Of a stretch of DNA of 64,000 nucleotides, positions 1 through 64,000 are shown piece by piece. The stretch spans positions 1 to 64,000 of the forward strand of contig NZ_JABVCF010000009.1 of the NCBI RefSeq assembly GCF_014595955.1. Direction: 5' to 3'. Position numbers and translations under genes: made by a program. The notes beneath the pieces are model-generated. The model searched no databases, was not told where the DNA came from, and was given only the letters and a program-made list of their open reading frames with translations. Within the stretch, counting starts at the first letter, position 1. Each line of letters begins with the position of its first letter. Origin of the DNA: Pseudaminobacter soli (ex Zhang et al. 2022) (GTDB taxonomy: Bacteria; Pseudomonadota; Alphaproteobacteria; Rhizobiales; Rhizobiaceae).

Positions 1-364
1 ACCAACGTCGCGATACCTGGAAGCGAACTTCTTGGCCGCCAGCAGCGTCGCCGCCGTCGTTGGTGAGGCGTATATAGTCGCCACCCCGACAAACTGTCAA
101 CACCGCCGCCCAAGTTTTTTGAAGTTTTTGCGACACCCAAACCCCGCCCCTTAAAACCCCTGCGTCACCCCGCGAAAACCCGCTGCACCCGCTCCCAAAA
201 CAGGGGACAAGTGGCCCTTGGGGAAGCCTCAAATCCGCCTTGAGGCGGGAGAATCGGCGAGTGCGCATGCCAGTTGGACCATGTCGCAGAGAGGATAACG
301 GGACCTGCTGGCCCGGCCCTCGTCAGGCCCGCCTCAGGGCTGCCCGGGCGGTCTCATGGGGCGA
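1..364. other. Non-coding left-edge region
   Basis: No convincing gene lies here. It holds an outward-facing promoter (71-100, minus strand), an A/T and poly-C rich stretch (about 110-200), and a perfect stem-loop at 226-246 with arms GCCTCAA/TTGAGGC and a 7-base loop. The stem-loop lies downstream of the minus-strand transporter gene and could help end its transcript, though no T-run follows it. Confidence 0.6.
71..100 (-). promoter_or_regulatory. Strong sigma70-type promoter firing out of the window
   Basis: On the minus strand a perfect -35 hexamer TTGACA (complement of 95-100) is followed after 18 bases by TATATA (71-76). Transcription would run toward position 1 and beyond. The perfect -35 and the long G/C-rich leader recall stable-RNA promoters, so an rRNA operon just outside the window is possible, but no rRNA sequence is visible to prove it. 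Confidence 0.55.
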
Positions 365-1498
365 CTAGGCCGCGAGCGGAATTGAGTTTTCCGAGGCGCT
401 TGCTTCCGACGTCGGAACTCCTCCCTCCCACTCGTCCCAGAGTTGCATGACGAGAGCGAGATCGCTCAAGAGGCTGCTCAATTCGACGCGGGAAGCTGCA
501 GACTGCACCCCCGCGCGGTGCAGTTCTGAAATCCGCGACAGGATGTAGTCCTGGGCCTGCGCAAGCTCCTGCTCCACTGTGGGCTGCTCGGCCGTGCTAT
601 CGGGTTCGGACGACTTCCTCCACAGGTTGCGGCTGGCGAGCACGGCTCCCCCGACCACCAGGCAGCCTGACCACAGCAGGTTCCACTCGAGCGCCGCTCC
701 GGCAAGGAGCGCCACCAGCAGCGCGCCGATGAAGGGCTCGACATAGGAGAAGGCACCGAGCGCCTGGATGTCTCCCTTCTTCACTCCATAGTCCCAAAGG
801 AAGATCGCCAGGCCCATGGGAAGCATGCCGAGCAAGGCGACGGCGATCCATTCCTGCATGGAGGGCTGCACCCAGTCTTCGAGCGCGAGATGGGCAAGGC
901 CAGCCAGGATGGCGGAAGCGGCGTAGAACATCCCCATCGCCGAGGACGGGACATCGGCGAAGCTTCTCGAGACCAGCGAATAGAGCCCCCAAAGTGCCGC
1001 CGCTATGCCGATCAGGCTCAGGTAGAAGACGGCATGTCCCCCGGACTGCCCGGCCTCGCCGCCCTGCTCCACCAAAAGGAGCACGCCGCCCAGCCCGAAC
1101 ACTGCGCCCACGACGTGCCACCAGCGCAATCGTTCGCCGGGCAGAAGGGCCGAGCCGAGCACGATCATCAGCGGCGTCGTCCCCTGCAGGAGCGCCGCCG
1201 GCGCCGGCGGCGCGTTCTGCGTCGCGTAGTAGATGCAACTGTGATAGCCGACCAGGGCGATGACGGTCACCACCCAGACCAGCGCGGGCTGCTTGAACGC
1301 AGCCAGTGGATGGGTGCCGGTCGCCCAGCACACGAACGGCGACAGGCAGGCGGCGAACATGAAGGCGAGCGCCACCGTCTGAAGAGGCGGCAGCGCCGTC
1401 GTAAAGGTTATCAGCGTCGTCTCGGTCGCCCACAGGCAAACGCCTATGGCTCCAAGCATCGACGCAACGAGCTTCTTCGATTCCAGGGCGCTGCGCAT
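365..1498 (-). CDS. DMT-superfamily (EamA) transporter
   Basis: An inner-membrane protein of 377 residues with about ten hydrophobic segments in two EamA-type halves, the layout of drug/metabolite exporters. A hydrophilic tail of roughly 80 residues follows the last membrane segment and is longer than usual. I chose the ATG at 1498 because GGGAAGG lies 8 bases upstream; a GTG at 1507 sits directly on that site. It lies 31 bases downstream of the decarboxylase gene on the same strand, so it probably shares its transcript and may export the amine product. That substrate is inference from position only. Confidence 0.85.
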   Translation of the reverse strand: MRSALESKKLVASMLGAIGVCLWATETTLITFTTALPPLQTVALAFMFAACLSPFVCWATGTHPLAAFKQPALVWVVTVIALVGYHSCIYYATQNAPPAPAALLQGTTPLMIVLGSALLPGERLRWWHVVGAVFGLGGVLLLVEQGGEAGQSGGHAVFYLSLIGIAAALWGLYSLVSRSFADVPSSAMGMFYAASAILAGLAHLALEDWVQPSMQEWIAVALLGMLPMGLAIFLWDYGVKKGDIQALGAFSYVEPFIGALLVALLAGAALEWNLLWSGCLVVGGAVLASRNLWRKSSEPDSTAEQPTVEQELAQAQDYILSRISELHRAGVQSAASRVELSSLLSDLALVMQLWDEWEGGVPTSEASASENSIPLAA

Positions 1499-1529
1499 TC
1501 CGGGCACCTTCCCGTGGCTATTTCGGCAT

Positions 1530-2765
1530 TCAGCCCGTGACGGCGACGATTCTGTCGGTGTGGAAGCCGTTGAAGCGCGTGCGCATGGACAGGCTGTAGG
1601 CGCCCATCATGCCCACCTCGATCCAGTCGCCTTCCCGCACGTCCTCCGGCAGGTGGAAGGGTGCGCCAAGCACGTCGTTGGAATCGCAGGTCGGCCCGTA
1701 GACCTTGAACGGGACCAGCCGGCTGGAGGGCGACCCCGACTTGCGGATCACCCGCGTCGGGCGGCGCTCCTTCGGGTGTCCGAGTTCCTGCAGGGTGCCG
1801 AACACGCCGTCGTTCAGGAACACCGAGTCATGCCGTCTCACCACGACCTGGAGGACGGCGGTGCCGGCGGTCGCGACGAGGCTGCGCCCGGGCTCGCAGA
1901 GCAGGATGCAGCCGGAAGGAAGATCCAGCTTCCTCCGCCCCAGCACGATGCGCGAGAAATAGTGCTCGATCGCTTTCGGGTTGTCGCCCGGGTACGGGGC
2001 CGGGAAGCCGCCTCCGACATTGAGGACATGCAGCGGAACGCGCGCCTTGCGCGAGACGCTTCCGACCAGGTTGATCGCGTTCTCGAAGGCCGAGGGAGAC
2101 AGGCACTGCGATCCCACATGGAAAGAGATGCCCGCCCTGACGCCGGCGGCCTCCACCTTCTGCAGCATACGGACGGCATCGACGGGAGCGGCGCCGAACT
2201 TGGTCGACAGCGCGTAGCGCGCATCGGTGGGCTGGGTCGCCAGGCGCACGGCGATGATCAGGTCGCTGTCGCGCTCGGCTTCGTCGAGGATCTTGTCCAC
2301 CTCCGCGTCGCAGTCGACCGTGTAGAAGCGAATCTGATGGTCCTTGCTGGCCTGGCGGATCGCTGGGCGGGTTTTTGCGGGGTTGTTGAAATATTGCCCT
2401 GCCCTGCCGCCGAACATGTTGTGGATCAGCTTTATCTCGTCCAGCGAGGCAACATCGAAGTCGGTGATGCCGTCATCGAACAGAGTCTGCAGAACGGCAG
2501 GGTGCGGATTGCACTTCACCGCATAGAGCACGCGCCCCGGAAAAGTCCGAAAGCGGCGGGCCGCTGTCCGGAGTTTGTTCGGGTGGATGCAGAAGACCGG
2601 CTCCGATGGCTCGAGGTCCCGGACGACGGCATCCACGCTGGAGAAACTCTCCAGGTCCCTACCCTTCTGCCGGGCCCGGTCGATGGCCGGAAGTGCCTCC
2701 TTCACCCGATCCAGGAGTTGCGCGGGCGTAATTGGGCCCGCAGCCGCCAAAGCGCTGTTGATCAC
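1530..2765 (-). CDS. Fold-III PLP decarboxylase, ornithine/lysine type
   Basis: A 411-residue member of the Orn/DAP/Arg decarboxylase group 2. The PLP lysine is in YAVKCN (about residue 83), followed by HVGSQC, the phosphate-binding GGGFP, EPGR, and near the C-terminus GPTCDSNDV, which supplies the catalytic Cys and Asp of ornithine decarboxylases. It should decarboxylate ornithine or lysine to putrescine or cadaverine in the cytoplasm. The TCDS sequence differs slightly from the usual TCDG, so another basic amino acid is possible. GTG start at 2765 with GGGGAG 8 bases upstream. It lies 28 bases after the GGDEF/EAL gene, suggesting one operon. Confidence 0.88.
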   Translation of the reverse strand: MINSALAAAGPITPAQLLDRVKEALPAIDRARQKGRDLESFSSVDAVVRDLEPSEPVFCIHPNKLRTAARRFRTFPGRVLYAVKCNPHPAVLQTLFDDGITDFDVASLDEIKLIHNMFGGRAGQYFNNPAKTRPAIRQASKDHQIRFYTVDCDAEVDKILDEAERDSDLIIAVRLATQPTDARYALSTKFGAAPVDAVRMLQKVEAAGVRAGISFHVGSQCLSPSAFENAINLVGSVSRKARVPLHVLNVGGGFPAPYPGDNPKAIEHYFSRIVLGRRKLDLPSGCILLCEPGRSLVATAGTAVLQVVVRRHDSVFLNDGVFGTLQELGHPKERRPTRVIRKSGSPSSRLVPFKVYGPTCDSNDVLGAPFHLPEDVREGDWIEVGMMGAYSLSMRTRFNGFHTDRIVAVTG

Positions 2766-2793
2766 GACAAATCTCCCCGTTTTGATTGTGTTG

Positions 2794-5406
2794 TTATGCT
2801 GCGTCGGTCTTCAGGGACTTCAGGACGGTGAATCCCTGCCAGTTCCCAAGGAACGCGGTCATTTCAAGCGCGGGAACCGGACGTCCGAAGAAGTAGCCCT
2901 GCACCTGCTTGCACCCTTCCCCGAGAAGCAGCATTGCCTGCTCCATCGTCTCCACGCCCTCTGCCGTAGTGGTCATGCTGAGGCTCTCGCTCAGGCCGAT
3001 CACCGAGCGCACGATGGCCAGCGACTTGACCTTGTCCTCGAGCGTGGTGACGAACGACTTGTCGATCTTGATCTTGTCGAAGGGGAAGGAATTCAGATAG
3101 CCGAGTGATGAATAGCCGGTACCGAAGTCGTCCATCGCGATATGGACCCCGATGCCCTTCAGCGCGGACAGGATATCAAGTGCCGCCTCGGTGTCGTTGA
3201 TCAGCACGCTTTCGGTGATCTCGAGTTCCAGGCGGCCAGGCTCCAGTCCTGTATCCTCCAGAACCTGCTTCACCGTATCCACCAGTTCGCGGTGGCGGAA
3301 CTGCACCGGCGACAAGTTCACGGCGACCCGCAGCCCCGGCCAGGACAATGCCTGCTGGCATGCAGTCCGCAGCACCCACTCGCCGATCGAGATGATCATG
3401 CCCGTCTCTTCGGCAAGGGGGATGAACTCGCCCGGCGATACCAGGCCGCGGCTAGGATGACGCCAGCGCAGCAGCGCCTCCACCGCGGACACCTTCTGAG
3501 CTTCCAGGTCGATCAGAGGCTGATAATGGAGTTCCAGTTCGTCCTTCAGCAGCGCCTGCCGAAGATCGTATTCCAGCGCCTTCCGTGCCTGGAGCTCCAG
3601 GTCCATCTGCGGCTCGAAGAAGCGGACGTTCCCGCGACCGCCCTGCTTGGCGCGGTAAAGCGCGATGTCTGCATTCTTCAGCAGTTTGTCCGGGTCGTCC
3701 GCATGGTCGGGGAAAGCCACGCCGATGCTGACGCCGACGTGGAGCTCGTGCCCCTCCACCTGGAAGGGCTGCTTCACGATCTCGATGATCCGGCGGCTGA
3801 GCGCTCCCGCGTCCTGAGGCTGGTTTGCGCTCGACTGAATGATGGCGAACTCGTCGCCTCCCAGTCGGGCGACCGTGTCGCCGGACTGAAGGCAGGTTTG
3901 CAGCCGAGCTGAGAACTGCCTCAGCAGAACGTCGCCCGCGCCATGACCAAGCGTGTCGTTCACTTCCTTGAAGTGATCGAGATCCAGGCAAAGAATGGCG
4001 AGGTCCGAATGACGGCGCCGATTGTCGCTCAGCGCATAGATCAGCCGCTCGCGGAACAGAAGCCGGTTCGGCAACTCGGTCAGCGCATCGTGGAGCGCCA
4101 GATGATTTGCACGGGCATGGGCCTCGACTTCTTCGGTGATGTCGGTGGCGGTACCCCTGAACCCGGACAACTGCCCCTTGCTGCTTCCGATCGGACGCCC
4201 GGCGAGCCGGCAAATCCTCATGCGGCCCTGCGCATCCTTGTAGCTGCAGCGGACATGCCGGAAGGCGACGTGGTCGTGGGCACTCGCGTGAAGGCGTTCC
4301 CATCCCTCGGCGTCGGTGTCCTTCATGAAGAACTGGTCGAGTTGCTTGCCCAGAATGCTCGCCGCCGAGATGCCGGTGACCTCGGAAAACCGGGTCGAAA
4401 GATAGACCAGCCGCATCTCGCCGTCACATTCCCAGATCCAGTCCGAGGAAGCCTCGGCCACATCGCGGAACCGGGCCTCGCTCTCTTCGAGCGTCTGGGC
4501 ATAGGTTTCCACGGTCCTGGCGGACTCTTCGAGCTCCTCCGTGGAGCGGCGGACCTTTCGGATCACCTGGTGAGCAAAGAGGCCGAGCAACACCATGGCG
4601 GCAGCCAACGGCGGCAACAGCCATTTCAGGAACTGGTAGCCCGGAGTGGCTGGAGTCCAGACGATGTAGGACAAGGCCTTCCCCGACGGGTCGACCAGCG
4701 GCAGCGTGGCGCCGTCAGCCTGCTCCTCCTGTTCAACCACCTTGAGCGAATCCAGAAGGTAGTCGCTGCTGATGCTCTCCACGAACGTCTGGTCGAGGGC
4801 CTTGGCGAAGACCAGGCTGGACCGGTTCTTAGGCGGTATCGTCGAGGCATCGACCGAAGGCGGCAGGATCGCCGTGGCAGCAACAAGCAGCAGTTGATCC
4901 TTCGAGCGCAGGAAGCCGACCGCGGGCTCGCCCGTCGAGCCCGACTCAACCAGGCTGTCGAGCCCCCGCGGAATGATCGAGAAGGCATCGGCCGTCTGGG
5001 GCACTCCATCAACGACTGCGTAGACCGTCTTGCCGTCCGGTCTCAGGACGAAGGCGAGATCGTATCCCAGCCCCTCATAGATATTGGCGCCGACATTGCC
5101 GTTGGTGGAAGCCCAGCCGAAATCCAAGGTCTCGTGCAGGTTCTTGAAAACGTCTTCCCAAACCGCGTAATCCTGAAGATTACGCGCGATCTCGCGTTTC
5201 TTCACGGAAAGGGCAGTTTCGGCGAGCGCCGTGGAGGATTCGACCTCCAGCCTGTTCTGTCCATCCGCGCTGATGACGGCGAATCCTAGAACGAGCAGAA
5301 TGGCCAGGATGACCATCCCCGCCATTGGCACCACAACGCGACGTGTAAACTTCTCGCCTGAAAAAGAAGCGGCTTTGAGATCCGCAGCTTCCATGCTCGC
5401 CCCCAC
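2794..5406 (-). CDS. CHASE4-PAS-GGDEF-EAL c-di-GMP signalling protein
   Basis: An 870-residue membrane sensor. Order: membrane segment (about 25-47), periplasmic CHASE4 domain (about 55-240), second membrane segment (about 265-285), PAS domain (about 310-430), GGDEF domain with intact RLGGDEF, and an EAL domain with EALLRW, the EITES glutamate, DDFGTGYSSL, KIDKSFV and AEGVE. Both catalytic centres look complete. The inhibitory I-site before GGDEF reads QSGD instead of RxxD, so product inhibition of the cyclase may be lost. The EAL domain has every catalytic residue I could check, so net phosphodiesterase activity is plausible. First gene of the run with the decarboxylase and DMT transporter. 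Confidence 0.93.
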   Translation of the reverse strand: MGASMEAADLKAASFSGEKFTRRVVVPMAGMVILAILLVLGFAVISADGQNRLEVESSTALAETALSVKKREIARNLQDYAVWEDVFKNLHETLDFGWASTNGNVGANIYEGLGYDLAFVLRPDGKTVYAVVDGVPQTADAFSIIPRGLDSLVESGSTGEPAVGFLRSKDQLLLVAATAILPPSVDASTIPPKNRSSLVFAKALDQTFVESISSDYLLDSLKVVEQEEQADGATLPLVDPSGKALSYIVWTPATPGYQFLKWLLPPLAAAMVLLGLFAHQVIRKVRRSTEELEESARTVETYAQTLEESEARFRDVAEASSDWIWECDGEMRLVYLSTRFSEVTGISAASILGKQLDQFFMKDTDAEGWERLHASAHDHVAFRHVRCSYKDAQGRMRICRLAGRPIGSSKGQLSGFRGTATDITEEVEAHARANHLALHDALTELPNRLLFRERLIYALSDNRRRHSDLAILCLDLDHFKEVNDTLGHGAGDVLLRQFSARLQTCLQSGDTVARLGGDEFAIIQSSANQPQDAGALSRRIIEIVKQPFQVEGHELHVGVSIGVAFPDHADDPDKLLKNADIALYRAKQGGRGNVRFFEPQMDLELQARKALEYDLRQALLKDELELHYQPLIDLEAQKVSAVEALLRWRHPSRGLVSPGEFIPLAEETGMIISIGEWVLRTACQQALSWPGLRVAVNLSPVQFRHRELVDTVKQVLEDTGLEPGRLELEITESVLINDTEAALDILSALKGIGVHIAMDDFGTGYSSLGYLNSFPFDKIKIDKSFVTTLEDKVKSLAIVRSVIGLSESLSMTTTAEGVETMEQAMLLLGEGCKQVQGYFFGRPVPALEMTAFLGNWQGFTVLKSLKTDAA

Positions 5407-5556
5407 GATAAATGTGGCGACACGATGCGTGGATCATGATGATTTAAGTCTTACCGCCATCCAGCGGAGTTATTTTACAGTTACAATCCGGTGAATCGCT
5501 GGACGCCGTTTTGCGTAATTCGCTCATTTCTCTCAAGTCATACGTATAAGACACCC
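5407..5556. promoter_or_regulatory. A/T-richer upstream region of the GGDEF/EAL gene with dyad
   Basis: This 150-base gap is richer in A/T than the surrounding genes and must carry the promoter of the minus-strand GGDEF/EAL gene. It contains a perfect inverted repeat TCCAGCG (5460-5466) / CGCTGGA (5497-5503) with a 30-base spacer that is itself A/T rich. Whether it is an operator is unknown. Confidence 0.35.
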
Positions 5557-6525
5557 TTATGCTTTCTCCCGTCTGCCGGTCAGCGGCCGCTCACCCAGCG
5601 CCCGTGCAATCGCGTTGTGTACGGAAGTTGCCGCGATCGCTGCGTGGCCGGTAGCCACCGAGATCTGATCGAGTTCGTCCACGACGTCGCCGATAGAGTA
5701 GAGCCCAGGAACGTTAGTCTGTCGATGATCGTCCGTCTTCAGGCAGCCCGCTTTATTCGCGGCCGCTCCAAGCGTGACCGCCAGGTCGGATCGGGGCGCG
5801 GCGCCCATGGCAAGATAGATCGCGTCGAAGTCCCTGCGATCGCCGTTCTGGAAATGCAGCGACACGCCCTCCCCGTCCTCGGATATTCGCGTCACTTGAT
5901 CCATCACTCTATCGAAGCCCGAACTCGCAAGGGAATGGCTGTCTTCCGAGGTTAGCGGGCGGTCCGGCACGATCGAGATCTGATTTGTAAAAGTCCGCAG
6001 GAAGACCGCTTCCCTGAGAGCGCGCGACGGCTCGCCCCAAACGGCCAATCGATTCCCGATGAAGTCATGCCCGTCGCAGATCGGACAGAGCCTGACCTTG
6101 TCGCGCATGATCAGTTGCTCCGAGAAGCCGGGCACATCAGGCAGCCTGTCCTTGAGCCCCGTGGCAAGGATGACATGCCTCGCTAAGATCATTCCCTCCG
6201 ACGTGAGGGCCTCGAATCCCGATGATGTCCGATGCAGCGCCCTTACGTGCCCTTTCACGAAGACGGCGCCGTGCTTGGATGCCTGGCGCCTTATCCGGTC
6301 GCACAGGTCGGGACCCGAGATGCCCTCCGGAAAGCCTGGATAGTTCCTTATGGTGCCGATCCATCGTGTGCGGCTTTCCTGCGCATCGATGACCGTCACC
6401 GAGCGCCGGAACCGGGCGAGGTAGATCGCCGCGGTTGCACCGGCCGGCCCGCCGCCCGCGATGAGGCAGTCGAGGACACGTCCGTCAGGTGCTTTTTCCG
6501 CTCCAGTTCCGGCGTGCGGCCCCAC
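5557..6525 (-). CDS. Thioredoxin-reductase-like FAD flavoprotein
   Basis: A two-dinucleotide-domain flavoprotein of about 322 residues. It has the FAD-binding GGGPAGATAA near the N-terminus, the redox pair CPICDG in the position of the thioredoxin reductase disulfide, ATG before the second domain, and a C-terminal SIGDVVD motif that contacts FAD. In the NADPH domain the usual GxGxxA is replaced by WGEPSRAL, and the HRRxxxR NADPH contact is not seen, so the electron donor may not be NADPH. Start uncertain: GTG at 6525 with GGGAG 10 bases upstream is preferred; the frame stays open to a TTG at 6600. It lies 115 bases downstream of the cytochrome cluster on the same strand. Confidence 0.8.
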   Translation of the reverse strand: MGPHAGTGAEKAPDGRVLDCLIAGGGPAGATAAIYLARFRRSVTVIDAQESRTRWIGTIRNYPGFPEGISGPDLCDRIRRQASKHGAVFVKGHVRALHRTSSGFEALTSEGMILARHVILATGLKDRLPDVPGFSEQLIMRDKVRLCPICDGHDFIGNRLAVWGEPSRALREAVFLRTFTNQISIVPDRPLTSEDSHSLASSGFDRVMDQVTRISEDGEGVSLHFQNGDRRDFDAIYLAMGAAPRSDLAVTLGAAANKAGCLKTDDHRQTNVPGLYSIGDVVDELDQISVATGHAAIAATSVHNAIARALGERPLTGRREKA

Positions 6526-6640
6526 GACTTTATGTCTCCCGTTCGGCCAAAATTCGGAACCGAACACCTTTGCGGGCGAGGCGGTTCCGGCGCGCGACAA
6601 TTGGCGTGGCGCAGTTCAGCCGTTCTCATTGACCGAAATG

Positions 6641-7240
6641 TCAACGCAGGGCGTAGAGGTAGGCGGCGATGTCGCGTGCATCCTGCTCGGAAATGCCGGT
6701 GGACGGCATGGCGGTGTGTGGATCGAGCTGCCGCGAGAAACGGATCCACCGGACCATGTTTTGCGACGTGTTCGGCACGCTCCCGCCGAGGTAGAGCCGC
6801 TCGTTGAGCGTGGAATCGAGCTTCGGCCCGACCAGCCCCTGGGCGCCTGGCACGCCCTGGATGGTGTGGCAACCGGCGCAGCCATTCGCCAGCATGATGG
6901 GTATGGCGCGCTCCCCTACCCCGCCGATCGCAATGTCGGCCTCCTGCTGCACGTGGCGAAGATGATCGAACCACCAGACGATGGCGACGATCACGACCGC
7001 CAGGGCGAGCATGGCGGCAGCAAGGCCAAGCGGATAGCGCATCTCAGGCTGAAGCGGCGGAGCCGGAGGCGACATCAATTCGACCCGCTTGCTGGCGCGC
7101 TCCTCGAGCCCGACCGGCTTCTGGGCTGGATGGATGGAATGCCGGCGCCAAAATCCGACGCCTCCCGCGAGCCCGGCAATGCCGGCCGCCCCGAGCCCGG
7201 CCACAGTCCAGAGAAGAGGTCGGTTGATCGGTGCACGCAT
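6641..7240 (-). CDS. Membrane-anchored c-type cytochrome
   Basis: A 199-residue protein with hydrophobic segments at about 9-30 and 70-90 and a C-terminal cytochrome c domain holding one haem site CAGCH (from residue 121). A downstream AMPSTG supplies a likely axial Met. It should sit on the periplasmic face and carry electrons. It is the last gene of the XoxF/oxidase run, 9 bases after the small membrane protein gene, so its partner is probably the caa3 oxidase or the methanol dehydrogenase chain. Confidence 0.85.
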   Translation of the reverse strand: MRAPINRPLLWTVAGLGAAGIAGLAGGVGFWRRHSIHPAQKPVGLEERASKRVELMSPPAPPLQPEMRYPLGLAAAMLALAVVIVAIVWWFDHLRHVQQEADIAIGGVGERAIPIMLANGCAGCHTIQGVPGAQGLVGPKLDSTLNERLYLGGSVPNTSQNMVRWIRFSRQLDPHTAMPSTGISEQDARDIAAYLYALR

Positions 7241-7249
7241 GTTCGGCGC

Positions 7250-7591
7250 TCAGCGGATGCACTCGTCGAGGATCAATGAGGCGGCGCCCTGGATGACGAT
7301 GACCAGCGCGAAAAGCGCCGCCACCATCATCCCGAGCATCGCGACGAAGCGCTCGGTCGAAAGCTCGCGCTCGGGCTTGAACGATGCGCCCCCGCGTTGC
7401 CAAGCCCGCCATGACAGCAATCCTCCCGCCACCGCGACGGCGAGGAAGCAGAGCGCCAGGATTGGAATGATCGGGATGCGATTTACGCACTGCCACTGAA
7501 CCAGCGAATAGTTGGCCTGGGTCGAGGCGGCCCATGCCACCGGACCGGCAAGCAGCCCTGCCCAGGAGGTGCCAACCTGTACCGCGCGCAT
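7250..7591 (-). CDS. Small three-segment membrane protein of oxidase cluster
   Basis: A 113-residue protein with about three hydrophobic helices and a conserved-looking WxC segment (VQWQCVN) after the first. I do not recognise a named family. It starts one base after the oxidase subunit III stop region and precedes the cytochrome c gene, so it is almost certainly translated from the same transcript. It could be a small structural (subunit IV-like) or assembly part of the caa3-type oxidase; that is inference from position. Confidence 0.65.
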   Translation of the reverse strand: MRAVQVGTSWAGLLAGPVAWAASTQANYSLVQWQCVNRIPIIPILALCFLAVAVAGGLLSWRAWQRGGASFKPERELSTERFVAMLGMMVAALFALVIVIQGAASLILDECIR

Positions 7592-7592
7592 C

Positions 7593-8198
7593 TCAGCTAA
7601 ACCTCGGCAGCCAGTAGATGAGGAAGTAGATCGGAAGCCAGGTGATCACGACGAAATCCCAGTAGAAGACGTTGTCGTCGACGTCGCCGAAGCGCCGGCC
7701 GCTGTAGCCGTGCCGCGTGAACATGAGTGCGGTGAGCACGATCGTGTCGCCCACATCGGTGATGAGGTGGGTTGTGTGCAAACCCAGCAGCACCCACAGC
7801 ATCGAGCCGTAGGCGTTTGAGTCCCACCAGATATTTAAGGCCGGGAACTCGAACCAACGAACGATGAGCGGCAGGATGCCGAAGATCGACATGACCACCA
7901 GCCCGATGCGCACCTTGGGCATGTCGCAGTCGTTGGCCCAGCGCCGCAGCATGTGGTTGGGAACGGCACTTGCGAGCAGCAGCAGCGTGACGATGGTGCC
8001 CGGCCAGTGGTTCGGAACCGGCGCGCTGAGCGGGAATGCGGGATTGATGTAGGCCAGATAGAGATAGGCGCCGGCCGCGAGCACGAAGCCGGTGCCCTCG
8101 AGCGCCATGAAGCCGAGCGTTCCCCACCAGGTCGGGCTGCGCGATCCCATCCCATAAGTGGGCAGGTCGGAGAGATCGATTGCTTGGCGCTGCCTCAT
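7593..8198 (-). CDS. ctaE: Cytochrome c oxidase subunit III
   Basis: A 201-residue membrane protein with about five helices typical of haem-copper oxidase subunit III: the GTLGFMALEGTGF helix near the start, a central LGLHTTHLITD segment carrying conserved His residues, and a C-terminal FYWDFVVITWLPIY segment. It is shorter than the seven-helix form of mitochondrial-type oxidases, as in caa3 enzymes. The ATG at 8198 shares a base with the subunit I stop codon (TAATG), indicating translational coupling. The reading frame stays open far upstream through subunit I, but that part is a shadow. Confidence 0.9.
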   Translation of the reverse strand: MRQRQAIDLSDLPTYGMGSRSPTWWGTLGFMALEGTGFVLAAGAYLYLAYINPAFPLSAPVPNHWPGTIVTLLLLASAVPNHMLRRWANDCDMPKVRIGLVVMSIFGILPLIVRWFEFPALNIWWDSNAYGSMLWVLLGLHTTHLITDVGDTIVLTALMFTRHGYSGRRFGDVDDNVFYWDFVVITWLPIYFLIYWLPRFS

Positions 8199-10117
8199 TA
8201 CTCGTCCTCCGGCTCGCCCTTCGGCCAGAACCAGCCGATCAGTGCGATGGCAATGGGAGGCGCTCCCCAGACGACTGCCCAAGGTGTGAAGATCGACCAA
8301 AGGAACGTAGCGCCGACCGCTATTGCGGCGAACAGAGGCCAGATCGAGGGCGCAGCCGATTTCTCGCGAATGTCCGGATGCCCCTCCGCCACCGTCGAAA
8401 TCACCAGCTCGCGGGCATCGACCCTTAGGCCGGCGGCGACAGGCAGTTCCGCCCGCGCGGCCCACAACGGCTCGAGGTGTGTGACGACGGGGATGCGCGC
8501 GAAATTGTAGCTCGGCGGCGGCGAGGATGTCGCCCATTCCAACGTGCCGGCGTCCCAGGGATTGTCGCCGGCGGGCTCGCCGCGTCGCGCGCTCCACACG
8601 AGATTGATAGTGAAGAGCACGAAACTGAAGAACAGGACCAGTGCGCCGCCCGTGATGAAGAGGTTGATGTTCCCCCAGCCGAGGTCGACCGGATAGGTAT
8701 AGACCCGTCGCGGCATGCCCCAGAGGCCGAGGATGTGCATGGGGAAGAACGCGGCGTTGAAGCCGATGAAGGCTAGCCAGAAGTGCCAGCGCCCCATGCG
8801 CTCGCTCATCATCCTGCCAGTCAGCTTCGGATACCAGTAGTAGGCGGCGCCCATCAGCGGGAACACCGACCCGCCGATCAGCACGTAGTGGAAATGCGCG
8901 ACGACGAAGTAGGTGTCGTGAACCTGCAGGTCGAGCGGCACCGAGGCTAGCATGACCCCGGTCAGCCCGCCCGCCACGAAGATGAAAAAGAAGCCGAGCA
9001 CGAACAGCAGCGGCGTGCCTATCTTTGGGCGACCGCCCCAGAGAGTTGCCACCCAGCAGAAGATCTGCAGGCCGTTGGGAATGGCGATCAACATGCTGGA
9101 GGCGGTGAAGAAGCTTGCGCCGACCTTGGCAATGCCCGTCGCGAACATGTGGTGGACCCACAGGCCGAAGGACAGGATGCCGACCGCAATCACCGACAGG
9201 ACCAGCGCGAGATAGCCGAAGGCTGGCCGCCGCGCGAAAGTGACGATGATGGCCGACACCATGCCCGTGGCCGGAAGGAAGATGATGTAGACCTCGGGAT
9301 GGCCGAAGAACCAGAACAGGTGCTGGAATAGAAGCGCGTCGCCGCCTTCCGCCGGATTGAAGATCTGGGTGCCGACCAGCCGGTCGAGGATCAGGAAAGT
9401 CGAGGCGATCATCACCGCCGGCATGGCGAACACCACGACGAAGGACGTCACCAGCATCGCCCAGACGTAGAGTGGCATCCGGTTGAGCGACATGCCGGGG
9501 GCGCGCTGCTTGAATATGGTGACGATGGTGGCCACCGCCACCGCAAGGGACGACACCTCCGTATAGGTGATGGTCTGGGCCCAGACATCGGCGCGCTTGC
9601 CGGGCGAGAATTCCGGTCCGGACAGTGGGACATACGCGAACCAGCCGATGTCCGGCCCCATGTCGAGCAGGAACGACACCCACAGGAACAACCCGCCGGA
9701 CAGATAGATCCAGTAGCTGAACGCGTTGAGCCGCGGGAAAGCGATGTTGCGCGTGCCGACCATCAGCGGCACCAGATAGATGCCCGTCGCCTGCACGATC
9801 GGCACGGCGAACAGAAACATCATCGTCATGCCGTGCACGGCGAAGAGCTGGTTGTAGAGATCGGGCCCGATCAGGCCCCTTTCCGGCCCGGAGAGTTGCA
9901 GGCGCATGGTGACCGCATTCAGACCTCCCAGGCACAGGAAGACGAATGCCGTGATCAGGTAGCGTCGTGCGATGACCTTGTGGTCGACCGCCGACAGCGC
10001 ACCAATGATGCCGCGCTTGGTCTCCCAGGTGCTGGTCAGCCAGCGGTGAAGCGAGGCGTCGTCGAGCGACGTGTCGCGAATGCCCTTGCTCTTCGCAGGA
10101 AGATCGGCTGCGCTCAT
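8198..10117 (-). CDS. ctaD: Cytochrome c oxidase subunit I (A-type)
   Basis: The 639-residue catalytic subunit, with about 12-14 membrane helices. The CuB/cross-linked Tyr motif is GHPEVYI, with the glutamate that marks A1-type oxidases. Haem ligands are visible in AVHGMTM and in VHDTYFVVAHFHYV, and WVHHMF supplies the CuB histidine pair. It reduces O2 to water and pumps protons. The C-terminal portion carries an extra membrane hairpin. It overlaps the subunit II gene by 4 bases. Together with the cytochrome-c-fused subunit II it forms a caa3-type oxidase. Confidence 0.96.
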   Translation of the reverse strand: MSAADLPAKSKGIRDTSLDDASLHRWLTSTWETKRGIIGALSAVDHKVIARRYLITAFVFLCLGGLNAVTMRLQLSGPERGLIGPDLYNQLFAVHGMTMMFLFAVPIVQATGIYLVPLMVGTRNIAFPRLNAFSYWIYLSGGLFLWVSFLLDMGPDIGWFAYVPLSGPEFSPGKRADVWAQTITYTEVSSLAVAVATIVTIFKQRAPGMSLNRMPLYVWAMLVTSFVVVFAMPAVMIASTFLILDRLVGTQIFNPAEGGDALLFQHLFWFFGHPEVYIIFLPATGMVSAIIVTFARRPAFGYLALVLSVIAVGILSFGLWVHHMFATGIAKVGASFFTASSMLIAIPNGLQIFCWVATLWGGRPKIGTPLLFVLGFFFIFVAGGLTGVMLASVPLDLQVHDTYFVVAHFHYVLIGGSVFPLMGAAYYWYPKLTGRMMSERMGRWHFWLAFIGFNAAFFPMHILGLWGMPRRVYTYPVDLGWGNINLFITGGALVLFFSFVLFTINLVWSARRGEPAGDNPWDAGTLEWATSSPPPSYNFARIPVVTHLEPLWAARAELPVAAGLRVDARELVISTVAEGHPDIREKSAAPSIWPLFAAIAVGATFLWSIFTPWAVVWGAPPIAIALIGWFWPKGEPEDE

Positions 10118-11130
10118 TTGAGGTGCTCGAGATAGGCAACGACGGCGTTCAGTTCATCGCCGCTGAGATTCATCGTCGGCATGCGCGCGCCGGGCTTGAC
10201 GCTCTGGGGATCGGCGATCCAGGCAGCGAGATTGCCGCGGCTCATATGAAGGGTGCCAGCGGCGATCGTCTGTCGGCCGGCGAGGTGGGTGAGATCGGGC
10301 CCGGTGTTCGCAGCCGCCTTCGTGCCCTGGATCTTGTGGCACATGATGCACGGCCGGTTCATGAACAGGTCGTGGCCGGCGCGCTGCTCGTCGGTCTCGG
10401 GCTGCCGGGCGTTGCTCAACTGGGCATTGTACCATCCGTCGAACGCCTCCCGCGGCTCCGCCACAACCATCAGCGCCATGTGGGCGTGCTGCGCGCCGCA
10501 GAATTCGGCGCATTGGCCGCGATAGACGCCGGGCTTGTCGGCCTTGAGGGTCAGTTCGTTGTCAAAGCCGGGGATGAGATCCTTTTTGCCGTGCAGTGCT
10601 GGCACCCAGAAGGAATGGATGACGTCCGTGCTGCTCAGCACAACCCGAACCGGTTCGCCGGCCGGGATGTGGATCTCGTTCGCCGTCGTCAGAGTGCGCC
10701 TTGGCTGGTCGCTCTCATAGCGCACCTCCCACCACCACTGATGGCCGGTGAGCTTGATGGTGACCGGGTTCTGCCCGCCGATCGCGGCGATGGTGCGGTT
10801 CGAGAAGTAGCTCAGGAGCGAGAGCACGATCATCATCAGGACTGTAGCGGCGACCGCTCCGGTTACGACGCGGGTGGCCTTCCGGTCGCCGGCTTCGTCG
10901 ATGTCCAGGGGCTCGGCTCTATCACCGCGCCGTTTTGACAAGCCCCAGATCAGCACGATCATGACGGCGAGCCAGATGAGCGAGCAAAGGCCCGTGAAGA
11001 ACCAGATCAGCCAGGCCAGTTCGGAGGCCGCAGGCCCTTTGGGATCGAGCGCGGACTGGATCCCGGTGCAGCCGGACAAGGGAATCATGGGCAACAAGGC
11101 CGCGGCCCTATGAAGCCCCGTCGCCTTCAC
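10114..11130 (-). CDS. ctaC: Cytochrome c oxidase subunit II with fused cytochrome c (caa3 type)
   Basis: A 338-residue protein with a lipoprotein-like signal (LSGC), two membrane helices, a cupredoxin domain and a C-terminal cytochrome c. The CuA site is intact: VIHSFWVP and GQCAEFCGAQHAHM. The fused domain has haem site CIMCH and axial Met in GARMP. The fusion defines caa3 oxidases, which accept electrons directly from cytochrome c. GTG start at 11130 overlaps the preceding cytochrome gene by 4 bases (GTGA). Confidence 0.96.
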   Translation of the reverse strand: MKATGLHRAAALLPMIPLSGCTGIQSALDPKGPAASELAWLIWFFTGLCSLIWLAVMIVLIWGLSKRRGDRAEPLDIDEAGDRKATRVVTGAVAATVLMMIVLSLLSYFSNRTIAAIGGQNPVTIKLTGHQWWWEVRYESDQPRRTLTTANEIHIPAGEPVRVVLSSTDVIHSFWVPALHGKKDLIPGFDNELTLKADKPGVYRGQCAEFCGAQHAHMALMVVAEPREAFDGWYNAQLSNARQPETDEQRAGHDLFMNRPCIMCHKIQGTKAAANTGPDLTHLAGRQTIAAGTLHMSRGNLAAWIADPQSVKPGARMPTMNLSGDELNAVVAYLEHLK

Positions 11131-11666
11131 GGCGTGCGCCCCTGCGTGGCCGCATTCGGCATCCGGTTCTCCGCAGGCCGCGCCATCATGTCGTCGTTAC
11201 GGCCCGGAGCGGCCGCCGAAGGGACGTTGCCGCCCATCGACTTCACATAGGCCGCGAGTTCCCACAGTTGGTCGTCCGGTATCAGGCGGCCGAAGGTAGG
11301 CATCCCGTTCGGCCGGCCGTCGCGGATGCTCGCATGGATGCTTTCGATCGAGTTGCCGTAAAGCCACTTCTCATCCATCAGCGCGGGCCCCATGCCGCCC
11401 CCGCCATTGGAATGGCAGCCATTGCAATTGAAGGCACTGAACAGGGTCTTGCCCTGGCTGATGTGATAGGCATTCCCCTCGAATTGAGCTGCCTTGGGAT
11501 TGGAGAACTGCGGCCGGTTGCCTCCGGGCTCGAGCGCAGTGACGGGAACGGCCTGTTGGCTCTCGCCGAGGACAGGCTCTGGTCGGGTTTCGCGTTCCTC
11601 GCGCTGGCAGCCCCCCAACACCGCGAGCGCGAGCCCGATAGCGAGGGAAGCTGGCTTGCGCATCAT
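11127..11666 (-). CDS. xoxG: c-type cytochrome, XoxG-like electron acceptor
   Basis: A 179-residue exported lipoprotein (LGGC lipobox about residue 20) with a single cytochrome c domain: haem site CNGCH, and axial Met in GMPTFG. In lanthanide methanol dehydrogenase operons the cytochrome next to xoxF takes electrons from the PQQ enzyme; here it lies between the xoxJ-like gene and ctaC, with 4-base overlaps on both sides, so it could pass electrons straight to the caa3 oxidase. The Pro/Ala/Asn-rich tail of about 40 residues is probably disordered. The xoxG assignment rests on position as well as family. Confidence 0.75.
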   Translation of the reverse strand: MMRKPASLAIGLALAVLGGCQREERETRPEPVLGESQQAVPVTALEPGGNRPQFSNPKAAQFEGNAYHISQGKTLFSAFNCNGCHSNGGGGMGPALMDEKWLYGNSIESIHASIRDGRPNGMPTFGRLIPDDQLWELAAYVKSMGGNVPSAAAPGRNDDMMARPAENRMPNAATQGRTP

Positions 11667-12538
11667 TGCCCCGCCGTGCTCACCGGATCGGTGCGAGGCA
11701 CGTGATAGGCCGCGAGGATCGCGTCGATCTCCGGACGGTGCTTTACCAGCGCCGCTTCGATCTCATCGCGAAAGGCCTCGTCCTTGCGCCGCACGCCCAT
11801 CGAGATGTCATAGGCCATCGGCAGGTTCGCGCCGCCCTCGCTCGCTGGCACCGGCGTGACCCGGAGCCTGGCGCCGTCCTCCGCTGCGAAATATCCGGCG
11901 AGCGGACCCCAGACCAGCGCCACGTCGATTTCGCCGCGCGCCACCGCTTCGACGATGCGCGCCGGCGGATTGGGCATCGCATAGTCGCCGTAGACAGGAT
12001 AGCCCTTGAGGTTGCCGATGATGCCGCGCTGCGCCAGGGCTGCGACCGGAGGCGGGTTGGCGCCATCATCGCCGATCAGTTGAACGCCGATCTTCATGGT
12101 GCGCAGCCGCGGATCGTCGAAAGAGGCCACCTCGGGATCCCTAGCCCGGGTCACGAACGCATAGGTGGAGCGGTAATACGGCGCCGTGGTCAGCAGCATC
12201 TCCATGCCGGCCGGCGCTCCTGCAACGAGGTCGCACAGCCCCGCCTTCAGCGTATTGCGGAAGAAACCGCGCCGCTGCGCCCACCAGACGTAAGACACGC
12301 GGGCCTCGAGTTCGCGGGCGAGGACCTCGACGATGCGGTTCTCGAATCCCTCGCCGCGTTGGTTGGAGAACGGCAGGTTGTTCGGGTCGGCGCAAACGCG
12401 CAGCTCTCGTTCGGCTGCATTCGCTGAGGAGCCGCAACAAAGCAGGCCGCCAAGCACCGCTGCGAGCACGAACTTCCGGCCACGCAACCGCGTTGATCCG
12501 AGAGCCTTGCCGGCCATGTCAGGGCAACCGGAAGACAT
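11663..12538 (-). CDS. xoxJ: Quinoprotein-dehydrogenase-associated binding protein (XoxJ/MoxJ family)
   Basis: A 291-residue periplasmic binding-protein fold with a signal peptide ending near ANAAE. It starts its mature part with LRVCADPNNLPFSN and GFENRIVEVLA, the hallmark of the family found beside PQQ dehydrogenases. XoxJ is thought to help activate XoxF or its cytochrome. The ATG at 12538 has a strong GGGGGAG 5 bases upstream and lies inside the end of xoxF (20-base overlap); a second ATG at 12517 has no such site. Confidence 0.9.
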   Translation of the reverse strand: MSSGCPDMAGKALGSTRLRGRKFVLAAVLGGLLCCGSSANAAERELRVCADPNNLPFSNQRGEGFENRIVEVLARELEARVSYVWWAQRRGFFRNTLKAGLCDLVAGAPAGMEMLLTTAPYYRSTYAFVTRARDPEVASFDDPRLRTMKIGVQLIGDDGANPPPVAALAQRGIIGNLKGYPVYGDYAMPNPPARIVEAVARGEIDVALVWGPLAGYFAAEDGARLRVTPVPASEGGANLPMAYDISMGVRRKDEAFRDEIEAALVKHRPEIDAILAAYHVPRTDPVSTAGQ

Positions 12539-14474
12539 AGAGGCTCCCCCCAGGCGTGGTGACGTCCTTCAAGTCCTTCATGGCGTTGACGAAGCCCAGC
12601 GCCGCCGTCGCGTCGCGCGGGTCGAGATCGCCGGAAACGACCGCGCCTGCCCAGCCGCCGACCCCGGCCAAGACAGCCACATACTGATGCCCGTCAGGCC
12701 CGCGATAGGTGATCGGCTGGCCGATGATGCCGGACGAGGTCTTGAACTGCCACAGAAGGTCGCCCGTCTTGGCGCTCACCGCCTTGAACCAGCCTTCCAT
12801 GGTTCCGTAGAAGACCACGTCTCCTGCCGTCACCAGCGCGCCGCTCCAGACCGGAAAGTTCTCCTTCAGCTTCCAGGCCGGCTTCTGGTTGGCGAGATCC
12901 CAGGCCGTGAACTCGCCCCTGTGGCCGCCCGGGCCGGGGATCATCCTGACGTTCATGCCGACATACGGCGTGCCGGCGATGTAGTTCACCTCGGTACCTT
13001 CCTCGTCCATGCACAGGTTGTTGTGCGGGATGTAGAGAAGGCCGGTTCGCGGGGAGAAAGCCGATGGCTGCCAGTCCTTCACGCCGGCGGCGGTCGGACA
13101 GATATCGCGCACGACCTTGCCCGTCGTCGGCCGCTTCTCGGGGTTGTCGATGAGCCGCCCGGTCTTCAGGTCGACACCCTTGCTCGAGTTCACCGCGCCG
13201 AATGGCTTCGCCGAAAGGACCTCGCCGGTCGTGCGATCGAGTATGTAGACGTAGCCGTTGCGGTCGGGGCGCACGAGCACCTTGCGGGGCTTGCCCTCCC
13301 AGTTCATGTCGAGAAGGATCTGCTCGTTGATCCCGTCGTAGTCGTGCTGGTCGTGCGGCGTCCATTGATAGTACCAGTGCGCCGCACCGGTGTCCGGATT
13401 GCGCGCGAAGATGCCGGCCGTCCACTTGTTGTCGCCGGGCCTGAGATCAGGATTCCATGGTCCGGGATTGCCCGTACCATGATAGATGAGGTCGAGTTCG
13501 GGATCGTATCCGATCCAGCCCCAGACATTGCCACCGCCGATCTTCCAGGCGTCAGGCGGCCAACTGCTCACGCCGAGATCCTTGCCCTTGTCCATGTCAT
13601 AGAAGGGCTTGAACTCTGGCCCGATCAGGACCTCCGCGTCCGGCCCCGTGTTGTAGGCGGTCCAGACGACATGCCCGTCATTGGCGTCGAGCGCCTTGAT
13701 CCAGCCGCGAACGCCCATCTCGCCGCCGGAATTGCCGACCAGCACCTTGTCCTTCACCACAAGCGGCGCCATCGTCACGGTCTCGCCGATGTTGATGTTG
13801 CCGACCTTGGTGTTCCAGATCGCCTGGCCGGTGTTGGCGTCGACCGCGATCGTGTGGCCATCGAGCGTGTTGAAGAAGATGCGGCCGTTGGAAAAGGCCG
13901 CGCCCCGGTTCACCACGTCGCAGCAGGCGACGCCCTGGGCGGCCGGCTCGGGATTGGGCCTGTAGAACCATTTGAGCGGCGCGCTGGGTTTGGTCAGATC
14001 GAGCGCATAGAGAATGTTGGGGTACGGGGTCACGATGTACATCGTGCCGCCGATCACGAGCGGCGCGGCCTCGTGCCCCTTGTTTATGCCGGTCGAGAAG
14101 GTGAAGGCGACCTGCAGCTTGCCGACATCGCCCTCGTTGATCTCCGAAAGCTCGCTGTAGCGCGTCGAGGCGTAGTTCTTGGCCGGCATGGTCCACTGGC
14201 CGTCGTCGGGGGGAGCGGCCGCGGCTGGCGGGGTGATCGCTGGCCCTTGCTGCGCGGCGGCCGGAGACATCATCGAGACGGCGACTAGACCTGCAACGGC
14301 GACTACCTGACCGGGCCGGCTCGTTCTGCCCTTCACATCTGCTACATGGGAAGCCATCGCGGAGCGGGTGGGCGCGAGCTTCTGAGCGTTTCGCGTGCGG
14401 TCAGCCGAGCCTCGCGCGACGGGGGCAGGCAACGCCGTCAGCCCCAATGCACCGATTACACGCAAGATCGGCAC
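12519..14474 (-). CDS. xoxF: Lanthanide-type PQQ methanol/alcohol dehydrogenase (XoxF)
   Basis: An eight-bladed propeller quinoprotein that oxidises methanol or other short alcohols in the periplasm. Adjacent cysteines in GVACCDVVNRG form the PQQ-contacting disulfide. The active site reads PHDQHDYDG: the Asp two places after the catalytic Asp is the extra lanthanide ligand of XoxF-type enzymes (Ala in calcium-dependent MxaF). The signal peptide ends near SPAAAQQ. The start is unsure: GTG at 14474 has GGGAGG 4 bases upstream and is used here; ATG at 14357 gives the neatest signal peptide; ATG at 14507 is also open. First gene of the methanol-oxidation/oxidase run. No pqq biosynthesis genes are in the window. 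Confidence 0.93.
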   Translation of the reverse strand: MPILRVIGALGLTALPAPVARGSADRTRNAQKLAPTRSAMASHVADVKGRTSRPGQVVAVAGLVAVSMMSPAAAQQGPAITPPAAAAPPDDGQWTMPAKNYASTRYSELSEINEGDVGKLQVAFTFSTGINKGHEAAPLVIGGTMYIVTPYPNILYALDLTKPSAPLKWFYRPNPEPAAQGVACCDVVNRGAAFSNGRIFFNTLDGHTIAVDANTGQAIWNTKVGNINIGETVTMAPLVVKDKVLVGNSGGEMGVRGWIKALDANDGHVVWTAYNTGPDAEVLIGPEFKPFYDMDKGKDLGVSSWPPDAWKIGGGNVWGWIGYDPELDLIYHGTGNPGPWNPDLRPGDNKWTAGIFARNPDTGAAHWYYQWTPHDQHDYDGINEQILLDMNWEGKPRKVLVRPDRNGYVYILDRTTGEVLSAKPFGAVNSSKGVDLKTGRLIDNPEKRPTTGKVVRDICPTAAGVKDWQPSAFSPRTGLLYIPHNNLCMDEEGTEVNYIAGTPYVGMNVRMIPGPGGHRGEFTAWDLANQKPAWKLKENFPVWSGALVTAGDVVFYGTMEGWFKAVSAKTGDLLWQFKTSSGIIGQPITYRGPDGHQYVAVLAGVGGWAGAVVSGDLDPRDATAALGFVNAMKDLKDVTTPGGSLYVFRLP

Positions 14475-14656
14475 GTGACCTCCCTCACATACCGGTGAGC
14501 CGGCCATGGCCGCCCCTGGTCGCGATCCTCAAGCGTGCGTGGGACGCACCACAGTATGCGCAGCCCCTGCGGGCCGCGTTCCTAAACTACAAACCTCCAA
14601 TTTGTTCCATGCAGCGCCGAGATGTCAGCGATCACGAAGGCCCGACTACGCCGCGG

Positions 14657-17600
14657 TCATCGCATCACGGATTTCAGGACCTCAGCCAGTCCTTCGATCG
14701 TATAGGGCTTCATCAGATGGCCTGCCCCCGCCGGCAGGTTTTTAGCCCGCGAAAGGTCGTGGCCGGAGGCGAAGATCACACGCAGATCGGGCAGGCGATG
14801 AAGGGCCTCCGCGGCCAAGTCGCCGCCAGATGTTCCCGGCAGGCTGAAATCCGTCAAGAGAACGTCGACCCGATTCTCGCCAAGAAGCCGCAACGCCTCC
14901 TCCGCATCGCCGGCCTCCAGCACCGCGTGGCCCAGTTCGTCCAACATGTCTGCCGTCGCGAACCGGATCAGCGCCTCGTCCTCCACCAGCAGGACCCGCA
15001 ACGGTCGGGCGCCTTCGGTGCTCGCGGCCTCAGAGTGGATGGTTTGCGCGGGCTGCGTACTACTCTCTTCCACGTGCCGCGCCTCCGCGGGCTGGGCATC
15101 TGTCCGCTGCTGCTGGTTGCCCAGGACTTGGCGGATCTTGCGGGCGAGTTCCTCGCGCGAATAGGGCTTGCTGAGAAGCTCGACGCCCTCGTCCAGACGG
15201 CCATGGTGAATGATGGCGTTCTGGGTGTAGCCGGATGTGAACAGCACGGCGATGTTCGGAAGCCTCTCCCTCGCCTTGCGGGCAAGTTCCGGGCTGCGGA
15301 GCGTGCCGGGCATGACCACGTCGGTGAACAATACGTCGATCGGTACATCGCTCTCGAGTATGATCAGGGCGCTATCCGCGTCGTTCGCCTGGAGCACTCG
15401 GTAGCCAAGGTCGGAAAGCATATCCACTGCGGTAGCGCGTACGCCCTCGTCGTCCTCCACGACCAGCACGGTCTCGGTACCGCCGACAGCCGTGCCGCCC
15501 TTGAACTCGACCGCGACATCTTCCTGTTGCCGCGCCCTGGGCAGATACATCCGCACCGTCGTGCCTTCACCCGGCTCGCTGTAAATATTCACATGGCCGC
15601 CGGACTGCTTGACGAAGCCGTAGACCATGCTGAGGCCAAGCCCGGTACCCTGCCCTTCGGGCTTGGTGGTGAAGAACGGCTCGGTGACCCGGTCCAGGAT
15701 TTCCGCCGGGATGCCGCATCCGGTATCGGTCACCGCCAGCATCACATACTGCCCCGGTCTCACATCCGCATGGCCGGCTGCGTATGCGTCGTCAAGGTAA
15801 CTGTTGCCGGCTTCGATTGTCAGCTTGCCATGCCCGTCCATCGCGTCGCGCGCATTGATCGCGAGGTTGAGCAACGCGTTTTCCATCTGGACGGTATCGA
15901 CGAAGGTATTCCAAAGGCCGCCCGATATAACGGTGTCGACCTCGACGGCTTCACCGATGGAACGCCGCAGCATGTCGTCCATGCCGCGGACGAGACGCCC
16001 GAGATTGACGACCTTGGGCGCGAGCGGCTGACGCCGACCGAAGGCGAGCAGTTGCGAAGCGAGCTTCGAGCCGCGCGACACGCCGAGCAGCGCGTTGCGC
16101 ACGCGTTCCTCGGCCCGCCCATTTCCCGCTATCTCCTTGGACAATAGCTGGAGATTTCCGCCGATCACCTGCAGCAGGTTGTTGAAGTCGTGCGCGACAC
16201 CGCCGGTGAGCTTGCCGACCGCCTCCATCTTGTGCGCCTGGCGCAGTTGCATCTCGGCCTGCTCGCGCTCGGCTATCGCTTCCGCCACCCGATTCTCGAG
16301 CAGTTCGTTCAGCCGACGCTGCGCCTCTTCCAACTGCTTCCGGACGGTGATCTCGCGGGCAATCTTCGAGGCCCCGATGACCTTTCCGGTTTTGTCCGAG
16401 AGGGGCGAAACGGTGATCGAGACATCAACCTTTCGACCATCCTTGGTAAGGCGGATAGTATCGAAATGCTCGACGCGCTCGCCCTTGCGGAGCCTTCCGA
16501 TGATGTCCTCTTCCTCTCGATGGAGTTCGGGCGGGATCAGCCTCAGGATCGACTGCCCGATCATCTCCTCCGGCTCGTAACCGAATAGCTTGGCGGCGCC
16601 TGAATTCCAGGACGTGATGCGGCCCTCCAGGTTCTTGCTGATGATTGCATCTTCGGATGAGGAGACAATCGCAGCAAGACGCGCGGCCTGAAGCTCCGCT
16701 TCCTTGAGATCCGTTATGTCGACGACCGAGCCGATGTAGCCACGGAAGTTGCCATCCTCGCCAAGCCAGGGAGTGGCGGATTCAAGGGCCCAGCCATAAG
16801 AACCATCCCGTCTTCGCAGGCGGTATTCCAGCGAGAACGGCTCCCCGCGTTCGTTGGCGGCGAGGAAGATCTCTTCCAACCGGCCACGATCGTCCGGGTG
16901 GGTCGTCTCGAGCCAGCCACGGCCAAGCGCCGTCTCCGGTGAATGGCCGGTGAACTCGTACCAGGAGCGGCTGATGAACGTGCAGAGGCCACCGGGATCG
17001 GTCGTCCAGATCATCACCGGCGAGTTGTCCGCCATGTTGCGGAACCGCTCCTCGCTTTCGCGCAGGGCCTCGTTCATCTGACGACGCATCCGCGCCATGT
17101 CGAGCGCGCCATTGACCCGGGCGATGAGCTCGCGTGCGGAGAAGGGTTTGACCAGATAGTCGTCCGCACCGGCCGCGATGCCTTCTACGCTGGCTTGCTC
17201 GCCGGCTCGCGCTGACAGGGCGATGACCGGTACGTCCCTGAGCGTAAGTTCGTCGCGAATGGCGCGTATGAGCCCGAAGCCGTCGAGCCTCGGCATCATG
17301 ATGTCGGTGAGGATGAGATCGGGGCGGCGGGCTCGCGCCGCATCAAGCGCGGCTTGCCCGTCCGGAACGGCTTCGACCTGATGCTGAGTCCCGAGCAGAC
17401 GCTGGACATAGTCGCGCATGTCCGGATTGTCGTCCGCAACAAGGATCCGGAACCGCTTCTCGCCACTGGATACCGGGATGTCCGAAGAGGAGCCGACGAT
17501 CGTCCTTTCAGTCGCATTGTCCTCGGCATTCGCATTCGGAAGCCAGTGCAAGGCCTCTTCGACATAGGCGAAGGCGCGCGCCGCCGACGGCGTCAGGCTT

Positions 17601-19378
17601 GTGGCCTCGCGAACGCGGACAGCCGGCAGATGCTCCTTGCCAAAGGGAATGGTGATATGGAAGGTCGTGCCATGTCCCACTTCACTTTCGACGTTGATCG
17701 AGCCGCCATGCAGCTTGACCAGTTCCTGCACCAGGGCAAGGCCGATCCCGCTCCCCTCGAAAGAACGCCCCTTCGCGCCGTCCACCCGATGGAAGCGTTC
17801 AAACAGGCGCGGGAGTTCCGACTTCGGAATGCCGGTGCCGGTATCACGGACCCTCAGGACCGCCGCGTCGGGGTCAGCCCTAAGGCTGACACTGATCCCG
17901 CCATCGAAGGTGAACTTGAACGCGTTCGATACGAGATTGAGGAGGATTTTTTCCCACATCTCGTGGTCGACATAGACCGGCTCAGGCAGCGCCGGGCAGT
18001 CCACTGTGAGCTCCAGGCCAGCCTTCTCCGTGGCGGAGCGGAAATTGCTGGCGAGTTCGGCGGTGAAGGCGGAAAGGTCGGTGGGCTCATAGCTTGCCTG
18101 GGCGCGGTCGGCCTCGAGACGCGAGAAGTCCAGGAGGGAGTTGACCAGCTTGAGCAGACGCCGGCCATTACGATGCGCCGTCCGGATCAGCTCCCGGTCG
18201 GAGTTCGGGATGGCGCCCTCCGGCTTGGAAAGGACGTCCTCCATGGGACCCATCATGAGGGTCAGAGGCGTGCGGAACTCATGGCTCACATTGGAGAAGA
18301 AGACGGTCTTGGCGCGATCGATCTCGGCCAGCGCCTCGGCGCGCCTGCGTTCCTCCTCATAGGCCTGAGCATTGGCGATCGCCGCGCCGATCTGCCCGGC
18401 CGCCAAGGCGAGGAAGCTCCGATAGTCCTCGTCGAAGATACGGAAGGGATTGAGTCCGACCACGAGAACGCCGGCGCGACCAGTCTCTCCCGCGGGCAGG
18501 ATCGGAATGAGCGCCGCCTGGTTCGGAGGCTTGGACCAGGGGCCGGTTGGAAGGCTGCCTCCCGTCTTGGCGCCAAGCTCGGTGACCAAGCGAGGTTCCT
18601 GATCCGAGAGCACCTCGGCGAACGGCCAGATCGACCCGTGTTCGAAGGAAACTGTCCGGGGAAATTCGGCGTGGCCTGGTTCGATGCCGGCGGTAGCCGC
18701 AACCGACACGCTTCGACCCTCCGGGTCTGCGACGTAGATCACCGCGAAGGGAATATCGTGTCTGTTTACCGCAAGCGCTGCGGCGCTCCGCTCGCAGGCC
18801 TCCCGCCAGGCGCGCGCGTCCGATGCGGCCGTTGCCAGTTCCCGCAGCAGCGCGAGCTGGCGGTCGCCGATCACGCGATGGGTGTCGTCCGTGTTGACGC
18901 AGATGATCCCGCCAGGTGTTCCGTCATCGTTCGGGATCGGCGTATAGGAGAAGGTATAGTAGGTCTCCTCGGGATAGCCGTTGCGCTCCATGATCAGGAG
19001 CTGTTCTTCCACGTAGGTGCCCTCGTGGCCGCCAAGAGCCGTGTCCAGCATCGGGCCGATGTCGTCCCAGATCTCGCTCCAGACCTCGGAGGTGGGACGC
19101 CCGAGCGCCCAGGGGTGCTTGCCGCCGATGATCGACTTGTACGGGTCGTTGTAGAAGTAGGTCAGGTCCTTGCCCCAGCCGATCCAGATCGGCTGGCGGG
19201 ACAGCAGCATGATACGCACGGCGGTCTTGAGGCTCTGTGGCCATGTCTGCGGGTCGCCCAGCGGCGTCGAGCCCCAGTCATGGGCACGGATCAGCGCGCC
19301 CATTTCGCCGCCACCGGAAAGAAATCCCAGGGCCGATAGTTCCAAGCCGGGACGAGGCTGTTCTGAAGCGTGGTTCAA
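14657..19378 (-). CDS. Large hybrid histidine kinase with two kinase cores and three receivers
   Basis: A cytoplasmic-looking protein of about 1573 residues. Approximate order: PAS-like sensor (20-170), GAF (180-350), HisKA with [10 protein letters not shown], HATPase ([14 protein letters not shown]), receiver 1 ([13 protein letters not shown]), two PAS domains (about 800-1040), a second HisKA with [11 protein letters not shown], second HATPase ([14 protein letters not shown]), receiver 2 (LFTDVVMPG) and receiver 3 (LLTDFSLPG). There is no DNA-binding output. The TTG at 19378 is the preferred start, with GAAGGA 6-7 bases upstream; the 50 residues before it are Arg/Cys-rich and unlike a domain. 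It lies upstream of xoxF on the same strand. Confidence 0.88.
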
Positions 19379-19623
19379 CAGTGATCCTTCAGGCGCGCAA
19401 TTTTTGCCGCAGAAACAAATGTATAAGGAGGGCGGTAGGCGACGGCAACGCTGCGAGGACCGATGCGTTGCGCCTGGCGTAACGGGAAGTCGCACCGTGC
19501 TTTTCGGCGACGCCCGCCCTCTGATCACACAACCGACGATTATGAATGTACATTAGGGTCCTGACTGCTTGTCCCTGCTAAGATGGGACCCTTGAGAGCC
19601 AATCGCAATTACATAGGACAGGC
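19379..19623. promoter_or_regulatory. Divergent intergenic region, kinase / ATC hydrolase
   Basis: The 245 bases between the minus-strand kinase and the plus-strand hydrolase must hold both promoters. Near the hydrolase an inverted repeat AGGGTCC (19555-19561) / GGACCCT (19586-19592) flanks a 24-base spacer, about 32 bases before the ATG. It could be an operator or a leader hairpin. I see no further gene. Confidence 0.35.
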
Positions 19624-20157
19624 ATGAACCAACAGGAAGAACTGCCGACGCTGGTCAAACGCCGCATCCAGGCGCAGGTGATCGGCCCCATCTACCAGGA
19701 ACTCGTGGCCGCGATCGGCAAGGATCAGGCCGATACGATCATCGACTCTGCCATCCGCAAGGCGGCGGTCGAGGAAGGACGGAGATTTGCCGCGAAGGCT
19801 CCAGGCGGCATCACAAGCATGGCCGATTTCATCAAGCTGTACGAGTTGTGGACGCATGACGGCGCGCTGGAGATCGAGGTCCAGCAGGCGTCGGATACCG
19901 TCTTCGACTTCGACGTCACGCGCTGCAGATATGCTGAGATGTACAGGGACATGGGCCTCGGCCACATCGGCCACCTGCTGTCCTGCAACCGCGACGGAAC
20001 CTTCTGTCAGGGCTATGATCCGAACATCAAGCTGGACCGCGAGCACACCATCATGGCCGGCGCGCCGCGCTGCACTTTTCGGTACAGATATGAGCGGCAG
20101 GAGCAGCCGAGGGAAACGAGCGGCCAGTCCTCCGAGGAGCCGTCGGCGAGAACCTAA
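19624..20157 (+). CDS. L-2-amino-thiazoline-4-carboxylate hydrolase family protein
   Basis: A 177-residue soluble protein. The core FDVTRCRYAEMYRDMG, then LLSCNRDGTF, DPNIKLDREHTIMAGA and CTFRY, matches the ATC-hydrolase family, which includes enzymes that open thiazoline carboxylates en route to cysteine. Conserved Cys residues are present in TRCRY, LLSCN and APRCTF. Many family members have no known substrate, so the exact reaction is open. Its end overlaps the end of the convergent sugar kinase gene by 4 bases. It has no thiazoline-pathway neighbour, so it looks like an orphan. Confidence 0.78.
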   Translation: MNQQEELPTLVKRRIQAQVIGPIYQELVAAIGKDQADTIIDSAIRKAAVEEGRRFAAKAPGGITSMADFIKLYELWTHDGALEIEVQQASDTVFDFDVTRCRYAEMYRDMGLGHIGHLLSCNRDGTFCQGYDPNIKLDREHTIMAGAPRCTFRYRYERQEQPRETSGQSSEEPSART

Positions 20158-21749
20158 CTGAGATTCCGCACAGAGGCGTCGTCGGATCTCATCATCGCCT
20201 CGATCTCGCGGCGCTGGCGCTGCAGTTCCAGGAAGATGCGGTAGTCCAGCTCATATGACGCTCCCGTCCCCGGGCGCACCACGCCGTTGCTGCTCATCCT
20301 ACGCGCCGCCGCGGCGAGATCGGGATGGAGCCCGGCACTGGCGGCAGCGATCATGGCGGTGCCGAGGAGCATGGGATCGGGGCTTTGGGGCTCCACGATG
20401 ATGCAGTCGAGCACGTCGGAATAGAGCTCCATCAGCAACTGGCTCCTCAGGTGCCCCCCTGCCACGTGAAGCGTGGTGATCGCCCGCCCGGACTGCCGCA
20501 GCGTTTCGATAATCTTGCGCGCGCCCAGCGCGATCCCCACGCAGCTCCGCCAATAGAGCCGCCAAAGGCTGTCGAAAGAGACGTCCAGCGAGAGCCCGCT
20601 GATCACGCCGAGCGCGTGGGGATCACTGTCCGGCGCGCGCCTTCCATGGAAATCCGGCACGACATGGAGGCGCGATGCGAAGTCCGGGCCTTCGATGCAT
20701 CTCAACTCGCGAACCCGAGCCGCGATGCGGGCATGCATCTCCGCGCTCGGCTCCTTCCCATGCAGGCGGATGACATGGTCGAGCAAAGCGCCGGTGGCGG
20801 ATTGCCCCGCCTCGCTCATCCACAGGCCCGGGAGGGCGGAGTCCAGATAGGGTCCCCAGACGGAGGGCAGTGGCTTGGGCGTTTCCGACGCGAACATGAT
20901 GCAGCTCGAGGTCCCGCCGATCAGGGCGGCGTGCCCAGTCAACTCTCCCGCAGAGAGGCCGCCCAGAACACCCAATGCGCCCGCATAAGCGTCGACCACC
21001 CCTGCCCCCACCCAGCATTCTGCGGAGAGGCCAAGCGCCGTTGCCGCGCGCTGGGTGAGGCGCCCGACCCCGGTACCAAGACGCGCTACACCGGACGAAA
21101 TCCCCGCCCTTTCGGTCAGGTCCTCGAGCCCGACGGCTTCGAGAAACTCTCTGGGACACGGATCGGCTCTGTGCGGCAGGTATCCCCACTTGCAGGCGAG
21201 CGTGCTTTGCGAGCGGACGTCCGAACCGGATGCGCTGCAGGCGAGAAAGTCCGCGAGGTCGGAGATTGCGCCAGCGGCCCGCCATGTCCCGGGCAGATGG
21301 CGCTTCAGCCACATCAGCTTGGGCAGTTGCATCTCCGGCGACATGCGCCCGCCGGCATTCGCCAGCACCTCGTGCTCAAACCCCGAGCATTCGTCGGCTT
21401 CCCGCAGCGCGCGGTGATCGAACCAGGCGATCGTGTCCCAATGCGCCTCTCCATCCGGGGAAACCGGCAATTGCGCGCCGTCGCCGCCCCTGACCACGAG
21501 CGAGCAGGTCGCATCGAAGGCAATTCCTCGGACCGCTTCAGCCGCGACCCCTGCCTGGCTGCGGGCGGCTCTTACCGCCTCGCAGACACTTTCCCAGATT
21601 TGACGGGAGTCGTGCTCGCCTTCGCCGGGCCGAACCTGCCGGGTGAGGATGGGCACCTCGGCGCGGCCAAGCAACTCGCCTGATAAATCGAAGATGCCCG
21701 CCCGAGCACTGCCCGTGCCGACGTCGACGGCACAGACGAATTGCTGCAT
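20154..21749 (-). CDS. FGGY-family pentulose kinase, probable D-ribulokinase
   Basis: A 531-residue sugar kinase. It begins AVDVGTGSARAGIFD (phosphate-binding loop of the FGGY fold) and carries FDATCSLVV; the TCSLV motif is characteristic of D-ribulokinases rather than xylulokinases. The C-terminal half has HVAGGHLRSQLLMELYSD and the ADP-binding GTAMIAAASAG. It would phosphorylate D-ribulose, the ketose made from ribitol, in the cytoplasm. The ATG at 21749 shares one base with the HAD gene stop (TGATG). The frame stays open upstream but that part is a shadow. Last gene of the polyol operon. Confidence 0.87.
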   Translation of the reverse strand: MQQFVCAVDVGTGSARAGIFDLSGELLGRAEVPILTRQVRPGEGEHDSRQIWESVCEAVRAARSQAGVAAEAVRGIAFDATCSLVVRGGDGAQLPVSPDGEAHWDTIAWFDHRALREADECSGFEHEVLANAGGRMSPEMQLPKLMWLKRHLPGTWRAAGAISDLADFLACSASGSDVRSQSTLACKWGYLPHRADPCPREFLEAVGLEDLTERAGISSGVARLGTGVGRLTQRAATALGLSAECWVGAGVVDAYAGALGVLGGLSAGELTGHAALIGGTSSCIMFASETPKPLPSVWGPYLDSALPGLWMSEAGQSATGALLDHVIRLHGKEPSAEMHARIAARVRELRCIEGPDFASRLHVVPDFHGRRAPDSDPHALGVISGLSLDVSFDSLWRLYWRSCVGIALGARKIIETLRQSGRAITTLHVAGGHLRSQLLMELYSDVLDCIIVEPQSPDPMLLGTAMIAAASAGLHPDLAAAARRMSSNGVVRPGTGASYELDYRIFLELQRQRREIEAMMRSDDASVRNLS

Positions 21750-22429
21750 CACAAGCTCGGTTGCGCCGGCATGCGAGCCAGCATTGAGGGCAATTCGCGC
21801 ATGTCGTCGAATATCGCGTCCGGCGCGAGCCCGGCTAGCTTGTCGCGGAAACCGGGCCGAGCCGCATGCAGCGCGCCAATGAAAGCGAGTACCCGCATGC
21901 CGGCGCTCCTTGCGGCCATCACGCCCGCCGGGCTGTCCTCGATGACGACGCACCTGGTCGGCTCCACGCCCATTTCGCTGGCGGCGTGTAGAAAAAGATC
22001 CGGGGAAGGCTTCCCGCGCTTGACCATGGTCGCACTGTATATGTGCGGCTCCAGCAATTCCAGAAGCCCGGTCAGTCGGAGCGAAAAGCGGATGCGGTCG
22101 GGTTGGCTAGACGAGGCGACGCATCGGCGGATGTTCAGTTCCGAAAGCGTCTCACGAATGCCCGGAACGGGTTCCAGTTCCGCCTCGAAGCGATGGAAGA
22201 GGTCGGCACGGATCTGCTCGCGATGCGCCTCGGTGATCACGAGCCCGAAATCGCCCTCGATGAACTGCGCGATGGTCGCCATGCTCTTTCCGAGAAAGCG
22301 GTCGTATGCTTCGGTCTCCGAGATCGCCACGCCGTTCTTCGCCAGCACGCCTCGCAGCACCGCGATCGAAATCGGCTCGCTGTCAACGAGCACGCCGTCG
22401 CAATCGAAAATGACGAGTCCGATAGTCAT
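21749..22429 (-). CDS. HAD-family hydrolase (subfamily IA phosphatase)
   Basis: A 226-residue haloacid-dehalogenase-like phosphatase. Motif I is FDCDGVLVDSEP with both nucleophile and acid Asp, motif II is CVASSSQ, the Lys motif is VKRGKPSPDLFL, and motif III is VIEDSPAG. It resembles sugar-phosphate phosphatases of the beta-phosphoglucomutase class. The ATG at 22429 begins at MTIGLVIFDCDG; the open frame beyond it lacks conserved sequence. It sits between the polyol dehydrogenase and the pentulose kinase, so it may dephosphorylate a sugar or polyol phosphate; the substrate is not deducible. Confidence 0.85.
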   Translation of the reverse strand: MTIGLVIFDCDGVLVDSEPISIAVLRGVLAKNGVAISETEAYDRFLGKSMATIAQFIEGDFGLVITEAHREQIRADLFHRFEAELEPVPGIRETLSELNIRRCVASSSQPDRIRFSLRLTGLLELLEPHIYSATMVKRGKPSPDLFLHAASEMGVEPTRCVVIEDSPAGVMAARSAGMRVLAFIGALHAARPGFRDKLAGLAPDAIFDDMRELPSMLARMPAQPSL

Positions 22430-22540
22430 CCTACGTTCCTGTTTGGGCGGGCTCTCGGCCGGCCAGGAGCAACGAGGACGATCCGACTTCACGTCTCCCC
22501 ACTCGACGCGGCGCGACGCTATATCAGCCGCGCGTCCTTC

Positions 22541-22558
22541 GGAACCCATTCCGGTTCC
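22541..22558 (-). repeat. Small hairpin between polyol dehydrogenase and HAD genes
   Basis: Perfect arms GGAACC (22541-22546) and GGTTCC (22553-22558) with a 6-base loop lie just after the dehydrogenase stop on the minus strand. No T-run follows, so it is more likely an mRNA-stability element than a terminator. Confidence 0.3.
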
Positions 22559-22567
22559 CTGCGGCAA

Positions 22568-24040
22568 TCAGCCGGAAAGATATCGCCCGAGTACGGTCCT
22601 GGTGCCGTTGCGCCAGAGCGCGGTAAGGTGCCTTGCGAAAGCTTCCGCAAAGACCGGCGCCCTGCCGACCTCCCCGTAAATGTCTTCCATGCCGAGCCAG
22701 GCGGCGGGATCGGCTTTCGCGGATCGCGAGGTGGCGACCAGCCGGTCCCAATTGGGATCGTTGGGCGCGATCTCGGCGCCGGATTCGGTGGTGCCGTAGC
22801 AATAGCGGCACCACAGTGCCGATTCCAGCGCCAGCCCTTCGATGGAGCCGCCGTCCCTCAGCTGGTCTGCAATCGTCGGGATGATGAATTTCGGCTGGCG
22901 GTTCGAACCATCCAGGCAGAGCCGTCGGATGGTGTCGCCAATTTTCGGATTGGAGAAGCGCTGCACGATCAATTGCCGGTAGGCTTCGAGGTCGGTGTCC
23001 GGCACCGGCGGCACCGTGGGCATGATCTCGGTCAGGTGAAGTTTTTCGAGGTAACCGCGCACCAGCTCGTGCTGCATGGCCTCATGCACAAAGTGGATGT
23101 CCATCAGCCCCGCAGGGTAGGCGATCGCCGCATGGCCGCCGTTGAGAATGCGGATCTTCATCAGTTCGAAAGGCGAGACATCCTCGACGAACTGCACGCC
23201 GACCTTCTCCAGGGCCGGGCGACCGAGCGTGAACCTGTCCTCCAGCACCCATTGCTTGAACGGCTCGCAGAAGACCGGCCAGGCGTCCTCGACGCCGAAC
23301 TCCTGCTTCAGGAGCTCTCGCTCGCGATCCGTGGTCGCCGGCGTGATGCGGTCAACCATGGCGTTCGGGAACGCGACATTGTCCGCGACCCATGAAGCGA
23401 AGGCAGGATCGTAGAGCTCGGCCAGGCCGCAAAGCGTGTCCATGGTCACATGCCCGTTGTGGGGGATGTTGTCGCAGCACATCACCGTAAACGGCTTCTC
23501 TTCCGCCTCCCTGCGCCGTCTCAATCCGGTGAGGATCAGGCCGAACACGGTCTTCGGGTGGTCCGGGTCGCCGGCGTCCGTGACGATGTCGGGGTCTTGA
23601 GGATTAAAGCGGCCAGTCGACGGGTCGATAAAATAGCCGCCCTCAGTGATCGTCAGCGAAATGATGCGGATGGCGGGATCCGCCAGCTTGGCGACGATAG
23701 CGTCGGTATCGCCCGGCACCAGGAAGTCGACCATAGCACCTGTGACGCGGGCAGCCGCATGGCCGGCGTCCTGTTCCACCACCGTGGTCAGCCAATCCTG
23801 TTCGGCAAGCTTCTGGCGGCCCGCCTTCTCGCCCTCCAAAACGCCTGCTCCTACGATCCCCCAATCATGGTCGCCGCCCAGGTTGAAGAGGTCGTCGAGA
23901 TAGACGGCCTGATGAGAGCGATGGAAGTTGCCGACACCAAAATGCAGGATGCCGGCGCTGATCTCCGAGCGTTTGTAGGACGGCACCGCGACCGAGCCCG
24001 GCAGCTTGGCGAGATTGGAGGAAGACAGTCTTACGGTCAT
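22568..24040 (-). CDS. mtlK: Mannitol 2-dehydrogenase family polyol dehydrogenase
   Basis: A 490-residue polyol-specific long-chain dehydrogenase. N-terminal FGVGNFHRSHQAVYLDDL is the NAD-binding signature; the catalytic region contains KIRILNGGHAAIAYPAG, with the active-site Lys and the Asn/His that bind substrate. It should oxidise D-mannitol to fructose or D-arabitol to xylulose with NAD. The ATG at 24040 has AGGAGAG about 8 bases upstream. Its neighbours are the Smo ABC transporter upstream and a pentulose kinase downstream, fitting a polyol catabolic operon. Confidence 0.93.
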   Translation of the reverse strand: MTVRLSSSNLAKLPGSVAVPSYKRSEISAGILHFGVGNFHRSHQAVYLDDLFNLGGDHDWGIVGAGVLEGEKAGRQKLAEQDWLTTVVEQDAGHAAARVTGAMVDFLVPGDTDAIVAKLADPAIRIISLTITEGGYFIDPSTGRFNPQDPDIVTDAGDPDHPKTVFGLILTGLRRRREAEEKPFTVMCCDNIPHNGHVTMDTLCGLAELYDPAFASWVADNVAFPNAMVDRITPATTDRERELLKQEFGVEDAWPVFCEPFKQWVLEDRFTLGRPALEKVGVQFVEDVSPFELMKIRILNGGHAAIAYPAGLMDIHFVHEAMQHELVRGYLEKLHLTEIMPTVPPVPDTDLEAYRQLIVQRFSNPKIGDTIRRLCLDGSNRQPKFIIPTIADQLRDGGSIEGLALESALWCRYCYGTTESGAEIAPNDPNWDRLVATSRSAKADPAAWLGMEDIYGEVGRAPVFAEAFARHLTALWRNGTRTVLGRYLSG

Positions 24041-24172
24041 GGTTCGATCTCTCCTCGGTGCTGCAAATCGACCGAAGCCGCATGTGCTGCTGGAACTGCT
24101 CCCTCTGCCCTCCAATCAGGGGAACGCCCCGGTCGTTGCACTTCGTGGTTGGCCCCCGCCCCCGCGACGCGG

Positions 24173-25171
<999 letters not shown>

Positions 25172-25190
25172 TGGATCCTCGTGAAAATGT

Positions 25191-26015
25191 CTATTTCACC
25201 GCACCGAAGGTCAGCCCGCGTACCAACTGGCGCTGCGAGAACCAGCCCATGATCAGGATGGGGGCGATGGCCAGAGTCGAAGCCGCCGACAGCTTGGCCC
25301 AGAACAGACCCTCCGGGCTCGAGAAGGAACTGATGAAGGCCGTCAGCGGCGCGGCGTTGGCGGTGGTCAGCCTCAGCGTCCAGAACGCCTCGTTCCATGC
25401 CAGTATGATGTTGAGCAGCATGGTCGAGGCGATCCCCGGGATCGCCATCGGCGTCAGCACGTAAATGATCTCGCCCCACAGCGAAGCGCCGTCCATGCGC
25501 GCCGCCTCGAGGATCTCGCCCGGTATCTCGCGGAAATAGGTGTAGAGCATCCACACCACGATCGGCAGGTTGATCAGCATCAGCATGACGGTGATGCCGA
25601 TACGGCTGTCGAGCAGGCCGAGATTGCGGAAGATCAGGTAGATGGGAAAGAGCACCGCGACGGCCGGCATCATCTTCGTGGATAGCATCCACATCAGCAC
25701 GTCCTTGGTCCGGCGGGTCGGGGAGAATGCCATCGCCCACGCTGCAGGGACGGCAATGATCAGCGCCAGCACGGTGGAGCCCACCGACAGGATCACCGAG
25801 TTCAGGAAGAAGTGGAAATAGCCGCGCTGCGCCTCGACTTCGGCGTAGCTTTCGATCGTGCCGGACGGGATCAGGCTGAAGCCCTGTATCGCCTCCGCCT
25901 CCGACTTGAACGAGGTGATGATCGTGTAGAGGATCGGGAAGAAGATCAGCAGGGCAACGATCCAGGCCGCAACGGTGGCGATGGTCCGGTGCCGTGTGGT
26001 GACTGCGCGCGCCAT
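25191..26015 (-). CDS. smoG: Polyol ABC transporter permease (SmoG type)
   Basis: A 274-residue inner-membrane permease with six helices. The EAA loop that docks on the ATPase reads [14 protein letters not shown]. It ends with [10 protein letters not shown], the tail typical of MalG-type permeases. ATG at 26015; the longer open frame upstream overlaps the other permease gene and is a shadow. It pairs with the 26027-26899 protein. Confidence 0.92.
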
Positions 26016-26026
26016 CTCGAGTCTCC

Positions 26027-26899
26027 CTAGCGATCCAGATTGCGGCCGGCATAACGCATGACGAAGAAGGCAACGATGTTGGCGAGGATCACCGCGATGA
26101 TGCCGCCAGCGGAGGCCTGGCCGATTTTGAACTCGAGCAGTGCCTTCTGGTAGACGAGGAACGGCAGGTTCGTGGAGGCGTACCCCGGTCCGCCATTGGT
26201 CGTGACCAGGATCTCGGCATAGATCGACAGAAGGAAGATCGTCTGGATCAGCACGACGACGGTGATCGCCCGGGCAAGATGCGGCAGCGTCAGGTAACAG
26301 AAGCGGCTGAGCACGCCCGCCCCGTCCATCTCCGCGGCTTCCTTCTGCTCGCCGTCCAGAGACTGGAGCGAGGTGAGCAGGATCAGCGTCGCGAAGGGCA
26401 GCCACTGCCATGCCACGATCAGGATGATCGAAAACAGCGGATATTGCGCGAACCAGTCGATCGGCTGGAGCCCGAAGAAGCGCGCCATATCGGCGAATAC
26501 GCCGTAGCCGGGATGCATCAGCATATTCTTCCAGACGAGCGCGGCCACTGGCGGCATCACGAAGAACGGCGAGATCACCAGGATGCGGACGAACCCCTGC
26601 CCCCACATCGGCTGATCGAGCAGCAGCGCCAGCAGGATGCCGCCGATGACGGTGATCAGAAGAACGCTGACAACGAGAAGCAGCGTATTGATGATTGAAG
26701 CGATGAAGGCCGGGTTGTTGAAGAACAGCAGGTAGTTGGAGAAGCCGACGAACCCGTCCCGGATGGGATTGAGCGGGTTGTACTGCTGGAACGAGAACCA
26801 CAGCGTGAATGCCAGCGGCACGACCATCCAGACTAGGAGCAGGATGACCGAGGGCGCCATCATCAGGCGCGCCAGCGAGTTGGTTTGCTTCGTAGCCAT
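26027..26899 (-). CDS. smoF: Polyol ABC transporter permease (SmoF type)
   Basis: A 290-residue MalF-type permease with six helices and the EAA loop EAAEMDGAGVLSRF. The N-terminal SLARLMMAPSVILLLVW helix is typical of sugar/polyol permeases. It is followed after 11 bases by the partner permease gene. A 171-base gap separates it from the binding protein gene, which holds a hairpin. Confidence 0.92.
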   Translation of the reverse strand: MATKQTNSLARLMMAPSVILLLVWMVVPLAFTLWFSFQQYNPLNPIRDGFVGFSNYLLFFNNPAFIASIINTLLLVVSVLLITVIGGILLALLLDQPMWGQGFVRILVISPFFVMPPVAALVWKNMLMHPGYGVFADMARFFGLQPIDWFAQYPLFSIILIVAWQWLPFATLILLTSLQSLDGEQKEAAEMDGAGVLSRFCYLTLPHLARAITVVVLIQTIFLLSIYAEILVTTNGGPGYASTNLPFLVYQKALLEFKIGQASAGGIIAVILANIVAFFVMRYAGRNLDR

Positions 26900-27028
26900 C
26901 GCGTCACCCAGGTGATAGCCGGCCAGCAGAGCCGGGCATCGGATTACACCGGCTTAGGCCGCATCGTCCGCCTTCCGAGTATATCCGATGGGCCACACTG
27001 CCCGCATCTCGACGAATTTCCTAGAAAG

Positions 27029-27062
27029 AGGGCCGCCCGGACGTCCGAGCGGCGGAGGCCCT
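27029..27062 (-). promoter_or_regulatory. Intercistronic stem-loop after the polyol binding protein gene
   Basis: Nine bases after the stop of the binding protein gene lie arms AGGGCC/GGCCCT (27029-27034, 27057-27062) enclosing the 10-base palindrome CGGACGTCCG. Such hairpins between a binding protein gene and its permeases commonly protect the upstream mRNA or partly stop transcription, giving more binding protein than permease. The few bases that follow (CTTTCT) are only weakly T-rich. Confidence 0.45.
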
Positions 27063-27070
27063 GGGAGGCC

Positions 27071-28378
27071 TTACTGGATGTAGCCGCCTTCGGTCATGGC
27101 CGCCGTCGCGGCTTCCTGCGCCTGCTTCAGCGCATCGTCGACGGACATCTGGCCCGCCAGAGCCGCCGAGAAGAGCTGGCCAACCGTGGTGCCAAGACCC
27201 TGGAACTCGGGAATGGCGACGAACTGCACGCCCGTGTACGGAACCGGCTTCACCGTCGGCTTGGTCGGGTCGGCTGCGTTGATGGAGTCCAGCGTCATCT
27301 TCGCGAAGGGCGCGGCCTTCTGGTACTCTGGATTATTGTAGAGCGAGGTGCGCGTTCCGGGAGGCACGTTCGCCCAGCCGTCCTTGCTCGCGACCAGATC
27401 GAGATAGGCCTTGCTCGTCGCCCAGGAGATGAATTTCTCGGCTGCGTCGGCCTTCTGCGAGCTGGCCGGAACAGCGAGCGACCAGGCCCACAGCCAGTTG
27501 CCCCGCTTGCCAAGCCCGGTATCGGGCGCCAGCGCATAGCCGACCTTGTCGGCCACGGTGGAGTCCTTGGGGTTCGACACGAACGAAGCTGCGACCGTGG
27601 CATCGATCCACATGCCGCACTTGCCCTGCTGGAACAGCGCCAGGTTTTCGTTGAAGCCGTTGGACGAGGCGCCCTGCGGGCCGGCGTCCTTCATCAGGTT
27701 CACATAGAAGTCGAGCGTGTTCTTCCATTCCGGCTGATCGAACTGCGGCTTCCACTGCTCGTCGAACCAGCGCGCGCCGAAGGAATTGGACATGGCGGTG
27801 AGAAACGCCATGTTCTCGCCCCAGCCCGCCTTGCCGCGCAGGCAGATGCCGTTGATGCCGTTGGCGCGATCGGTCATCTTGCGCGCAGCATCGGCGATGA
27901 ACTCCCAGGTCGGCGCGTCCGGCATGGTGAGGCCGGCCTTCTCCATCAGGTCCTTACGGTACATGACGAAGGACGACTCGCCGTAGAAGGGCGCCGCGTA
28001 GAGCTTGCCGTCGGCCGAAAGGCCGTTGCGGATCGCCGGGATCAGGTCGTCGACGTCATAGTCGGCGCCGAGCTTGTCGAGCGGCAGCAACCAGTTCTGG
28101 CGTGCCCAGATCGGCACCTCGTAGGTGCCGATGGTCATCACGTCATACTGTCCGCCCTTGGTAGCGATGTCCGTCGTGACGCGCTCGCGCAGCACGTTCT
28201 CCTCCAGCGTCACCCACTGGAGCTGGATATCCGGGTTCTTGGAGGTGAAGTCGTCGGTCAGCTTCTGCATGCGGATCATGTCGCCATTGTTGACGGTGGC
28301 GATCGTGATCGTCTCCGCCTGCGCGGCAAATGCGAACAGGCTGACGGTAGCGCCCAGAACGAGCGTTCGCATATTCAT
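27071..28378 (-). CDS. smoE: Polyol ABC transporter substrate-binding protein (SmoE type)
   Basis: A 435-residue periplasmic binding protein of the family that takes mannitol, sorbitol and arabitol. The signal peptide ends at FAAQAE. The mature part starts ITIATVNNGDMIRMQKL and contains YDVMTIGTYEVPIW, both typical of SmoE-like proteins. The ATG at 28378 has GGGAGGAG 7 bases upstream. It is the first gene of the minus-strand polyol operon, read away from smoC, with a dyad 27-61 bases upstream of the start. Confidence 0.93.
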   Translation of the reverse strand: MNMRTLVLGATVSLFAFAAQAETITIATVNNGDMIRMQKLTDDFTSKNPDIQLQWVTLEENVLRERVTTDIATKGGQYDVMTIGTYEVPIWARQNWLLPLDKLGADYDVDDLIPAIRNGLSADGKLYAAPFYGESSFVMYRKDLMEKAGLTMPDAPTWEFIADAARKMTDRANGINGICLRGKAGWGENMAFLTAMSNSFGARWFDEQWKPQFDQPEWKNTLDFYVNLMKDAGPQGASSNGFNENLALFQQGKCGMWIDATVAASFVSNPKDSTVADKVGYALAPDTGLGKRGNWLWAWSLAVPASSQKADAAEKFISWATSKAYLDLVASKDGWANVPPGTRTSLYNNPEYQKAAPFAKMTLDSINAADPTKPTVKPVPYTGVQFVAIPEFQGLGTTVGQLFSAALAGQMSVDDALKQAQEAATAAMTEGGYIQ

Positions 28379-28404
28379 CTGGTACTCCTCCCAAAGCCAC
28401 AAAA

Positions 28405-28439
28405 ATGAGCAAATGCCTTTACTATGGGCATTTACTCAT
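28405..28439. promoter_or_regulatory. Candidate SmoC operator (inverted repeat)
   Basis: Near-perfect 13-base arms ATGAGCAAATGCC (28405-28417) and GGCATTTACTCAT (28427-28439), one mismatch, 9-base spacer. It sits just upstream of smoE and within the region shared with the divergent regulator gene. Long dyads with such spacing fit a multimeric SorC/DeoR-type regulator. Assignment to SmoC is inference. Confidence 0.55.
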
Positions 28440-28529
28440 CTGAATTCCCGTGCGTCAAGTCGGTTTCAGTGCTGCAGCGCAACAATGACGCGGCCCCTCC
28501 TTTCCCGCCGCCAGCGTGCGCTTGACCTA

Positions 28530-28545
28530 AGGACCTTGCGGTCCT
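28530..28545. repeat. Hairpin/dyad upstream of smoC
   Basis: Perfect arms AGGACC (28530-28535) and GGTCCT (28540-28545) with a TTGC loop, about 130 bases before the smoC ATG. CTTGAC just upstream (from 28521) resembles a -35 element. Its role is unknown. Confidence 0.3.
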
Positions 28546-28672
28546 CGACCAAGATGCTAGCCCTTTGTTCCCTGACTTGGGATATTGTAGCTATGGCGCT
28601 TGCGAGCACCTGCCCACTCTGGCAGAAATTGCCCACGCTGCGATGGAATGGTCTCAAGGAGCGACGGCGATA

Positions 28673-29629
28673 ATGGCTGGCCGGGTAGAAGCAACGATTG
28701 GCCGACACGACGATGCCGCGCGGGCCGGCTGGCTCTATTACGTTGCCGGCAACACGCAGGACCAGATCGCGTCGAAGCTGGGTGTTTCGCGCCAGACGGC
28801 GCAGCGGCTGGTATCGCTGGCGGTCTCGGAGGGCCTGATCAAAGTAAGGCTCGACCATCCGATTGCCGAGTGCCTGCAGCTCGGCGAAAAGCTGAAATCA
28901 CGCTTCGCGCTCGATCTGGTCGAGGTGGTGCCGAGCGACCCCGGCAACTCTTCCACCACCATCGGTGTTGCCGAGGCGGCCGCCACCGAGATCGAGAAGC
29001 GCCTGCGCTCGCCGCAGCCCGTCGTGATGGCGATCGGCACCGGCCGGACTCTAAAGGCGGCGATCGAGCAACTCGCCCCGATGGAATGCCCGCAGCACAA
29101 AATCATCTCGCTGACCGGCAACATCGCACCCGATGGGTCGGCCGCCTACTACAACGTCATCTTCACCATCGCCGACCTGATCAAGGCGCGCGCCTACCCC
29201 ATGCCCCTGCCGGTCATCGCCTCTTCGCCGGCCGAGCGCGAGATGCTGCACAGCCAGCCCATGATCAGGCAGACCATGGCGCTGGCGGCGGAAGCCGACG
29301 TCACTTTCGTAGGCATCGGTGATCTCGGCCCCAATGCGCCGCTCTACGTGGACGGCTTCATCACCGAAGCCGAGCTAAAGGCGCTGCAGAAGGCCGGCGC
29401 TGTGGGTGAGATCGTCGGCTGGGCCTTCGACCGCGACGGCCGCATGATCGAGGGCCTGACCAACGAGCGTGTCGCGGCCGCGCCGCTGCCGTCGCGGGAG
29501 AAGTCGCTCGTCGTAGCACTTGCCATGGGTGAGACGAAGCTGCCCGCCATCCGGGCCGCGCTCAACCGCCGCCTGGTCAACGGCATCATCACCGACGAAC
29601 GGACAGCGTCAGCGCTCGTGGTTGAGTAG
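28673..29629 (+). CDS. smoC: SorC-family sugar-binding transcriptional regulator (SmoC type)
   Basis: A 318-residue regulator. The N-terminal helix-turn-helix reads YVAGNTQDQIASKLGVSRQTAQRLV, here split by position: YYVAGNTQDQ then KLGVSRQTAQ. The C-terminal sugar-binding domain has VMAIGTGRTLKAAI, FVGIGDLG and VGEIVGWAFD, typical of the SorC phosphosugar-isomerase-like fold. It probably senses a polyol or sugar phosphate and controls the divergent smoEFGK-mtlK operon. The ATG at 28673 has AAGGAGCG upstream; the frame is open earlier without conserved sequence. Confidence 0.9.
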   Translation: MAGRVEATIGRHDDAARAGWLYYVAGNTQDQIASKLGVSRQTAQRLVSLAVSEGLIKVRLDHPIAECLQLGEKLKSRFALDLVEVVPSDPGNSSTTIGVAEAAATEIEKRLRSPQPVVMAIGTGRTLKAAIEQLAPMECPQHKIISLTGNIAPDGSAAYYNVIFTIADLIKARAYPMPLPVIASSPAEREMLHSQPMIRQTMALAAEADVTFVGIGDLGPNAPLYVDGFITEAELKALQKAGAVGEIVGWAFDRDGRMIEGLTNERVAAAPLPSREKSLVVALAMGETKLPAIRAALNRRLVNGIITDERTASALVVE

Positions 29630-29647
29630 CCTCCGATCAGAGTGCAT

Positions 29648-29666
29648 TGTGGCCGCTTCGGCCACA
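29648..29666. terminator. Stem-loop between convergent smoC and emrB
   Basis: Perfect 8-base arms TGTGGCCG (29648-29655) and CGGCCACA (29659-29666) with a CTT loop lie in the 54-base gap between two convergent stops. Its position suits a bidirectional terminator; the T-run is weak on both sides. Confidence 0.5.
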
Positions 29667-29683
29667 GCCGCGTTTGGTAGCCG

Positions 29684-31222
29684 TCACTCCATATGAGCAG
29701 CGGCCGGCGCGCCCGCCGCTGCAGGTGCAAGCTTCGGCTTGCGAAGGAACAATGCCAGCGGAATTGCCGACAGCGTGACGATCATCATCAGCTTGAAGTC
29801 GTTGATGTACGAAATCATCATCGCCTGAGCGTTGACCAACTGATCGACCCGCGCCAGCGCCGTGATGTCGCCGCTGGCTGCGGCGGGCGAAAGCGTCTGA
29901 AGCGTTGGGTTGAAGGGGTTGATCGCTGCCGACAGCTCCTCGTGGTTCACCTGGATGTTCTGCGTGAGCAGCACGGTGACGATCGAGATGCCGATCGACG
30001 AGCCGATGTTGCGCACCAGGCTGAACAGGCTCGCGGCATCGGTGCGGAACCGGGGGTCGAGCGTGGCGAACGCGACGGTCGAAAGCGGCACGAACACAAG
30101 CCCCAGTCCCAGTCCCTGGATGACCCCGGACAGGATGATGAGATGGTCGTCCATCTGCGGCGAGAATGTCGTCATATCGTGCAGCGACCACGCGGTCAGG
30201 GCCAGGCCCGTAACGACCAGCAGTCGCGCATCGACCAGCCGCACGAGACGGCCAACCAGGATCATCGAGATCATCGTGCCCACGCCGCGCGGCGCCATCA
30301 CCAGTCCGGTCAGGATGGTTGAATGGTTGAAGAGCCGCGACAGCATCGGCGGCAGCAAGGCAAGGCTTGCCAGCAGGATGATGCCGACCACGAAGATAAA
30401 GATCAGCCCCGTGACGAAATTCCGGTCCTTGAAGATCGCCGGGTCGATGAAGGTGTCCCTGCCGGTGAGCAGATGGATGGCGAAGATCCAGAAGCCGGTG
30501 ATCGAAAGCCCCAGTTCGATCCAGATCTCCGCGGCCGAGAACCAGTCCACCTCCGCGCCGCGGTCGAGCATCAGTTGAAGCGCGCCGACGCCCAACGAGA
30601 GCATGGCGAAGCCGAAGAAGTCGAAACCGCGCAGCCTCTTCGCGGCCCTCGGCAGATAGATCGCCGATCCGAGGAAGGCGAGGATGCCGACCGGCAGGTT
30701 GATGAAGAAGACCCAGCGCCAGTTGAACGCCTCGGTCAGCCAGCCGCCGAGCGTCGGGCCGATGATCGGGCCGACCATGATGCCGGCGCCCCACATGGCC
30801 ATCGCCGAGCCGTGACGCTCCGGTGGGTTGATGTCGAGCAGGAAGGTCTGGGACAGCGGCACGATCGCCGCGCCGAACAGGCCTTGCAGAACCCGAAAGC
30901 CGACCATTGATTCCAGGCTCCACGACAGTCCGCAGGCCATCGAAGCGACGGTGAAGCCGACGATCGAAGTAAGGAACAGCTCGCGCCGGCCAAAACGGTC
31001 CGAAAGCCAGCCGGTGACCGGCGTCATGATCGCAGCGGCCACGATGTAGGAGGTCAGCACCCAGTTGATAGTGTCCTGGCTGGCGCCCAGGTCACCGGTC
31101 ATGTTCGGTAGCGCAACGTTGGCGATCGTCGTGTCGAGCACCTGCATGATGGTGCCGAGCATGATCGAGATCGTGATCAGGCCGCGATGCTGCACGCCGC
31201 CGGCATTGTTTGGAGCAGTCAT
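29684..31222 (-). CDS. emrB: DHA2-family MFS efflux transporter (EmrB/QacA)
   Basis: A 512-residue protein with 14 predicted helices. Motifs A (GWLSDRFGRRELFL), the QDTINWVLTSYIV loop, and the LDTTIANVALP motif of helix 1 define DHA2 multidrug exporters. With the adjacent HlyD-type adaptor it would form a tripartite pump using an outer-membrane channel encoded elsewhere. It follows emrA after 67 bases and is probably controlled by the MarR gene at the head of the operon. Confidence 0.93.
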   Translation of the reverse strand: MTAPNNAGGVQHRGLITISIMLGTIMQVLDTTIANVALPNMTGDLGASQDTINWVLTSYIVAAAIMTPVTGWLSDRFGRRELFLTSIVGFTVASMACGLSWSLESMVGFRVLQGLFGAAIVPLSQTFLLDINPPERHGSAMAMWGAGIMVGPIIGPTLGGWLTEAFNWRWVFFINLPVGILAFLGSAIYLPRAAKRLRGFDFFGFAMLSLGVGALQLMLDRGAEVDWFSAAEIWIELGLSITGFWIFAIHLLTGRDTFIDPAIFKDRNFVTGLIFIFVVGIILLASLALLPPMLSRLFNHSTILTGLVMAPRGVGTMISMILVGRLVRLVDARLLVVTGLALTAWSLHDMTTFSPQMDDHLIILSGVIQGLGLGLVFVPLSTVAFATLDPRFRTDAASLFSLVRNIGSSIGISIVTVLLTQNIQVNHEELSAAINPFNPTLQTLSPAAASGDITALARVDQLVNAQAMMISYINDFKLMMIVTLSAIPLALFLRKPKLAPAAAGAPAAAHME

Positions 31223-31289
31223 AGCAAATCACATCCACTCGGCGCGGAGGCCCGGCGGGCACCTGCGCCGAGAGCTCATTTCCAGAGGT

Positions 31290-32423
31290 TTACTCGGCCG
31301 CGAAGGCGGTCCCGAACAAATCGCCGAGATGGCGTTGCACGCCGGTGTCGACCTCGACGGTCGCGCTCATTCCGGTCCGGAGCAGCAGCGAGGGATCGTC
31401 GCTCTCCAGCTTCAGCCGCACGGGAATTCGCTGGGTGACTTTCACCCAGTTGCCGGTCGCATTCTGGGCAGGCAGCAGCGAGAACTCGGATCCCGTGCCG
31501 GCGCCGATCGAGTCCACCTTCGCCTTGATGGGACGGTTAGGATAGGTGTCGAGCCAGACGTCCGCCTCCTGGCCGAGCTTCATGTTCGTCAGTTGGGTTT
31601 CCTTGAAATTGGCCTCGACCCAGGTGTCCCCGGTCTCCACCAGGCTGAAGAGAGGCGTCCCCACGGAGACCATCTGTCCCGACTTGAACGAGGCCGCCTG
31701 CGAGATGATCCCGTCGGCGGGCGCGCGGACCGTCGTCAGCCCGAGCTGCCAGGCGGCCTTGTCGCGGGCTGCCTGGGCGGCCAGAACGGAGGGATGCTGA
31801 TCGGTCGGGATCTCCGGGTCGCCGCCCAGCGCGGCACGCGCGCTGGCGATCACCTGTTCGGAGGTCGCCTGCTGCTGCTGCGCCTTTTCGAGGTCATGGC
31901 GGGCCGTGTCCAGCGCCGACTGCGTGCCGATCCCCTTCTGGGTCAAGGCCGATTGCCGGTCGAGAAGCGTCTTCTGAAACGCGACCTCTTCCCTCGCAAG
32001 CTTCTGCTGCGCGATCGCCTGGCTGTAGGAGGCGCGAAGCTGCTCGACCTGGAGCCGCGCTTGCGCAAGAGCCGCGTCGGCCTGGTTGAGCGCGATGCGA
32101 TAGGGCTCGGGATCGATGGCGAAGAGCACGTCGCCTGCCTTTACCATGGCGTTCTCGGCCAGATTGACTTCGACCACCCGGCCCGAAGCTTCGGACGAAA
32201 TCGTCACCCGCGCCTGACGTAGATTCGCGTTGTCCGTCTCCTGAATGCGCCCGCCGGTCATCCAATGATAGCCTCCGCCTGCCGCAAGCAGGAGCGGCAG
32301 CGCCAGCATCAGCACGAAGCGCCGGAATCGACGCAGCTTCGGCTTGGGAGCCGGCGTAGCAGCATCAGCCACCGTCATATCGATCTTCTCGGCGGTCTCG
32401 TCCGCCTTGGTTCTTGCATTCAT
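31290..32423 (-). CDS. emrA: HlyD/EmrA-family periplasmic adaptor
   Basis: A 377-residue membrane-fusion protein: short cytoplasmic N-terminus, one membrane helix (about 35-55), biotinyl-lipoyl half-motif ISSEASGRVVEVNLAEN, a long Gln/Ala-rich coiled coil (about 110-220), second half-motif RAPADGIISQ, and a beta-barrel. It links EmrB to an outer-membrane channel. ATG at 32423; the extra open frame upstream overlaps the MarR end and is not conserved. The gap to marR is 22 bases. Confidence 0.92.
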   Translation of the reverse strand: MNARTKADETAEKIDMTVADAATPAPKPKLRRFRRFVLMLALPLLLAAGGGYHWMTGGRIQETDNANLRQARVTISSEASGRVVEVNLAENAMVKAGDVLFAIDPEPYRIALNQADAALAQARLQVEQLRASYSQAIAQQKLAREEVAFQKTLLDRQSALTQKGIGTQSALDTARHDLEKAQQQQATSEQVIASARAALGGDPEIPTDQHPSVLAAQAARDKAAWQLGLTTVRAPADGIISQAASFKSGQMVSVGTPLFSLVETGDTWVEANFKETQLTNMKLGQEADVWLDTYPNRPIKAKVDSIGAGTGSEFSLLPAQNATGNWVKVTQRIPVRLKLESDDPSLLLRTGMSATVEVDTGVQRHLGDLFGTAFAAE

Positions 32424-32445
32424 CGTCCCGCACCTTCCGGCACTC

Positions 32446-32943
32446 TCAATTTGTCTCTCGCGCGGCAGTTGCATCGTCCCGCCCGGGCGCTCCGCAGACG
32501 GGCTCGCCGTCTGCCAGGTTCGCCACGATCGTCTCAAGCGCGTGCACCAGCGTCTTACGCTCAGCCTCCGACAGGCCGGCAAGCGCCTCGTCGTAGATCG
32601 TCCCCGCGACTTCCTTCACCTTTCCGAAGGCACCGCGGGCCTTCTCGGTCGCGAACACCATCCGCACGCGCCGGTCTTCGCTGGAGGCCCGGCGCTCGAT
32701 CCAGCCGCCTTCCTCCATCCGGTCCAGCAGTCGCGAGACGCTGATCGGCTCGATTTCGAGCAGTTCCGCCAGCCGCTTCTGCGCCACGCCCTCGTCCTTG
32801 ATCAGCCGGACGAGCAGCCGCCATTGCGCAGAGGAAAGACCGTAGTCAGCCGCGCGCAGTTCGAAGCGTTTCTGCATCAGGCGCGCCGCGTGATGGATCA
32901 GGATGCCAAGTGGGATTGTACCGCCGCTTTTCATGAGCAGCAT
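32446..32943 (-). CDS. MarR-family transcriptional regulator
   Basis: A 165-residue winged-helix repressor: LSSAQWRLLVRL, recognition region AELLEIEPISVSRLLDRMEEGGWIERR (motif spans about residues 61-87) and wing EDRRVRMV. It heads the emrAB operon and would be released by a toxic ligand. Two starts are possible (ATG at 32943 and 32934); neither has a clear ribosome site. A perfect palindrome just upstream is its likely operator. Confidence 0.9.
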   Translation of the reverse strand: MLLMKSGGTIPLGILIHHAARLMQKRFELRAADYGLSSAQWRLLVRLIKDEGVAQKRLAELLEIEPISVSRLLDRMEEGGWIERRASSEDRRVRMVFATEKARGAFGKVKEVAGTIYDEALAGLSEAERKTLVHALETIVANLADGEPVCGAPGRDDATAARETN

Positions 32944-32949
32944 ATATTA

Positions 32950-32961
32950 TAAGCATGCTTA
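32950..32961. promoter_or_regulatory. Candidate MarR operator palindrome
   Basis: TAAGCATGCTTA is a perfect 12-base palindrome that begins 7 bases before the MarR start codon, embedded in A/T-rich sequence. Its size and A/T-rich edges suit a MarR dimer. Binding here would block transcription of the marR-emrA-emrB operon. Confidence 0.55.
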
Positions 32962-33060
32962 CTAGACAAGAATGCACCCGCTGATTCAGCCATGCATGAA
33001 GGGCATGGCAGCCATCGCGCAGATGCGTGGCTTAATTGCGTGGGGGTACGAGGCTTTCGA

Positions 33061-34137
33061 TTAGGCCGCGAGGACCAGCTTCTCACCTGATCCGGCGTCG
33101 AACAGTTGGATGTCGGCGGGGTCGGCCTGGAGGGTGAGCACGCTTCCGGGTTGGGGCTCGATCCTCGAGCGGAAGACGCAACGTACATCGCGATCCGCAA
33201 CACGGCCGAAGACGTGGGTTTCGGGGCCGGTCGGCTCCACGACCTCCACGGTCAGGCGCAGCCTACCATCATCCGAAAGCTGATATTTCTCGGGCCGGAT
33301 ACCGACCTCCACGGCTGTTCCCTCCTGGGCTGCCACATCCGCGGCGGCCAGCATCGTGCCGTCGGCCAGTTCCACCGCCGTCTGACCCGAGCGGCGGCGG
33401 AGCGTGCCCGGCAAAAAGCTCATGGCCGGCGAGCCGATGAAACTCGCCACGAACAGATTGGCGGGATGATCATAGAGCTCAAGCGGTTTTCCGATCTGCT
33501 CGATACGGCCGGCGTTCATCACCACGATGCGGTCGGCCATGGTCATCGCCTCGATCTGGTCGTGGGTGACGTAAACGATCGTGGTGCCGAGCTTCTGGTG
33601 CAGCGCCTTGATCTCGGTGCGCATCTGCACGCGCAGCTTGGCGTCGAGGTTGGACAGCGGCTCATCGAACAGGAAGACCTTCGGATCGCGCACGATCGCG
33701 CGCCCCATGGCAACGCGCTGCCGCTGCCCGCCCGAAAGCTGCCCCGGCGTCCGCGAAAGGTAAGGGGAAAGATTGAGGATGCCTGCCGCCCGGGTCAACG
33801 CGCTCTCGGTGGCCTGCTCCGGCTCTCCGCGGACCCGCGGGCCGAAGGTGATGTTGTTCCTGACAGTCATGTGCGGGAACAGCGCATAGGACTGGAACAC
33901 CATCGAGATGTTGCGCTTCTGCGGCGGGACGTCGTTTGCGCGTTCGCCGCCGATCAGCAGGTCGCCGTCCGATATCTCCTCGAGGCCGGCGATCATTCGC
34001 AGCAGCGTCGATTTTCCGCAACCCGAAGGTCCGACGAGCACGATGAACTCGCCATCGGCGATGTCGAGGGACAGGTCCTCGACCACCTTCACGCTGCCGA
34101 ACCGCTTGGCGATGTTGCGCAGGCTCAGATCGGCCAC
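33061..34137 (-). CDS. Carbohydrate ABC transporter ATP-binding protein
   Basis: A 358-residue MalK/UgpC-type ATPase: Walker [10 protein letters not shown], signature LSGGQRQR, Walker [12 protein letters not shown], switch THDQIEAM, then the regulatory OB fold ([10 protein letters not shown]). GTG start at 34137. It is transcribed away from the binding protein and permease genes that begin at 34312, an unusual split of one transporter over two divergent units. It is very similar in layout to the SmoK ATPase 8 kb away. Confidence 0.92.
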
Positions 34138-34311
34138 CGGCCACCCCCGTTTTCATTTTTCTGAGGGTAAGGCTGCCAGTGGTCAGGCTCAATGGCAACT
34201 GGCTTCTAACATTCCGCTTGAAAAGGCTTCCTAGATGCAAAATTGTGTCGGCGGGGCAAGACCGGCGCTTTTACTGCGCGACAGGGCTGCGAACCCAAGA
34301 GGGAGAGAGAT
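34138..34311. promoter_or_regulatory. Divergent promoter region of second sugar ABC transporter
   Basis: This 174-base gap feeds the ATPase gene leftward and the binding protein gene rightward. It contains nested inverted repeats: GCCAGT (34175-34180) / ACTGGC (34198-34203), and TGCCA (34174-34178) / TGGCA (34193-34197). This could be the binding site of a LacI-type regulator not encoded in the window. Confidence 0.4.
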
Positions 34312-35553
34312 ATGTCGTTCAACTGGTTGAAGACGGCGTTCGTAGGAAGCGTCGCCGCTATTGCGCTGGCAGGCAACGCCTATGCCGACACCGTCCGTGT
34401 TACTGTGGCCGAATATAGTTCGAAGACCGGTCCTTATTTCGAGAAGGTCGCCTCCGAATTCGAAGCTGCCAATCCCGGCTCCGACATTCAGATCGAAGTG
34501 GTGCCTTGGGATGTGCTGCAGCAGAAGCTGACGACCGATATCTCTGGCGGCGCCAATGCTGATCTCGCCATCATCGGCACGCGCTGGCTGATCGACTATG
34601 TCCAGCAGGGCGTAGCGGCGCCGCTCGATGAGTACATGAACGACGAGTTCAAGGGCCGCTTCATCGAGACCTTCCTGTCGCCATCGGTGATGGACGGCAA
34701 GACCTACGGCCTGCCGATCGCGGCTTCGGCCCGCGCCATGTACTACAACAAGGAGTTGTTCGAGAAAGCCGGCATCACCCAGCCGCCTGCCAACTGGGAC
34801 GAACTGAAGGCGGCCGCGCAGAAGATCAAGGCCTTGGGCGGCGACGTCTACGGCTTCGGCCTCCAAGGCAAGGAGATCGAGACCGACGTCTATTTCTACT
34901 ACGCGTTCTGGTCCCAGGGCGGCAATCTGATCGACAAGGACGGGACGTCCGGCCTCGACAGCGAGGCTGCTTACAAGGCGGCCGAACTCTACAAGTCGCT
35001 GATCGACGAGGGCCTGACCGAGCCGGGCGTCACCTCGCTCAATCGCGAGGACGTGCAGAACCTGTTCAAGCAGGGCCGCGTCGGCATGATGATCACGGCG
35101 CCCTTCCTCGCGGCGCAGATCAAGGAGGAAGCTCCGAACCTGAAGTACGGCGTGGCGGCCATTCCCGCCGGCCCGAACGGCGACCGCGGCACCTATGGCG
35201 TCACCGACTCGATCATCATGTTCGAGAACTCCCAGAACAAGGAGACCGCCTGGAAATTCCTCGACTATCTCTTCACCACCGACAAGCGTGAGGAGTTCAC
35301 CGCCGGCGAAGGCTTCCTGCCCGTCAACAAGGAAGAGGCGACTCGCCCGGTCTTTGCCGAGAATGCCGACCTGAAGGCGTTTACCGACCTCCTGCCGAAC
35401 GCCCGTTTCGCGCCGGTCATTCCCGGCTGGGAGGAAATCGCCGCGGTGACGTCGAACGCGATACAGAAGATCTATCTCGGCCAGGGCGAGATCAAGCCGA
35501 CCCTGGACGCCGCCGCGGCCGAGATCGACGGCATCATCGCCAAGAACAAGTAG
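34312..35553 (+). CDS. Carbohydrate ABC transporter substrate-binding protein
   Basis: A 413-residue family-1 extracellular binding protein with a signal peptide ending at GNAYAD. It contains the fold features [36 protein letters not shown] and KQGRVGMMI. The ATG at 34312 has GGGAGA about 6 bases upstream. The substrate is probably a sugar or polyol but cannot be named from sequence. It is followed by a strong hairpin and then the two permease genes. Confidence 0.9.
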
Positions 35554-35603
35554 CAGGCTTCCCGCTAGACGGTCGGGCCCTGTCGGCCCGGCCGGTTCCC
35601 CTT

Positions 35604-35626
35604 CCCCGGACCCGCGCGGTCCGGGG
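35604..35626 (+). promoter_or_regulatory. Stem-loop between binding protein and permease genes
   Basis: Perfect 9-base arms CCCCGGACC (35604-35612) and GGTCCGGGG (35618-35626), loop CGCGC. It is not followed by a T-run, so it probably protects the 3' end of the binding protein mRNA or partly attenuates transcription into the permease genes. Confidence 0.55.
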
Positions 35627-35646
35627 ACTATCGAGGACTGACCACG

Positions 35647-35667
35647 ATGGCGACGAATACGGCATGA
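35647..35667 (+). other. Six-codon mini-ORF overlapping a permease start
   Basis: ATG GCG ACG AAT ACG GCA TGA begins about 8 bases after GAGGACT, and its stop overlaps the ATG of the permease gene (ATGA). It could carry ribosomes to the permease start by translational coupling. It might also be chance. Confidence 0.35.
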
Positions 35668-36539
35668 ATCGCTCGTTCCTGACCAATCCCTACGTGCTGG
35701 TCGCTCCCGGATTCTTCCTCGCCGCCTTCATCATCCTTTGGCCGCTTCTCCAACTTGGCCAGATCTCGCTCAGCGAAGTGAACCGCTTCGGCCAGCTCAA
35801 GGGGTTCGCCGGGCTGGAGAACTACGTGGCCGTCTTCACCGACCCGCAGTTCCTGAGCGCGCTTGCCCGCACCGGCATATGGACCTTCGGCATCGTGGCG
35901 GGAACCATCATCCTTTCCGTTCCGGTGGCCCTGGTCCTCAATGAAGACTTCTACGGGCGCGGGCTGGCGCGCATCATCGTCATGCTGCCCTGGGCGGTCT
36001 CGCTCACTATGACCGCGATCGTCTGGCGCTGGGCGCTCAACGGCGAGAGCGGCATGCTCAACTCAGCGCTGCGCGGCCTGGGGCTGATCGACCAGAACGT
36101 CCAGTGGCTGGCACAGGCGGCAACCGCCTTCCCCGTCCAGATCGTCATCGGCATCCTGGTCTCGATCCCGTTCACGGTGACGATCTTCCTCGGCGGGCTA
36201 TCTTCGATCCCCGACGACCTTTACGAGGCAGCGAAGCTCGAAGGCGCGAGCAACTGGCAGATGTTCTCGCGCATCACCCTGCCCCTGCTCGGCCCCTTCC
36301 TCAACATCGCCGTCGTGATGAACACCATCAACGTGTTCAATTCCTTCCCGATCATCTGGGCGACCACCCAGGGAGGTCCCGCCAACTCGACCGACATCCT
36401 CGTCACCTATCTCTACAAGCTCGGGTTCAACTTCGGGAAGCTTGGGGAGGCATCCGCGCTGTCGCTGATGATGTTCGCCCTGCTGCTGCTGTTCACGATC
36501 ATCTACGTGCGGCTCGCCATGCGGGGAGAACGTGCATGA
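35664..36539 (+). CDS. Carbohydrate ABC transporter permease (MalF type)
   Basis: A 291-residue six-helix permease; the EAA loop is [14 protein letters not shown]. The start ATG (35664) overlaps the six-codon mini-ORF. No ribosome site lies at a normal distance, which supports coupled translation. It overlaps the next permease gene by 4 bases. Confidence 0.9.
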
Positions 36540-37378
36540 AGCCGGGCAGGAGGATGTCGCCCAAGGCGCGGCGCACGATCCTGTGCTGGCTGGTGCTGTC
36601 GCCGCTCGTCGTGGCGGTGCTGTTCCCGTTCGCGGTCATGTTCATCACCGCGATCAAGCCGCCGACCGAGGTCCTGCGCCCGACCTGGTGGCCGAGCGAG
36701 GTGCGGCTCGAGAACTTCGTGACGATGTGGAAGGCCACCAACTTTGGCACGGCACTGATGAACTCAATCTACGTCGCCGTCCTTTCCACGCTGATATCGC
36801 TGATCGTGTCCATCCCCGCCGCCTACGCGATGAGCCGGCTGCGCTTTACCGGACGCGGCTACTTCCAGCAGTTCCTTCTCGTCAGCCAGATGCTGTCGCC
36901 GATCGTGCTGGTGATCGGGCTCTTCCGCCTCGTGGTCGCGCTAAAACTCCTAGACAACGTGAATTCGGTGGTCGCGGTCTACGCCGCCTTCAACATCGCC
37001 TTCTCGGTCTGGATGCTGCAGAGCTATTTCTCGACCATCCCGCGCGATCTGGAGGAAGCGGCATGGATGGAGGGAGCTTCGTCCTGGCAGGCGCTGGTGC
37101 GGGTGTTCCTGCCGCTGGCGCTGCCGGCCATGGTGGTGACCGCCATCTTCTCCTTCATCAACGCCTGGAACGAGTTCGTCATCGCGCTGACCATGCTGAG
37201 GCGGCAGGAGAGCTACACCTTGCCGATCCAGGTGTTTTCGCTAGTGGCCGGCCGCTACACGGTCGAGTGGCACCATGTGATGGCCGCGGCTTTCGTGGCG
37301 ACCATCCCCGTCGCGGTAGTGTTCGCCTGGCTGCAGCGCTATCTCGTGCGAGGACTGGCACTCGGGGCCGTCAAGTAG
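36536..37378 (+). CDS. Carbohydrate ABC transporter permease (MalG type)
   Basis: A 280-residue six-helix permease with EAA loop [15 protein letters not shown] and the usual C-terminus [10 protein letters not shown]. The ATG overlaps the upstream permease stop (ATGA). It completes the transporter with the 34312 binding protein and, presumably, the divergent ATPase at 33061. Confidence 0.92.
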
Positions 37379-37722
37379 GCACAGACGTCCCTCGGTAACT
37401 CGGGATAACGGCTCGGCTTGACGTTCAGAAAGCCGAGGGCAAGGTGGAAGCCTTCGAGCGGCGCGGGCGCGGATATCCGCGGCTTCTTCTTCGACCGTTC
37501 CGCCCGACACCCTCCTCTCATAGTCTCTTTCCCTACTCCGGGAGCTCTCCCGTCAGACCCTGGCCAGCGCAACGCGAGCAGAATTGCTCCCGGATAGTTT
37601 TGCGCTCTTGGACTTCCCCAATTTGCTTGAAGACCCTATTCGATGGGTCGCCGGATCGAACGGGGAACGATTCCCCCCGCAGCAGGTCTTTGGTCCCATT
37701 TGCGCACTACAGACGGTGATTG
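37379..37722. other. Gap before nhaA: terminator-like hairpin and structured leader
   Basis: 344 bases with no convincing gene. A perfect stem-loop CTCGGCTT/AAGCCGAG (37412-37419, 37430-37437) lies just after the permease stop and may end that transcript. The right half is a chain of hairpins leading to nhaA (listed separately). A palindrome CGGGAG-CT-CTCCCG lies at 37539-37552. Confidence 0.5.
37566..37676 (+). ncRNA. Structured 5' leader of nhaA, candidate riboswitch
   Basis: Nested and tandem perfect stems precede nhaA: an outer stem AGCGCAA (37566-37572) / TTGCGCT (37600-37606) enclosing GAGCA (37576-37580) / TGCTC (37585-37589); then GACCC (37632-37636) / GGGTC (37645-37649); then GGGGAA (37662-37667) / TTCCCC (37671-37676). 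The last ends 46 bases before the ATG. Ion-sensing leader classes are known upstream of nhaA genes in proteobacteria, but I cannot match this to a published consensus by eye. Confidence 0.4.
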
Positions 37723-38937
37723 ATGCGAGACGCGAAACGTCCCCTGTCCGTTCTACGAGCATTTCTCGATAGCGAAGCATCCGGCGGGCTTATCCTCATG
37801 GCTGCCGCGGCGCTTGCATTGATCGTGGCCAACTCGCCCCTGTCGGACACGTATTTCCAGTCTCTGCACGCCTATGTCGGTCCGCTCTCGGTCCAGCACT
37901 GGATCAACGATGCGCTCATGGCGGTGTTCTTCCTGCTCGTCGGCCTCGAGATCAAGCGGGAGATGATCGACGGGCAGTTGTCGAGTTGGAGCCGGCGCAT
38001 GCTGCCCGGCATCGCCGCGCTCGGCGGCATGATCGTGCCGGCGCTGATCTTCATCGCGTTCAACTGGGGCGACCCGGAGAAAATGCGCGGCTGGGCGATT
38101 CCATCCGCCACCGACATCGCCTTTGCCCTAGGCGTACTGTCGCTGCTCGGCTCGCGTGTCCCGACCTCGCTGAAGGTTTTTCTCGCTGCGCTTGCGATCA
38201 TCGATGACCTTGGCGCCGTCGTCATCATCGCGATCTTCTACACGGGCGACCTGTCCATGTTCGATCTTGGCGCCGCGGCAATCGTCTTGGCCGCGCTCGT
38301 CTCCATGAACAAGTTCGGGGTGCTGCGGATCTGGCCATATCTGCTGCTCGGTGCCGTGCTCTGGTTCTTCGTCCTCCGCTCCGGCGTCCACGCCACGATC
38401 GCGGGCGTTCTGCTTGCCCTGACCATCCCGCTAAGCCCTTCGCGCGGCCGGCCGGACGACTTGGCCGGTTCTCCGTTGCATAGGCTGGAGCATGGTCTGC
38501 ATGGTTGGGTTGCCTTCGGCATCATCCCGATCTTCGGTTTTGCGAACGCCGGCGTCTCCTTCAAAGGACTCACCCTGGCGGCCCTGTTCGACCCGCTCAC
38601 GCTCGGCGTGGCGCTCGGCCTGCTGGCCGGCAAGCTGGTGGGCGTCTTCGGCACTTCCTACGCCGTCATACGCACCGGCCTTGCCGACGTACCGATGGGC
38701 GCAGGCATGTTGCAAATGGTGGGCGTATCGCTCCTTTGCGGCATCGGTTTCACCATGAGCCTGTTCATCGGGCTGCTCGCCTTCGCCAACGACGCCCTCC
38801 TCCAGGAGGAGGTGAAGATCGGCATCCTCCTCGGCTCGACGCTCGCCGGCTTGGCTGGGTGGACGCTGCTGCGCTTTGCGCCGCGACAGATACCGGCGCC
38901 AAAGGCCGCCCGTCTGTCGCAGACCGCGGGACGGTGA
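37723..38937 (+). CDS. nhaA: Na+/H+ antiporter NhaA
   Basis: A 404-residue, twelve-helix inner-membrane antiporter that expels Na+ or Li+ in exchange for H+. The ion-binding double Asp is in [17 protein letters not shown], and [13 protein letters not shown] forms the unwound helix 4. FGFANAGV and [10 protein letters not shown] are further family signatures. ATG at 37723 follows a TTG codon in frame; the ribosome site is weak (ACGGTG), which would suit control through the structured leader. Confidence 0.95.
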
Positions 38938-39096
38938 GCGACCGCGGTCCGGAGAGGACAGGCCGCTCCGCGAACCATTAAGCCGATGAGTTAATCTGCA
39001 CGTCTGCAGAAACGCCGCGGATGGCATTACCGAACGCGCGCATCCGGGATAGAATGCGGCCATGGCGCCTCATTGGCGCAACAAGGGCCGCTCCGT

Positions 39097-40179
39097 ATGG
39101 ACGGAAACCTGCTGGCACGCCGCAGTCTCCCGACGCTGATCATTCTCATTGCGACAGCATTGGGCCTGTATCTCTGCTACGCGCTTGCGCTTCCCTTTCT
39201 CGAGCCGATCACCTGGAGCATTGTCCTCATGGTGATCCTGTGGCGCACGCAGACTTGGTTCGAGGCGCGCCTGGGGCGGAACCTGTCGGCGGCGGTCACG
39301 CTGCTCGTCGGCGCGATAGTGATCGTCGTGCCGATCGTGTTCATCCTTCACCTGGTCTTCACCGAGGCGGCCAGCGGCGCTGGCTATGTAGCCAGCAGCC
39401 TCCGCAGCGCCGAATGGCGCAGTGCGCTCGAGGACTATCCCCGGGTCTCTGCCGGGCTGGCATGGGTGGAGCGGAGCCTCGATCCCGCCGGGCTGGTCGG
39501 CAGCGTCGCGAGTTGGCTGACGGCGAACGGCACACGCTTCGTCATAGGCTCGTTCAACCAGGTGCTGATGCTGCTGCTCACCTTCTATTTCCTCTTCTAC
39601 CTGCTACGGGATCGCGCGGCGGTCATCAAATTCTGCCTGGACTATTCGCCGCTGACCGAGACTGAGACGCGCGAGATCGGTCGACGCTTTGTGGACACGG
39701 TCCATGCGACGATCTTCGGCAATCTGATCCTGGCGGTGATGAAGGGCGTGCTCGGCGGTCTCGTCTTTTGGTGGCTCGGTCTTTCTCCGCCGATCCTGTG
39801 GGGCGCGGTGATGGGCGTCGTTTCGATCGTCCCGGTCATTGGCGCCTTCATCGTCTGGATACCGGCGGCACTCTTTCTCGCACTTCAAGGGAACTGGCTC
39901 GGAGCCATCATTCTCATGATCGTGGGCAGTTTGATCGCCGGGGCCATAGACAATTTCCTCTATCCTGTACTGGTGGGCACCCGGATGGAGTTGCACGCCC
40001 TACCCACACTGGTAGGTGCAATCGGCGGCCTCTTCGTATTCGGGGCATCAGGTCTGGTCCTCGGCCCGGCTATCATCGCGGTCACTCTGACCCTGATCGG
40101 AATGCTCAAGCGACGCTTCGGCACGGCTTCGGCGAGGATCCGGAACGCCGAAAAAGCGGCCGGCGGTCAGTCGGTTTGA
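39097..40179 (+). CDS. AI-2E family transporter
   Basis: A 360-residue membrane protein with about eight helices. The central soluble part contains EIGRRFVDTVHATIFGNLILAV, and the C-terminal half has SIVPVIGAFIVWIPAA, typical of the AI-2E (YdiK/PerM-like) exporter family. Members export quorum-sensing signals, act as Na+ antiporters or have no known role. The ATG at 39097 has AAGGG 9 bases upstream; TTG at 39073 is also open. Its proximity to nhaA makes an ion-transport role worth considering. Its end overlaps a small minus-strand ORF. Confidence 0.88.
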   Translation: MDGNLLARRSLPTLIILIATALGLYLCYALALPFLEPITWSIVLMVILWRTQTWFEARLGRNLSAAVTLLVGAIVIVVPIVFILHLVFTEAASGAGYVASSLRSAEWRSALEDYPRVSAGLAWVERSLDPAGLVGSVASWLTANGTRFVIGSFNQVLMLLLTFYFLFYLLRDRAAVIKFCLDYSPLTETETREIGRRFVDTVHATIFGNLILAVMKGVLGGLVFWWLGLSPPILWGAVMGVVSIVPVIGAFIVWIPAALFLALQGNWLGAIILMIVGSLIAGAIDNFLYPVLVGTRMELHALPTLVGAIGGLFVFGASGLVLGPAIIAVTLTLIGMLKRRFGTASARIRNAEKAAGGQSV

Positions 40180-40301
40180 AAGGGGTGCGGCGGCGGATCG
40201 CCCGGGCCGTTCTGAGTACGAATCAGGCTGGGAGCGATGGCCAGCGCAGCGATGAATATGACGGCCAGAGCGGTGGCGAGCAGGAGCATCCGGTTGCCCA
40301 T
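40167..40301 (-). CDS. Putative 44-residue single-helix membrane protein
   Basis: A short ORF with an ATG at 40301 preceded by GGAGAG (AAGGAGAGCCCAG before the start). The product has one hydrophobic helix (about residues 5-26) and a Pro-rich hydrophilic tail ending PPPHPFQTD. Its last 13 bases overlap the end of the AI-2E gene on the other strand. I do not recognise a family. The good ribosome site and clean single helix argue that it is real. Confidence 0.5.
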   Translation of the reverse strand: MGNRMLLLATALAVIFIAALAIAPSLIRTQNGPGDPPPHPFQTD

Positions 40302-40349
40302 CTGGGCTCTCCTTCATAAACCGAACCGAAGCCGCGGCGCGAATGTTCC

Positions 40350-40373
40350 GGGGGCCTGCCGGAGGGGGCCCCC
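40350..40373 (-). terminator. Hairpin directly after the metallophosphoesterase stop
   Basis: Perfect arms GGGGGCC (40350-40356) and GGCCCCC (40367-40373) abut the minus-strand stop codon at 40374. It probably ends or stabilises the phosphoesterase mRNA; no T-run is present. Confidence 0.4.
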
Positions 40374-40907
40374 TCACCCCTCTTGCGAACCTGTCGCCTC
40401 CAGCATCCCACTTCGGCGTGAGCGGGTGATGAACAGCGAAGCTGCCGCTATCGGCCGATAGCCCTGGGCATCGACCCCGACGTCGCGCTGGCGCGGCAGC
40501 GGTTTCAGCCGGCCATGGGAGTGCCCGTGAAGGTTGAAGGCGCCCTTGGCCATCCTGTTCCAGGTGCGGAAGGGATAATGGCAAAGCACCAGAAACCGCC
40601 CCTCGACCTCCAGTTCGGCATAGTGCTGCACGCTTGCCCAATGGCGGGATGTGACGGTCGCCTGTCCGTCATTGTTGCCTATGATCAACTGTTTTCGGCC
40701 GTTGAGCCGAGCCAGGAGCCCGTCGATCGCCTCGGCAGTCCCACGCGCGAAGTCGCCGAGATGCCAGACCTCGTCTTCTGGTCCGACCGTCGCGTTCCAG
40801 TTCGCGATCAGACCTTCGTCATGCTCCTCAAGCGAGCCGTACGGACGACGATCGATGCCTAGCACTCGGCGATCGGAGAAATGTGTGTCACTGGTGAAGA
40901 ACAGCAT
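40374..40907 (-). CDS. Calcineurin-like metallophosphoesterase
   Basis: A 177-residue phosphoesterase with the full metal-ligand set: TSDTHFSD, HLGDFARG, GNND, CHYPF and HGHSHG. The compact size resembles small YfcE/MJ0936-like phosphodiesterases. The substrate is unknown. The ATG at 40907 has GAGAGGA upstream and starts the conserved MLFFTSDTHF; the longer frame is not conserved. Divergent from selO with a 93-base shared promoter region. Confidence 0.9.
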   Translation of the reverse strand: MLFFTSDTHFSDRRVLGIDRRPYGSLEEHDEGLIANWNATVGPEDEVWHLGDFARGTAEAIDGLLARLNGRKQLIIGNNDGQATVTSRHWASVQHYAELEVEGRFLVLCHYPFRTWNRMAKGAFNLHGHSHGRLKPLPRQRDVGVDAQGYRPIAAASLFITRSRRSGMLEATGSQEG

Positions 40908-41000
40908 CGGTCCTCTCGCAGGATTGGCTTTGAGAACAAATATGCTTGCAAGGCCGTTATCCCGCATGGGTTCCGTCAGCAGCCGGAGTTGCCAGTGTCA

Positions 41001-42518
41001 ATGACCTCACCGATCCCGATCGACGCGCGCGAAAATGGCCGCCCAACGCCGCCGCCATTCGAAAACACCTATGCGGCGCTGCCGGACCGCTTCTTCTCCC
41101 GGCCGGACCCGAACCCCGTCTCATCGCCCTGGCTCATCCGGCTCAATCGGCAGCTTGCCGATGAACTCGGCCTGGATCCCGAATTTCTGGAGAGCCCGGA
41201 AGGCGTTGCCATGCTGGCCGGCAACCGCTTCCCGGACAATACGCAGCCGATCGCGCAAGCCTATGCCGGCCACCAGTTCGGCAACCTCGTGCCGCAACTG
41301 GGCGACGGGCGCGCCCTGCTCATCGGCGAGGTGATCGACAGGAGCGGCAGGCGGCGGGACATCCAGTTGAAGGGCTCCGGCCCCACCCGATTCTCCCGCG
41401 GCGGCGACGGCCGTGCGGCAGTCGGCCCGGTGCTGCGCGAATATATCGTCAGCGAGGCCATGGCCGCCATGGGCATTCCCACCACCCGCAGCCTGGCCGC
41501 GGTTCTCACCGGCGACCCGGTGTTCCGGGAGAGGCGCCTGCCGGGCGCGGTGCTGACGCGGGTTGCGGCGAGCCATATCCGCATCGGAACATTCCAGTAT
41601 TTCGCCATTCGCGGCGACACCGACGGTGTGAAGATGCTCGCCGACTACGCGATCGACCGGCATTATCCCTCCGTTCGCGAGCAGGCCAACCCCTATATCA
41701 GCCTGCTGCGCTCGGTCATTCAGGCGCAGGCCGAACTGATTGCCCGCTGGATGCTCATCGGCTTCATCCACGGTGTGATGAACACCGACAACATGTCGAT
41801 CTCGGGCGAGACCATCGACTACGGACCTTGCGCCTTCATGGACGCCTATCACCCGGCCACGGTGTTCAGTTCGATCGATCAGTTCGGGCGATATGGATAC
41901 GCGAACCAGCCGCGCATCGCCGTCTGGAACCTGGCGCGGCTTGCCGAGACGCTGTTGCCGCTGTTCAGCGAGAAGGAAGACGAGGCCATCGCCCAGGCCG
42001 AAGAGGCGCTAAGGCAGTTCCAGTCCTGGTATGAGGCGGCCCTTCATGCCGGCTTGAGTCGAAAGCTTGCGCTATTCCGCGAAGAGGAAGGCGATCTCGG
42101 ACTGATCAGCGATCTCCTTGAGACCATGTCCCGGAACGAGGCGGATTTTACCCTCACCTTCAGACGTCTTGCCGACGATCTCGACGCGCCAGAGGGCTAT
42201 GGCGCTACACGAACTTTGTTCCGCGACCCGGCGGCGTTCGACGCCTGGGCAGTCCGCTGGCACGAGCGGCTCTCCCGAGAGCCCGAGTATGATGCGGATC
42301 GGCGACAGGCGATGAATGCCGTCAATCCAAAATACATTCCGCGCAACCACAGGATCGAGGCGGTGATCAACGCGGCTGTCGACTCGGCCGACTTCGCGCC
42401 GTTCGAGGAACTGCTGACCGTGGTCACAAAACCCTTCGACGAACAGCCGGAAATGTCGCGTTACGCCGATCCGCCGCTGGAGTCGGAGCGCGTGCTACAA
42501 ACTTTTTGCGGGACTTAG
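41001..42518 (+). CDS. selO: SelO-family protein adenylyltransferase (YdiU)
   Basis: A 505-residue pseudokinase-fold enzyme that transfers AMP to Ser, Thr or Tyr of target proteins in oxidative stress. Signatures: AYAGHQFGNLVPQLGDGRA, QLKGSGPTRFSRGGDGRA, GPVLREYIVSEAM, and the nucleotide/metal site HGVMNTDNMSISGETIDYGPCAF with its Asn and Asp. The C-terminus ends TFCGT, so the selenocysteine of eukaryotic SelO is absent, as usual in bacteria. ATG at 41001 begins MTSPIPIDAREN. It ends 17 bases from the convergent isomerase gene. Confidence 0.95.
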   Translation: MTSPIPIDARENGRPTPPPFENTYAALPDRFFSRPDPNPVSSPWLIRLNRQLADELGLDPEFLESPEGVAMLAGNRFPDNTQPIAQAYAGHQFGNLVPQLGDGRALLIGEVIDRSGRRRDIQLKGSGPTRFSRGGDGRAAVGPVLREYIVSEAMAAMGIPTTRSLAAVLTGDPVFRERRLPGAVLTRVAASHIRIGTFQYFAIRGDTDGVKMLADYAIDRHYPSVREQANPYISLLRSVIQAQAELIARWMLIGFIHGVMNTDNMSISGETIDYGPCAFMDAYHPATVFSSIDQFGRYGYANQPRIAVWNLARLAETLLPLFSEKEDEAIAQAEEALRQFQSWYEAALHAGLSRKLALFREEEGDLGLISDLLETMSRNEADFTLTFRRLADDLDAPEGYGATRTLFRDPAAFDAWAVRWHERLSREPEYDADRRQAMNAVNPKYIPRNHRIEAVINAAVDSADFAPFEELLTVVTKPFDEQPEMSRYADPPLESERVLQTFCGT

Positions 42519-42535
42519 CCGAGCGCTCCCAGAGC

Positions 42536-43228
42536 TCAGCGGGACGCCCCTGGAATCCACTTGTCGTAGTCGGAGACCAGAAGGTGGGCCGGCGGTTCGT
42601 CTTCCTCGATGGTCGAGAAGCGGCCGATCGGCTCAGCGAAGATGTTGTCGGTGAGATCGTCGTTCACGGTGGACACTTCGCCGATCAGCACGTCCGCACC
42701 CTCTCCCCAGAACGCGTGCCAGACCCCCGGCAGCAGCGTGACGCTCTCACCCGGATCGAGCTTCAGGAGCCCGCCAGCCGGAAGCTTGCGGATCACGCCG
42801 TCGGTCGGCACCACGACCTCGGCCTCACGGTCGATGCCGCCGTCCGGCGCCGGCATGAACAGTTCGATGACCAGCTTGCCGCCGCCGCGATTGATGATGT
42901 CCTCCGCCTTCACGTTGTGGCGGTGCATCGGCGAAAGCTGGTCCTTGCGCGAGATCATGATCTTCTCGGCGTAGAGCATGCCCTTGCCGCGGGCGAGGTC
43001 CTCGTTGCGGCCGTTCCGGACCGTAAAGAGGAACAGGCCAAGCTCATCGAACTTGCCCTGGCCGTAGTCGGTGATGTCCCAGCCAAGCCGCGCGCCGACA
43101 ATGCCTTCCGGTTTGCGCGCCTTCAACTCCTGCGGAGTCCAGTAGGCGAAGGGCGGCATGATGTATCCGAAGGACCGGATGAAGGCGTCGGCCTCCCGGA
43201 TGATCTCGTTGATACGCGAGCGCTTCAT
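42536..43228 (-). CDS. D-lyxose isomerase-type cupin
   Basis: A 230-residue cupin with metal ligands in SPMHRHNVKAED and PGVWHAFW and the family start READAFIRSFGYIMPPFAYW. Family members interconvert D-lyxose and D-xylulose, some also D-mannose and D-fructose, using Mn2+. The ATG at 43228 has GGGAGACAGGAC directly upstream. No sugar genes adjoin it here, though D-xylulose and D-fructose are both products expected from the polyol locus about 20 kb away. Confidence 0.88.
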   Translation of the reverse strand: MKRSRINEIIREADAFIRSFGYIMPPFAYWTPQELKARKPEGIVGARLGWDITDYGQGKFDELGLFLFTVRNGRNEDLARGKGMLYAEKIMISRKDQLSPMHRHNVKAEDIINRGGGKLVIELFMPAPDGGIDREAEVVVPTDGVIRKLPAGGLLKLDPGESVTLLPGVWHAFWGEGADVLIGEVSTVNDDLTDNIFAEPIGRFSTIEEDEPPAHLLVSDYDKWIPGASR

Positions 43229-43620
43229 GTCCTGTCTCCCGTGATGAGCTTGACCGGATCAAATGCCCCCGTTCGGGTCAGCCCGCAAGTGCCGCAGATG
43301 CCAACAACTGTCCAGGTTTGGCACAGGTGTCAGACCTGACCCCGGCGTTTGGTAAATTTTTCGTTTCAATGTTTGAAGTGGGATTCGCGAGCGGTTAGAT
43401 TAGACGCGAATCAGTCGATTGCAGGACGAATGTCACGCGGTCTACGGGGTCCGGCAGTAGCCTTCGGGGGGCTTAGCCAGCCAATTCGCGTTTGAGAGTT
43501 TTTCGTGCGTCTGTTCCTGGGCGTACGAGCGTTCTTCGTAAAGCATATGCATTTTCCTGTCCGTTCGCTGGTAGCTCCAGGGTCCGGGCAGTTGGACGGA
43601 TTCGGGCTGTCGTACGAGAC
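43229..43620. other. 392-base region upstream of visNR
   Basis: Non-coding by codon use. Features: GTCAG-AC-CTGAC (43329-43340), an A/T-rich tract at about 43350-43380, and a perfect 8-base dyad GATTCGCG/CGCGAATC (43382-43389, 43405-43412). A frame open from 43492 into visN has no conserved sequence. The visNR promoter must be here. Confidence 0.5.
43382..43412. promoter_or_regulatory. Perfect dyad upstream of visN
   Basis: Arms GATTCGCG and CGCGAATC separated by a 15-base A/T-richer spacer, about 210 bases before the visN ATG. It could be an operator for control of the motility master regulator or a leader stem-loop. Which one is unknown. Confidence 0.4.
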
Positions 43621-44331
43621 ATGGCGGGTAACGGCACACAGATCGGAGTTCCGGCGGGTGCAGGGCGACTGGGGTCGTCGGCCGACCTCACGGCATTCCT
43701 CATGGCGCTATGCGGCCAGGTCGGCGCGGACTATTACATGCTCGTCGCGGTCATCAACGACACCGAGCGCAGCGATCTCCGCATCATCGCCTCGAACTGG
43801 GTCTACGACGCGGTCCAGATTGCAGGTCCGCAGCTGATCGCCGCCCTGGTCAAGTCCGAGCACACGGTTCCGCCCGGGCGCCAGCCTCGCGCAATCATCA
43901 CCCACGACGCTCCGCCCCTGCCCGGAGTGCTCAGCGGCGAGGACGCCCGGCTGTTGGACGTGCTCGGCCACGGCGAAGTCTATCCGCTTCGCGTGCATGT
44001 CGGGCGCCAGAAGCTCTATGTCCTCTTCTCGACGGAGGTGCCGGGGCAGCTTGCGGCGGAAGACCTCATGCGCGCCCAGATGCGCTGCTGCTACGCCCTA
44101 TCCCTGATCCCTGACCTGATTGCAGAGACCGCGCAGCAGGACCCGCTCTCCGACCGCGAGCGCGAGTGCCTTTATTGGGTTTCCGAAGGCAAGACCACCG
44201 AGGACGTGGCCCTCATCCTTGGCGTCTCGGCCAACACCGTGAACGGATACGTCACCCACGCCATGCAGAAATTCGGCGCTCCCAACCGGGCCATGGCCGT
44301 GGCAACCGCGATCAGGAGCGGGATCATCTGA
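43621..44331 (+). CDS. visN: LuxR-type motility regulator VisN
   Basis: A 236-residue regulator: N-terminal ligand-binding-like domain (ADLTAFLMALCGQVGADYYM) and a C-terminal LuxR helix-turn-helix, LSDRERECLYWVSEGKTTEDVALIL then VSANTVNGYVTHAMQKF (two adjoining motifs). In rhizobia VisN and VisR act together as the global activator of flagellar, motility and chemotaxis genes, through Rem. The ATG at 43621 is preferred over upstream GTG/ATG because conserved sequence begins there. Its TGA overlaps the visR ATG by one base. Confidence 0.93.
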   Translation: MAGNGTQIGVPAGAGRLGSSADLTAFLMALCGQVGADYYMLVAVINDTERSDLRIIASNWVYDAVQIAGPQLIAALVKSEHTVPPGRQPRAIITHDAPPLPGVLSGEDARLLDVLGHGEVYPLRVHVGRQKLYVLFSTEVPGQLAAEDLMRAQMRCCYALSLIPDLIAETAQQDPLSDRERECLYWVSEGKTTEDVALILGVSANTVNGYVTHAMQKFGAPNRAMAVATAIRSGII

Positions 44332-45098
44332 TGCGAGGCCAAGCGGCAGCACTCAAGACAGCGCTTCCGGCGGAAGGCAGGGCGCCCGCATCCGCAGCCC
44401 AGCGGACCGACGAAGTCAAACCGAAGATCACCATCCCTGAGGCGGTACGTCGCTGCCGCTGCATGGCTGGCGATCTCAACGCCTCCGAGTTCAGTCTCTT
44501 CACCATGAGTGTGGCGCTTGAACGTACCAGGCCAGTGCCGTGGTTCGACAGCCAGCACCCCGGCGTATCCGAAGCGACCCGGCTGATCGCGGGACCCGAT
44601 GGCGAACACCTGCTGCACCATGCGCGGACATCCACCCTACCCTGCTGGTGGGACGATGTGCAGGGAAGTCTTTCACTCGAGATGCTGGCAAAGCCCGACA
44701 TGGGCCGACGCCTTGATGGTTTCGCGCTGGGCCTCTCGGGCATCGCCTTTCCCGTTTTCGGCGCAGCAGGACGCGGCGGCCTGGTCGTCTTCCTCGGCCG
44801 TGAGATCGCAATCGACGAGGAGCTCTGCCTCGACATCCACACCCGCTGCTTCGCGCTGTTCGAGTCGCTGTCGAAGCTCGGCACGAATGAGTTGGACAAG
44901 ATGCCGGTCGTATCGAAGCGCGAGCTCGAATGCCTGAAGCTGACGGCCAATGGCATGACCAGCGAGCAGATCGCTGCGGCCCTCAAGCTCTCGGTGCACA
45001 CCGCCAACCAGTACCTCACCAACTCCACTCAGAAGCTCAACGCGGCCAACCGCGTTCATGCGGTGGCCAAGGCGCTGAAGCTCGGGTTAATAGGCTGA
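44331..45098 (+). CDS. visR: LuxR-type motility regulator VisR
   Basis: A 255-residue partner of VisN with a C-terminal LuxR helix-turn-helix: VSKRELECLKLTANGMTSEQ followed by KLSVHTANQYLTNSTQKL. The start overlaps the visN stop (TGATG), so the two subunits are translationally coupled and probably made in equal amounts. The pair is thought to bind DNA as a heteromer. Its end overlaps the end of a convergent hypothetical gene by 12 bases. Confidence 0.93.
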   Translation: MRGQAAALKTALPAEGRAPASAAQRTDEVKPKITIPEAVRRCRCMAGDLNASEFSLFTMSVALERTRPVPWFDSQHPGVSEATRLIAGPDGEHLLHHARTSTLPCWWDDVQGSLSLEMLAKPDMGRRLDGFALGLSGIAFPVFGAAGRGGLVVFLGREIAIDEELCLDIHTRCFALFESLSKLGTNELDKMPVVSKRELECLKLTANGMTSEQIAAALKLSVHTANQYLTNSTQKLNAANRVHAVAKALKLGLIG

Positions 45099-45542
45099 GC
45101 TCAGCCCTGACAGATTGGTCGGTTGGGTCCTCTTGATCCGCGCATCCTCGATCGCGCTCATCAGGAATGCGGTGTTCTTCTCGGGATCAGGGTCGGGCGC
45201 ATCGAACGCCACATAGTTCACCTCTACCGAGGCCTCATCGGCCCTGAGCGTCAGGGTGAAATACACAGTGGCGCCACGGGGCCTGAGTTCGAGGTCGAGT
45301 TCGATGCTCGGCACTTCCGACCAGCCGACACGCGCCTGCCCGCCGTTTCCCAGCCGCACAGTGCGCGGCATGAAGTAGAGCTCCGCCGCCGAATCCACGA
45401 GGTCGGAGACGCACGCGAAGTGCTCCAGCCGTATGAAGGCGATGTAATCGGCGACCTCCACCATCCTCAGTTCCGCGACGATGTCGCGGATGGCATTGGC
45501 CACGATAACCTCACGGGACGACGCGTGCGACTGCCTGATCAT
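45087..45542 (-). CDS. Conserved-type hypothetical protein downstream of flhB
   Basis: A 151-residue soluble protein without a signal peptide or membrane helix. The N-terminus is helical with a possible amphipathic segment (VIVANAIRDIVAELRMVEVAD); the rest is beta-rich. Its ATG overlaps the flhB stop by 4 bases, so it is the last gene of the motA-fliM-fliN-fliG-flhB operon and should be made with the motor. I do not recognise a function; a role in motor assembly, export or regulation is inference from position. Confidence 0.7.
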   Translation of the reverse strand: MIRQSHASSREVIVANAIRDIVAELRMVEVADYIAFIRLEHFACVSDLVDSAAELYFMPRTVRLGNGGQARVGWSEVPSIELDLELRPRGATVYFTLTLRADEASVEVNYVAFDAPDPDPEKNTAFLMSAIEDARIKRTQPTNLSGLSSAY

Positions 45543-46621
45543 GGGTTCTTTTTCTTTTGAGGCTGCTTGCTGTACACGATACGGACTAGTTCTGCGACGG
45601 CTTGGTAGAATTCTTGCGGTATTACGCTATCAACCGAAACTTGCTTGTACATGGAGCGTGCAAGGGCGACGTCTTCGAATATTGGGATGTTGTGCTTTGC
45701 AGCGATCTCGCGGATGCGCAACGCGACGAGATCCTGGCCCTTTGCAAGAACCACCGGGGCCGAATTCTCTTCGCGCACGTAACGCAATGCGATCGAGTAG
45801 TGCGTCGGGTTGGCGATCACGAGCGTTGCACGTGGCACCGCCGTCATCATGCGCCGACGGGCCCTGTCGCGGGCGAGCGAGCGCAGCCGCGACTTGACGA
45901 TCGGATCGCCTTCCGACTGTTTCAGTTCGTCCTTGACCTCCTGGCGCGTCATGCGCAGGTCCTGCATCCAGTGGAAGCGCGACCAGACCAAGTCGACGGC
46001 GGCTATCCCGCCCATCACGAAGACCACGACTAGGAGAATGTCGATGGTCATCTCGCGGATCACCAGACCGAACGCGGCGGGCGCCGTGATCATGCCGCTA
46101 AGCAGTCTCGTGACCTCGTCGTTGAAAACCAGGAACAGAACCACCAGGACGAACACCAGCTTGCCCACGGACTTCGCGAACTCCACGAAGCCCTGGATGC
46201 CGAACAGGCGCTTCCAACCCGAACTCAGTGATATGCGCGAGAGCTGAGGGCGGATCCGCTCGCCGACGAACTGCGGCATGTTCTGGATCACTGAGGCAAG
46301 GATGCCGGCCCCCATCAGCAGCAGCACTAAGGCGACCAGCATCTTTCCGATCTCGATAAGGACGACCTGATAGAGAGTAGCGACGTCCGCTGCCGTATCT
46401 AGCGGCCAGTCCTCCGGCTTCTCGAGGAAGATCGACAGGAACATGCCCATCTCGCCCGCGCGCTCCCGGGCCATGAAGACGGCAAAAACGAGAATGGCGA
46501 TGAACGAGGTGAGGATCGGCGTTTCTTTCGAGACCGGCAGCTTGCCCTTCTCGATAGTGTCGCGGATCTTCTTCTCGGTCGCTTCTTCGGTTTTGCTTTC
46601 CTTGTCGACGGACTCGGCCAT
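45539..46621 (-). CDS. flhB: Flagellar export gate protein FlhB
   Basis: A 360-residue type III export component. The N-terminus KTEEATEKKIRDTIEKGKLP is typical, followed by four membrane helices and a cytoplasmic domain with the autocleavage site NPTH (in VIANPTHYSIALRY). Cleavage there switches export from rod/hook to filament substrates. It lies 21 bases after fliG and overlaps the hypothetical gene downstream. Confidence 0.96.
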   Translation of the reverse strand: MAESVDKESKTEEATEKKIRDTIEKGKLPVSKETPILTSFIAILVFAVFMARERAGEMGMFLSIFLEKPEDWPLDTAADVATLYQVVLIEIGKMLVALVLLLMGAGILASVIQNMPQFVGERIRPQLSRISLSSGWKRLFGIQGFVEFAKSVGKLVFVLVVLFLVFNDEVTRLLSGMITAPAAFGLVIREMTIDILLVVVFVMGGIAAVDLVWSRFHWMQDLRMTRQEVKDELKQSEGDPIVKSRLRSLARDRARRRMMTAVPRATLVIANPTHYSIALRYVREENSAPVVLAKGQDLVALRIREIAAKHNIPIFEDVALARSMYKQVSVDSVIPQEFYQAVAELVRIVYSKQPQKKKNP

Positions 46622-46642
46622 GACCGATCAATCAGTTCCGCC

Positions 46643-47656
46643 TCAGGCCGCCGCGTTTTGCTTGGAAGGGAGTTCGAACAGGCCGTCCCGCGCCATGCGG
46701 ATCGCGGTTGACGAGACCTGCCTGCGCGCCCTGGTGATCTCCACCGCCTGAATGCCTTCCACGCCCTGCGCAAGCTCCGCCTCGACCATGCGCCGTGTGC
46801 GCGCGCCGATTGCGGAAAGGACCGCTTCCACCAATTCGGCCGAAGCATTGCGCAGGCAGAGCGTGACGAGTTCGGTCGACAGACCGTCGAACAGCAAGAC
46901 GCGAGCCTTCTGCGGGAGCTGCGGAACATCCTCGAAGGAGAACAGTCTGGCGCGGATGGCATCGAGGTCGCGAGCGCCGGCCTCCTGAAGGTCCTGCAGG
47001 ACCTCGTCCAGCTTGTCCTTTTCGAGCTCGTTGAGCACGCTCGCCACCCGGCTCTGGCCGACCGAAATGTCCTTTGTGTTGGCCTCCCCGAGAAGGCGGT
47101 TTCGCAACTGGCTCTCCAGGATCTTCATCGCGGGGTCCGGGACATTGGCGATGGACATCATGCGCTTGACCACTTCGCCGCGCAGCGACTTCTCCATTTC
47201 CAGCAGTGTATTGGCTGCCGTGGCCGGCTCCACCTTGGAAAGGATGACGGCGCATGTCTGCGGATGCTCCCCCGAAAGGAAGCCGCCTAGCCTGGCCGGC
47301 TCGAGCTTTTCCAGTTCCGTCCAGATCGGCGGCGCCTGATTGGCGAGGCCCGCCTGACCACGGCCCATGATCGCATTGACCTCCTCCGGAGACAGCGTCT
47401 CGTTGAGCAGGTCGTCCATCTGGTCACCCGAATCGAGCTGGCCGGCGCCCACCGTGAACTCTTCTTCGAACTCGGCGACGATCCGCTCGAGCTCACTCTG
47501 CGGGATGGTCTTGAGCAGCCGCGCGCCTTCGATCAGGTTCTTCAGCTCTTCCTGCTTGAAAAACTTCAGCAGACGGCTCGCGGAAGGCTTGCCCATTGCG
47601 ACGAGGATCGCCGCAGCTTTCTGCGGACGGGTCAGGTTGAGCAAATCCAAGGTCAA
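46643..47656 (-). CDS. fliG: Flagellar motor switch protein FliG
   Basis: A 337-residue C-ring protein with the three-domain armadillo layout; the middle domain includes EHPQTCAVILSKV (EHPQ motif), and the C-terminal charged torque helix region follows LSTELVTLCLRNAS. It binds FliF through its N-terminus and MotA through its C-terminus. Part of the motA-fliM-fliN-fliG-flhB operon. Confidence 0.95.
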   Translation of the reverse strand: MTLDLLNLTRPQKAAAILVAMGKPSASRLLKFFKQEELKNLIEGARLLKTIPQSELERIVAEFEEEFTVGAGQLDSGDQMDDLLNETLSPEEVNAIMGRGQAGLANQAPPIWTELEKLEPARLGGFLSGEHPQTCAVILSKVEPATAANTLLEMEKSLRGEVVKRMMSIANVPDPAMKILESQLRNRLLGEANTKDISVGQSRVASVLNELEKDKLDEVLQDLQEAGARDLDAIRARLFSFEDVPQLPQKARVLLFDGLSTELVTLCLRNASAELVEAVLSAIGARTRRMVEAELAQGVEGIQAVEITRARRQVSSTAIRMARDGLFELPSKQNAAA

Positions 47657-47690
47657 GCTCTCCGCATCGTCGCGCTCGAGGCACCCTGCC

Positions 47691-48074
47691 TCATGCAGGC
47701 CCTGCCGAGGTGATGATCTCCGTCAGCCGGATGCCGAAGCGCGACGGATCGTTCTCGAGGACGGTGATCTCGCCGCGCGCGATCTTGCGGCCGTTGACCA
47801 CGACGTCGACCGGTTCACCGATGCGGCGGTCAAGGGAAACGGTGGAGCCCTTCTGCAAGGCCAGAAGCTCGGACACGGCCATCTCGGCGCTGCCAAGGAC
47901 AATCTGGACCTCGACCGGGATGTTCAGGATAACCCCCGAATTGGGTGCTCCCTGCTGCGCCGCGGCCGGATGCGGGGTGGCCGGCTCATCCTTGAGCGCC
48001 CCCCGAAGCTCCTCGATCGCGCGGTTGAGCTGATCCTCGCCAGCGCCCTGGAGCGCCCCGCCGGTCTGACTCAT
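47691..48074 (-). CDS. fliN: Flagellar motor switch protein FliN
   Basis: A 127-residue C-ring protein: a variable Ala/Gln-rich N-terminus and a C-terminal SpoA domain with [38 protein letters not shown] and FGIRLTEI. It forms the base of the C ring with FliM. It lies 25 bases after fliM. Confidence 0.95.
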
Positions 48075-48099
48075 CGAAATCCCCCTTCCAGCATTCGCA

Positions 48100-49032
48100 T
48101 CAGCGCTCCACCAGGCCGTCGATAAGGTCCTGCCGTGCGTCGAAGCTGTTCTTCACGCGAACGGTGTAGTTCTGGCCGAGCTTGCCGAATTCACATACGA
48201 ACAGAGTCTTGTGCCGGGCTGACAATTTCACTTGCGACTGCGCGCCTTCGCGCAATTCAAGGACCTGTCCGACCTGAAGGCAAGCAAGATCGGCGAGCGC
48301 CATCCGGGCGAGCGGCATGGTGGCCTGGAGCCCGATCGAGGAGCGCATGACTTCTTCGCCGAAGCGCGCGCCCCACTCCGTGTCCTTTCCATCGCCACGA
48401 CTTGGCGCGGCGTCGCCGCGATGCTTGAGCAGAACGCGTTGGGGCATGAACAGCGACAGCCGCCCGATGCTCGGACCGCAGGCGACGCTCAGGTCGATCC
48501 GCGCGGCCGGCCCGTCGCGCATCACCTTTTCCGCGAGTTGCGTGCCGGCGAGGGGCGCCTGCATTGGGAAGTGGAAGTCGAAGGAGCGGGTCCCCGAACC
48601 GTTGACCGCCTTCGCCAGTTCCTGGAAGGCTATCGCCGTCACTTCCAGTTCGGTCGGAGAAAGCGAACGCTCGATCGGCTCGACCGGCAGTTCGGGATCG
48701 CCGCCGAAGAATGCCGCAACCAGGATCGCGATAGCCCTCGAGTCTGCCGTCACCACCAGCGCATCCGGCGAGCTTGGCGAGGAGATGACCGCCATCGCGC
48801 CGTTCTCCTCCCGCCCGGGGCGGGCCTCGGCCAATCGCGCCAGCTCGACGGCGTTGACGTCGATACGTACCGGCGTAGCCAGTGCGCGGTCAAAACTGTC
48901 CCGGATCGGTCCTAGGGCGCGTTCGGCAAGCGCCCGCGCGGCCAGGATGACGTGGTCCGGCTCGCCGGTGTCGCCAACGAGGCGCTCGACGATGTAGGCG
49001 CGCATCTCGGCGGGGTTGAGGGAACCTGTCAT
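48100..49032 (-). CDS. fliM: Flagellar motor switch protein FliM (divergent)
   Basis: A 310-residue FliM-like protein: central CheC-like domain ([19 protein letters not shown]) and C-terminal SpoA domain ([31 protein letters not shown]). The N-terminal EIDALL-type motif that binds phospho-CheY in enteric bacteria is not visible. Rhizobial motors modulate speed in one rotation direction, which may explain the change. Identification rests on domains plus position between motA and fliN. Confidence 0.88.
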
Positions 49033-49066
49033 ATCGGAGCTAGGCCCGGTGGCGCTCTGTCATCGT

Positions 49067-49945
49067 TTACGCCGCCTTCCTGGATTCGCCAAGTGAAGCA
49101 TTGAGGGTGCTCTCCTCGACGGCGTCGATCGACGGCCGGTCGTAGGAGGAGATCGTCTTTCTGCCAAACTCGATCGCGACCTGCGGCAGCGAGCCGTTCA
49201 TATAGGCGAGCAGCGTCTGCTTCACGATGATGTAGAGGCGGTTGTTCTTGTCCCGAACGATCTTGATCTTGGTCGCGATCGGCCCGACCACTGCATAGGA
49301 CAGGAAAATCCCGAGAAAGGTGCCGACGAGCGCCGCGCCGATGAGCGCTCCGAGGATTTCCGGTGATTGGTCGAGCGCGCCCATCGCCTTCACCACACCG
49401 AGCACCGCCGCGACGATGCCCAGCGCCGGCAGGCCGTCGCCGACCTGAGAGAGAGCATGATAGGGCTTGAGCTTGTCGGAACGGATCGTCTGGATCTCCT
49501 CGTCCATCAGCGCTTCGATCTCGTGCGATCGGGCATTGCCGATGATGATCAGGCGGCAGTAATCGCAGATGAAATGCGTGAGCTCGTGGTGCTTCAGGAC
49601 CGCTGGGAAGGCTTGGAAGATGGGCGACTCTTCGGGGTTGTCGATATGGGCCTCGACCTCGCTGCGGGATTTGGTGCGCAGCTCGCGCATGAGGCTGTGC
49701 AGCACGCCGAGTGTCTCGAGGTAGTCCCTCTCCTTAGGCACGGCCTGCTTGAAGGCTTCCAGCATCGCCCTGCCGGTATCCTTGACCGTGGCCATCGGGT
49801 TCGCCACCAGGAAACAGCCCACGGCAGCGCCGCCGATGATGACAAGCTCCCACGGCTGCATGAGCACCTGGATGTGCCCGCCCATCGCCATGAACCCGCC
49901 AAGTACGCAGCCGAGCGTCACCACCAGTCCGATAAGAATGCCCAC
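49067..49945 (-). CDS. motA: Flagellar stator protein MotA
   Basis: A 292-residue protein with four membrane helices. The cytoplasmic loop [19 protein letters not shown] region carries the Arg and Glu that meet FliG; the helix-3/4 prolines are in [21 protein letters not shown] and [12 protein letters not shown]. It forms the proton channel with MotB (start at 63869). First gene of the minus-strand motor operon; the 165-base gap to 50110 must hold divergent promoters. Confidence 0.96.
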
Positions 49946-50110
49946 GCGCAGTCCCCGCAGAGAAATTCCAGCTTCGGAGGGGTAGCTCTCCTTCCTTGTG
50001 TGAGGCTTGATTGAAGACGAAGCACAGCAGGTTTCGCTAGCAGCCGACTCGATTCAGCTTCGCGCAAGGAACTTCGCCTATCCTGCGGTAGAATCGCTCG
50101 GAGTAGGCCC

Positions 50111-50887
50111 GTGCTCAACACCTATTTCAACTACCAGATGATCGCCAAGGACGTCGGGAAGGCGCTGGCGCGCACCGAGAAGGAGCCTTCTGTCAAGCGC
50201 GAGACCGAATACTATCTCGCCAACATCTCGAAGGTAAAAACCATCGAGGAGTTCGTGAAGGACACCCGGCTTTTCAACTATGCCATGAAGGCCCACGGCC
50301 TGGGCGATATGAGCTATGCCAAGGCCTTCATGGTCAAGGCCATGAAGGAAGGTGTCGACGACAAGAACAGCTTCGCGAACAAGCTCACGGACAAGCGCTA
50401 TCAGGAATTCGTCAAGACCTTCGACTTCAAGGCCTTTGGCGAAGCAGCGACGATCCGCACGCGTGCCCAGCAGGGCACCGTCGACATGTACATGCGTCAG
50501 ACGCTTGAGGAGAATGCGGGCAAGCAGGGCGAAGGAGTGCGGCTCGCCCTCTATTTCGAGCGCAAGGCCAAGGGGCTGACGAACTTCTACCAGATCCTTG
50601 GCGATCCGGCACTGAGCCGGGTCGTCAGGACGGCTCTGGGCCTCCCGGATACCTTTGCCAGTGTGGATATCGATGCCCAGGCAAAGCTTTTCGAGAAGAA
50701 GCTCGACATCAAGGACTTCTCCGATCCGAAGAAGCTCTCGTCATTCCTGCAGCGCTTCACCAGCCTTTGGGACCTGAGCAACCCTACGCAAATGCCGCAG
50801 GGCTCTATGTCCGTCCTGTTCGCGCGACCTGCGGAATACGGGGTCTCCCCCAACCTCCTCCTCTCCATCCAGAGCATGAGGCGATAG
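50111..50887 (+). CDS. DUF1217 flagellar-cluster protein
   Basis: A 258-residue soluble helical protein beginning MLNTYFNYQMIAKD, with repeated FxVK/FxxKxLDIKDFSDP elements matching DUF1217, a family found in flagellar clusters of alphaproteobacteria. Function unproved; proposed as a flagellar accessory. GTG start at 50111 with GGAG 9 bases upstream. Upstream of flgF in the same direction and divergent from motA. Confidence 0.82.
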   Translation: MLNTYFNYQMIAKDVGKALARTEKEPSVKRETEYYLANISKVKTIEEFVKDTRLFNYAMKAHGLGDMSYAKAFMVKAMKEGVDDKNSFANKLTDKRYQEFVKTFDFKAFGEAATIRTRAQQGTVDMYMRQTLEENAGKQGEGVRLALYFERKAKGLTNFYQILGDPALSRVVRTALGLPDTFASVDIDAQAKLFEKKLDIKDFSDPKKLSSFLQRFTSLWDLSNPTQMPQGSMSVLFARPAEYGVSPNLLLSIQSMRR

Positions 50888-50925
50888 CAGCAGCATGGTC
50901 CAATCTAGCCGGAAATCGCACTAGC

Positions 50926-51648
50926 ATGCAGGACAGTCTCTACGTTTCCCTTTCGGCGCACGTCGCGCTCGAGAAGCGGCTGAACACTATCGCGGACAAC
51001 GTCGCCAATGCCGGCACGATCGGCTTCCGCGCGACCGGTGTCCGCTTCGAGGACGTGGTCAGCGGCACCGGCCAAAGCGCCGTGTCATTCAGTTCTTCGG
51101 GCGACAACTACCTGTCGACCCAGACCGGCGCGTTGCGCGAGACCGGCAATCCGTTCGACTTCGCCATACAGGGCGACGCCTGGTTCGCCATTGAGACGCC
51201 TGCCGGTACGGTGATGACCCGTGATGGCCGCTTCACCATGCTCGACACGGGCGACCTCGTCACGCACCAGGGCTTCCCGGTCCTCGACGCCGGCGGCGCG
51301 CCGATCCAGCTCGATCCGCAGAACGGTGAGCCGGACGCGGGCGCCGACGGCTCTCTGAGGCAGAATGGACAACTGGTCGGGGCAATCGGCCTGTTCCACT
51401 TCGATCCCGGCGAGAATTTTGTGCGCTACGGCAACTCCGGTATCGTTCCGGCTGGCGATCCAGAGCCCGTGGTGGACCGCAACGACATCGGCGTCGCGCA
51501 GGGCTTTGTGGAGGAATCCAACGTCAATCCGGTGCTCGAGATGACGCGCCTCATCATGGTGCAGCGCGCCTTCGAGAACACCGCCGCAGCCATCCGCACC
51601 ACCGATCGGAGCCTTGGCGAGGCCATCTCCACGCTGGGCGGGAAGTAG
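50926..51648 (+). CDS. flgF: Flagellar basal-body rod protein FlgF
   Basis: A 240-residue proximal rod protein: N-terminal rod motif (LEKRLNTIADNVANAGTIGF), a middle hook-basal-body domain, and C-terminal GFVEESNVNPVLEMTRLIMVQRAF. It is exported by the type III gate and assembled beneath FlgG. ATG at 50926; no signal peptide, as expected. Confidence 0.94.
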   Translation: MQDSLYVSLSAHVALEKRLNTIADNVANAGTIGFRATGVRFEDVVSGTGQSAVSFSSSGDNYLSTQTGALRETGNPFDFAIQGDAWFAIETPAGTVMTRDGRFTMLDTGDLVTHQGFPVLDAGGAPIQLDPQNGEPDAGADGSLRQNGQLVGAIGLFHFDPGENFVRYGNSGIVPAGDPEPVVDRNDIGVAQGFVEESNVNPVLEMTRLIMVQRAFENTAAAIRTTDRSLGEAISTLGGK

Positions 51649-51697
51649 CGGCGCATGTTGGGCATCGTCAGGGGGGCCGTAGGCGCTTGTGCAAGAC

Positions 51698-51717
51698 TGA
51701 GCGGAGATGCCCGCTCA
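51698..51717 (+). terminator. Hairpin between flgF and fliI
   Basis: Perfect arms TGAGCGG (51698-51704) and CCGCTCA (51711-51717) with an AGATGC loop. It is not followed by T-rich sequence, so partial termination or mRNA stabilisation is more likely than full termination. Confidence 0.35.
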
Positions 51718-51797
51718 CTGGGTGAGGGGGTAACTTCCCTGAGCCGCGAATATCTCATCCCAGTCCGAATGGCTCCTGCAGAAAGCGGTTCGCCGCG

Positions 51798-53174
51798 ATG
51801 ACCATAGCCCTTCGCGCGGATCCCGCTCGCCACGATCAACTCGACCTGCTCGAGCGCAGTTGGCTCCGCTTTACCGACGACCGCACGCTCATCCGACATG
51901 GCGGCCGGGTGATCGAGGTATCCCCGACCCATTACCGCGTGAGCGGATTGTCTGCGGTGGCGAGGCTTGGCGACGTCGTTGAGTTGCGCGGGCATGGACC
52001 GGGAAGACGAGGCGAAATCGTCCAGATCCGCGAGCAAGACGTCGTGGTCGCTCCCTTCGACAGGACCTCGGACGCCGGCATCGACGATCTGGTTTTCGTC
52101 GACGGCCCCCTGAGCCTAACGCCGCACGCGAGTTGGCGCGGCCGCGTGATCGACGCGCTCGGACGCGCCGTCGATGGGGCCTCCGAGGTAGTCCAGGGAG
52201 ATTCCCGCCTCGCCGCGCAATCCGTCCCGCCCACCGCCCTTGCCCGGCAGCGGGTCGACACCGGCTTCCGAACAGGCGTTCGCGTCATCGACATCTTCAC
52301 GCCGATCTGCTTCGGCCAGCGTCTCGGCATCTTCGCAGGCTCGGGCGTCGGCAAATCAACGCTGCTCGCCATGCTTGCCTCGGCCGATGCCTTCGACACG
52401 GTCGTCGTGTCGCTAGTGGGCGAACGCGGCCGCGAAGTTCGCGAGTTCCTCGAGGACACGCTGGGCGAACGCGGCATGCGCAAGACCGTCGCCGTGGTGG
52501 CGACCAGCGACGAGAGCGCGATGATGCGGCGGCGCGCTCCGGATACCGCCATGCGCGTGGCGGAGCATTTTCGCGATCTCGGTCAGCGTGTGCTCCTAGT
52601 GCTGGATTCGATAACACGCTTCGCCCACGCCCTTCGCGAGGTCGCGATTGGGACCGGCGAACCGCCCATCTCGCGCGGCTATCCGCCCTCCGTGTTCACC
52701 GAGTTGCCAAAACTGCTCGAGCGCGCCGGGCCGGGGGCCGACGGCGCCGGCTCGATCACCGCGATCATCTCGGTTCTGGTCGACGGCGATGACCACAATG
52801 ACCCGGTCTCCGACGCGGTTCGCGGCATTCTCGACGGCCACGTGGTGCTCGAGCGCGGCATCGCCGAGCAGGGGCGGTTTCCAGCCGTCAATCCGCTCTC
52901 CTCGATTTCGCGCCTGGCGCCGAAAGCCTGGAGCGACGACCAGCGCGCTTTGGTTGGCAAGCTCAAGGCCATGATCGCCCGCTTCGAGGACACCCGCGAC
53001 ATCAGGCTGCTCGGCGCCTACCAGGCCGGCTCCGACCCGGAACTCGACCTTGCCGTACGGCAGGTGCCGCTGATCTACGAGGCGCTCAGGCAATCTCCGG
53101 GCGACAGGCCTTCGGCCGATCCGTTCGCCGATCTCGCCAGACATCTGAAGACCAGGGAACGGCCAAATGCCTAG
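51798..53174 (+). CDS. fliI: Flagellar export ATPase FliI
   Basis: A 458-residue hexameric ATPase related to F1-beta. Walker A is GSGVGKSTLL, Walker B LLVLDSITRFAHALRE, and the PISRGYPPSVFTELPKLLERAG segment is typical of FliI/SctN. It unfolds and delivers export substrates to the gate. Its end overlaps the next gene by 8 bases. Confidence 0.96.
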   Translation: MTIALRADPARHDQLDLLERSWLRFTDDRTLIRHGGRVIEVSPTHYRVSGLSAVARLGDVVELRGHGPGRRGEIVQIREQDVVVAPFDRTSDAGIDDLVFVDGPLSLTPHASWRGRVIDALGRAVDGASEVVQGDSRLAAQSVPPTALARQRVDTGFRTGVRVIDIFTPICFGQRLGIFAGSGVGKSTLLAMLASADAFDTVVVSLVGERGREVREFLEDTLGERGMRKTVAVVATSDESAMMRRRAPDTAMRVAEHFRDLGQRVLLVLDSITRFAHALREVAIGTGEPPISRGYPPSVFTELPKLLERAGPGADGAGSITAIISVLVDGDDHNDPVSDAVRGILDGHVVLERGIAEQGRFPAVNPLSSISRLAPKAWSDDQRALVGKLKAMIARFEDTRDIRLLGAYQAGSDPELDLAVRQVPLIYEALRQSPGDRPSADPFADLARHLKTRERPNA

Positions 53175-53781
53175 CCAAACTGCACCAGCGAAGGGCGATG
53201 CAACGGCCACTCGGAAGGCGTCGCACCAAAGGCGGAGCCTTGCCGGCCTGTTTCGCCGCGACAAGCCGAGCGGAACATCGCGAGCGACAAGAGCACGGCG
53301 AAGCGACCTGATCATCGCCGCGATTGGTTTGGCGCTCGGTTTCGGCTGCGCCGCCTTCCCGTGGTACATCTTCTTGCATCAGGACAAGTTCGGCATCCAG
53401 CCCCTGAGCTTCTCCGGCAATCCCAAGCAGAATGGGCCCATTCCGCTCGGGTCCGATGGAGAACTGCCGGGCATTTCGCCGAACGAGATTCCACCGATGA
53501 AGCTTGATCTGTTCGCGACAGGCACCGTTGCCCCATACGACGACGAAGACGGCGTGGCACAGGCGATCGACGATCAACCCTTCCCGGGTCCGGAGATCGA
53601 CTACCGACTGGTCTATGCGGGCAATGGACGGGCCATGATCGCCGATGACAGCGGTCTTTGGGTCGTCCAGCGCGGTTCGATTCTTCCCGACAACAGCAAG
53701 GTCGCCTCGATCGAGCAGCGAGGGAAGCAGTGGGTGCTCGTGACCTCGAAAGACAAGGTGATCGAGCTCTCGACGCAGTAA
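53167..53781 (+). CDS. Hypothetical single-pass membrane protein coupled to fliI
   Basis: A 204-residue protein: a basic, Ser/Arg-rich cytoplasmic N-terminus (about 1-48), one membrane helix (about 49-70), then a periplasmic part with a beta-rich end (YRLVYAGNGRAMIADDSGLWVVQRG). The ATG lies inside the fliI end (8-base overlap), so its expression is tied to fliI. The C-terminal sheet region resembles a small SH3- or pilus-assembly-like fold by eye only. Function unknown; export or stator-related roles are guesses from position. Confidence 0.72.
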   Translation: MPSQTAPAKGDATATRKASHQRRSLAGLFRRDKPSGTSRATRARRSDLIIAAIGLALGFGCAAFPWYIFLHQDKFGIQPLSFSGNPKQNGPIPLGSDGELPGISPNEIPPMKLDLFATGTVAPYDDEDGVAQAIDDQPFPGPEIDYRLVYAGNGRAMIADDSGLWVVQRGSILPDNSKVASIEQRGKQWVLVTSKDKVIELSTQ

Positions 53782-53866
53782 TTTTCCCGCACCTTCCGGT
53801 GCAACTTCCCTTCCGCTATTCTGGCAGGACGACGAGAAGGGAATTGCTCATCTGAGGAAGACGAGA

Positions 53867-54247
53867 ATGCCGGACGAGGTCGTCAATGTCCGCTACATGG
53901 TCAATGACGTCGAGGCTGCTCTTTCCTGGTACATAGAGCATCTTGGATTCTCGCTGATGACCAAATACCCGCCCGCCTTCGCGGACGTGCGGCGTGGATC
54001 GTTGAGGCTGTTGCTGAGCGCAGCCACGAGTTCGGCCGGACGGCCGATGCCGGACGGCGAGCGTCCCGGACCCGGCGGATGGAACCGCATCCAGCTTATG
54101 GTGGAAGATCTGGCAGCGGAGGTTGCCAGGCTTCGTGCCGCCGGCCTTGCCTTCCGCAATGACATCGTCACGGGACCCGGCGGCTCACAGATCCTGCTCA
54201 TGGATCCCTCGGGGAATCTCGTCGAGCTCTTCCAGCCGGCGAGGTGA
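53867..54247 (+). CDS. VOC-family (glyoxalase/bleomycin-resistance fold) protein
   Basis: A 126-residue single VOC module: VRYMVNDVEAALSWYIEHLGFSL in the first half (in two stretches) and NRIQLMVEDLAAEVARL plus DPSGNLVELFQP in the second. The usual first metal His is replaced near VRYMV, and the second-half His is Gln in NRIQL; the C-terminal Glu is kept. It may be a metal-poor binding protein rather than an enzyme. It interrupts the flagellar series, 85 bases after the previous gene and 133 before flgB, so it may be an insertion. Confidence 0.85.
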   Translation: MPDEVVNVRYMVNDVEAALSWYIEHLGFSLMTKYPPAFADVRRGSLRLLLSAATSSAGRPMPDGERPGPGGWNRIQLMVEDLAAEVARLRAAGLAFRNDIVTGPGGSQILLMDPSGNLVELFQPAR

Positions 54248-54380
54248 TCGCGCCGTCGCGGTTAGGTGAAAGCAACCGGCATGGGCCTTCTGCAATCCTG
54301 ACCGCCGAGCCCACAAGCCCCGCGCAAGACTGACTGCATAGAAACGGGACGAACGCCCGGAATGCGGACAAGTCTCGACC

Positions 54381-54761
54381 ATGCAGCCCGTCAATCTCTT
54401 CATGCTCGCCACCAGGCAGGCGGAATGGCTCTCCGCCCGGCAGACCTCCGTCGCCGGCAACATCGCCAATGCCAACACCCCGGGCTACAAGGCGGTAGAC
54501 GTGGAGCCGTTCGAGAAGGTGTTGTCACGCTCGGTATCCACCCTGGCGGCGACCCACGCGACCCACTTCGGCGCCAAAGCCGGTGAGGTCTCCTTCCGGA
54601 ACCGCGAAGACGACCGCACGACCGCTACGCTGCCGTCGAAAAACACGGTGGTGCTCGAGCAGGAACTGATCAAGGCCGGCGAGGTGCGGCGCTCATTCGA
54701 GATGAACACCGCCATCGTGAAGGCCTTCCACCGCATGATGCTGATGAGCGTGAAGGGCTGA
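54381..54761 (+). CDS. flgB: Flagellar basal-body rod protein FlgB
   Basis: A 126-residue proximal rod protein with the rod motif [21 protein letters not shown] near the N-terminus (in two parts) and the helical C-terminus [19 protein letters not shown]. No signal peptide. First gene of the rod/ring operon; flgC follows 4 bases on. Confidence 0.95.
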
Positions 54762-54765
54762 CACG

Positions 54766-55185
54766 ATGGATCCGCTTTCCACTGCCCTAAAGATCGCTGC
54801 GTCCGGGCTGGCAGCCCAGTCCGACCGGCTGCGCGTCGTCTCCGAAAACCTTGCCAATGCCCAGTCGACCGGCAATACGCCCGGCGCAGACCCCTATCGG
54901 CGCAAGACGATCACCTTCGCCGCCGAGGTCGACCGCGCCACCGGCGGCACAATGGTCGACGTGATGAAGATCGACCGCGACAACTCGGACTTCCCTGTCG
55001 AGTTCATGCCCGGGCACGAGGCAGCGGACGCGAACGGCTACGTGAAGGTGCCCAACGTCAACGCCCTGATCGAAATGGCCGACATGACCGAGGCGAACCG
55101 CTCCTACGAGGCCAATCTCCAGGTCGTCAAACAGGCGCGGGACCTGATCTCAATGACAATCGATCTGATGAGGCAGCAGTCATGA
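54766..55185 (+). CDS. flgC: Flagellar basal-body rod protein FlgC
   Basis: A 139-residue rod protein with [19 protein letters not shown] and C-terminal [20 protein letters not shown]. It overlaps fliE by 4 bases (ATGA). Confidence 0.96.
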
Positions 55186-55493
55186 TCACCGGAATAGGCG
55201 CTCTCAATCCGCTGGCTCCGACCGGCGGGACCACCGAACCGGGATCCCCGGCCGGCGGCGCGACGGGCGGCGCCGGCGTCTCCTTTGCCGAGATGGTCGC
55301 CGACACCGCCGGCAAGACGGTCGACAGGCTGAAGGAGGCCGAGCATCTCTCGATGCAGGCCCTCCAGGGCAAGGGTGACATGCGCCAGGTCGTCGATGCG
55401 GTCATGAGCGCCGAGCAGTCCTTCCAGGCGGCGGTCGCCATCCGCGACAAGATCGTGACCGCCTATCTCGAAGTCAGCCGCATGGCGATCTAG
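55182..55493 (+). CDS. fliE: Flagellar hook-basal body protein FliE
   Basis: A 103-residue protein that joins the MS ring to the rod. Gly/Ala-rich N-terminus, then [21 protein letters not shown] and the conserved [25 protein letters not shown] (in two stretches). Coupled to flgC by a 4-base overlap. Confidence 0.94.
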
Positions 55494-55504
55494 GAGAACC
55501 ACAG

Positions 55505-56293
55505 ATGCGAGCCCTCTCCATCGCCGCGACCGGCATGAATGCCCAGCAGACCAATCTCGAGGTCATTGCCAACAACATCGCCAACATCAACACGACCGGC
55601 TTCAAGCGCGCGCGGGCCGAGTTCACCGATCTGCTCTACCAGGTCGACCGGATGCAGGGCGTGCCGAGCCGTGCCGATGCGAGCATCGTGCCGGAAGGCG
55701 TCAATATCGGCCTCGGCGTCAAGACGGCGGCCGTTCGCAACCTGCATGTGCAGGGCAATCTGGTCAGCACCGGCAACAAGTTCGACCTGGCGCTGACCGG
55801 GAAAGGCTGGTTCCAGATCGAAGGCGCGGACGGCGAAACCCTCTATACCCGCGCCGGGTCCTTCAACACCAATGCCACCGGGCAACTGGTTACGCTGGAC
55901 GGCTACACCGTGGTGCCTGGAATCACCGTTCCGCCGGAGGCGGTGGACGTAGTGGTCAACAAGAACGGCGAGGTCTTTGCCCGCATCGAGGGGCAGATCG
56001 ACCTTCAGAACCTCGGCCAGTTGGCGCTCGCAAACTTCGCGAACGAGGCCGGCCTCTCCGCTCTTGGCGACAACCTGTTCCGCGAGACGGCCGCGTCCGG
56101 ACCCGCGACGGTGGGCATGCCGGGCGAGCCTGGCTTCGCGACCATCGAACAGGGCTATCTGGAGTCCTCCAACGTCGATCCGGTCAAGGAGATCACCGAA
56201 CTGATCTCCGCCCAGCGCGCCTATGAGATGAACTCCAAGGTCATCCAGGCGGCGGACGAGATGGCCGCCGTGGTTTCCAAGAACATAAGGTAA
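55505..56293 (+). CDS. flgG: Distal rod protein FlgG
   Basis: A 262-residue distal rod protein of the usual family length. N-terminus [20 protein letters not shown], rod motif [18 protein letters not shown], and C-terminal [27 protein letters not shown] (in two stretches). AGGAGAACC lies just upstream of the ATG. Confidence 0.97.
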
Positions 56294-56297
56294 GGCG

Positions 56298-56762
56298 ATG
56301 CGGGGTCGGAGGCGAAAGCTCCTGGCGATGGCGGCAACTCTGTCAGCGGCACTCGGCTGCGCGCCGGCGCTGGCGGGGCAAGCCGTCCTCGTGCCTAACC
56401 GCGTCATCTACCCGGGCGAGACCATCGTCGCGAACGCCCTCAGGGAACTGATCCTGGCCGAAGGCAAAGTGGCGCCCGAGAACGTCGTGATCGAGCTTTC
56501 GGGCCTAGAAGGCAAGATTGCCAAGCGCACGCTGCTTCCGGGCCGCTATGTCCGGCCGAATGCATTGCGCGAAGCCTATGTCGTGGAGAAAGGCGTGGCC
56601 GTCGAAATGATCTTCGCCGCCGGCGGACTCACCATCTCGGCGACGGCGGTGACGCTTGAGCCGGGCTCTGCCGGTGACATGGTCAAGCTGCGCAACGTCG
56701 ACAGCGGCAAGATCGTGTCCGGGACGGTGATGGGCGACGGAACCGTGAGGGTCGGCGGCTGA
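56298..56762 (+). CDS. flgA: P-ring assembly chaperone FlgA
   Basis: A 154-residue periplasmic protein with a signal peptide ending APALAGQ and a SAF-like core: VPNRVIYPGETI, RTLLPGRYVRPNALRE, VRLRNVDSGKIVSGTV-type end (GDMVKLRNVDSGKI). Shorter than the enteric protein, lacking its first domain, as usual in alphaproteobacteria. It overlaps flgI by one base. Confidence 0.93.
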   Translation: MRGRRRKLLAMAATLSAALGCAPALAGQAVLVPNRVIYPGETIVANALRELILAEGKVAPENVVIELSGLEGKIAKRTLLPGRYVRPNALREAYVVEKGVAVEMIFAAGGLTISATAVTLEPGSAGDMVKLRNVDSGKIVSGTVMGDGTVRVGG

Positions 56763-57946
56763 TGCGCCGGATTCTCGCCTCGCTTCTCGCTTTCGCCCTG
56801 GCGGTGCCAGCGGCACTCGCCGATGACAACCGCATGGTTGTGCGCGGCGGGGGTAAGGGCGACGGCACCGACTACACCGTGCTGAGCGGCGGCCGCGACC
56901 TCGTGCCGGCGCGCATCAAGGATATCGCCCAACTCCAGAGTTCACGCGACAACCAACTCGTCGGCTACGGACTGGTGATCGGTCTTCAGGGCACGGGGGA
57001 TGGCCTCCGCAACTCGCCCTTTACCGAACAGTCGATCGCCGCCATGCTTGAAAATCTCGGCATCGCCAGCGGGGGCGGCCGGTCGCGTGCAAAGAACGTT
57101 GCGGCGGTCATCGTGACGGCCAATCTTCCGCCTTTCGTGGAATCGGGCGCACGCATCGACGTGTCCGTATCCTCACTCGGGGATGCGACCTCGCTCCAGG
57201 GCGGAACCCTGGTGATGACCCCGCTCAAGGCGGCCGACGGCGAAATCTATGCGGTGGCGCAAGGTCCCGTCTTCATCTCCGGCTTCACCGCCCAGGGCCA
57301 GGCTGAGACGCTCACGCAAGGCGTGCCGACCGCGGGCCGCGTCCCCAACGGCGCCATCGTCGAACGCAGCGTTCCGGCGAACTTCGCCGATCAGGACAAG
57401 CTTTGTCTGCAGTTGCGCAACGCCGACTATTCGACCGCGGTGCGCATCGCGGATGCCATCAATGACTACTCGATGGAGCGCTTCGGCACCCGGGTCGCCA
57501 GCGAGCAGGACGCGCGTACCGTCATCATCAAGAAACCCGCCAAGATTTCGACCGCGCGGTTTTTCGCCGAACTCGAGAACCTGATCGTCGACACGGATGC
57601 GCCCGCGCGCGTCGTCGTCGACGAACGCACCGGCACGATCGTCATCGGCAACGAGGTCAAGATCTCGCGCGTCGCCGTCAGTCACGGCACGCTCACCGTG
57701 CGGATCACCGAGACCCCCACCATCGTCCAGCCCGAACCCTTTTCGAAGGGCGTGACCGCCGTGGAGCCGTCCACCGCGATCAGTGCGAGCCAGCCCGATG
57801 CGCGCGTTGCAGTGCTCGACGGTCCCGACCTGGAGATGCTGGTCGACGGCCTCAACCGTCTCGGCGTCAAGCCGGACGGCATCATTGCCATTCTTCAGGG
57901 CATCAAGTCGGCCGGCGCGCTCCAGGCCGATCTGGTGCTGCAGTAG
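56762..57946 (+). CDS. flgI: Flagellar P-ring protein FlgI
   Basis: A 394-residue periplasmic ring protein with a signal peptide ending AALADD, then RIKDIAQLQSSRDNQLVGYGL and LQGTGDGLRNSPFTEQS, and a C-terminal GVKPDGIIAILQGIKSAGALQAD (two stretches). About 25 residues longer near the N-terminus (Gly-rich RGGGKGDGTDYTV) than many FlgI proteins. Shares its first base with the flgA stop. Confidence 0.96.
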   Translation: MRRILASLLAFALAVPAALADDNRMVVRGGGKGDGTDYTVLSGGRDLVPARIKDIAQLQSSRDNQLVGYGLVIGLQGTGDGLRNSPFTEQSIAAMLENLGIASGGGRSRAKNVAAVIVTANLPPFVESGARIDVSVSSLGDATSLQGGTLVMTPLKAADGEIYAVAQGPVFISGFTAQGQAETLTQGVPTAGRVPNGAIVERSVPANFADQDKLCLQLRNADYSTAVRIADAINDYSMERFGTRVASEQDARTVIIKKPAKISTARFFAELENLIVDTDAPARVVVDERTGTIVIGNEVKISRVAVSHGTLTVRITETPTIVQPEPFSKGVTAVEPSTAISASQPDARVAVLDGPDLEMLVDGLNRLGVKPDGIIAILQGIKSAGALQADLVLQ

Positions 57947-57955
57947 GTGACAGAG

Positions 57956-58474
57956 ATGACCAGCGCCTCTCGATTCCCGCTCGCCAGGACAAGGTCGGCC
58001 GCCGCACTTGGGCTGCTCATGGCGCTCGCATGCGGACCCGCCGCCACGCAGACCTTTCCGCTTTCCGGCACGGAATCGGCTTCCGAAGTGGAGAAGTTCT
58101 GTACGGGCATCGCCGACGCGGCGCGCGATCGCCGCTACTCGCTGCAGGCGATGGAACTCAAGAAGCTCAAGGACGAAGTCGACGAGAGGATCAGGCAGCT
58201 CGAACAGAAGCGCGCCGAGTACGAAGATTGGATGGAGAGGCGCGAGAAATTCCTCGAGGAAGCCCAGGAGAACGTCGTCAAGGTCTACGCATCCATGAAG
58301 GCCGACGCGGCCGCGGAGCGCCTGGCCGAAGTCAACGTCAATCTCGCGGCAGGCATCCTGATGAAGCTCGATTCCCGCAAGGCGGGAGTCATCCTCAACG
58401 AAATGGACAGCAAGGCCGCCGCGACGCTCACCGGCATAATGGCGAGCGCGGCGCGCAGGGAAGATCCCTCATGA
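57956..58474 (+). CDS. motE: MotE periplasmic chaperone
   Basis: A 172-residue exported protein with a signal peptide (LGLLMALACGPAATQ), an extended charged coiled coil (LKKLKDEVDERIRQLEQKRA and on) and an MgtE-N-like end (LDSRKAGVILNEMDSKAAA). In Sinorhizobium MotE is the chaperone of the periplasmic motor protein MotC. Between flgI and flgH as in that genus. GTG at 57947 is an alternative start. Overlaps flgH by 4 bases. Confidence 0.9.
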   Translation: MTSASRFPLARTRSAAALGLLMALACGPAATQTFPLSGTESASEVEKFCTGIADAARDRRYSLQAMELKKLKDEVDERIRQLEQKRAEYEDWMERREKFLEEAQENVVKVYASMKADAAAERLAEVNVNLAAGILMKLDSRKAGVILNEMDSKAAATLTGIMASAARREDPS

Positions 58475-59226
58475 CCAGCCCCGATCAGTTCCTCCCCCCG
58501 CACGCCAGAGGGCGGATGATCGTCATCGGCAGGAGCGTGGCGGCGATCGCCGCTATCGGATTCCTGGCCGGCTGCGCCAGCTTGAACGAAGTCGGCAGGG
58601 AGCCGGCCATGACGCCTGTCGGGGCGGGTGTCGCAGTGGTGCCGGCCCCATATAGCTACGCCGAGCCGCCCGCACGCCCGGTCAAGCGCTTCTCGCTCTG
58701 GGACGACAGGCAGAGCCGGCTCTTCACCGATGCCCGCGCCATCGCCACCGGCGATATCCTGACGGTCTTCATCCGCATCAACGATCGCGCCCGCTTCAAG
58801 AACGAATCCGACCGGAGCCGCATCTCGGCGCGGTCGCTGAGCGTGGGGCTGGCCGGCGATTGGAACGGGACCAAGACCGGCACCGCGACCGCAGATGGCG
58901 CCATCGACTCCGCCACGAGGACCAATGGCGCCGGCGCCACCGAGCGCTCGGAGGACATGGTGCTGAACGTGGCGGCGGTCGTGACCGACGTGATGCCGAA
59001 CGGCAATCTGCTGATCAGCGGCTCCCAGGAAGTGCGGGTCAACTACGAGCTTCGCGTGCTCACCATCGCCGGCATAGTGAGGCCCCAGGACATCGGACCG
59101 AACAATACGATCTCCTATGAACGCATCGCCGAGGCTCGCATCTCCTATGGCGGCCGGGGCCGCCTGAGCGAAGTGCAGCAGCCGGCCTGGGGCCACCAGA
59201 TCGTCGATCAGGTCCTGCCCTTCTGA
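58471..59226 (+). CDS. flgH: Flagellar L-ring lipoprotein FlgH
   Basis: A 251-residue outer-membrane ring protein. Lipobox LAGC about residue 35, then DDRQSRLFTDARAIATGDIL, the NESDRSR / GTATADG middle and LISGSQEVRVNYELRVLTIAG end. ATG at 58471 overlaps the motE stop. Confidence 0.96.
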   Translation: MTSPDQFLPPHARGRMIVIGRSVAAIAAIGFLAGCASLNEVGREPAMTPVGAGVAVVPAPYSYAEPPARPVKRFSLWDDRQSRLFTDARAIATGDILTVFIRINDRARFKNESDRSRISARSLSVGLAGDWNGTKTGTATADGAIDSATRTNGAGATERSEDMVLNVAAVVTDVMPNGNLLISGSQEVRVNYELRVLTIAGIVRPQDIGPNNTISYERIAEARISYGGRGRLSEVQQPAWGHQIVDQVLPF

Positions 59227-59238
59227 GCGAGGCTTTCA

Positions 59239-59760
59239 ATGGCGATCACCGATCAAAGCGCACCGCCGCCCAGGGGCCCTTCCCTCGTCGTCCAGGGGGC
59301 GGTGCTCCTGTTGATGACCGCCGCCGCGGTCGGGGGCGGCTGGTTCGCCGGAGACTACCTCGGCAAGAACAGCGCGCCGGCGGTGGCCGAAGAAGCGACC
59401 ACCAGCCAGACCCAGGCTGGCGCGCATGGTGCCGCAGGTGCGCCGGGGCAAGCAGGCGCTCATGGCCCCGCAGTTGGTCCCGTCCTGGTTCCTCTGGAGT
59501 CGATGACGACCAACCTGGCCGCGCCGACAACGGTGTGGATCAGGCTAGAGATGTCGCTGCTTCTGGAAGAGCCTCTGCCGCTGGAGCTTGTCGAGACGAT
59601 CCATCAGGACCTTCTCGCCTATCTGCGCACCGTCAAGCTGCACCAGATCGAGGGCGCGAGCGGCTACCAGCACTTGAAGGAAGACCTTGAGGAGCGCGCG
59701 CGCATCCGCAGCGACGGCAAGGTGAAGCAGATCCTGGTACGCACGCTGTTGTTCGAATGA
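59239..59760 (+). CDS. fliL: Flagellar basal-body protein FliL
   Basis: A 173-residue membrane protein: one N-terminal helix (about 15-37), an Ala/Gly/His-rich linker, and the periplasmic stator-associated domain LVPLESMTTNLA ... IRSDGKVKQILVRTLLFE. It supports stator function. It overlaps fliP by 4 bases. Confidence 0.93.
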   Translation: MAITDQSAPPPRGPSLVVQGAVLLLMTAAAVGGGWFAGDYLGKNSAPAVAEEATTSQTQAGAHGAAGAPGQAGAHGPAVGPVLVPLESMTTNLAAPTTVWIRLEMSLLLEEPLPLELVETIHQDLLAYLRTVKLHQIEGASGYQHLKEDLEERARIRSDGKVKQILVRTLLFE

Positions 59761-60488
59761 AACGCTTCCTTACCACCCTGGTCCTGCTTGCCGCCGCGAC
59801 AGGAGCCGCCCACGCGCAGCAGCTCGACCTGGGACCCCTGTCCCGGGCCGACGGCACCACGATCGGCTACATCATCCAGATGTTCGGGCTCATCACGGTC
59901 TTGTCCGTGGCGCCGGGCCTGCTCATCATGGTCACCAGCTTCACCCGCTTCGTGATCGCCTTCTCGATCCTACGCGCCGGCATGGGCCTGCAGACCACGC
60001 CGGCAAACCTCATCCTGATCAGCCTGTCGCTGTTCATGACCTTCTATGTCATGGCCCCGACCTTCGATCAGGCCTGGACCAACGGCGTGCGGCCACTGAT
60101 GAACAACGAGATCGATGAGACGGTCGCCCTCGAGCGAATCTCGACGCCGTTCCGCGACTTCATGGTCCGCAACGTCCGCGACAAGGATTTCGACCTCTTC
60201 GCGGATCTGGCGCGCGAGCGCGGCCAGACGGTATCGGTCGAGGACCCGGACCTGCGCGTCATCATCCCGGCCTTCATGATCTCGGAGATCCGGCGCGGCT
60301 TCGAGATTGGCTTCCTGATCGTGCTGCCATTCCTGGTCATCGACCTCATCGTCGCGACCATCACCATGGCGATGGGCATGATGATGCTGCCGCCTACCGT
60401 CATCTCGCTGCCCTTCAAGCTGCTGTTCTTCGTGCTCATCGACGGCTGGAACCTGCTCGTCGGCAGCCTCGTGCGGTCTTTTACCTGA
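59757..60488 (+). CDS. fliP: Flagellar export gate protein FliP
   Basis: A 243-residue core gate subunit with a cleavable signal (TGAAHAQQ) and four helices: SFTRFVIAFSILRAGMGLQ, LFMTFYVMAPTFDQAW, and the LVIDLIVATITMAMGMMMLPP signature (two stretches). Last gene of the flgB-fliP run; a terminator follows. Confidence 0.97.
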   Translation: MKRFLTTLVLLAAATGAAHAQQLDLGPLSRADGTTIGYIIQMFGLITVLSVAPGLLIMVTSFTRFVIAFSILRAGMGLQTTPANLILISLSLFMTFYVMAPTFDQAWTNGVRPLMNNEIDETVALERISTPFRDFMVRNVRDKDFDLFADLARERGQTVSVEDPDLRVIIPAFMISEIRRGFEIGFLIVLPFLVIDLIVATITMAMGMMMLPPTVISLPFKLLFFVLIDGWNLLVGSLVRSFT

Positions 60489-60523
60489 GTTCGCTGCCCG
60501 ACTGAAAATTACCGCCCAAGAGC

Positions 60524-60558
60524 ATCCGCCCCGCAAACCCGCCGGGCGGATATTTTTA
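60524..60558 (+). terminator. Rho-independent terminator after fliP
   Basis: Perfect arms ATCCGCCC (60524-60531) and GGGCGGAT (60544-60551), 12-base loop, followed by ATTTTTA. It should insulate the flagellin gene from the rod/ring operon. Confidence 0.7.
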
Positions 60559-60564
60559 TCGCGT

Positions 60565-60579
60565 TAACCATGCCGGTTA
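60565..60579 (+). promoter_or_regulatory. Dyad in the flagellin promoter region
   Basis: TAACC-ATGCC-GGTTA is a perfect 5-base-arm dyad just after the fliP terminator, about 150 bases before the flagellin ATG. It may be part of a flagellar-class promoter or an activator (for example Rem) site. No clear sigma28 or sigma54 consensus was identified. Confidence 0.3.
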
Positions 60580-60667
60580 GGTCTTTCGTAGGATTCGAAG
60601 CCTAAGTCTGAACCTGCATGGCGGGCTGAACTTTCAAGACAACGTTCAAGGCATGATGCCGCCCCGT

Positions 60668-60689
60668 CATACCGGTCTCGCCCGGTATG
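60668..60689 (+). promoter_or_regulatory. Stem-loop in the flagellin 5' leader
   Basis: Perfect 8-base arms CATACCGG (60668-60675) and CCGGTATG (60682-60689) with a TCTCGC loop, 36 bases before the flagellin ATG. In Caulobacter and relatives the FlbT protein binds the flagellin leader to control mRNA stability and translation; this hairpin is a good candidate for such a site. Confidence 0.5.
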
Positions 60690-60725
60690 TTCCTAGAAAG
60701 TACGAATTCAAAAGGAACAGGACTG

Positions 60726-61502
60726 ATGTCCAGTCTTCTCACCAACGCCTCTGCGATGACGGCGCTGCAGACGCTTTCGAACACCAACAAGAACCTTGCC
60801 ACTACCCAGAACCGCATCGCGACCGGCCTGAAGGTTTCGACCGCTTCGGACAATGCCGCCTATTGGTCAATCTCGACCGGCATGAAGGCGCAGAACGCCG
60901 TCAACCAGGCGGTCAAGGAATCGCTGGGCTTCGGCTCCGCCGTCGTCGACGTTGCCTACACCGGCCTCGAAGAGGCGATCAAACTCGGCGAGAAGATCCT
61001 TGCCAAGCTGGTGTCCAACGAGCAGGGCGGCATCGATACTGGGGCTACCGACAAGGAAATCACCGCGCTCACGGACCAGATCGCGCAGATCGCCCTCTCG
61101 GCCGACTTCGAGGGCCAGAACCTGTTGAAGACCGGTGGTGCCGCCCTGGATGTACTCGCCGGCTACGTCAAGGATTCGGGTACGGTTGACAAGATCACCG
61201 TGGCCGCCTACGACCTCGAAGCCGCGGCCTTCACCGATATCGCGACCGCCGAGGCGACGCTCAAGACCATGCGTGAAAACGCCGCCGATTTCGGCGCAGC
61301 CAAGATCCGCATCGACTCGCAGCTCGAATTCACCTCGAAGCTGATGGACGCCGTCGACCGCGGCGTTGGCGCACTCGTGGACGCCGACATGGAAGCAGAG
61401 TCGGCACGCCTTTCGGCTCTGCAGGTCCAGCAGCAGCTCGGCATCCAGGCGCTCTCGATCGCCAACGGGAGCGCGCAGGGCGTCCTGTCGCTCTTCCGCT
61501 AA
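60726..61502 (+). CDS. Flagellin (short form)
   Basis: A 258-residue filament protein with conserved D0/D1 ends: SSLLTNASAMTALQTL, ATTQNRIATGLKVSTASDNA at the N-terminus and LVDADMEAESARLSALQVQQ...ALSIANGSAQGVLSLFR at the C-terminus. The variable middle is small, so the outer D2/D3 domains are nearly absent. ATG at 60726 with GGAACAG upstream. Only one flagellin gene is in the window, whereas many rhizobia have several in tandem here. Confidence 0.95.
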   Translation: MSSLLTNASAMTALQTLSNTNKNLATTQNRIATGLKVSTASDNAAYWSISTGMKAQNAVNQAVKESLGFGSAVVDVAYTGLEEAIKLGEKILAKLVSNEQGGIDTGATDKEITALTDQIAQIALSADFEGQNLLKTGGAALDVLAGYVKDSGTVDKITVAAYDLEAAAFTDIATAEATLKTMRENAADFGAAKIRIDSQLEFTSKLMDAVDRGVGALVDADMEAESARLSALQVQQQLGIQALSIANGSAQGVLSLFR

Positions 61503-61524
61503 GCGGCACACAAGACTCTTATCG

Positions 61525-61558
61525 ATCGGGCCGCCCTCGGGCGGCCCGATTTCATTTT
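61525..61558 (+). terminator. Rho-independent terminator after flagellin
   Basis: Perfect 11-base arms ATCGGGCCGCC (61525-61535) and GGCGGCCCGAT (61540-61550), loop CTCG, followed by TTCATTTT. Strong terminator for the highly expressed flagellin mRNA. Confidence 0.8.
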
Positions 61559-61611
61559 CGCACAAGCTTGAACGGCTAGCCTGGCATCGGAATGTCTTGG
61601 AGCCGTGATCC

Positions 61612-63246
61612 GTGCCGGAGCAAATCCAGAAAATCGTCGACAACCTGCAGAGTTTCGGGCCGCGCCGACTCGCCATAATGGGCGGCGTGGCAGCGCTCAT
61701 CCTGTTGGTTTTGGGCACCGCCTCGTTCTACCTGAACCGCCCCGCCTACGAGACGCTCTATGTCGGCCTGGAGCGGAGCGACGTGAACCAGATCGGCCTC
61801 GTGCTGAGCGAAGCCGGCATCGGCTTCGACGTCGCCTCCGACGGCACCACCGTGCTCGTCCCGGCCGGCAAGACGGCGGCGGCGCGCATGCTTTTGGCCG
61901 AGAAGGGCCTGCCCACCAGCGCCAATGCCGGCTACGAGCTCTTCGACAATGTCGGCTCGCTCGGCCTCACCTCCTTCATGCAGCAGGTGACGCGCGTCAG
62001 GGCGCTCGAGGGCGAAATCGCCCGCACCATCCAGTCGATCAACGGGATCAAGGCGGCGCGCGTGCACCTCGTCCTGTCCGAGCGGGCAAGCTTCCGCCGC
62101 GACGAACAGCAGCCTTCCGCCTCGGTCGTGATCCGCGCCGGCGAACTGGATGCCGCCAAGAGCGCAAGCGCGATCCGCTACCTCGTCGCAGCCGCGGTCC
62201 CCGGCCTTGGCGTCGAGAAGGTAACGGTCCTCGACGCAAGCGGCACGCTGCTCGCCGCCGGTGACGATCCTGCGAATTCGACCGTCAGCCGCTCCCTCGG
62301 CGTGGAGCGCAACGTCGAGATGCAGGTCGAGGACAATATCCGCCGCGCGCTGACCCCATATCTCGGGCCGGAGAACTTCCGAGCCAGCGTGAAGGCGGAC
62401 GTCAATACCGACATGCGCCAGTCGGAAGAGATGATCTTCGATCCGGAATCGCGCGTCGAGCGCTCCGTCCAGGTCGTTCGCTCCAACGAGAACTCCAGCC
62501 AGCAGTCGTCGGCAACGCCAACCTCGGTCGACCAGAACCTGCCGGAAACGCAGACACAGACGACACAGGGCCCCCAGTCTTCCGAGCAGGCCGAGCGTAA
62601 GGAAGAAACGACCAACTACGAGATCAACTCCAAGCGCATCCAGACCACCAGCAACGGCTACACGCTGACGAAGCTGTCGATCGCAGTGGTGGTGAACCAG
62701 CAGCGCCTGGCCGCCATTCTCGGCAAGGATGCCACGCCGGAGCAGATTGCCCAGCGCATCGAGGAGATTCAGAAGGTGGTCGCCTCGGCCGCTGGTCTCG
62801 ATTACACGCGCGGCGATCGGCTGAACGTCTCGGCGGTAGAGTTCATCGACGGGCTCGACGGGACCGAGATCGCCACCCCCGGGATCGTGGATAGCATCGG
62901 GCAGCATGCCGGCACCATGATCAACGCGGCGGCCTTCGTGCTGGTGGCCTTCCTGCTGGCCTTCTTCGGGCTGCGCCCGATGATCGCTTCGATGCAGAAG
63001 CCTGCCGATGTGCCAGCGCTGGCCGGGCCGTCCTTCGAGGAGGTCCAGCAGTCGCTGCCGAACCCGAACTTCGCCGGCCTGGCGAACGCTGCGCTGCCGG
63101 GCATGCCCGATGGATCGCAGATCGACGACCTGCGCCAGAAGTTCAAGCCGGCGCCCCAGGAGCGGCTGGCCCGCATGGTCGATCTCAACGAGGAGCGCAC
63201 CGCAACCATCCTGCGCAAGTGGGCGCATCCGGAACTGGCTAGCTGA
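61612..63246 (+). CDS. fliF: Flagellar MS-ring protein FliF
   Basis: A 544-residue ring protein with two membrane helices (about 22-42 and 440-465). RBM domains include PAYETLYVGLERSDVNQIGL, GYELFDNVGSLGLTSFMQQV and ALEGEIARTIQSINGIKAARVHLV. The C-terminal FliG-binding region ends RMVDLNEERTATILRKWAHPE. GTG start at 61612 with GGAG about 11 bases upstream. In Sinorhizobium fliF precedes visN; here it follows flagellin. It overlaps the FliH-like gene by one base. Confidence 0.95.
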   Translation: MPEQIQKIVDNLQSFGPRRLAIMGGVAALILLVLGTASFYLNRPAYETLYVGLERSDVNQIGLVLSEAGIGFDVASDGTTVLVPAGKTAAARMLLAEKGLPTSANAGYELFDNVGSLGLTSFMQQVTRVRALEGEIARTIQSINGIKAARVHLVLSERASFRRDEQQPSASVVIRAGELDAAKSASAIRYLVAAAVPGLGVEKVTVLDASGTLLAAGDDPANSTVSRSLGVERNVEMQVEDNIRRALTPYLGPENFRASVKADVNTDMRQSEEMIFDPESRVERSVQVVRSNENSSQQSSATPTSVDQNLPETQTQTTQGPQSSEQAERKEETTNYEINSKRIQTTSNGYTLTKLSIAVVVNQQRLAAILGKDATPEQIAQRIEEIQKVVASAAGLDYTRGDRLNVSAVEFIDGLDGTEIATPGIVDSIGQHAGTMINAAAFVLVAFLLAFFGLRPMIASMQKPADVPALAGPSFEEVQQSLPNPNFAGLANAALPGMPDGSQIDDLRQKFKPAPQERLARMVDLNEERTATILRKWAHPELAS

Positions 63247-63872
63247 TGGCCGCCCTCAGGCTCATAGACGCGCTCCCCGACTTCGGAGCGCCCTCGCCGT
63301 CGGAGGGAGTGCATGACGCCGCGCCGGGCCCGGCCGTACCCAACGCTCTCGCGCCGTCCGGCCCGTCTACGGACGAACTCATACGTGCCGCGGTAGAACG
63401 GGCCGAGCAGGAAGTCGCTATGCGCCTGTCGGTCGAACACGAGGCCACGCTGCTCGCCGAGCGTCAGCGGCATGAAGCGGAGATCGCTCAGATGCAGGCG
63501 ACGCTGGGCGAGCAGGCCGGCGTAACGATATCCGCCCGGCTAGACGAGCTTGGTCGCGAGGCGAGCCAGCATGCTTCCGCGGCAGTCGCTCGTATCCTGA
63601 GCGGCGTCCTCAGCGAAAACCTCCTGGAGCGCTCGGTCGAAGCCCTGGGCCGCTCCGTCGCCGCTGCCATCCAGGACTCCGAGGCGATCCGCGTCGAAGT
63701 GCGGGCACCGCAATTCCTGTTTGAAGCGCTGAGCAAAGCCTTGGCCGGCCGGGCTGCCAATCTTCATCACATCGAATCGGAAGGGTTCGATCTCTCAGTT
63801 TCCCTTGATGGAACGGTCATGGAAACGAGGCTGTCCGAATGGTCGGCCACATTGTCCAGGATCCTTGAATGA
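63246..63872 (+). CDS. FliH-like flagellar assembly protein (divergent)
   Basis: A 208-residue soluble protein: Pro/Ala-rich N-terminus, a charged helical middle ([40 protein letters not shown]) and a C-terminal alpha/beta part. That order matches FliH/SctL, the stator-like regulator of the FliI ATPase. No other fliH candidate is seen in the window, and it sits between fliF and motB. Identification is by architecture and position, not strong sequence match. Confidence 0.6.
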
Positions 63873-64000
63873 GCGCCGACACCCCCCACGAGATCGTCAT
63901 CGTCCGACGCGCGCACGGCGATCACGACGACGGCCATCATGGTGGCGTCTGGAAGATCGCCTTCGCCGATTTCATGACGGCGATGATGTGCTTTTTCCTC
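63869..64000 (+). CDS. motB: Flagellar stator protein MotB (5' part only)
   Basis: The first 44 codons before the window edge. Residues [17 protein letters not shown] form the single membrane helix with the proton-carrying Asp. The N-terminus contains a His/Asp-rich stretch (HGDHDDGHH). ATG overlaps the previous stop by 4 bases. The peptidoglycan-binding domain lies outside the window. Confidence 0.92.

Follow-up and report, generated by a model that had tools for sequence, protein, structure and literature searches.

A probable XoxF3–caa3 oxidase operon in Pseudaminobacter soli with altered proton-entry residues in CtaD

We analysed a stretch of 64,000 nucleotides of the Pseudaminobacter soli genome (the window), in which a run of eight genes encodes every redox carrier needed between methanol and O2. 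We think it likely that this run is an XoxF3–caa3 oxidase operon of COX type a-II, with electrons by-passing the bc1 complex and with altered proton entries in its oxidase, where a D-type route has probably been rebuilt. A sequence-only reading of this DNA had proposed a self-contained alcohol-to-oxygen chain, and that proposal stands as regards the XoxF3 operon with its complete caa3-type oxidase, a link that recurs in five phyla and was not seen next to any of the 19 other methanol dehydrogenases compared. The novelty it implied was not upheld because the pairing is already in print (PMC4013037, PMC10875860).

Gene order and its recurrence

The run from xoxF to the membrane cytochrome c is as tight as had been claimed, with all eight minus-strand frames (14507-6641) intact and joined by overlaps of 1–20 bases or gaps of at most 9 bases (Table 1). 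The start codon of xoxF itself is uncertain, because the seven orthologues examined begin to resemble one another only near residue 90 of the window frame, which also contains later ATGs. At the junction of xoxG and ctaC, a simple scan of positions 1–18000 listed nothing resembling a promoter or a terminator, and a split of the run there, which the earlier reading had raised, was rejected. The two minus-strand sites that the scan did list within the run both lie inside ctaD, and the site totals are not above those of shuffled sequences (2 versus 3.2 and 8 versus 10.4). Two further genes were tried as operon members and rejected: in 80 named loci (E ≤ 1e-20), the hybrid histidine kinase (14657-19528) had three matches at 31–32% identity and the thioredoxin-reductase-like gene (5557-6600) had none.

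Table 1 Features of the run in the window
Feature	Position	Strand	Family match	Junction or remark
xoxF, lanthanide-type methanol dehydrogenase	12519..14507	minus	TIGR03075	
xoxJ-like periplasmic binding protein	11663..12538	minus	TIGR03871	overlap with xoxF, 20
xoxG-like mono-haem cytochrome c	11127..11666	minus	cytochrome c family	overlap with xoxJ, 4
ctaC fused to cytochrome c (caa3 type)	10114..11130	minus	TIGR02866 (CoxB) + cytochrome c	overlap with xoxG, 4
ctaD	8198..10117	minus	TIGR02891 (CtaD)	overlap with ctaC, 4
ctaE, short cytochrome oxidase subunit III, 201 aa	7593..8198	minus	COX3	overlap with ctaD, 1
small membrane protein, 113 aa	7250..7591	minus	no family over cut-off	gap to ctaE, 1
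9-base gap where related operons carry ctaG (Caa3_CtaG)	7241..7249	minus		ctaG absent
membrane-anchored mono-haem cytochrome c	6641..7240	minus	cytochrome c	gap to small membrane protein, 9

The comparison with related genomes that the earlier reading had called for was made in 80 loci fetched by likeness to the window XoxF. ctaC lies on the same strand in 73 of these, and the order xoxF-J-G-ctaC-D-E-small-ctaG-cytochrome, that is, the window's order plus ctaG, was found again in 44, which argues for a pairing beyond chance. This common order is seen in Acidobacteriota, Gemmatimonadota, Rokubacteria and Pseudomonadota. ctaG is present in 65 of the 66 related clusters that continue past ctaE. 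Beside the 19 other methanol dehydrogenases, stretches of 14–20 kb held no oxidase gene and likewise no ctaC. Furthermore, XoxF and CtaD distances are correlated (r=0.89 over 65 pairs; r=0.44 over 23 divergent representatives, with 0 of 2000 permutations as high), both values being inflated by shared ancestry. An oxidase is missing from the stretch covered at some XoxF3 or XoxF3-like loci, namely L080 (10 kb to either side), the divergent L127 and L123, and also at L112 and L114, for which 10 kb downstream and less than 1 kb upstream was covered.

Dehydrogenase and electron path

From its sequence, the window dehydrogenase is assigned to the XoxF3 clade and is predicted to carry out lanthanide-dependent methanol oxidation. 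Its motif HDQHDYDG, aligned with 4MAE, keeps the extra aspartate two residues past the catalytic one, which we take to be the lanthanide ligand of the D299-x-D301 numbering; this residue is found in 105 of 111 rows, with alanine in one and the motif unmatched in five. In a 59-row tree the protein groups with the Methylobacterium oxalidis enzyme and with sequences from Acidobacteriota, Gemmatimonadota and Rokubacteria, apart from the 4MAE, 6OC5, 7O6Z and 4TQO references, and the M. oxalidis enzyme is the one named XoxF3 in PMC8561711. There it is the sole XoxF described for M. oxalidis DSM 24028, and the locus of M. oxalidis NBRC 107715 (L069), the same type strain, includes the oxidase. The window's genome has a second XoxF, of the XoxF5 group, and three Fae matches over the cut-off; together with pqq-like and RuBisCO-like neighbours, these are consistent with a methylotroph.

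We infer that XoxF, helped by XoxJ, would act in the periplasm, using PQQ and a lanthanide to oxidise methanol or a similarly small alcohol. Electrons would then reach a probably membrane-tethered XoxG, and perhaps also the membrane cytochrome c. CtaC would take them up at its haem c and CuA and hand them on to the haem/CuB centre of CtaD, where O2 would be reduced, a path that leaves out the bc1 complex. The tethering of XoxG is suggested by an LGGC near its N-terminus, resembling a lipobox motif, and a crude lipobox rule fits XoxG in 54 of 64 linked orthologues.

A single transcript could also encode a general cytochrome c oxidase that is fed not just by XoxG but also by the shared cytochrome pool of the periplasm, including bc1, with the operon providing only co-expression. 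Each carrier does resemble an ordinary mono-haem cytochrome c, and the genome has seven other CtaD-like genes and one weak match. Four oxidases nested in the XoxF-linked clade, moreover, have no xoxF within the fetched ~5–7.5 kb on either side; the L170 oxidase adjoins a molybdopterin oxidoreductase and a multi-haem cytochrome c and may thus serve another donor. Against this, the XoxF3 linkage recurs in five phyla while the 19 other dehydrogenases have no oxidase beside them, and XoxG looks lipid-anchored in most loci by the crude rule; we regard this explanation as rather unlikely.

Oxidase residues and proton routes

The active site of the oxidase is complete, but its standard proton entries are altered: the lysine of the K route has been lost, as have the residues at the entry of the D route. 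Of the features of A-family haem-copper oxidases, the catalytic and CuB histidines and Y288 are all present, as is the CuA site, for which CtaC, aligned to 2YEV_B, carries the ligand pattern GQCAEFCGAQHAHM. The K-channel lysine K362 is replaced by Q351 and the D-channel residues D132 and N121 by N124 and I113, and a new glutamate, E187, stands in helix IV at Rhodobacter position 198.

K362 is absent in 72 of the 75 CtaDs that share a stretch with xoxF; 65 have Q, and seven belong to a second oxidase type (E286W), also lacking E286, that adjoins XoxF3 at seven loci. The three that keep K362 (L045, L064, L087) are 36–38% identical to the window CtaD, and that of L087 is encoded ~1.5 kb upstream of xoxF and in the same orientation. 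Because the 65 linked CtaDs (23 representatives at >20% distance) were chosen by Q362, E286 and an xoxF match above 250 bits in the same stretch, these two residues are 65/65 by construction, whereas the other counts are not. The helix-IV glutamate is found in all 65, as are Y288 and both CuB histidines, while N121 is kept in none, D132 in one (L098) and N207 in four. N139 is kept in 59, and together with the D132 of L098 this indicates a D route that is altered and not erased. In comparison, the glutamate occurs in 0 of 40 canonical CtaDs, chosen by K362 and E286 (36 from the next-ranked set and four from the window's genome). The 40 next-ranked CtaD regions of a 200-genome sample, taken in score order and not at random, all keep K362, D132 and N121, and four have A at 286.

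In the CtaD tree, a branch with 100/99 support sets all K-lacking rows apart. The idea that such oxidases are confined to the neighbourhood of XoxF was rejected, as 16 of 135 CtaDs have neither K nor an xoxF in their stretch, four of them inside the linked clade. Eleven long CtaDs, chosen for Q362, an acidic residue (D or E) at 132 and the absence of xoxF, and with a COX3 fusion judged from length alone, likewise have E198 along with Q362; the residue changes are thus not tied to XoxF alone. Among the eleven alignments displayed for CtaD queries, a minority of all matches and one of them from another long CtaD as query, none was to a solved structure with Q at 362.

Most likely, protons would be supplied by a rebuilt D-type route in which the invariant glutamate E187 feeds E275 (E286), and the pumping yield would be changed, probably lowered. 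More broadly, we tentatively suggest an A-type haem-copper lineage without a K pathway and with its D pathway rebuilt, in which K362, N121, D132 and mostly N207 are replaced and the helix-IV glutamate relays protons, giving a bc1-free methanol-to-oxygen chain with a lower energy yield of its own. Since the second oxidase type beside XoxF3 also lacks K362 and E286, the oxidases that partner XoxF3 may in general have given up the canonical way of taking up protons. In a search of the open-access literature we found no description of this combination of K362, N121 and D132 loss with a helix-IV glutamate in XoxF-linked oxidases. The oxidase classifications of Pereira 2001 and Sousa 2012 may already mention K-less A-type enzymes.

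A second alternative is that the oxidase does not pump at all: with the K- and D-route entries lost, substrate protons would come by another path, and the enzyme would be an electron sink sustaining methanol or formaldehyde turnover without full energy conservation. The near-absence of K362, D132 and N121 in these CtaDs points in this direction, given that about 2 of 8 protons are assigned to the K pathway and 6 to the D pathway (PMC6934443). However, all 65 enzymes have gained an acid beside the D-route serines, and the Q362 type retains E286, which suggests that protons still have a path in from the cytoplasm. Moreover, atypical residues in the D route are not known to stop pumping in every case, and we consider a non-pumping enzyme rather improbable. 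A chance pairing by shared transfer, as parts of a mobile respiratory island that work separately, would suit the scatter of the cluster over distant phyla and its one copy on a plasmid (L061), but it is very improbable given the common gene order in the four groups named above and the different, also K-lacking E286W oxidase beside XoxF3.

As bacterial A-type oxidases are described with proton uptake by both K and D pathways (PMC6934443), a natural A-type enzyme that has dispensed with K362 and D132 and occurs in more than one phylum would help to tell the routes required for reducing O2 from those required for pumping. How much energy XoxF3 gains from methanol oxidation would likewise depend on it.

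Comparison with known systems

The best PDB match of the window dehydrogenase is the Methylacidiphilum SolV enzyme (4MAE), which we take to be XoxF2; the lanthanide aspartate is common to both, although the two fall in different clades of the tree. Similarly, the window CtaC is best matched by the Thermus thermophilus caa3 oxidase (2YEV), which has the same CtaC–cytochrome c fusion. The window CtaD differs in having neither K362 nor D132, both found in canonical subunit I, and it scores higher with 6ADQ and similar chains, presumably mycobacterial, than with 2YEV. The CtaD model (pLDDT 72) has two extra helices predicted at 593–630, and this C-terminal extension resembles subunit IV, the Cyt_c_ox_IV match (E=2.2e-4, 21.7 bits) being under the gathering score of 26.9. 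The 113-aa protein has three long predicted helices and two cysteines shared by all 20 sequences aligned, and its model (pLDDT 84.8) has no PDB match at E ≤ 0.001.

The pairing of an XoxF-type/PQQ dehydrogenase with an oxidase is described as COX operon type a-II (Degli Esposti et al. 2014, PMC4013037). Like that type, the window run combines ctaC-ctaD-ctaE with a PQQ dehydrogenase. Where the type has COX1 fused to COX4-like helices, the window has the two extra helices with their sub-threshold match, and where it has a five-helix COX3, the window CtaE matches the COX3 profile only at positions 131–255 of 258; the window run also lacks ctaG. The main text of PMC4013037 contains no word beginning with "proton", so channel residues are not treated there. 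XoxF3 clusters with CoxI-III, CtaG and CytC are reported from Acidobacteria and Gemmatimonadetes (Voutsinos et al. 2024, PMC10875860), whereas the window is alphaproteobacterial (Mesorhizobium-like) and has no ctaG in the run. In that study XoxF3 is the most abundant XoxF type in weathered granite and soil (340 of 411 sequences). Weighing against the proposed chain, XoxF3 of Methylocella silvestris is reported at very low level (PMC9291206), and M. tundrae has an xoxFGJ cluster that is raised under anoxia with N2O (PMC11102522). The operon in the window extends this published pattern, and its unusual part is the residue pattern of the oxidase.

Operon layout and linkage of xoxF to the oxidase

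The run from xoxF to a membrane cytochrome c described in the sequence-only reading was recovered as eight intact frames, with successive overlaps of 20, 4, 4, 4 and 1 bases followed by spacings of 1 and 9. Family searches returned the same gene names, and a simple scan for promoter- and terminator-like sites listed none between xoxG and ctaC. The contig is 296 kb in a genome of 6.1 Mb, and the nearest relatives, judged by operon, are Chelativorans and Mesorhizobium. A thioredoxin-reductase-like gene lies next downstream, 40 bases from the operon end, and a hybrid histidine kinase (1623 aa, three receiver domains) ends ~150 bases upstream of xoxF; at the cut used, neither is conserved beside the operon in 80 named loci.

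Coordinates of the operon and other features (G000, the window's own genome; C, its contigs; L, compared loci)
Feature	Location	Strand
xoxF, xoxJ, xoxG, ctaC-cytochrome c, ctaD, ctaE, 113-aa membrane protein, membrane cytochrome c, in this order	window 14507-6641	-
Interval at the place of ctaG	window 7241-7249
Hybrid histidine kinase	window 14657-19528	-
Flagellar gene region, by sequence appearance	window 45539-63872
ctaG homologue (L136)	G000:C1:595005-595784
Second methanol dehydrogenase locus (L135)	G000:C23:188500-208400
Own-genome long CtaD, Q362	L129 7448-9922
Own-genome long CtaD, Q362	L130 8411-10921
Own-genome E286W oxidase	L128 9307-11253

A same-strand ctaC is present in the cluster at 73 of the 80 loci, which are the best 80 of 250 from one scan of named genomes, ranked by likeness to the window XoxF and skewed to close relatives, chiefly Mesorhizobium. 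The full order xoxF-J-G-ctaC-D-E-small-ctaG-cytochrome occurs in 44/80. Among the seven loci lacking ctaC, downstream sequence ends within 1.6 kb in three and at 4.1 kb in one; L080, L112 and L114 have none despite 10 kb downstream, the latter two with <1 kb upstream. No oxidase was found in 20 kb at two further XoxF3 or XoxF3-like loci (L123, L127), nor any oxidase gene in 14-20 kb at 19 control loci of other methanol dehydrogenases; these include L242, a divergent sequence that the tree places on the XoxF3 side.

One main rival to dedicated electron flow is that the oxidase is a general one. XoxF and CtaD distances are correlated, an effect that shared ancestry by itself would inflate. Exclusive use by XoxF is weakened because four CtaDs of the linked clade, from same-family relatives (L169-L172), have no xoxF in their stretch. 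Next to the L170 CtaD are a molybdopterin oxidoreductase and a multi-haem cytochrome c. L171 and L172 have similar sequences; of these neighbors, the cytochrome alone was seen in L169.

Related clusters extending past ctaE carry ctaG (Caa3_CtaG) in 65 of 66 cases, the exception being L090. The window run lacks it, with only 9 bases at the corresponding place; a homologue, 48% identical, on another contig may substitute for it.

Dehydrogenase identity and the host

The closest solved structure to the window XoxF is methanol dehydrogenase 4MAE (XoxF, strain SolV), and the protein carries the extra aspartate typical of lanthanide enzymes. In a 59-row tree its neighbors are sequences from Acidobacteriota, Gemmatimonadota, Rokubacteria and Methylobacterium oxalidis, and the four PDB references fall elsewhere; PMC8561711 gives the M. 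oxalidis enzyme the name XoxF3. Published reports describe XoxF3 as rising strongly with cerium in Methylosinus trichosporium (protein log2 7.66; PMC12482762), at a very low level in Methylocella silvestris (PMC9291206), and elevated in M. tundrae in anoxic conditions with N2O (PMC11102522).

The host is probably a methylotroph because its genome holds a second XoxF, of the XoxF5 group (grouping with the AM1 XoxF5 reference 6OC5), next to genes that, on sequence appearance, resemble pqqC, pqqD, pqqE and those for RuBisCO small subunit/CbbX, and also gives three Fae matches above cut-off.

CtaD residues and proton uptake

From the families present, electrons would pass from methanol through XoxF, XoxG, CtaC (haem c, CuA) and CtaD to O2. 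The window CtaD retains the CuB histidines, E286 and Y288 (Rhodobacter numbering); glutamine replaces the K-route lysine and asparagine the D-route entry aspartate, in alignments ungapped around both sites.

We compared 135 CtaDs, 75 of which share a stretch with xoxF. Of these, 65 have Q362, seven are a second type (W at 286; A, G or S at 362), and three retain K362. The last three (36-38% identity to the window CtaD) group apart on long branches. Two are encoded on the strand opposite xoxF; the L087 gene shares the xoxF strand and is ~1.5 kb upstream of it. The second type (HPWVY for HPEVY, without K362) lies next to XoxF3 in L088, L099, L103, L121, L122, L125 and L126; an own-genome copy has no xoxF in its stretch.

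The 65, in which Q362 and E286 are universal by construction, reduce to 23 representatives at >20% distance. All have E198, C for S365, and Y288; N139 is kept in 59, N207 in four, D132 in one (N 59, T 2, S 2, E 1) and N121 in none. The next 40 CtaDs by rank in a sample of 200 genomes all have K362, D132 and N121, and none has xoxF in its stretch. Among 40 canonical CtaDs, picked by K362 and E286 (36 next-ranked, four own-genome), E198 is absent and N207 universal.

Eleven long CtaDs without xoxF have Q362 and E198, yet D or E at 132. All K-lacking rows fall to the same side of a 100/99 branch in a midpoint-rooted CtaD tree. This pattern suggests that loss of K predates the XoxF link, while D132 loss mostly tracks the linked clade. 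Two own-genome long CtaDs (L129, 824 aa; L130, 836 aa; COX1-COX3 fusion size) also have the helix-IV glutamate, and a small membrane protein after the L130 CtaD resembles, by eye, the window's 113-aa protein.

An A-type enzyme without K- and D-route residues requires other proton uptake. The other main rival, a non-pumping electron sink, would fit these losses; the invariant acid beside the D-route serines (E198; E187 in the window) and E286 jointly suggest that a D-type route has probably been rebuilt. Predicted helices place E187 within 177-203 and Q351 (position 362) within 329-360. Standard routing, as outlined in PMC6934443, assigns ~2 protons to K and ~6 to D, and the equivalent channel residues are tabulated in PMC12901375. 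The pairing of XoxF with an oxidase, as in the window, is already in print, as COX operon type a-II (PMC4013037) and in XoxF3 clusters (PMC10875860).
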